From IMG/VR virus record IMGVR_UViG_3300038558_000090, positions 1-21,238 of that record: a stretch of 21,238 bases of DNA; one strand, written 5' to 3'. Source of the stretch: a virus. A model generated the notes under the pieces. The model was not told where the DNA came from. It saw only the letters and a program-made list of their open reading frames with translations, and made no database searches. The position numbers were made by a program, and so were the translations under genes. The first letter of the stretch is position 1; every line of letters starts with the position of its first letter. Below are positions 1 through 21,238 of the stretch, piece by piece.

Positions 1-131
1 ACCTCCACCTGCTCCTCACGCTTTGCCCTGTTGGTCTTCTTATCCATCTCAGCGTGGGCAGCCTTCCATGACCTGGCCACCTCTTGCCTCTTGCGGCAGC
101 CCGGGGCACAGGAGCAATCTATGTAGTGCAT
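1..131 (-). CDS. Partial cysteine-containing small protein, C terminus beyond window
   Basis: Reading leftward from an ATG at 131, the frame stays open for 43 codons to the window edge. It begins MHYIDCSCAPGC and continues as a charged, helical-looking stretch rich in Lys, Arg and Glu. Cys6, Cys8 and Cys12 could be half of a metal site. The ATG overlaps the end of the endonuclease-like gene (stop at 119-121) by 13 nt, as its neighbours overlap each other, which supports it as the next gene of the same transcript. No family is recognised and the end is missing, so no function is proposed. Confidence 0.5.
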   Translation of the reverse strand, partial: MHYIDCSCAPGCRKRQEVARSWKAAHAEMDKKTNRAKREEQVE

Positions 132-613
132 GGTGCCCCCATTACCCTCATCCTCTCTCGGATGCGGTGCTCGAGTATGCCTAAATCTTCGCCACTCATC
201 CGTGGGTGGGCCGCTTCCTTGGCCTCAAGTTCCTTTACCTCAAGCCTACTCCCTATGCCCATGTGAACATTTAGCCCATAGTTCCCCAGCAGCCTATTGG
301 CGATGATTAGCAGGGCAGCTTGAGCTTTCAAGCTATATGGTGCCGTCTGCTCCGCAATGGCCTGCACGTCAAGCTTGCGGAAGACTACCCACAGTAGTGA
401 TAGCTTTCGGCCGGGCAACTGTCGGCAGTAAACCGCCCCGCAGCCGGTTACCCTCAGTAGGGTAGAGATGTGTTCAGGTTCGGTATTTACCACCTGTAAG
501 AGGCTCTTGGTGCCATCCATAACATAGCAACCCTCCGCATCAATGAAGGCCCCCACCCAGGCGGCCTCCACCGCCGTCATGCCCTTAGCCGTTCTAGGTT
601 TGACATGTCTCAC
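119..613 (-). CDS. LAGLIDADG-type homing endonuclease-like protein
   Basis: The protein has one clear LAGLIDADG-family motif near its start (AAWVGAFIDAEGCY), with the conserved glutamate at the metal-binding position. A beta-rich stretch and a helical part (LKAQAALLIIANRLLGNYG) follow, as in this family. One motif in about 164 residues suggests a homodimeric enzyme that cuts a long DNA site; free-standing copies are common in phages. The start is uncertain. A GTG at 619 lies upstream of the predicted transcript start (about 614), so the GTG at 613 (leaderless) was chosen. An ATG at 580, just before the motif, is the other option; its only Shine-Dalgarno-like sequence (AAGGG) is too close. Cleavage activity is inferred from the motif alone. 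Confidence 0.75.
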   Translation of the reverse strand: MRHVKPRTAKGMTAVEAAWVGAFIDAEGCYVMDGTKSLLQVVNTEPEHISTLLRVTGCGAVYCRQLPGRKLSLLWVVFRKLDVQAIAEQTAPYSLKAQAALLIIANRLLGNYGLNVHMGIGSRLEVKELEAKEAAHPRMSGEDLGILEHRIRERMRVMGAPCTT

Positions 614-620
614 ATACACC

Positions 621-650
621 AGTATATATTCGAGTGCGAGAGTCTGTCAA
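621..650 (-). promoter_or_regulatory. Sigma70-type promoter for the endonuclease-like gene
   Basis: On the - strand a perfect TTGACA (645-650) is followed after 18 bp by TATACT (621-626); TATATA at 16 bp is an alternative. Transcription would begin near 614, almost on the GTG at 613. The promoter lies between two genes of the leftward cluster and gives the endonuclease-like gene its own expression. Confidence 0.75.
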
Positions 651-662
651 GTCCCATGCGAA

Positions 663-809
663 TCACTCGAGCACGAATGATTCGATAGCGCGCCTATTAG
701 CCTTGTTCGAACGGCGCAGCATCATCTTCCGGTCCCGCCCGATCCTCACCCTGTTTCGGACCTCACTGCGATGACGCTGATGCTGCCTATCCTGTGCTCT
801 CCACCTCAT
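663..809 (-). CDS. 48-residue highly basic protein
   Basis: A 48-codon frame starts at an ATG preceded by GGAGGT with a 5-nt gap, a strong ribosome site lying inside the end of the upstream gene (overlap 787-809). It starts MRWRAQDRQHQRHRSEV and is extremely rich in Arg, with His and Lys, ending in a short acidic tail (ESFVLE). Such a protein could bind nucleic acid, but no family is recognised. The strong start site, translational coupling and length filling the gap to the next promoter make it a likely real gene despite its size. Confidence 0.65.
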   Translation of the reverse strand: MRWRAQDRQHQRHRSEVRNRVRIGRDRKMMLRRSNKANRRAIESFVLE

Positions 810-1014
810 GTTGCACCTCCTCAGGCTTTGGGCATACCATATGTGCCCACGCCACTAGCCACTGCTTGTCGCTGGCCATGCCATAGATGAATGGGACCAG
901 CCTATCACCTGGGGCAAAGGGCAGCGCACAGTCTATGCAGTAGTCCTCCTCAGGTATTGGGAACAGCAGAGCCGGCCTATCATATGCACCTTTCTGCGCC
1001 ATGCTATCTCTCAT
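787..1014 (-). CDS. Small zinc-finger-like protein (CxxC...HxxC)
   Basis: A 75-residue protein with Cys26-x2-Cys29 (CIDC) and, about 29 residues later, His58-x2-Cys61 (HMVC), with hydrophobic strands between. The pattern fits a single zinc site of the small treble-clef or ribbon type. The ATG at 1014 is chosen over the in-frame ATG at 1002 because GGAGG lies 6 nt upstream of it. The gene overlaps the DUF4326 gene upstream by 11 nt and the 48-residue basic gene downstream by 23 nt. It could bind nucleic acid or protein; nothing points to one. Confidence 0.75.
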   Translation of the reverse strand: MRDSMAQKGAYDRPALLFPIPEEDYCIDCALPFAPGDRLVPFIYGMASDKQWLVAWAHMVCPKPEEVQHEVESTG

Positions 1015-1327
1015 TTCCTGCCTCCAGTAGCTCTACCAGTATATCACCATGGCACGGCAGGGGTTTGCAGTAGCAGCCAAGCCGCTTACCCTTGAGCTCC
1101 TTAAATTTAGCCCGCAACTCTGGCTCAAGGGTTAGCCGCAGAGCAATGTACCCCCTGTACTGCCTAATGGCTTCGGCTCGGCTACACTTAGGACCGATTC
1201 TGTATGGGTTGCCCCACAGCCCACCTCGCCCAATGTACACATCATAGGCTTCTCGGCGCAGGTTCACCACAACCGTTGGGCCTACTGGCTCATCAGACAT
1301 CAGTTGCTCGAAGGTTGGATCAACCAT
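1004..1327 (-). CDS. DUF4326 family protein
   Basis: This 107-residue protein shows the marks of the DUF4326 family: VVNLRRE (20-26) with YDVYIGR just after, WGNPYRIG (38-45), a helical middle, and LGCYCKPLPCHGDIL (83-97) near the C terminus, holding three Cys and one His. The length fits a complete single-domain member. The family is common in phages and bacteria, but its biochemical role is not established; the Cys/His cluster suggests a metal site. The ATG at 1327 is the first possible start after an in-frame TGA; its ribosome site is weak because GGAGG lies 16 nt away. It is the first gene after the promoter region at 1379-1408. Confidence 0.85.
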   Translation of the reverse strand: MVDPTFEQLMSDEPVGPTVVVNLRREAYDVYIGRGGLWGNPYRIGPKCSRAEAIRQYRGYIALRLTLEPELRAKFKELKGKRLGCYCKPLPCHGDILVELLEAGNER

Positions 1328-1378
1328 GACTCAGTCTTTCCTGCCTCCTGCTGGTGATAATAAATTGTCTCTTAAGAC

Positions 1379-1408
1379 ATTATACTTAGTAACACGTAAT
1401 GTATTACG
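1379..1408 (-). promoter_or_regulatory. Promoter -10 box with adjoining palindromic operator-like site
   Basis: On the - strand a perfect TATAAT lies at 1379-1384. No good -35 box is found at 16-18 bp. Instead the -35 position is covered by an inverted repeat, CGTAAT-2 nt-ATTACG (1395-1408). Together these suggest an activator-dependent or repressed promoter for the DUF4326 gene and those after it. The rest of the gap (1328-1453) shows no gene and no clear terminator. Confidence 0.55.
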
Positions 1409-1453
1409 AAGCCATTTTCAGGCTATCTAACTGACATTGTAATAGAAAGGCCA

Positions 1454-2218
1454 TCACCCTTGGTGGAGCGAGATACGCTCAAACTTAAGGTTGTTCCGGT
1501 TGATATGGATGAGCATGGGCTTCAGCTCTTCCTCTGAGTTACGGGTGAGGGGAAAGCTCACCTCTATGTCATCGGAGTGCTCACTCACCCTCCTCACTCC
1601 CACAGCAGTATCACACCAGTTCGGCAGGAAGGAGCTGCCCATCATCTCCTCAGCGCCTCGGTCTATGACGTGGCCTTCTTCATCGGTGCCCGGCTTGCGA
1701 GTGTGAGTTACAATGATGAGAGCAACATTGTACTTGGCAATGAGGCGGTCGAAGTTATCCAGCAGGCCCATCATGTCTCGCGGGTCCGAGATATGGCCAG
1801 TCAAGACTTTGTACAGCGGGTCGATGACCACTATATCGGGCTGCACCATGGCCACAGCCCGGTCCAGGGCTTGAAAGCCCCAATCTCGATCCAGCTTTAG
1901 GTAGTGCTCAGTGATGAACCAGAGGTTGGTGGGGTATAGGTTGTGGCCTGAGGCATATTTGATAACCCGCTTGCGGAACTCTGCTTTAGGAATCTCAAGT
2001 TGCAGCGATAGGAGGGTGCTTTCCTTGGTGTCGAAGCCGAACCACTTCGCCCCGGAAGCAAGGCAGAATGAGGTGTGGAGAGCGGTCATGGACTTCCAAC
2101 TTTTCCACTGGCCGAAGATGACAAGGCGCGTCTGTGGCAGGAGCAGGCCGCCTGATATGATGGTCTCAACATTAGGAGGTTGCCAGTCCATTAACTGCCT
2201 TAGGGATTCTACCTCCAT
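1454..2218 (-). CDS. RecA-fold AAA-type ATPase, RepA/DnaB-like, probable replication protein
   Basis: A 254-residue P-loop ATPase of the RepA/AAA_25 type. The Walker A segment is FGQWKSWKS (35-43, Lys42-Ser43), in which Trp replaces the usual Gly before the lysine. Walker B is DIVVIDPLYKV (128-138, Asp133). The later strand VALIIVTHTRK (165-175) ends in the sensor-like Thr-His-Thr, and an MMGSSFLPNWCDT segment follows, as in hexameric RepA-like helicases and KaiC/RadA-like ATPases. It may unwind or load DNA in phage replication. The ATG at 2218 is chosen because it overlaps the upstream stop as TAATG; a GTG at 2278 lacks a ribosome site. No primase or polymerase is seen nearby. Confidence 0.8.
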   Translation of the reverse strand: MEVESLRQLMDWQPPNVETIISGGLLLPQTRLVIFGQWKSWKSMTALHTSFCLASGAKWFGFDTKESTLLSLQLEIPKAEFRKRVIKYASGHNLYPTNLWFITEHYLKLDRDWGFQALDRAVAMVQPDIVVIDPLYKVLTGHISDPRDMMGLLDNFDRLIAKYNVALIIVTHTRKPGTDEEGHVIDRGAEEMMGSSFLPNWCDTAVGVRRVSEHSDDIEVSFPLTRNSEEELKPMLIHINRNNLKFERISLHQG

Positions 2219-2778
2219 TAGTACACCATGCTGCCCTTGCACTGAGGACAAGTTCTCTTGCTTACCTTCAGCTGGCACTTAGGGCAGTATGGGTTCAGGA
2301 GCCGAGGCACGTAGTAGACCTCGGCATCATGGAAGATTCGCTCTTTGTGGAGGAAGATGGTGGGCCTCAGCCTTCTGACCGCAGCACGGGCGAAGGCCAG
2401 AGTGACCGCGGCGGAATAGAAGGTGAAGCCCTGCTCCCATACCTCTGACTCAGCAGTGATGCTGACCTCCAAGCAGGGGCCGAAGTGCTGGTTCACAACT
2501 CCAGAGCGGCTGGACCATGGGCCCTTGATGGCAACCTGAGTGCCATCTTCAAGGTGCAGGTGGAAGGTCCTGCCTCCAAAACCGCACTCATCACGGGGGC
2601 TGTGGACCATGAAGCTGACGTAGCCATCGAGCTCTGCGTAGAATAGAGTGGAGCCGCCTATATCCTTACTCTTGTAGATGAGGCTGGACATGGGTGGCAA
2701 CTCATCCACCAGGAGCTTGAGCCTAGGCTCATTGTCATACCGATCATTCCACTCGACATCAACTGCTGTTGCCTTCAC
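2218..2778 (-). CDS. Protein with C-terminal zinc ribbon
   Basis: A 186-residue protein of unrecognised family. The body (about 1-160) is beta-rich, with short strands such as FHLHLEDGTQVAIKGPWSSR and a helix FYSAAVTLAFARAAVRRL. The last 22 residues hold CPKC (165-168) and CPQC (177-180), a compact zinc ribbon. The GTG at 2778 is chosen because GAGGAG sits 8 nt before it; the open frame continues farther upstream, but that stretch is low-complexity Ser/Arg/Pro sequence opposite the preceding gene. It overlaps the gene before it by 20 nt and couples to the ATPase gene by TAATG. The position next to the ATPase suggests a DNA-replication or recombination partner; this is inference. Confidence 0.75.
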   Translation of the reverse strand: MKATAVDVEWNDRYDNEPRLKLLVDELPPMSSLIYKSKDIGGSTLFYAELDGYVSFMVHSPRDECGFGGRTFHLHLEDGTQVAIKGPWSSRSGVVNQHFGPCLEVSITAESEVWEQGFTFYSAAVTLAFARAAVRRLRPTIFLHKERIFHDAEVYYVPRLLNPYCPKCQLKVSKRTCPQCKGSMVY

Positions 2779-3070
2779 TCTGCACTCTCCTCGCTTCGAG
2801 TTTCTCAATGATTCGGCGCAAGGCATTGTCCGGTGAGTTGTCACCCGGGCCATTATAGGCAAGCTCGGTGATTTCCTGCTCCTCGGACTCATCGTCAAGC
2901 CTGCCATAGATGGCGACCTCACCAGTGGTTAGAACCTCGGCTGAGAAGTGCATGCCCTCAGCCCGCCTCACCCACTCCACTCCGACCTCGGCATAGTTGG
3001 GCACGGGCCTGCCATCTGGCCTCAGGTACTGGGTGACCTCAACCTCGCTGTCCAGCTTCGGAGTCCTCAC
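2759..3070 (-). CDS. Hypothetical 103-residue acidic protein
   Basis: A 103-residue acidic protein, not recognised. It has a beta-rich N-terminal half (VEVTQYLRPDGRPVPNY, HFSAEVLTTGEVAIYGRL), an acidic turn (DDESEEQEITELAY) and a C-terminal helix (ALRRIIEKLEARR). The GTG start at 3070 is supported by GGAGGT 5 nt upstream. It overlaps the HTH gene by 32 nt and the zinc-ribbon gene by 20 nt. Position in the operon just before the ATPase region suggests an early or replication-related role, but nothing in the sequence proves it. Confidence 0.7.
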   Translation of the reverse strand: MRTPKLDSEVEVTQYLRPDGRPVPNYAEVGVEWVRRAEGMHFSAEVLTTGEVAIYGRLDDESEEQEITELAYNGPGDNSPDNALRRIIEKLEARRVQSEGNSS

Positions 3071-3383
3071 TGTCCACCTCCATGACTATGCCTAACCTCT
3101 TCCTCCACCTGCAGGCAGTGGAGTAGTTGATCCCAAACCTTCTCTGGATGTGGCGAAGGCTGCCATCAGTGAGCATCTCCTCGATGGACAGCCTGTAGCG
3201 AGACTCTAGGGCTATCATCGCCCACGTCTTCTTCACCTTCTTGATGGGTGGAAGCCGACGATGGCGACCCAGCTTCGACTGCTGGCTTACTCCGCGCTTC
3301 TCCAGAATGCGCCTTCGGACATGGGCGAAACGATAGCCAGCTCTTGGCTTGCGCCTGGGCTGGTACTTATTTGTAAAGCGCAT
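3039..3383 (-). CDS. Helix-turn-helix DNA-binding protein
   Basis: The 114-residue protein starts with a very basic segment (NKYQPRRKPRAGYRF, then more Arg/Lys to about residue 52). A helix (WAMIALESRYRLSIEEML) follows, then a helix-turn-helix at about 76-98: LRHIQRRFGINYSTACRWRKR, where GINYSTACRW matches the turn and recognition helix of transposase-like and terminase-like HTH units. The tail is acidic. Likely it binds DNA as an early regulator or replication accessory. The ATG at 3383 overlaps the preceding gene's end by 17 nt. No catalytic residues are seen, so a transposase is unlikely. Confidence 0.75.
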   Translation of the reverse strand: MRFTNKYQPRRKPRAGYRFAHVRRRILEKRGVSQQSKLGRHRRLPPIKKVKKTWAMIALESRYRLSIEEMLTDGSLRHIQRRFGINYSTACRWRKRLGIVMEVDSEDSEAGQRG

Positions 3384-3531
3384 TCGCCACTACACTCCTG
3401 AGCACAACCTCACGCCGGCCATCCTCATACTGGAGGGTGACCCAGGTGTTGTGGCCCACCAGCTCCACAGCCACAATCTTCACCAAGGCACCTTGGAAGT
3501 AGAGGCGCCGGCCCACCCTGATTTCACTCAT
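3367..3531 (-). CDS. 54-residue beta-barrel-like protein
   Basis: Starting at the ATG at 3531, the protein has 54 residues: MSEIRVGRRLYFQG, VKIVAVELVG, WVTLQYEDG, then a short helix VVLRSVVANALYK. The alternating strand pattern resembles a small SH3-like or OB-like barrel. This start is preferred to one at 3600 because AGGGAG lies 9 nt upstream and the 23 residues before it read as low-complexity Cys/Ser sequence opposite the preceding gene. It overlaps the zinc-ribbon gene by 8 nt and the HTH gene by 17 nt. No family is recognised. Confidence 0.6.
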   Translation of the reverse strand: MSEIRVGRRLYFQGALVKIVAVELVGHNTWVTLQYEDGRREVVLRSVVANALYK

Positions 3532-3793
3532 ACAGCTCATCTCCCTCGAACAGCAGGCCGCAGAGCAGGCACACATAGGACTCCTCGTAGGCGAAGCCAT
3601 AAGGGTGTGAGCCGTAGATGGTCTCGCTGCTACCGCACCCTGGGCAGTCTACGAAGCTGAGCCCCTGTGGGTTTGGCTTATGACCCCGGAGCTCAAGGTA
3701 ATAGTATCGCTCAAGCCCAAGCTTCTTGAGCCTTGCATACTCTGCTCTGAGCTCCTCAGTGCTGGCCTCATGCTCAATGGAGTCCGATTGCAT
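3524..3793 (-). CDS. Zinc-ribbon protein, possibly frameshifted from 3858
   Basis: From the ATG at 3793 this encodes 89 residues: a charged helix (EHEASTEELRAEYARLKKLG), then a ribbon with Cys50-x2-Cys53 (CPGC) and Cys75-x2-Cys78 (CLLC), ending in an acidic tail. The ATG is poorly placed, with the nearest GGAGGT 12 nt away, and the codons before it in the same frame look non-coding. In another frame just upstream lies a second, convincing ribbon (see 3649-3858). A single -1 shift after the CLQCN stretch would join both into one 114-residue double-ribbon protein. So this may be the second half of one gene, or an independently started overlapping gene. Confidence 0.65.
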   Translation of the reverse strand: MQSDSIEHEASTEELRAEYARLKKLGLERYYYLELRGHKPNPQGLSFVDCPGCGSSETIYGSHPYGFAYEESYVCLLCGLLFEGDELYE

Positions 3794-3858
3794 TGCAGGC
3801 AATTCACCTCCCCGCCCTGGAAGTACAGGACCTGGCCGCCACAAAACTCACAGCGCAT
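3649..3858 (-). CDS. N-terminal zinc ribbon reading frame overlapping 3524-3793
   Basis: The ATG at 3858 overlaps the preceding stop as TGATG. It opens a typical phage zinc ribbon: MRCEFCGGQVLYF then EVNCLQCNR, with Cys3, Cys6, Cys20 and Cys23. After about residue 25 the frame becomes a Ser/Arg/Gly tail with no recognisable structure, exactly where the overlapping frame becomes convincingly protein-like. So the first 25 codons look real and the remaining 44 may be a shadow. Either the protein is a short ribbon with an odd tail, or a -1 frameshift (biological or an assembly error) continues it into the 3524-3793 frame. Confidence 0.5.
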   Translation of the reverse strand: MRCEFCGGQVLYFQGGEVNCLQCNRTPLSMRPALRSSEQSMQGSRSLGLSDTITLSSGVISQTHRGSAS

Positions 3859-4160
3859 CAACTCTCACGCTCCCCAAGGTGCATCCTGATGCGGTTGCGG
3901 AGCTCCACTCCATCCACCACTTCACCCTCCTTGAGTCCTGCCTCTTTGCTGGCATCATGCCCGAGGAGCAGCAGCAAGGCATCCTTGGCTGTCATGTCGT
4001 TGATACTTGCTGTGGTGAAGCCGGCCTTCGCCGATGGCATCAGTCTGTCCACTATGGGGGCTATGGCGGCGACTGCCTCCTTCAACTCCTCAAGGAGCTG
4101 GTCCTCTGGCACATCGGTGCCTATTATGGTGGTGATCCTAGCGACTAGGGGGTTGCTCAT
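3858..4160 (-). CDS. Hypothetical helical protein, 100 residues
   Basis: A 100-residue, mostly helical protein: an N-terminal helix (PLVARITTIIG), an acidic helix (EDQLLEELKEAVAAIAPIVDRLM), a leucine-rich segment (AKDALLLLLGHD) and a C-terminal charged helix (ELRNRIRMHLGERES). There is no cysteine cluster, unlike most neighbours, and no signal or membrane segment. The start overlaps the previous gene by 4 nt (ATGA) and the end couples to the ribbon gene by TGATG. Not recognised. Confidence 0.7.
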   Translation of the reverse strand: MSNPLVARITTIIGTDVPEDQLLEELKEAVAAIAPIVDRLMPSAKAGFTTASINDMTAKDALLLLLGHDASKEAGLKEGEVVDGVELRNRIRMHLGERES

Positions 4161-4426
4161 AGCCGACCCTTCCTTCTGAAGTACTCGTACAGTTGGTCCC
4201 CCATGCTGTCCGGCTTCTCACTCCGACCATAGACTTTCACGATTGCACCATGAACTACCTCCACATCTATCATGGCACCATTGTCCCTGGCCCACAGCAG
4301 GTGATCCAGCAACTTTCGACGGCCGGGGCCAGTATGCAGGTATGCACCATGGATGGTGCCGGCACACCTGATGTGGCATGAGCCGGCTAGCTCAACAGTC
4401 TTGACCCTGATGGTTTCAAGGCACAT
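4157..4426 (-). CDS. Hypothetical 89-residue protein
   Basis: An 89-residue protein: an N-terminal strand pair (MCLETIRVKTVELAG), then CHIRC and a run of His and Gly (GTIHGAYLHTG), a helix (RRKLLDHLLWARDNGA), two strands (MIDVEVVHGAIVKVYGR) and a short basic tail. The Cys/His residues could make a metal site, but the pattern matches no family known to me. It starts 2 nt after the upstream stop, with no good Shine-Dalgarno sequence, so it probably relies on translational coupling. It overlaps the next gene by 4 nt. Confidence 0.65.
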   Translation of the reverse strand: MCLETIRVKTVELAGSCHIRCAGTIHGAYLHTGPGRRKLLDHLLWARDNGAMIDVEVVHGAIVKVYGRSEKPDSMGDQLYEYFRRKGRL

Positions 4427-4428
4427 GG

Positions 4429-4686
4429 CTAATCACGGTACACCAGCCTTTCTCCTGGCTCATCGCCATCCTGAGTTGGGAAGTATGGGAAGAAGGCTAG
4501 CGCTTCCCGCTCTGACAGCTTGCATCCATATGCCCGGGTCCACTCCACTGTCAGCTGCTCAGTGGCGGGGTCTGGCAGTGCTCCTATGTAGGCGGCCCAG
4601 TCATCGGCTGCACCTTCGACCGCTACGATGGCCATGCCCATGCCATTGCTATTCCAGTAGCGGTGCTGCATATCACCGTACATCAT
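4429..4686 (-). CDS. Hypothetical phage protein, 85 residues
   Basis: An 85-residue protein beginning MMYGDMQHRYWNSNGMGMA. A strand (AIVAVEG) leads to a tryptophan-containing helix (ADDWAAYIGALPD), then EWTRAYGCKLS, a helix and FFPYFP, ending in RLVYRD. The motif DWAAYIG with a following KLSE...A..FFP pattern resembles small conserved phage proteins of unknown function; this is a memory-based resemblance, not a database match. The ATG at 4686 overlaps the upstream stop (TAATG), with GGAG 4 nt upstream. Confidence 0.7.
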   Translation of the reverse strand: MMYGDMQHRYWNSNGMGMAIVAVEGAADDWAAYIGALPDPATEQLTVEWTRAYGCKLSEREALAFFPYFPTQDGDEPGERLVYRD

Positions 4687-4922
4687 TACTCTCCTCTAGG
4701 CACCTGCCACAGGCCTGCCTGCAGGACTGCTCCATCTTCCTCCTTGGCGGCCTTGTAGCCATCGCGGTAACCCTGGATGTAGAGGCGCCGGAGCAGTGAT
4801 GTTATGCCAAAGCTGGTCATCACCATCCCCGATGCCATGCGGGCGAGGGTCTCTCTTCGCTCGTCAACTACCCCTGTCACCTCAGAGTACTCGGGCTCAC
4901 CTGGCCCTTCATTTGGCATCAT
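4686..4922 (-). CDS. Hypothetical protein, 78 residues
   Basis: A 78-residue protein with an acidic, proline-containing start (MMPNEGPGEPEYSEV), a helix (DERRETLARMASGMVMTS) and an amphipathic segment (FGITSLLRRLYIQGYRDGYKAAKEED). The central stretch is only mildly hydrophobic, so a membrane segment is unlikely. The start at 4922 follows GGAGG closely and overlaps the upstream stop by 4 nt. No family is recognised. Confidence 0.65.
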   Translation of the reverse strand: MMPNEGPGEPEYSEVTGVVDERRETLARMASGMVMTSFGITSLLRRLYIQGYRDGYKAAKEEDGAVLQAGLWQVPRGE

Positions 4923-5119
4923 TCACCCCTCCTAGCGACTATGACATTGACTGGCTTGCCGGCTCGCCTGAGCTTATGCTCCTCATGGAGCTGGCGCTGA
5001 TTTAGGCGATGTAGGCTGCTGGCCCTTCGCCTCCTACCGGCATGAGTTATCAGCCCTACTGGCTTCGGCCTCCTTGGCTTGGGCTCGGGCTCAACCCTCA
5101 CGTATGGATGCTTACCCAT
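4919..5119 (-). CDS. Basic 66-residue protein
   Basis: A 66-residue protein dominated by Arg, Lys, His and Pro: MGKHPYVRVEPEPKPRRPKPVG, then AGRRRRASSLHRLNQRQLHEE. Its charge suggests nucleic-acid binding or a disordered linker-like protein. It overlaps the 54-residue zinc-ribbon gene by 8 nt and the following gene by 4 nt; GGAGG lies 12 nt upstream of its ATG. No family is recognised. Confidence 0.6.
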   Translation of the reverse strand: MGKHPYVRVEPEPKPRRPKPVGLITHAGRRRRASSLHRLNQRQLHEEHKLRRAGKPVNVIVARRGE

Positions 5120-5276
5120 GCCTCATGGCAGCCTCCTCGGCCTGCACCTCATCAACCTTCTTGGGCTTGAAGGCGTAGCTCTTGCACTTGGGATTCCGGC
5201 ACTCCCTGATGCGGCGGGGCCTGCCGGCAACCCGGTACCACCTCATGCCACAGTCGTAGCACCTCTTAGCCACCAT
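5112..5276 (-). CDS. 54-residue zinc-ribbon protein
   Basis: A 54-codon frame from an ATG with GGAGGT 5 nt upstream. The protein starts MVAKRCYDCGMRWYRVAG and has Cys6-x2-Cys9 and Cys26-x4-Cys31 (CRNPKC), flanked by many Arg and Lys, with a helical Glu/Ala tail. This is a basic single-zinc ribbon likely to bind nucleic acid. It overlaps the upstream gene by 11 nt and the downstream gene by 8 nt, filling what would otherwise be a gap in a continuous operon. Confidence 0.75.
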   Translation of the reverse strand: MVAKRCYDCGMRWYRVAGRPRRIRECRNPKCKSYAFKPKKVDEVQAEEAAMRHG

Positions 5277-5451
5277 ATGGCACCTCCCTCTTGACCTTCC
5301 TCCACAACCTGCGGTCTGGACAGCGCCAATGCCTCACCCCCGAGTTGGTCTCAACGGCGCAACACCACCCCACCAGCAAGCCACACTGGTAGCATGGGGT
5401 TGGGCTCATCTCGTCGGCGCCCCTCGGTTCGCCGCACGCCGCGCACAGCAT
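5266..5451 (-). CDS. Cysteine-rich double zinc-site protein
   Basis: A 61-residue protein with eight candidate ligands: Cys3-x2-Cys6, Cys20-x2-Cys23, Cys30-Cys31, His41 and Cys44. The spacing could fit two zinc ions, in a RING-like cross-brace or two successive ribbons, but it matches no named family exactly. A basic tail (RRLWRKVKREV) follows. The ATG at 5451 overlaps the previous stop as TAATG. It is one of three adjacent Cys-rich genes here. Confidence 0.7.
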   Translation of the reverse strand: MLCAACGEPRGADEMSPTPCYQCGLLVGWCCAVETNSGVRHWRCPDRRLWRKVKREVPYGG

Positions 5452-5687
5452 TAGATAGTCTCCACTGTGAGCCTGTCCAGCTTGTCCAGGGCGTTAGTCA
5501 GCCAATGAATGGCCTGCACTAGCCTCCACACCCTGGCGCACTCCTGAGAGCAGCACGGATTGTCTGGGTCATAGCCCCACCTGTGGGCCTCACCCAGCAG
5601 CGCGTTGCAGACGGCGCAGCGCTCCATTGTTTTCAACCCCATGCCATGCTGGTACGCCTGGTTCTGCTCCATGTATCTCTCTACCAT
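5451..5687 (-). CDS. Small zinc-binding protein with CCxxxC motif
   Basis: A 78-residue protein with Cys24-x2-Cys27 (CAVC) and CCSQEC (45-50), a pattern seen in small MYM/TRASH-like zinc-binding modules where CSxxC closes the site. A helical tail follows (RVWRLVQAIHWLTNALDKLDRL). The ATG at 5687 is chosen over a GTG at 5693 because GAGG is 5 nt upstream of the former and too close to the latter. It overlaps the membrane peptide gene by 7 nt. A role in protein or nucleic-acid binding is inferred. Confidence 0.7.
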   Translation of the reverse strand: MVERYMEQNQAYQHGMGLKTMERCAVCNALLGEAHRWGYDPDNPCCSQECARVWRLVQAIHWLTNALDKLDRLTVETI

Positions 5688-5791
5688 GGCCACCTCGCCA
5701 ATATCCAGACTATGAGCAGGGCGATGAGCATCCAGCTCGCGATGGTTGACCAGTCTCGCTTCATGCTTCTGCTCCCGGACTCAGGCACCAT
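5681..5791 (-). CDS. 36-residue single-pass membrane peptide, first gene of leftward operon
   Basis: A 36-codon frame: a polar N terminus (MVPESGSRSMKRDWST) and one hydrophobic helix (IASWMLIALLIVWILA) ending RWPW. The Lys/Arg before the helix and lack of a cleavage site suggest a bound membrane peptide with its N terminus inside. AGAGGTGG ends 4 nt before the ATG. A longer in-frame start at 5827 (48 residues) has its AGG too close. As the first gene after the strongest leftward promoter it would be made early and abundantly. Roles such as superinfection exclusion or membrane disturbance are possible but unproven. Confidence 0.65.
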   Translation of the reverse strand: MVPESGSRSMKRDWSTIASWMLIALLIVWILARWPW

Positions 5792-5862
5792 GATACCACC
5801 TCTCAGGGGATGGGGCGCCCTCGCCATCCTCAGCTCTGCCACTCCTGATTGTTCACATGCTC

Positions 5863-5891
5863 AGTATATCACAAGGCGTTGCATCTGTCAA
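5863..5891 (-). promoter_or_regulatory. Strong leftward sigma70-type promoter
   Basis: On the - strand a perfect TTGACA (5886-5891) and TATACT (5863-5868) are separated by exactly 17 bp. Transcription would begin near 5856, giving a leader of about 65 nt before the membrane peptide gene. The closeness to consensus suggests strong early expression by the host RNA polymerase of the whole leftward cluster. Confidence 0.85.
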
Positions 5892-5914
5892 CAGAGCATA
5901 TGTTCTACTTGACA
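5886..5914. promoter_or_regulatory. Imperfect palindrome overlapping the leftward -35 box
   Basis: TGTCAA at 5886-5891 is mirrored by TTGACA at 5909-5914, around the centre CATATG, with AGA and TCT also paired and one extra base in the right arm. The left arm is the -35 box of the leftward promoter. This may be an operator where a dimeric regulator would block RNA polymerase. The right-hand TTGACA has no good -10 box at 16-18 bp. Confidence 0.5.
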
Positions 5915-5947
5915 TAATGCGATCCTGGTCCGCTCGTCTCCTGACCA

Positions 5948-5962
5948 TTAGTTTCATGCTAA
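5948..5962. promoter_or_regulatory. TTAGC-N5-GCTAA site upstream of the divergent promoters
   Basis: The 15-mer TTAGTTTCATGCTAA matches 9 of the 10 specified positions of the dyad TTAGC-N5-GCTAA found on the other side of the 6126 gene. A weaker half-matching copy (TTAGCACGACACAAA) follows at 5980-5994. Both lie between the two divergent promoters, a natural operator position. Confidence 0.5.
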
Positions 5963-6009
5963 TTTCCCCTGCTTTTCCCTTAGCACGACACAAAAGGTTC
6001 GTATGCTGC

Positions 6010-6039
6010 TTGACATGCCTCGGCACCTCGTGTTATCAT
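6010..6039 (+). promoter_or_regulatory. Rightward promoter of the 6126 gene
   Basis: A perfect TTGACA (6010-6015) and TATCAT (6034-6039, five of six matches) are 18 bp apart. Transcription would start near 6046, giving a leader of about 80 nt that contains the interlocking inverted repeats at 6056-6102. Confidence 0.7.
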
Positions 6040-6055
6040 TGCATCATGGACAAGG

Positions 6056-6102
6056 GGCGCGCACCCGCGAATTGCAGGAGTGCCTGCGCGCCTCAGCAAT
6101 TC
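6056..6102 (+). promoter_or_regulatory. Structured 5' leader: two interlocking inverted repeats
   Basis: Two perfect arm pairs occur in the order A-B-A'-B': GGCGCGCA (6056-6063) with TGCGCGCC (6085-6092), and GAATTGC (6069-6075) with GCAATTC (6096-6102). In RNA they would form either two mutually exclusive hairpins or an H-type pseudoknot. They lie between the predicted transcript start and the ribosome site GGAGGTG (6114-6120). Translational control is a reasonable inference; no known riboswitch class is recognised. Confidence 0.5.
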
Positions 6103-6125
6103 TGGCACAGAATGGAGGTGCTACA

Positions 6126-6668
6126 ATGACCCAGGAGACGAAGAGTGCGCAGGCTGAAGCTCCGGCTCCGAGCCTGGAGGACCTGAAGGCTCAGCTGGCG
6201 AAGGCTTCGGCTGCGGGCGACATCGACGAGATTCTTTCGCTTGCGAAGCAAGTGGAGGGCCAGCGTGTCGCAGCCGCAAAGGCAGAGCACGAGAAGCTCG
6301 TGAAGGCGCGGACTGCACTCGGGCTCAGGATAATCGAGGTGGCGAAGCCCCACCTCGCACCATTCGAATCCGATGTGGTTCGGCTGGGGGGCGTGCTGCG
6401 GCTGATGTGGAGTCCAACGGAAAGCCTATTCGACGCCGCCGTTACGAGCAAGGCGGAGCCGAAGCCTCCGGGCGCGCGTGTTGCGGCTGCGAAGGGCTCA
6501 GCCGCGGACCGCTACGGGATGCCCCTGGGCGCGATCTACGAGAGGTTCGCGAACGCGGAAGAGCGTGCGGCCCATGATGGCGCGGCCACGAACAGTGAGC
6601 GCTGGAACATCAAGACGCGGGTGATGAAGCGCGCAGTGTCCGAGGGGCTCCTGCACGAAGTGAGCTAG
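6126..6668 (+). CDS. Isolated 180-residue protein, coiled-coil N terminus and basic C-terminal domain
   Basis: The ATG at 6126 follows GGAGGT by 6 nt; an upstream in-frame ATG lies before the promoter and is ignored. The N-terminal part (about 14-75) is a charged Ala/Lys/Glu-rich helix suited to coiled-coil pairing. A middle domain (80-105) and a Pro/Ala-rich linker follow, and then a C-terminal module (125-180) that includes RWNIKTRVMKRAVSEGLL, reminiscent of a small winged-helix or nucleoid-protein-like DNA-binding end. It uses more GCG and GCC-type codons than the neighbouring genes. It stands alone between two opposing operons with its own promoter, structured leader and terminator. A regulator or acquired cargo (moron-like) gene is possible; the family is not recognised. 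Confidence 0.75.
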   Translation: MTQETKSAQAEAPAPSLEDLKAQLAKASAAGDIDEILSLAKQVEGQRVAAAKAEHEKLVKARTALGLRIIEVAKPHLAPFESDVVRLGGVLRLMWSPTESLFDAAVTSKAEPKPPGARVAAAKGSAADRYGMPLGAIYERFANAEERAAHDGAATNSERWNIKTRVMKRAVSEGLLHEVS

Positions 6669-6690
6669 CCCGCATATCCCGGGACCTGAC

Positions 6691-6728
6691 ATATCCCCTC
6701 CGTGGCACTCGGAGGGGATATTGTTATG
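6691..6728 (+). terminator. Rho-independent-like terminator after the 6126 gene
   Basis: A perfect 12-bp stem, ATATCCCCTCCG (6691-6702) with CGGAGGGGATAT (6710-6721), closes a 7-nt loop 22 nt after the stop codon. The following TTGTTATG is only moderately T-rich, so it ranks as a strong hairpin with a weak T tract. Confidence 0.75.
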
Positions 6729-6740
6729 CCTAGCTCACCG

Positions 6741-6831
6741 TTAGCGCAATTCCAATTGTTAGCACCAGGCTAACAATCATCCAGGGCGCAGGGGGTCCTT
6801 AGCATGATGCCAACAATTCGCGGGAGGCTAA
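6741..6831. repeat. Cluster of four 15-bp dyads, TTAGC-N5-GCTAA
   Basis: Copies occur at 6741-6755 (TTAGC gcaat TCCAA), 6759-6773 (TTAGC accag GCTAA, perfect, extending to 9-bp arms ATTGTTAGC/GCTAACAAT at 6755-6777), 6799-6813 (TTAGC atgat GCCAA, also followed by CAAT) and 6817-6831 (TTCGC gggag GCTAA). They form two pairs, each with an 18-bp repeat distance. The dyad symmetry suggests binding sites for a dimeric protein, in an operator array, a replication origin (iterons) or a partition or attachment site. Confidence 0.55.
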
Positions 6832-6878
6832 ATGTTCGCATGAGCACTTTACGGGCCTCCCGCCATGCTCCCCTTTTA
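6820..6878 (+). terminator. Second hairpin set, possible terminator
   Basis: GCGGGAGGC (6820-6828) pairs perfectly with GCCTCCCGC (6855-6863) across 26 nt. An alternative fold pairs GAGCA (6842-6846) with TGCTC (6866-6870) around CGGG-CCT-CCCG. CCCCTTTT follows on the + strand, so a back-up terminator for rightward transcription is plausible. The two folds exclude each other. Confidence 0.4.
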
Positions 6879-6893
6879 TGATTGATTGCCCTT

Positions 6894-7133
6894 TTAAGGT
6901 TCGCTCTCAGAAGTTACTCGATGTGGGAACTCCGCCTTGAAGGCCATGGTTGGGTCAGTATCCAGCGAGGTATGCCCATAAAATATGCGGGGTACAAAGT
7001 GCCTGGTGGCAGAGCAGTACTTGCACCTCCCTTTGTTGCCTGCATCAAGGAGCCAGTGATGCGCGCCATTGGGGGAGTGTGGGCAACGCCAGGACTTGCC
7101 ATGCAGGTATTCTTTCCACTCCTTGCTATCCAA
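6894..7133 (-). CDS. Zinc-binding phage protein (CPH...HHW...CKYC)
   Basis: From a TTG at 7133 the protein has 79 residues. Its core is WRCPHSPNGAHHW...GRCKYC with Cys17, His25 or His26, Cys37 and Cys40, followed by TRHF. The arrangement C...GAHHW...CxxC.. R.F resembles a widespread type of small phage protein of unknown role. The TTG start gives an 8-nt overlap with the previous gene and has GAGGTGG a few nt upstream; a longer frame up to 7178 reads as a shadow of the preceding gene. It is the last gene of this operon. Confidence 0.65.
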   Translation of the reverse strand: MDSKEWKEYLHGKSWRCPHSPNGAHHWLLDAGNKGRCKYCSATRHFVPRIFYGHTSLDTDPTMAFKAEFPHRVTSESEP

Positions 7134-7551
7134 TGGTCCACCTCTTCGGCACAGGCCCAATGGCTGCCACAGCAACAATTATCTTCTGCCTGCGCACCTC
7201 CAGGGTCAGCACTTTATTGATGTTCCCAGCGACCGCGGCCTTCCTGATCTGGTGGACGACCACGGCATAGTGTCGCACCAGCCTGGACCTGCAGGCCCTA
7301 ACTTCAGGCTCCAGCTCCATTGGAGGTCTGCCAGTTGACCTCTTAGGCACAAATGGAGTGTCATCCAAGTGTGTTCTAGCCTGTTCCACCCAGCATTCAG
7401 GGAAGTGCCACCTGAACACCTTGGGATACTTCAGCCTTTCACCCTTTATGGCCCAGAGCTTGCCCACCACCACTGGGGTTCCGGCGGTGATGGGTTCAGG
7501 ACAGTGGGCACACTTGGACTGCCGCCTGCACCATGTCACCCAGATGTCCAT
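7126..7551 (-). CDS. Zinc-finger-like protein, 141 residues
   Basis: A 141-residue protein with an N-terminal metal-site region: Cys14-x2-Cys17 (CAHC), strands GTPVVVGKLWAIKG, then WHFPECW with His49 and Cys53, matching a single C2HC zinc site like the PARP-finger-like domains in small phage proteins. The rest (60-141) is basic and helical, with an SRLVRHYAVVVHQIRKAA helix and a VRRQKIIVAVAAIG end. GGAGGT precedes the ATG by 3 nt and the start overlaps the YkgJ gene by 16 nt. DNA or RNA binding is likely but unproven. Confidence 0.7.
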   Translation of the reverse strand: MDIWVTWCRRQSKCAHCPEPITAGTPVVVGKLWAIKGERLKYPKVFRWHFPECWVEQARTHLDDTPFVPKRSTGRPPMELEPEVRACRSRLVRHYAVVVHQIRKAAVAGNINKVLTLEVRRQKIIVAVAAIGPVPKRWTIG

Positions 7552-7898
7552 GGCACCTCCATCAGGGTCGTATCATTGATGCTCATCCAACCCTCAACTA
7601 TCGCCCTTTCAGCGGGGAAGTCCATGATGGCAGCCTCAGGGAAGTGGGGGCAGGGCAGTTGCTTTGTCACTCCGAACATCCGGCATACCCACGGCCTAAC
7701 CTCATAGATGAGGCATTTTCCTTCACCCAGGAATGGGCAGGCTAGGAAGTCACCATCTCTGGTCCTGATGTGGTGAGCAACCACATACTCCCTTATTAGG
7801 GCCACCTCTCTGTCAGTGGCAGAGGCGGGACCACAGCACTCCCCGCAGTTATTGCACTGTGGCATGGCTGGCATGTAAGGATATAGGATGTTACTCAT
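7536..7898 (-). CDS. YkgJ-family Cys-cluster protein (putative Zn/Fe-chelating)
   Basis: This 120-residue protein matches the YkgJ family (putative zinc- or iron-chelating domain). It has CNNCGECC (15-22), then CPFL (from Cys54), CLIYEVRPWVCR (Cys62, Cys72) and Cys83, eight conserved cysteines in the family's usual order; the RP.VC segment is especially typical. Family members occur in bacteria and phages and are thought to bind metal, with no settled reaction. The ATG at 7898 overlaps the upstream stop by 4 nt. Its length fits one complete domain. Confidence 0.85.
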   Translation of the reverse strand: MSNILYPYMPAMPQCNNCGECCGPASATDREVALIREYVVAHHIRTRDGDFLACPFLGEGKCLIYEVRPWVCRMFGVTKQLPCPHFPEAAIMDFPAERAIVEGWMSINDTTLMEVPWTSG

Positions 7899-8203
7899 GG
7901 CTCCTCACCCTGGAAGCACCAGACCCACAGCTTCTCTGCTCGCTCCACTATCTCCATGTCACGGAATGGAGGTGGCAGTTCTGCACCATCTGCATTAGTG
8001 GGCCGTGACCCCCTTTCACCATCGAGGATAAGCAGGGCGCTGTGAGGTCCCAGCTTCACACACTGGATACGGGGCAACTTTCTGGTGACTCGGTTGTGGT
8101 CTAGACGAGCAGCTTCGGACCGGCTGAAGCCCACAATCCTGAGTGCTTTGTTCAGGTTAAAGGCTAGACCCCTGGGCCAAAGTATGTGGTAGTAAACCCT
8201 CAT
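7895..8203 (-). CDS. Hypothetical 102-residue protein, first gene of second leftward operon
   Basis: A 102-residue protein of unrecognised family. It begins with a hydrophobic/aromatic strand (MRVYYHILWPRGLAF), then a helix with NLNKALRIVGFSRSEAARL, a basic stretch (RVTRKLPRIQCVKLG), a strand (SALLILDGERG), a Pro/Asp/Glu segment and a helix ending in VWCFQGEEP. AGGAGG lies 4 nt before the ATG, an excellent site. The predicted transcript start (about 8213) leaves a leader of only about 10 nt, barely holding the ribosome site. Confidence 0.75.
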   Translation of the reverse strand: MRVYYHILWPRGLAFNLNKALRIVGFSRSEAARLDHNRVTRKLPRIQCVKLGPHSALLILDGERGSRPTNADGAELPPPFRDMEIVERAEKLWVWCFQGEEP

Positions 8204-8219
8204 TTTGCCTCCTAATACT

Positions 8220-8249
8220 ATTCTAACACGCAGTGATATTCTATGTCAA
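8220..8249 (-). promoter_or_regulatory. Leftward promoter of the 6894-8203 operon
   Basis: On the - strand a perfect TTGACA (8244-8249) is followed after 18 bp by TAGAAT (8220-8225, five of six). Start of transcription is expected near 8213. Confidence 0.7.
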
Positions 8250-8305
8250 GCAGTATCCGAGTTGTTGACATAAGGCTAAACATCGTAATAAGGAATGATC
8301 GCTGC

Positions 8306-8321
8306 GAGTTAATCATAACTC
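8306..8321. promoter_or_regulatory. Inverted repeat abutting the -35 box of the virion-module promoter
   Basis: GAGTTA (8306-8311), 4 nt, TAACTC (8316-8321) is a perfect dyad ending at the base before TTGACA at 8322. The position fits a regulator binding beside RNA polymerase. A weak TTAGC-type dyad (TTGAC ataag GCTAA, 8265-8279) lies farther upstream. Confidence 0.45.
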
Positions 8322-8350
8322 TTGACAAGAACGATGCTCTGTGATATACT
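8322..8350 (+). promoter_or_regulatory. Strong rightward promoter driving the virion genes
   Basis: TTGACA (8322-8327) and TATACT (8345-8350) are 17 bp apart, close to the sigma70 consensus. The expected start of transcription, 7 bp past the -10 box, is position 8357, which is the first base of the small-terminase ATG. Confidence 0.85.
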
Positions 8351-8356
8351 AAGTAT

Positions 8357-8899
8357 ATGCAAGACAGAAGCATGACCGTGGTTGACCCAGGGGATGAGCA
8401 GGCAATCGCCGAATCGGTGATGCCTGCTTTCTATGATGACAGCAAGAAGTCCACATACCTCTCGTACCGGGCCACCGGTTTCACCATCAGGGAGTCAGTA
8501 GAGTTCGTAGGCGTCACCGAGCGCACCCTGAGGAACTGGCGCAGGTATGATCCTGAGTTTGCCCGATGGGACCGAGAGGCATTGGGCGAGCTAAGACAGA
8601 AGCTCGGCGACCGTTACCTAGAGATTGAGTTCCGCCGGAACTACAGGCTCATACTCCAGAAGGACTACGATGTCATCAAGAAGTCGGTGGAGGATAAGGA
8701 GCCTCTCACCTACCAGGAGAGCCAGTACTTGCTCAAGGCCCGGAGCCACTACACTCCTCAGCAACTTGAGACCATCGAGCGGATTCTGAGTGGCAGCGAG
8801 GGTGGCGGAGAGGAGTTTGACTGGACATCATTTGTGCTGAGCCTCAGAGGTCGTGGGGGCGAGGTCCACATTGCAGCAAGGAGGGGTGAGATTGAGTGA
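8357..8899 (+). CDS. terS: Terminase small subunit (TerS)
   Basis: A 180-residue protein. A helix-turn-helix at about 37-63 (SYRATGFTIRESVEFVGVTE then RTLRNWRR) is the usual DNA-binding part of TerS, which recognises phage DNA for packaging. The middle (75-135) is helical and charged, suited to ring formation, and a short basic tail follows. Large terminase lies downstream, with five small genes and a structural-type gene between. No Shine-Dalgarno sequence precedes the ATG at 8357, and the promoter predicts a transcript starting there, so it is probably translated from a leaderless mRNA; an ATG at 8372 also lacks a ribosome site. No ATPase motifs, as expected for TerS. Confidence 0.8.
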   Translation: MQDRSMTVVDPGDEQAIAESVMPAFYDDSKKSTYLSYRATGFTIRESVEFVGVTERTLRNWRRYDPEFARWDREALGELRQKLGDRYLEIEFRRNYRLILQKDYDVIKKSVEDKEPLTYQESQYLLKARSHYTPQQLETIERILSGSEGGGEEFDWTSFVLSLRGRGGEVHIAARRGEIE

Positions 8900-9110
8900 G
8901 CCAACTCTAAGGATATGTTTTGCGGGGCTTTTTGCCATAATCTCCCTGGTCAGCGCCGTTCTCATCGAGCTCATCCATCCTGATGCTGGCGCGCCACAGT
9001 GGTTAGTAGCAATAGCTGGCCTTGCGGCTGGGTATGCCTTTGGCCACGCTCAATCGAATGGAGGTCTTGACGCCCTGCTGGGCAGGAAAAGCACCAAGAC
9101 TGACACCTAA
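8892..9110 (+). CDS. Two-helix small membrane protein, holin-like
   Basis: From a TTG at 8892 with GGAGG 7 nt upstream, this gives 72 residues with two hydrophobic helices: ICFAGLFAIISLVSAVLIEL (about 7-26) and WLVAIAGLAAGYAFGHA (about 37-53), then a charged tail (GRKSTKTDT). Two membrane segments, small size and a polar tail fit a class II holin, the pore that ends infection. It could equally be another membrane protein, since no endolysin gene is next to it. The 8-nt overlap with the small terminase shows coupling; an in-frame GTG at 8886 has a worse ribosome site. Confidence 0.65.
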   Translation: MSEPTLRICFAGLFAIISLVSAVLIELIHPDAGAPQWLVAIAGLAAGYAFGHAQSNGGLDALLGRKSTKTDT

Positions 9111-9139
9111 GGGCTATGATCTGATCATAGGAGTGGCCC

Positions 9140-9340
9140 ATGAACCTCCTCAACGCCTTAGCCTCCTTCCTGGCAGCGCAGGTCGGACTTTTCGTCGCCA
9201 GCGAAATGCTAGAGGAGGCAGCCGCCACTAAGAGGGAAAGAGCATTGCTTGGCGCCATGACCTTGTTCATGGCCTTCTCACTGTGGTCATCTTGGGAGAT
9301 GCTGCAGGTTCGGCAGAGTTTGAGCCTTACAGAGGAGTGA
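9140..9340 (+). CDS. Small protein with two hydrophobic segments
   Basis: A 66-residue protein with hydrophobic stretches LLNALASFLAAQVGLFVA (3-20) and LLGAMTLFMAFSLWSSW (36-52), separated by an acidic, helical loop (SEMLEEAAATKRERA) and ending QSLSLTEE. It may be the partner of the holin-like protein just upstream (a holin/antiholin-like pair), though this rests only on adjacency and topology. AGGAG 6 nt upstream of the ATG supports the start. No family is recognised. Confidence 0.7.
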   Translation: MNLLNALASFLAAQVGLFVASEMLEEAAATKRERALLGAMTLFMAFSLWSSWEMLQVRQSLSLTEE

Positions 9341-9459
9341 TGGCTAAGGGTTATCGGGCAACAGCCAGGATGCGGGATGCGAGCAGGCGCAATGCCCAAA
9401 AGGCCCATGTGTCAAGGGTAGGCATCAGAGGGAGGCACCAGCGGAGGAAGTTGAGATGA
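9340..9459 (+). CDS. 39-residue very basic peptide
   Basis: A 39-codon frame begins at the ATG overlapping the previous stop by one base (TGATG). GAGGAG lies 2 nt upstream, a tight ribosome site. The peptide MAKGYRATARMRDASRRNAQ continues with more Arg, His and Lys and ends in RRKLR. It may bind DNA or be a coupling frame. It overlaps the next gene by 4 nt. Not recognised. Confidence 0.55.
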   Translation: MAKGYRATARMRDASRRNAQKAHVSRVGIRGRHQRRKLR

Positions 9460-9560
9460 GCATCTTCAACATCTGCCCACCATGCTTGGTATTCATGTGC
9501 TGGGCCTGTATGGGTGGCAGGTGCAAGTGCTCCCACAGGAAGGGAGGCAGGAATGGCTAA
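9456..9560 (+). CDS. 34-residue cysteine-rich peptide
   Basis: A 34-codon frame starts at an ATG with GGAGG 8 nt upstream and a 4-nt overlap (ATGA). The peptide has six cysteines plus His27 in 34 residues: CPPC (7-10), CWAC (15-18) and CKCSH (23-27), a plausible single or double metal site, followed by a basic Gly tail. Such a dense Cys pattern with a good start argues against chance, but the length is small and no family is recognised. Confidence 0.55.
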   Translation: MSIFNICPPCLVFMCWACMGGRCKCSHRKGGRNG

Positions 9561-9789
9561 AAGATGGATCAAGGGGGCCATCAGGCACCCAGGGGCCCTT
9601 AGGGCAAAGGCCCGGCGTGCTGGAATGGGCACAATGGCTTATGCCAGAGCCCACCGACATGCTAAGGGTGCAACCGGGCGGCAGTCGAGATTGGCACTGA
9701 CTCTGCACAGGCTACCTAGGCCGAGCCGCGCTGCGCGCCGCCGCGGTGCACGGAAGGCTGCCAGAACCAGAGCCCACCGCAGGAGGTAA
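9553..9789 (+). CDS. Basic, Arg/Ala-rich small phage protein
   Basis: From an ATG at 9553, with GGAGG 5 nt upstream, this encodes 78 residues beginning MAKRWIKGAIRHPGALRAKA, then AYARAHRHAKGATGRQSRLALTLHRL, then a run of Arg/Ala/Lys ending AHRRR. The first 50 residues resemble small conserved phage proteins of the form WI..A...PGALR..A......A..H....G..G...RLAL, of unknown role; this is a memory-based resemblance. It overlaps the Cys-rich gene by 8 nt. A starting point at 9514 is rejected because those codons shadow the Cys-rich gene. Confidence 0.7.
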   Translation: MAKRWIKGAIRHPGALRAKARRAGMGTMAYARAHRHAKGATGRQSRLALTLHRLPRPSRAARRRGARKAARTRAHRRR

Positions 9790-9792
9790 GAC

Positions 9793-10179
9793 ATGGCGCA
9801 GACGCAGCTCATATTCGGTGCCCAGTCAGCAGATGTCAAGACCTTCCGCCTGCTCAATGAAGCTGGCACTGCCAACACGCTGCTGACCTCGACCACTGTG
9901 CTAACGAAGGCATTCAAGCTGAGGCGCGTGGCCATCCACTACTCGGCAGCCCCTACATACACCGCGACTGCACTCTATGTGCAGGTTGACTCCATCTTGG
10001 GGGCTAACTACGACCACAAGCTGTTTGTTGGCGCCACTGCCAACCTGCAGGATGTGGTCTTTGTGCCGGATGGTGGTGAAGCAGTGTGCGCCCCAGGTGA
10101 CAACATTATTGTAGCAGCGCCGGCTGGCGGTTCGGGCATTACAGCCTACGTGGCACTCGTCATAGAAGACTTGGGCTAG
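9793..10179 (+). CDS. Probable beta-structured virion protein
   Basis: A 128-residue protein made mostly of short beta strands rich in Ala, Thr and Val, with turns: KAFKLRRVAIHYSAAPTYTA, LYVQVDS, YDHKLFVGAT, DVVFVPDGG, DNIIVAAPAGG, AYVALVIEDLG. No signal peptide or membrane helix. This beta-sandwich-like pattern resembles small head decoration or tail/fibre-associated proteins, and it lies among packaging genes. AGGAGGT 5 nt before the ATG is near-perfect. Its exact virion role is not identifiable. Confidence 0.65.
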   Translation: MAQTQLIFGAQSADVKTFRLLNEAGTANTLLTSTTVLTKAFKLRRVAIHYSAAPTYTATALYVQVDSILGANYDHKLFVGATANLQDVVFVPDGGEAVCAPGDNIIVAAPAGGSGITAYVALVIEDLG

Positions 10180-10183
10180 GTTC

Positions 10184-11740
10184 GTGGCCACAGTTGACCT
10201 GGTAGCCGAGGCTGTCCAGAATCCGCTCTTCTTCATACCTCGCTTCATGAAGATCGAGGATAAGGAGCGGAATGAGGTGCCATTTGTGCTCAATGCGGTG
10301 CAAGAGGATATCGTCAAGCACCTCATGGCTGGGGAGCGCAGGCTCAACGTCTTGAAAGCGGGACAGCTCGGGGTAACTTCAATCGTCATGGCTTACTTCT
10401 TGTGGGATACCATCCTGACCCCGGGCACAGCCTCCGTGGTCATTGCCCACGAGGAGTTCATCACTCAGCGCCTACTGCATAAGTCCCAGCTATTCTATGA
10501 CTCCATACCTCCTCAGTTCAAGCCCGAGATGCACCACAGTTCTGCCTACGAGAAGACTTTTCCGGCTATCAATGGCACCATGTACACAGGCTCCGCTCGT
10601 GCCTACATCTTTGGTCGGGGTGAAACTCTCCACAATGTCTTGGCAGATGAGTACGCCTTCTGGCCCGACCCGGAGCGCATCATGGTTCCACTGCAGCAGC
10701 GGGTGCCTATCACCGGACTCATTATGAAGGTTAGCACCCCCAATGGCGAGGATAATGCCTTCTGCCTGGACTGGCGGGCAAGTAAGCGTGGGGAGCTCAT
10801 TGGCACCGCCATCTACAAGAATCTGGTATATCCGTGGTGGCTGTGTCCTGAGTACCGAATACCCCGCGGCAGTGTCTTTGCCCTGGAGCGGGATAAGGGT
10901 GAGCTGGACTTCACCCTTGAAGAGGAAAAGCTCATCGCCATTCACCACCTCGATGAGGACCAGATTCGCTGGCGTCGCCGCAAGATTGAGGAAATGGAGC
11001 AGCTCAGGGCCACAGGCGAGACGGCCAAGTACTTCTGGCAGGAGTATGTTGAGGATGAGGAGACTTGCTTCCTAGCCACGGGCGATATGGTCTATGATGC
11101 TGAGACCTTGAAGATGCACGCCGCCAACGCCTACAAAGCCCCTCATACTATTGAGAACTTCAAGGTCTGGTACCCACCTGAGGAAGGTGTGCAGTATGCG
11201 GTGGTCATAGACCCCAGCCAGGCCAAGATTACCAAGACGGCCATCACGGTCTGGAAGTTTGAGCAGCCTGAGACCGGCCCTGAGAAGCCTATTCACTGCG
11301 CAACCTTCGCAGGGCTCGTAGGTCCAGAGCAGACTGCAATCAAGGCCGAGCGCATTGCAAGGCTCTATAACACAGCGCTGATAGTCATTGAGGCTAACAG
11401 CCACGGCCTGGCTGTGGTGGTTTGCCTCAAGAACTATCCTAAGCTCTACTACCGCCGCGACATAGCCTCTGGCAGGGAAGGTATGCAGATTGGGTGGCTT
11501 ACCACACCTAAAACCAAGCCTTACATGATCCAGCAACTCCAGCAAACCCTCCCGTTCATGGTTACTCACGACCTTGACCTCATTGGTGAAATGCGGGGCA
11601 TGAGGTTTCAAGGTGACAAGGTGATCTCCTTGGGCGACGATGACATTCACGATACAGCGGCCATAGCCATGGCCACCCACAGGCCACATAGGGGCAAGCG
11701 AGGATATGCCGGGCAGGCTGGCTGGAATCAGGGGTGGTGA
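10184..11740 (+). CDS. terL: Terminase large subunit (TerL), packaging ATPase and nuclease
   Basis: A 518-residue TerL that pumps DNA into the procapsid and cuts it. The ATPase half has the variant Walker A KAGQLGVTS (58-66) and the Walker B stretch NVLADEYAF (151-159, Asp155-Glu156). The RNase H-like nuclease half shows three acidic sites: VVIDPSQ (Asp343), VIEANSHG (Glu403) and DDDIHDTAAIA (Asp490). The N-terminal VPFVLNAVQ matches the adenine-binding Q motif region. Length fits the family. The GTG at 10184 has only a weak AGG site, so translation may be coupled; a later ATG would cut the conserved N terminus. Confidence 0.92.
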   Translation: MATVDLVAEAVQNPLFFIPRFMKIEDKERNEVPFVLNAVQEDIVKHLMAGERRLNVLKAGQLGVTSIVMAYFLWDTILTPGTASVVIAHEEFITQRLLHKSQLFYDSIPPQFKPEMHHSSAYEKTFPAINGTMYTGSARAYIFGRGETLHNVLADEYAFWPDPERIMVPLQQRVPITGLIMKVSTPNGEDNAFCLDWRASKRGELIGTAIYKNLVYPWWLCPEYRIPRGSVFALERDKGELDFTLEEEKLIAIHHLDEDQIRWRRRKIEEMEQLRATGETAKYFWQEYVEDEETCFLATGDMVYDAETLKMHAANAYKAPHTIENFKVWYPPEEGVQYAVVIDPSQAKITKTAITVWKFEQPETGPEKPIHCATFAGLVGPEQTAIKAERIARLYNTALIVIEANSHGLAVVVCLKNYPKLYYRRDIASGREGMQIGWLTTPKTKPYMIQQLQQTLPFMVTHDLDLIGEMRGMRFQGDKVISLGDDDIHDTAAIAMATHRPHRGKRGYAGQAGWNQGW

Positions 11741-11741
11741 T

Positions 11742-13403
11742 ATGCCATACACGGCGGCTTCTAAGGTCAGGGGCGACTGCGCGGACTTGAGAAAGTACTG
11801 GGACACCAGGGGTGCCAAGTTCCCCGACTGGTACAAGATCCTCATGCTCGAGGATAAGCTCAAGCAGGTTGGTATGGAGAGCTTCACCAGCAATGATCCC
11901 AGGACCTTCTACAACCTTGCCCTCCACCTGCTAACTCCTAAGGTCATCCCACACCATGTCAGAGGTGCTGTGGGCCGGGCCGTAGAAGCGGGCTTGGCCT
12001 CCATTAACAACTTTTTGGCCGAGCAGTGGGAGCGGTTGGACATTATCAGCAGGCGCCGAGGTCACCAGCGCTGGCTCAGGAGGCTTGTATCGCTGATGCT
12101 GGCCACTGGCTGGTACTCAGTTCTGGCATATGCCACTGAGGATGAGCTGGTGGCAGAAGCCTGGAACCCTGCCGAGGTCTTTCCCGACCTTGGCGACGAG
12201 GAACTAATAGCCTGTGCTCACATCTACAGTATCACCACGAAAGCAGCGGCTCGCAAGGCTGCACTCAGGAACTGGTCATTCAAGCCTAGGCTCCTCACTG
12301 GCAACACCACTGTTTATGATCTCTGGTACGTTGAGGGTGGTGCCGTAAGGAATGTGGTGGTTTTCAACAGCGAGATAGTGAGACCTGACGATGCTACTCC
12401 ATTCCCCACCATTCCCATCCTGGTGTCGCCGGTAGGTGGGCTTCCTGACCAGGGCACCATCATAGAAGGTGATGACACCTGGAAGGCGCACATTGGTGAA
12501 GCCATCATCGCGGTCAATGAGGGCGTCTACAATAACTACAACCGGCAGATGACCTTCCTCCAGCAACTCTTGAGGGACACGGCGCAACCTCGCTGGTTTG
12601 AGCGCAGCCGGGAGGGCAACATACTGGATGAAGAGAGCATCTTCAAGCGTGGTGCCATCTTCAAGGGCGCTCCCGAGGACTCAGTCGAGTTGCTGCCAGT
12701 TCCGGCTGTGCCAGTGGACATCAGGACCACTATGTTCGACCTGCAGGGCATGATGCAGCGGGGCTCCCTCCCATATGCCCTCTATGGCAATGTCCAGCAG
12801 GAGATGGCTAGCTACCTTATGAGCCAGATAGCGAGCGCAGCCACCCAAATCCTGGGTGACTACCGGGATGCGGCTCAGGCCGTGCTTGCCGGAGTGGACA
12901 AGCTCTGGCTCACTCACATGCGGGATAACAGGTATGCACCATATGGCTTCGCCCTACCAGATGTGCTGCCCGCTGCTCCAAGAGAGATTGAGGTTGAGGT
13001 CGGAGTTGAGGTTAGCATCCCTGGTGACCTTATCCAGCGGGTGAGTACAGCCAGGATGCTCAATCCTCAGTTCCAGCTCAGTCCTCAGACCATCATGGAC
13101 CTGCTGTTCCCCGAGGTGCAGGACCCAATGACCGAGGAGGCGAGGGTTAATGCCAGTCGCGCTCTTCAGCATCCTACGGCAATAGCCATCTCCACGATTC
13201 AGGCTTGGCGCTCAGAGGCGCAGCGGCTGAGGGATGCCAAGGATACTGCATCGGCAGACCTCTTTGAGAAGGCAGCGGCGAAGCTTGAGGCCATGCTCGG
13301 GGCTGAGGCGCAGCAAGCGCGCCTGCCACAGCGTCCAGAGGGAGCTGGACCTCCAGCCGGAGAGATTATTCCACGCGAAGTTCAGGGTTACGGAGCACAA
13401 TAA
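11742..13403 (+). CDS. Portal protein
   Basis: A 553-residue protein directly after TerL, at the usual place for the portal, the dodecameric ring through which DNA enters and leaves. Features typical of portals include YDLWYVEGG, FNSEIV, FPTIPILVSPVGGLPDQG, then IGEAIIAVNEGVYNNYNRQM, a mixed region, and QRGSLPYALYGNVQQEMASY, then a long helical stem and a Gln/Ala/Pro-rich tail. The ATG at 11742 is taken, with GGGGTGG 4 nt upstream and the TerL stop just before. Identification rests on position, size and these patterns. Confidence 0.85.
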   Translation: MPYTAASKVRGDCADLRKYWDTRGAKFPDWYKILMLEDKLKQVGMESFTSNDPRTFYNLALHLLTPKVIPHHVRGAVGRAVEAGLASINNFLAEQWERLDIISRRRGHQRWLRRLVSLMLATGWYSVLAYATEDELVAEAWNPAEVFPDLGDEELIACAHIYSITTKAAARKAALRNWSFKPRLLTGNTTVYDLWYVEGGAVRNVVVFNSEIVRPDDATPFPTIPILVSPVGGLPDQGTIIEGDDTWKAHIGEAIIAVNEGVYNNYNRQMTFLQQLLRDTAQPRWFERSREGNILDEESIFKRGAIFKGAPEDSVELLPVPAVPVDIRTTMFDLQGMMQRGSLPYALYGNVQQEMASYLMSQIASAATQILGDYRDAAQAVLAGVDKLWLTHMRDNRYAPYGFALPDVLPAAPREIEVEVGVEVSIPGDLIQRVSTARMLNPQFQLSPQTIMDLLFPEVQDPMTEEARVNASRALQHPTAIAISTIQAWRSEAQRLRDAKDTASADLFEKAAAKLEAMLGAEAQQARLPQRPEGAGPPAGEIIPREVQGYGAQ

Positions 13404-16400
13404 TGACTCAAGAGTCGGTCCAGGGTGGACCTGAGTACTGGAAGCAGCGGGCTTACGACATAGGCCAGCAGCATGGCCTTGACCCGTACAAGTTCACTCG
13501 GCTCATCAACTGGGAGTCTGGGTTCAATCCACTCGCTGGTGGTCCTGAGCGGGCTTATGGCATTGCTCAGTTCATGCCTAGTTGGGTCTCTGGGGGGACT
13601 GACTGGCGAACTGACCCTGAGGCCAGCCTCCAGCGTGCTGCGCAATATCTGGTCGACCTTCAGAAGAGTCTCGGTGATGAGAAGAAGGCATACGCCGCCT
13701 ACTTCTATGGTGAGCAGGGACTCTACGACTATGTGCTGGGGCCGGCTGGCAGCAGCGCAGACTGGGAAGCCTTCATGGACCCGGCCTACCGAAATGAGCT
13801 GGAGTATGTCTGGGCTGGCGCAGCGCTAGAGCATGCCCTCACCCCTGTCGCCGCAGCATACCCTCCGTTCGCCCAAGTCCTGGCACCACTATTCCCGGCT
13901 CTCAAAGCCCGCCAGCGTGTAGGCTTCGAGGAGGTTCCTGAGTACTTTGCCGGCTACCGGCAGATGCTCCGAGATTCTCTGAATGCTGTGGAGCTCACAC
14001 AGAATCACCTTGAGGGCAGCTCGATTCCACTCACCCAGACATCTACTGGGTACATTACTCCCCCAACCAAGGAGGAAATCTACGATTGGTATGCCAAGCA
14101 CGGTTACACCCAGGAGCAGGTTGACACCGCCTCGGCTCTCGTCGGCCTGTCCGAGAAGGTGTTACAACAGCGGCTTGAGGGTATGCCATGGATGAAGTAT
14201 ACCGACTTAAGCCGAATGCCGTCTTGGTCCGATGTGGCGCGCATGGTCAGGGAGAGCAAACTTCCCGCTGTGAATACAGCAGCGGCGGAGCATGTAGCAG
14301 CATTGGATGAGTACCAACATGCCTCCACCCGCGCTTACATCATTACCTGGCTGCCTTACGCCATGTCCAGCGGTGAGGTCAAGACCGTTGAGGATATTGA
14401 CAAGTTCTTTCAGGAGGCTGGGCCTCAGATGACTTCTGCCGACCAGACTTTGGCTCGGCCTCAGGTTAGTCTCAGCCAGGAGGACCGAGAGTTCTTCTCA
14501 GACCTGATCACCAGACTCAGTCCCTCCATTCCTCCGAAGCCCACCGCCACTGTTCAGGAGGTGACTCAGGCCCTAACCCAGACCTACCGCCCACACCCTG
14601 TGGTACTATCCTCAGTCACCACTGACGAGTTGATCAAGTACTACACCAGCCTCGGAGGTCCGATGCAGCCTCCAGCCGGGCTCACCTCCGACCAACTTCG
14701 TGGTGTACTGAGCGACATGGGACTAACCGATGAACAGTACCAGAAGATGGTCAATGATACTGGTGAGGCCGCCAGGAGGCTAGGCCAAGACTGGTATAGT
14801 CAATACCTCACCATCCAGACATACCGCGCTGGCATCACTGTGCCAGAGATCCCCAAGCTCTCCGCATGGCAGAAGGTCAAGATGGCCATCACTCAGCCCG
14901 CTCTCGCTGCGGGTGAGGCGATGGATGCCTTCCGCAGGAAGTTTGAGCAGCCGCTGGCAGCTGGCGAGATCCTGGCGGTCAATAGGATTATAGGCAAGGT
15001 CGGCCTTCCTCCCATCAGAGGCACTGCCTCGCTTGAGGCGCAGTACAAGGCATCCCTCGCTGAGGGCATGGGTGGATGGAGTGCCTTTGGTGCAGCCTTT
15101 CAGGAGTGGAATGCGCCTGGGGCCGTTAAGTTCCTAGCAGAGACCGTGGGTGACCCCATTAACTATGTCGGCCTGGGGATTGCCACCAAGGGCGCCAGAG
15201 CCTTCAGCAGCTTACCCATCATCGAATCCACTCCGTTCCTCAGGTCGGTTGGCCCGGTTGTGGCGGCTACTGAGTCTGGCTGGAACTCAGCCTGGGACCG
15301 GCTCTTGTTCTGGCCCCTGAGGCTGACCTATAAGGCCATACCCAAGACAGCGGAGCAACTGGCAGCCGAGCTCATAGTTGACGAGGAGCGAGGTGTCATA
15401 CCACTTCTGAACCGGACTGTGGCCGCCTACTTCCGTAGGCCCAATGGGCTCCAGGATGCCGCTGAGACCGACCTCCCGGAGGTTGTCGCCGCTGCACTGC
15501 GAGAGAGCGTGACGAGTCCAGGCGCTCCATCCGGCAAGCTGGGGGAACTTGGTACAGCACTCCTCCGCACCACCACAAGGCCGATAACTGAGGATGAATT
15601 GGGCCAGTGGGCTGTGAGGCTTGGAGCAAAGGCTGAGGTCACCAAGCAAACCGTGGTGGATGTCAACTACATCTATGAGAAGCTCCAGTACTCAGGAATC
15701 CACGGCCTGCTCAAGACCCAGGAAGCAGCCCCTCTGCTGCTGCAAAAGTTGGGGGTGGAGGCTTCTGACAACACCCTCAGGTTGGCATCTGAGCTTCTTG
15801 GTGCCAGGATCAGACGGGATGTGGGTGCAGTACTCAACATCTTCAACAGACCCATGGCAGAGTCCTTGCCAATGCTATCCAACATAGTCAGGGCCACCTT
15901 CCAGAGCAACCTTAAGCTCGGAGTTATGAAGTTCGCCAACCAGTCTGGCATGGCCATGACCCTTGCCAGGCACTCCAGTGATATTCTCAACCTCAAGGGC
16001 ATGACCATGCTGGACAACTACGTGGTCAAGCCAGTTGCCCAGATGTACCTATGGATGCTCTCCTACAACCCTATGAACATAGCCGAGGAGTGGTTCAGGG
16101 CGTGGCGCGGCGGCGTTGCGGTCCCGCTGAAGCCTGGTGCCTACGTCGTGGATGAGTTTATGCACTACTTAGGCTACCTGAAGGTGCCTAGCGACCTTGC
16201 CCTCGGCGGTCCCAGGCTTGAGATAGCTATAGTCCCAGAACCCGGCCACACTCTGGTCCCAATGGAGCCTAGGAAGTTCCCGGTTCCAATTCCAGGTGTC
16301 ACCCGAGAGCTGCCTATAGGCAGAATCCCGGCCGTTGGCAAGTACATTCCGAAGCAGTGGTACAGCTTCCAGAACATGAATGTAGGTGGAGCCCAGATCA

Positions 16401-19400
16401 GTCAGCGGATGCGGGCTGTCTACGTGCTCACAAAGTACCCAGACCAGCTTCAACTCGTGGATAGGGCTGGCTTCGAGAATATAGTGAGGGCCCAGGCTGC
16501 TCTCAAGAAGCTTGGTATCACCTCACTGAGCCACAGCGATATAGCTGAGCTCCAGCGAGGTATGCTCTTGAACTCCATTCATGGTCCTGATGCCGTCAGA
16601 GCTATGGCTCAGAGGGCAGACCAAATCGCGGCCCGCAAGTACACCGCAGATGTGGCCCAGGCAGTGGGTGAGCACCTTGCTATCCCTGAGCCGAACCGTA
16701 ACTACATCATTGACCAGGCCCGCAGGGGGTTGCTCCCCGGCAAGGTTGATGAAGTTATGGAGGCCAGCTGGGGCGGGGTTCAGGATGAGTACATCACCAG
16801 ACTCCGGGCCAGGGCCGTGAACCTCAAGAACTGGGCTGATGAGGTCATGGGCACTCCAATCACTACCGATGATGAGCTCTGGCGCGCCGTCAGGATGGCC
16901 AATGACATGACTGATGCAGTAGAGCGCCAGATCAGTGAGTTCCGTAGCACCGTCACCCAGCGTGGACATCAGCTCACTGTTGCCGAGCGTGATAAGCTGC
17001 ATGAGGCAGCCCACGGGGACCTGCTCGACTTCATGGGTGCGATTGAGGATGACCTTGGCCGAGTCCAGTCACAACTCAGGGACCTGGTCAAGGCCGGTGA
17101 TCTTGAGGAGAAGCTCGGCCCAGTGCTCGACAACATGATCGAGCGGAGGCAGCTCCTGATTGAGACCAGGACTGAGCAGCACTCAATCCTGGAGCAGGCC
17201 CGTCAGCTCGCCGGACCAGGCAAGCGCCCCGACTGGGATGCCGTGTACCGGGACTGGGAGGACTTGTGGCAGTCCACTTGGAATAACCTTGATCGCCTCA
17301 TGACCGAGGCCCAGTCCAGGTCCATGATCCTTTCCAAGCCTATCGGCACCATAGATAAAGTCACGGGCGACCTTGCTCCCATCAATGTGGCGAGGCTCTT
17401 TGGCACTACCGGGGATGACCTCAGCCGTAACCTCTACACTGAGACACTCACCGCAATGATGACGAAGCGCCGCTTCACCAGCTATATTAAGATGCAGGCA
17501 GAGGTCCTGGCGAACCTCACCGGAGAGTCTGCAGCGAGTATGGGCTACACCGATGAGAGTATTGGTCGAGTCTATGACCAGCTGCTGGCCAAGATTCGGG
17601 TTGATGCCACCGACGGACCTCTATCTCCGCTGAAGCAGGAACTTGAGGGCCTCAGGCAGAAGCTCCACGGTATCACTGCCACTAAGGGCGTCAAGCCGGA
17701 AGATGTGGAGAAGCTCAACCGCGCCCTGGAGGACACGGCAAGTAAGCTCCAGGGTTCTGGCCTGTTCACCAACACCGGGGAGGCAACTCCAGCCTGGGCA
17801 GCATCTCGTGAGAAAGCCATGGACCAAACCCGCATGGCCTACGAGATGGACTTCACTGACTACACCCACATGAACATGTTTGATGCCTTCATGCGCCGTA
17901 TCTTCCCCTTCTGGACCTATGAGTCTCAGCGGTGGCCGTACCTGGCCCGTGCCTTCATCCAGACCCCCGGCATCTTCACCTCCTGGGGCCGCTATATAGA
18001 CTATAGTGACACCGGCTACATGCACATTCCAGGCACTGACCTCCAGATGGACCCATTCCGAGGCACAGTCCTCATGGGTGGCCTACGGAGATTCTACCTC
18101 CGCGACTATCCTGAGTACTATGACCAGTTCAGGGGCTTCAGTGAGGTCATGGACTATATCAGCCGCGCTGGCTTCTACCCAGGCATTCAGGTGACCCTGC
18201 CCCAGGCGGCGTTTGGGGCCAAGAGCCCAGCCTTAGGTCCTCAGTTCGGTGAAATCCTGCCAGCATGGCTTAAGACCGGCATCAGCGGGCTGGTGGGCGC
18301 CAATGTCCCCTACGCTCGTGAGCTCCAGGAGACCTTCTTCCCTGACAGGTTCCGCAACTATCAGATTCTGCTCACTGTCAACAAGATAGCTGAGCAGCGC
18401 CACATTCCACTCGATCAGGTTGATGGCACCCGCATATGGGAGAAAATGGTCGAGGGCATAGAGCTCACCCCTCAAGAGCAGTCAATCTGGAATGAGGCTA
18501 CCTCTCATGTTGGCCGCATGAGCGTACTCTTTGAGCAGACCGGCTTATTCCGAATGAGACCCGAGGAGCTGGTCAGGGCCAGGGACTACGCCTCCAAAGT
18601 CTATGAGGCACTCACCGGCGTACCCAAGGAACTTCAGGATGTGGTCAGTCAGCGCAACCCAGTCACTGGCGAACGCTTCTCCGACCTTTTCCCCCTCGAC
18701 CCGCTCGATCAGGAGTACATCAACAGCATTGAGTCTATCAAGCGGTGGACCAGAACCGTAACTCCACTCCTGCCATCAGAGTACCAGCGTACTGTGGTTC
18801 GCATCGGTGAATACTGGGATTCCGTGGAGCACTTGACGACTGCAGCCCGGACCGACGACTTCAAGGATGATAAGGGCAATGTTGAGGCTTACTCCCTGCA
18901 GCACTTGAGCGAGATGTTCATCAGGGGCGAAATAACGGCTGACCAGTACCTCCAGATGCAAGGTGACACTCAGGCTCGGCTCTCAGCTGGCATTGATGCC
19001 CTCCACCAATCCGATTACTTCAAGGACGTGCCCATAACCCTGGATGAGCGGGTTGCCTTCGCTCAGGAGCATAATCTTCCTCAGCCTACCTTCAGCCCTG
19101 GCGAGGAGCTGGTGGCTCAGTACTATGAGCTTAAGCCTCAACTCCGCCGCGACCCGGAGACGGGCCAACTCACCTATGACTTCGACACCTACTTCGCTCA
19201 AACCGATGCTCTCATCGAGTCCCTACCTGATGCCGTCAAGCAGCGATTCCTTGCCTACATCCACCGTAACTGGACCGACACCCAGAAGCTCTACTGGACC
19301 ATCAGCCGTGAGTACCTCAGGCCATACCGTAACCTTCGTGAGGCTGTCATCCAACAGTTCACTCCTGACGAGCAGGAAATCCTGCGTAGGTACTCCTCCA

Positions 19401-19630
19401 CTGAGGGGGCGGAGCAGGCAGCCCTCGAAGAAATAACCATGGCCGATGGCAACAAGCTTATCGCAACCTTCACCAAGGACCTTCGCACAGCGCGCCTTCA
19501 CATGCGGAGGATGGACCCAACTCTGGAGGCATGGCTCTACTTTTGGGGTAAAGTCACTGAGTTCAATACTGCTGACTCTGAGGCCATCTATGCCGACCTC
19601 ATGCAGCAGTACCGGCCTGAAGCGCAATAG
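13403..19630 (+). CDS. Giant 2075-residue virion-type protein with lytic transglycosylase domain
   Basis: Residues 15-110 form a soluble lytic transglycosylase domain: HGLDPYKFTRLINWESGFNP holds the catalytic Glu38, followed by YGIAQFMP (52-59) and an Ala/Tyr-rich helix (AYAAYFYG). It would cut peptidoglycan. The remaining 1950 residues are long and helical, with weakly hydrophobic segments (VKPVAQMYLWMLSYNPMNI, about 875-893), coiled-coil-prone helices (about 1169-1290) and FPFWTYESQRWPYLARAF (about 1500), which recalls the large polyvalent-protein-associated domains of phage proteins (possibly LPD38; unverified). Its place between portal and scaffold suggests an internal, ejected head protein like T7 gp16. 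The ATG overlaps the portal stop (TAATG) and has GGAG 8 nt upstream. Confidence 0.8.
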   Translation: MTQESVQGGPEYWKQRAYDIGQQHGLDPYKFTRLINWESGFNPLAGGPERAYGIAQFMPSWVSGGTDWRTDPEASLQRAAQYLVDLQKSLGDEKKAYAAYFYGEQGLYDYVLGPAGSSADWEAFMDPAYRNELEYVWAGAALEHALTPVAAAYPPFAQVLAPLFPALKARQRVGFEEVPEYFAGYRQMLRDSLNAVELTQNHLEGSSIPLTQTSTGYITPPTKEEIYDWYAKHGYTQEQVDTASALVGLSEKVLQQRLEGMPWMKYTDLSRMPSWSDVARMVRESKLPAVNTAAAEHVAALDEYQHASTRAYIITWLPYAMSSGEVKTVEDIDKFFQEAGPQMTSADQTLARPQVSLSQEDREFFSDLITRLSPSIPPKPTATVQEVTQALTQTYRPHPVVLSSVTTDELIKYYTSLGGPMQPPAGLTSDQLRGVLSDMGLTDEQYQKMVNDTGEAARRLGQDWYSQYLTIQTYRAGITVPEIPKLSAWQKVKMAITQPALAAGEAMDAFRRKFEQPLAAGEILAVNRIIGKVGLPPIRGTASLEAQYKASLAEGMGGWSAFGAAFQEWNAPGAVKFLAETVGDPINYVGLGIATKGARAFSSLPIIESTPFLRSVGPVVAATESGWNSAWDRLLFWPLRLTYKAIPKTAEQLAAELIVDEERGVIPLLNRTVAAYFRRPNGLQDAAETDLPEVVAAALRESVTSPGAPSGKLGELGTALLRTTTRPITEDELGQWAVRLGAKAEVTKQTVVDVNYIYEKLQYSGIHGLLKTQEAAPLLLQKLGVEASDNTLRLASELLGARIRRDVGAVLNIFNRPMAESLPMLSNIVRATFQSNLKLGVMKFANQSGMAMTLARHSSDILNLKGMTMLDNYVVKPVAQMYLWMLSYNPMNIAEEWFRAWRGGVAVPLKPGAYVVDEFMHYLGYLKVPSDLALGGPRLEIAIVPEPGHTLVPMEPRKFPVPIPGVTRELPIGRIPAVGKYIPKQWYSFQNMNVGGAQISQRMRAVYVLTKYPDQLQLVDRAGFENIVRAQAALKKLGITSLSHSDIAELQRGMLLNSIHGPDAVRAMAQRADQIAARKYTADVAQAVGEHLAIPEPNRNYIIDQARRGLLPGKVDEVMEASWGGVQDEYITRLRARAVNLKNWADEVMGTPITTDDELWRAVRMANDMTDAVERQISEFRSTVTQRGHQLTVAERDKLHEAAHGDLLDFMGAIEDDLGRVQSQLRDLVKAGDLEEKLGPVLDNMIERRQLLIETRTEQHSILEQARQLAGPGKRPDWDAVYRDWEDLWQSTWNNLDRLMTEAQSRSMILSKPIGTIDKVTGDLAPINVARLFGTTGDDLSRNLYTETLTAMMTKRRFTSYIKMQAEVLANLTGESAASMGYTDESIGRVYDQLLAKIRVDATDGPLSPLKQELEGLRQKLHGITATKGVKPEDVEKLNRALEDTASKLQGSGLFTNTGEATPAWAASREKAMDQTRMAYEMDFTDYTHMNMFDAFMRRIFPFWTYESQRWPYLARAFIQTPGIFTSWGRYIDYSDTGYMHIPGTDLQMDPFRGTVLMGGLRRFYLRDYPEYYDQFRGFSEVMDYISRAGFYPGIQVTLPQAAFGAKSPALGPQFGEILPAWLKTGISGLVGANVPYARELQETFFPDRFRNYQILLTVNKIAEQRHIPLDQVDGTRIWEKMVEGIELTPQEQSIWNEATSHVGRMSVLFEQTGLFRMRPEELVRARDYASKVYEALTGVPKELQDVVSQRNPVTGERFSDLFPLDPLDQEYINSIESIKRWTRTVTPLLPSEYQRTVVRIGEYWDSVEHLTTAARTDDFKDDKGNVEAYSLQHLSEMFIRGEITADQYLQMQGDTQARLSAGIDALHQSDYFKDVPITLDERVAFAQEHNLPQPTFSPGEELVAQYYELKPQLRRDPETGQLTYDFDTYFAQTDALIESLPDAVKQRFLAYIHRNWTDTQKLYWTISREYLRPYRNLREAVIQQFTPDEQEILRRYSSTEGAEQAALEEITMADGNKLIATFTKDLRTARLHMRRMDPTLEAWLYFWGKVTEFNTADSEAIYADLMQQYRPEAQ

Positions 19631-19638
19631 TTCATATC

Positions 19639-19659
19639 GGAGGTATCAGTATGCGATGA
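19639..19659 (+). other. Ribosome site followed by a two-codon ORF
   Basis: GGAGG (19639-19643) stands 7 nt before an ATG whose frame is ATG CGA TGA (Met-Arg-stop). The ribosome site is strong, yet the frame codes for nothing. It may be a relic from before the internal promoter (19661-19689) became placed here, or a minimal stalling frame. Confidence 0.35.
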
Positions 19660-19660
19660 G

Positions 19661-19689
19661 TTGACAACCGATTAGCTCTGTGTTACTAT
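19661..19689 (+). promoter_or_regulatory. Internal promoter before scaffold and capsid genes
   Basis: A perfect TTGACA (19661-19666) and TACTAT (19684-19689, four of six) are 17 bp apart, in a gap between the giant gene and the scaffold-like gene. A weak TTAGC-type dyad (19672-19686) overlaps the spacer and -10 box. Extra transcription of the most abundant virion proteins from here is a reasonable inference. Confidence 0.6.
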
Positions 19690-19708
19690 TTAACCGGAGG
19701 CAAAGAGA

Positions 19709-20254
19709 ATGAGCGACGAGGAAGTTCAAGCGGCCCTCAAGGTTCTTTCGGAGGCAGGACGCAAGTTCGTGCCCGAGTCAGACCTGATCGCTGCGAAGAA
19801 AGGGCTCGAAGGGCAGATTTCTGACATCCAGACTCAGCTGGCCACTGCCAGAACTGACCTGGATGCGAAGCACCAGGCTCTGCTCGGAGAGACGGCCGCC
19901 AGAGAGAAGGCGGAGGCATCAGTCGCCGAATCCTCCAGGCTTGGGGAAAAGGTCAAGGAGCTGGAGCAGAAGCTTAGGGAGGCGACCACGGGTCGTGACC
20001 AACTGCTACAGCAGATGGTCGGTCTCAAGAGGCTGCAGGTAGCCGAGATGTCCAAGGCTATTGGCACCGAGATACCTGCTGCCGAACTTGAGAAGAAGAC
20101 AGAGCAGCAACTTGACAGCCTCATCGAGGCCCTCAAGCTCGTGAAGCCGGGGGCCAAGCCTGGATTTGATGGGGGCGCCGGAGGTGGAGGCGGGGAAGGC
20201 ATCACTGGCGGTCGTGCTCTCATCAAGGCTGGCCTCAAGGACCACAACAGATAA
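19709..20254 (+). CDS. Scaffold-like coiled-coil protein
   Basis: A 181-residue protein. Residues about 25-110 are a long charged helix (DIQTQLATARTDLDAKHQAL, then KVKELEQKLREATTGRDQLL) typical of coiled coils. A second helix (ELEKKTEQQLDSLIEALKLV) and a Gly-rich hinge (GGAGGGGGEGITGGR) precede a short basic end (KAGLKDHNR). Scaffold proteins that shape the procapsid usually have this build, and it lies just before the capsid gene. CGGAGG lies 8 nt upstream of the ATG. No protease domain is seen. Identity rests on coiled-coil content and position. Confidence 0.75.
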   Translation: MSDEEVQAALKVLSEAGRKFVPESDLIAAKKGLEGQISDIQTQLATARTDLDAKHQALLGETAAREKAEASVAESSRLGEKVKELEQKLREATTGRDQLLQQMVGLKRLQVAEMSKAIGTEIPAAELEKKTEQQLDSLIEALKLVKPGAKPGFDGGAGGGGGEGITGGRALIKAGLKDHNR

Positions 20255-20266
20255 GGAGGTTGAGCC

Positions 20267-21226
20267 TTGGCTGTCATAGGCTACTTCGACTCCCTTACGG
20301 AAGTGCAGCGACTTGTCACCGACCGCCTCTTGGCGGGCATCATCGAGGAGATCATTGAGGAAGGTCAGCTCATTCCTCGCCTTCCGGTGATGCAGCTCGA
20401 TGCCAAGTCACTGATCTACAACCGTGAGGGCACCCTGCCCACCGCCGACTTCTACGACATCGGCGAGGACATTCCCGCCCAGGCCCAGGCCACCGTTACT
20501 CCTATAACGGTGACTCTGCGCCGAGTCATCGGCCAGTGGGACCTGGACAACTTCATCGTGGACACCTACCGCGACCCGAACGACATCCGGGCGCAGGCAA
20601 TTTCTATGGCCCGTAAGGGCGTCATGCGGACCATTGAGAATGAGCTGATTTATGGTGATGACACCACCCTCACCAAGCACTTCGACGGCCTCCACCTGCT
20701 CTGCCCCTCGGCTCAGCATGTCGCCAATGGCTCTAGCAGCACTGGTGCCGCTCTGTCCTTGGCGAACCTGGACAAGGCTATTGACCTGGTCAAGCCAAAG
20801 CCGGACCTCATCCTGATGAACTTCGAGATCTGGCGCCGGCTCATGGCCAGCGGTCGAGGTGCAACCCCGGTCAACTGGATATACCACCAGGCGGGTCAGG
20901 ATGTGGGTGCGACCTTCCCGGTGTACCGGGATATCCCCATCGTCAGGTCCGACTACATCGTGCAGACAGAGACCATATCCGGAGGCGCCTATGCTCTCAA
21001 GACCACAGGTGCCTGCTCCTCCATCTTTCTCGTGCGCTTCGGCGGCGTTGAGGAGGGAGGTCTCTGCCTGGTCACCGGCAACCCGATGTTCGAGTTCAAG
21101 GAGATTGAGCTCGAAAACAAGGATGCCAACCGCTTCCGGCTGACCTGGTACGTCAACTTGGCTCTTGGCTCGACCAAGAGCATAGCCGTGGTGGATGGCA
21201 TCACGGATGCTGCCATAACGGCGTAG
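20267..21226 (+). CDS. Major capsid protein, probable HK97 fold
   Basis: A 319-residue protein starting at TTG 20267 with GGAGGT 6 nt upstream. Its opening (YFDSLTEVQRLVTDRLLAG) and LPTADFYDIGEDIPAQ, ITVTLRRVIGQWDL and ARKGVMRTIENELIYGDDTT stretches form an N-terminal arm and P-domain-like helix. Later IYHQAGQDVGATFPVYRDIP leads to the strand-rich segments usual for HK97-type shells, and a C-terminal beta region (YVNLALGSTKSIAVVDGI) follows. The length is in range and the preceding scaffold-like gene fits. Exact family assignment was not possible by eye. Confidence 0.8.
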   Translation: MAVIGYFDSLTEVQRLVTDRLLAGIIEEIIEEGQLIPRLPVMQLDAKSLIYNREGTLPTADFYDIGEDIPAQAQATVTPITVTLRRVIGQWDLDNFIVDTYRDPNDIRAQAISMARKGVMRTIENELIYGDDTTLTKHFDGLHLLCPSAQHVANGSSSTGAALSLANLDKAIDLVKPKPDLILMNFEIWRRLMASGRGATPVNWIYHQAGQDVGATFPVYRDIPIVRSDYIVQTETISGGAYALKTTGACSSIFLVRFGGVEEGGLCLVTGNPMFEFKEIELENKDANRFRLTWYVNLALGSTKSIAVVDGITDAAITA

Positions 21227-21233
21227 GAGGTGG

Positions 21234-21238
21234 ATGAT
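21234..21238 (+). CDS. Start of the next virion gene, cut by window end
   Basis: GGAGG (21226-21230) lies 3 nt before an ATG at 21234, 8 nt after the capsid stop. Only one codon and two bases are visible, so only the existence of a downstream gene in the same operon can be proposed. Confidence 0.35.

Follow-up and report, generated by a model that had tools for sequence, protein, structure and literature searches.

Organization of the locus

The DNA analyzed here, called the window, is the linear viral record IMGVR_UViG_3300038558_000090 (positions 1–21,238; 21,238 bases), a fragment of a phage genome. A leftward early operon occupies positions 119–5842 and includes an ORF that appears LAGLIDADG-like from its sequence. 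The rightward gene at 6126 stands isolated and is followed by four small leftward genes (6894–8203). A rightward block encodes a small-terminase-like protein, the large terminase, a 565-aa portal-position protein, a 2075-aa protein, the scaffold-position gene at 19709 and the major capsid protein (Table 1). The N-terminal lysozyme-like domain of the 2075-aa ORF (13403–19630) matches internal virion protein families (phrog_342), and this ORF, followed by the scaffold-position gene and the capsid gene, hints at a podovirus-like virion. A tRNA search of the window found none, and thus gave no hint of an attachment site.

A promoter scan indicates that host-type sigma-70 promoters are in use throughout the window. 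For two promoters, the transcript start is predicted on the start codon itself or only a few bases from it (8345–8357, TATACTAAGTATATG; 626–615, TATACTGGTGTATG), which suggests that leaderless mRNAs are made from them.

The product of the isolated gene is predicted to consist of an N-terminal coiled coil, a beta hairpin and a confidently modeled C-terminal helical domain. Family searches with this protein returned no match, including to Rep, Par, initiator and HTH families, and fold searches returned none that was convincing, the best (Z 5.2) covering coiled-coil segments only. With this gene running to 6668 and facing a leftward gene at 6894, the gap to its right is convergent, as the sequence-only reading had described it. 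This gap has a GC content of 0.54, and so is not AT-rich, and no promoter is predicted within it.

Table 1. Coordinates of genes, promoters and sequence elements in the window. Scores are matched positions over fixed positions; distances from transcript starts are promoter-based estimates.
Feature	Positions	Strand	Score	Remarks
Weak dyad TTAGCcttgtTCGAA	697..711		8/10	~−90 from start predicted for promoter 650–621 (−)
Strong sigma-70-type promoter	650–621	−	11/12
AAA/helicase-like ATPase	1454–2278			Leftward early operon; Pfam AAA_25
Helix-turn-helix protein, candidate regulator	3039..3383	−		Early operon; G001 homologue with 38% identity over 84 aa
Sigma-70-type promoter, leftward early operon	5863..5891	−	11/12	TTGACA-17-TATACT
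Family-wide element TTATGTCAA	5909..5917	−		~−57 from leftward promoter start
Dyad TTAGTttcatGCTAA	5948..5962		9/10	~−91 from predicted 6126-gene transcript start
Dyad TTAGCacgacACAAA	5980..5994		8/10	~−59 from predicted 6126-gene transcript start
Sigma-70-type promoter, 6126 gene	6010..6039	+	11/12	TTGACA-18-TATCAT
Isolated gene, 180 aa	6126..6668	+		Homologues in L006, L022, L024
Terminator-like hairpin of 6126 gene	6691..6721	+		12-bp stem
Dyad TTAGCgcaatTCCAA	6741..6755		8/10
Perfect dyad TTAGCaccagGCTAA	6759..6773		10/10	9-bp arms, 6755–6777
Dyad TTAGCatgatGCCAA	6799..6813		9/10
Dyad TTCGCgggagGCTAA	6817..6831		9/10	Overlaps one arm of GC-rich inverted repeat 6820–6828/6855–6863
Strong sigma-70-type promoter	8249	−	11/12
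Strong sigma-70-type promoter	8322	+	11/12
Promoter, scaffold-position gene 19709	19661..19689	+	10/12	TTGACA-17-TACTAT
Dyad TTAGCtctgtGTTAC	19672..19686		8/10	In −35/−10 spacer, 3 bp into −10
Dyad TTAACcggagGCAAA	19690..19704		8/10	18 bp after 19672; overlaps Shine-Dalgarno

Dyad sites and their concentration in non-coding DNA

Six 15-mers matching the dyad TTAGC-N5-GCTAA had been picked out by eye in the two gaps that flank the isolated gene. All six were recovered at the same positions and scores, with one perfect copy, three at 9/10 and two at 8/10, and the 18-bp repeat distance was confirmed for the pairs 6741/6759 and 6799/6817. Successive sites are separated by 18, 40 and 18 bp in the right-hand gap and by 32 bp on the left. 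With its extended 9-bp arms, the perfect copy reads ATTGTTAGC-ACCAG-GCTAACAAT. The match at 6817 is the least secure among the better ones, since it shares letters with an inverted repeat that may mark the end of the leftward operon.

Six further 8/10 matches occur in the window, four of them non-coding (697, 8265, 19672 and 19690) and two coding (16669 and 20713). Weaker matches had been reported near two promoters. At the 19661 promoter this holds for the pair 19672/19690, where the first dyad runs into the −10 element (19684–19689) and the second follows directly after it. The match at 8265, by the 8322 promoter, overlaps another conserved element (TTGACATAA); it is better explained as a TTATGTCAA element, and was dropped as a TTAGC dyad. 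The dyads at 5980, 6741, 19672 and 19690 each reach just 8/10.

The window contains 12 matches at 8/10 or better, compared with 5.98 ± 2.83 in dinucleotide shuffles (12 reached in 4 of 100). This total is only mildly high, and it is the location of the matches that is unusual: ten of the 12 are non-coding, though non-coding DNA makes up only about 6.4% of the window. Matches as frequent in coding DNA, which the sequence-only reading had named as grounds for giving up the motif, are not observed; just two of the 12 lie there.

When the motif is held fixed, the counts in the two gaps together are reached in none of 5000 shuffles. When motif and spacer are chosen anew after each shuffle, the observed counts are reached in 1 of 114, such that the after-the-fact choice of motif leaves the two gaps (5.9 and 6.7 kb) with a significance of only ∼0.01. 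We also ranked 2240 dyads with arms of equal base composition and spacers of 2 to 8 for their concentration in non-coding DNA. TTAGC-N5-GCTAA ranks first with a score of 15; the second (score 9) is GCTAA-N3-TTAGC, the inside-out form of the same sites, and the next unrelated dyad scores 7.

With the motif derived at 5.9 and 6.7 kb, the remaining gaps constitute a held-out test. They hold 4 matches, while no shuffle gave more than 3 (n=3000), and the 3 that are left without 8265 are matched or exceeded by 16 of 3000. Two matches in the gap 19631–19708 have a frequency of 1.5×10−4 among shuffles, and a pair with an 18-bp step in this gap is found in 0 of 20,000. The held-out test is thus passed, including the 19672/19690 pair on the scaffold-position promoter. 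The extended palindrome TTGTTAGC-N5-GCTAACAA is present in 9 viral contigs, none with a comparable cluster. For 16 fixed bases in a collection of an estimated tens of billions of bases, chance alone would give about this number.

A different element at the same positions in relatives

Searches with the large terminase identified three relatives, L005 (89% identity), L006 (67%) and L007 (43%), and the neighbor gene at 7126 used as query identified L022, L023, L024 and L025. Three of these loci (L006, L022 and L024) share the order of divergent promoter region, 6126 homologue, terminator, convergent gap, and homologues of the 6894 and 7126 genes. Identity to the 6126 product is 37–39% in L006 and 26–27% in L022 and L024. 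The resulting family (window 6126–6668; L006 562–1071; L022 11067–11630; L024 11415–11981) has no recognized relative outside itself, and each member stands alone, pointing rightward amid leftward genes, and has a promoter and a terminator to itself. Scans of bacterial genomes with the terminase and the 6126 family returned nothing, and hence indicate neither a host nor a prophage.

No close relative covering 5.9–6.9 kb or 19.6 kb was found. L005 begins at window position 8305, and so lies outside the sites there; the giant ORF's C-terminal part yielded no related locus, hence there is no close-relative view of the 19672/19690 pair. TTAGC dyads are absent from the related loci, with no clusters in any relative locus scanned. 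Lack of conservation in related phages had been put forward as evidence against the sites, and this lack is found for the motif itself; it does not extend to the positions, at which a different element resides.

This element, TTATGT(C/A)AA, occurs in 17 copies in G001, the 42-kb record behind L022 and the most complete relative, where 1.26 would be expected, and most copies are non-coding. Arrays with a 13-bp tandem step lie upstream of the 6126 homologue (11498–11545) and before an early gene (3781–3830). One copy (12303) lies in the convergent gap after the terminator of the 6126 homologue, and two (28026 and 28046) are at the scaffold-gene promoter, the latter inside the −35/−10 spacer. Three places are common to both elements: the DNA preceding the 6126 gene, the convergent gap behind it, and the promoter of the scaffold gene, including the spacer position. 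Non-coding copies in G001 are polar: those of the leftward region are on the + strand and those of the rightward region on the − strand, apart from 28046.

The window itself carries two TTATGTCAA copies (5909 and 8265), a number that 0 of 200 shuffles reach, and each lies about 57 bp upstream of a leftward promoter's predicted start; L006 carries three. Since the window retains two of these elements, the TTAGC dyads are no simple replacement of that system. TTATGT(C/A)AA may constitute a stoperator-like system of its own. Its sites (window 5909–5917 and 8265–8273; L006 361, 418 and 2350; L024 9392, 11349 and 12113–12147; L022 8437, 9019, 9034, 11002, 11768–11882, 17892 and 19483–19532) are often 50–66 bp upstream of predicted transcription starts. 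TTATGTCAA resembles half of the Deinococcus DdrO motif, which we note as a lead only.

Other repeats were seen in these loci. The convergent gap of L006 (1130–1434) holds a direct-repeat array, which includes GATGGCTCGCTTCC-like units and the 21-bp tandem TCGCTTGCTTCCCAACA, as well as a palindrome with perfect 11-bp arms, AATTGATAGGGCACCCTATCAATT; the gap contains 37 direct near-repeat pairs versus 2 expected. A LexA-like box (GAAC-N4-GTTC), AGAGCATATGTTCT, is identical in the window (5893–5906) and in L006 (2332–2345), in both cases beside early leftward promoters; beside another promoter, L006 carries an exact GAACTAACGTTC LexA-like box (341–352). The loose LexA-like pattern is at chance level across the whole window.

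Proposed roles of the dyads

We consider it fairly probable that a single sequence-specific transcription regulator of the phage, acting as a dimer, has the TTAGC-N5-GCTAA dyads as its operators. The earlier proposal of a looping repressor array around the 6126 gene gains support as far as a regulator array is concerned: the sites are non-coding, several overlie or precede strong sigma-70-type promoters, and another element occupies the same places in a relative. We infer that one protein serves all the sites and that it is dimeric, and likewise which protein it is and in which direction it acts. Protein bound to the 19672/19690 pair probably would block transcription from the scaffold-position promoter. 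The sites at 5948 and 5980, which are separated by 32 bp (about three helical turns), might activate the 6126 gene, or might loop to repress it. Behind the terminator of this gene, protein bound to the 6741–6831 sites could act as a road-block against read-through; alternatively, these sites could form an auxiliary operator that loops to those upstream of the gene.

As to the regulator, the helix-turn-helix protein encoded at 3039–3383 is the best candidate, and the 6126 product might be considered second. The former is conserved in its G001 homologue but differs there in the recognition region, and a protein changed in this manner could account for the changed sites. No repressor family match was obtained among the scanned proteins of the window, which is a fragment; likewise, no CI/Cro-type gene was found among them, and the HTH_23-like matches (3039–3383 and 8357–8899) are weak.

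Several other explanations for the dyads were weighed. It is unlikely that the convergent-gap cluster is a replication origin or an iteron array for an initiator whose own expression is autoregulated through the upstream sites. The sites do recur within a single gap, next to a conserved gene of unknown function, and the same gap is repetitive in L006. However, the gap is not AT-rich, the adjacent 6126 product matches no initiator, Rep or HTH family, and the dyad recurs 13 kb away on the promoter of a structural gene, that in the scaffold position. GC skew was rejected as a sign of an origin, because its sign in the window tracks gene orientation. The iterons proposed in the sequence-only reading are thus not borne out, and the same is true of the partition site that it offered as another candidate, since the neighboring gene has no Par match and no partition gene was found. 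We also see little prospect that the dyads are sites for a host regulator, captured such that phage promoters respond to the state of the host. Host-type sigma-70 promoters throughout the window and a LexA-like box near the early promoters would suit this explanation, yet the motif is wholly missing from relatives, and four sites in a convergent gap would be unusual for a host operator.

Formation of RNA hairpins or terminators by the right-hand cluster, where two operons converge, is very unlikely. The region 6660–6900 does fold better than shuffles (z −4.8), a 9-bp stem can form at 6755–6777, and one arm of a GC-rich stem overlaps the 6817 site. Much of this fold, however, comes from the separate terminator hairpin (6691–6721), no T-run follows the 6759 stem, an Rfam search gave no match, and copies of the dyad lie upstream of promoters, outside expected transcripts. 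Moreover, at five of the six sites one or more pairs between the arms are broken: the copies TTAGC/GCCAA (6799), TTCGC/GCTAA (6817) and TTAGT/GCTAA (5948), together with 6741 and 5980, keep the consensus in the other arm. Mismatched copies that lose pairing but retain the consensus in one arm fit recognition of DNA by a protein, and not an RNA hairpin. Similarly improbable is a chance cluster selected by eye. The after-the-fact significance for the two gaps and the mildly high window total leave some room for it, but the held-out gaps, the 18-bp step repeated at 19672/19690 and the first rank among 2240 dyads speak against it.

The operators that we favor can be compared with known systems. 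In cluster A mycobacteriophages, elongation is halted by repressor bound at sites away from promoters, and the consensus sequences of L5 and Bxb1 are distinct (PMC6550527; PMC9283540); members of one phage group can thus differ in site consensus at repeated genomic sites (PMC6550527). Like these stoperators, the TTAGC sites are repeated in promoters and short intergenic gaps, with a consensus that differs between relatives. Cluster A sites, however, are 13 bp long, asymmetric and bound by a monomer, number more than 20 per genome, and have an orientation tied to transcription (PMC6550527; PMC9283540), whereas the window has a 15-bp dyad, about 6–9 sites in 21 kb and no recognized repressor gene. 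The asymmetric, monomer-bound nature of the 13-bp sites places the TTAGC dyads outside the cluster A stoperator family. TTATGT(C/A)AA is closer to stoperators in its asymmetry, 13-bp tandem step and polarity. Even so, we read some dyads as occupying stoperator-like positions, and by analogy those in the convergent gap may work as stoperators do, through a road-block or looping.

Lambdoid operators also provide a parallel, in that the TTAGC half-sites are about one helical turn apart and form fixed-step clusters, with one pair over a promoter. Overlap with −35/−10 elements is seen at 19672, whereas the sites at the 6010 promoter are well upstream of the start. Unlike lambdoid operators, the largest TTAGC cluster lies in a convergent gap lacking a predicted promoter, and no CI- or Cro-like gene was found. 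Plasmid and phage iterons resemble the dyads in being repeated at a regular step near a small conserved gene, but the dyads are not long direct repeats, are not AT-rich, have no recognized initiator gene, and occur also at a late promoter.

Thus, this uncultured phage carries a real operator-like dyad family. Its kind is already known, and the interesting part is the positional replacement of the motif. A more tentative and rather doubtful proposal is that we observe a lineage of uncultured tailed phages with stoperator-like control whose site motif, asymmetric TTATGT(C/A)AA in some members versus the symmetric TTAGC dyad in the window, is exchanged between relatives at three shared positions, among them the convergent gap behind the 6126 gene, where the sites would serve as road-blocks. 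Distributed operator and stoperator control is best known from cluster A mycobacteriophages, and the window derives from a different phage lineage. The conserved, isolated 6126-family gene of unknown function is marked as the center of a control region. Repeated intergenic elements that occupy matching positions, with sequences that differ between members, make these phages a tractable case of operator-motif turnover.
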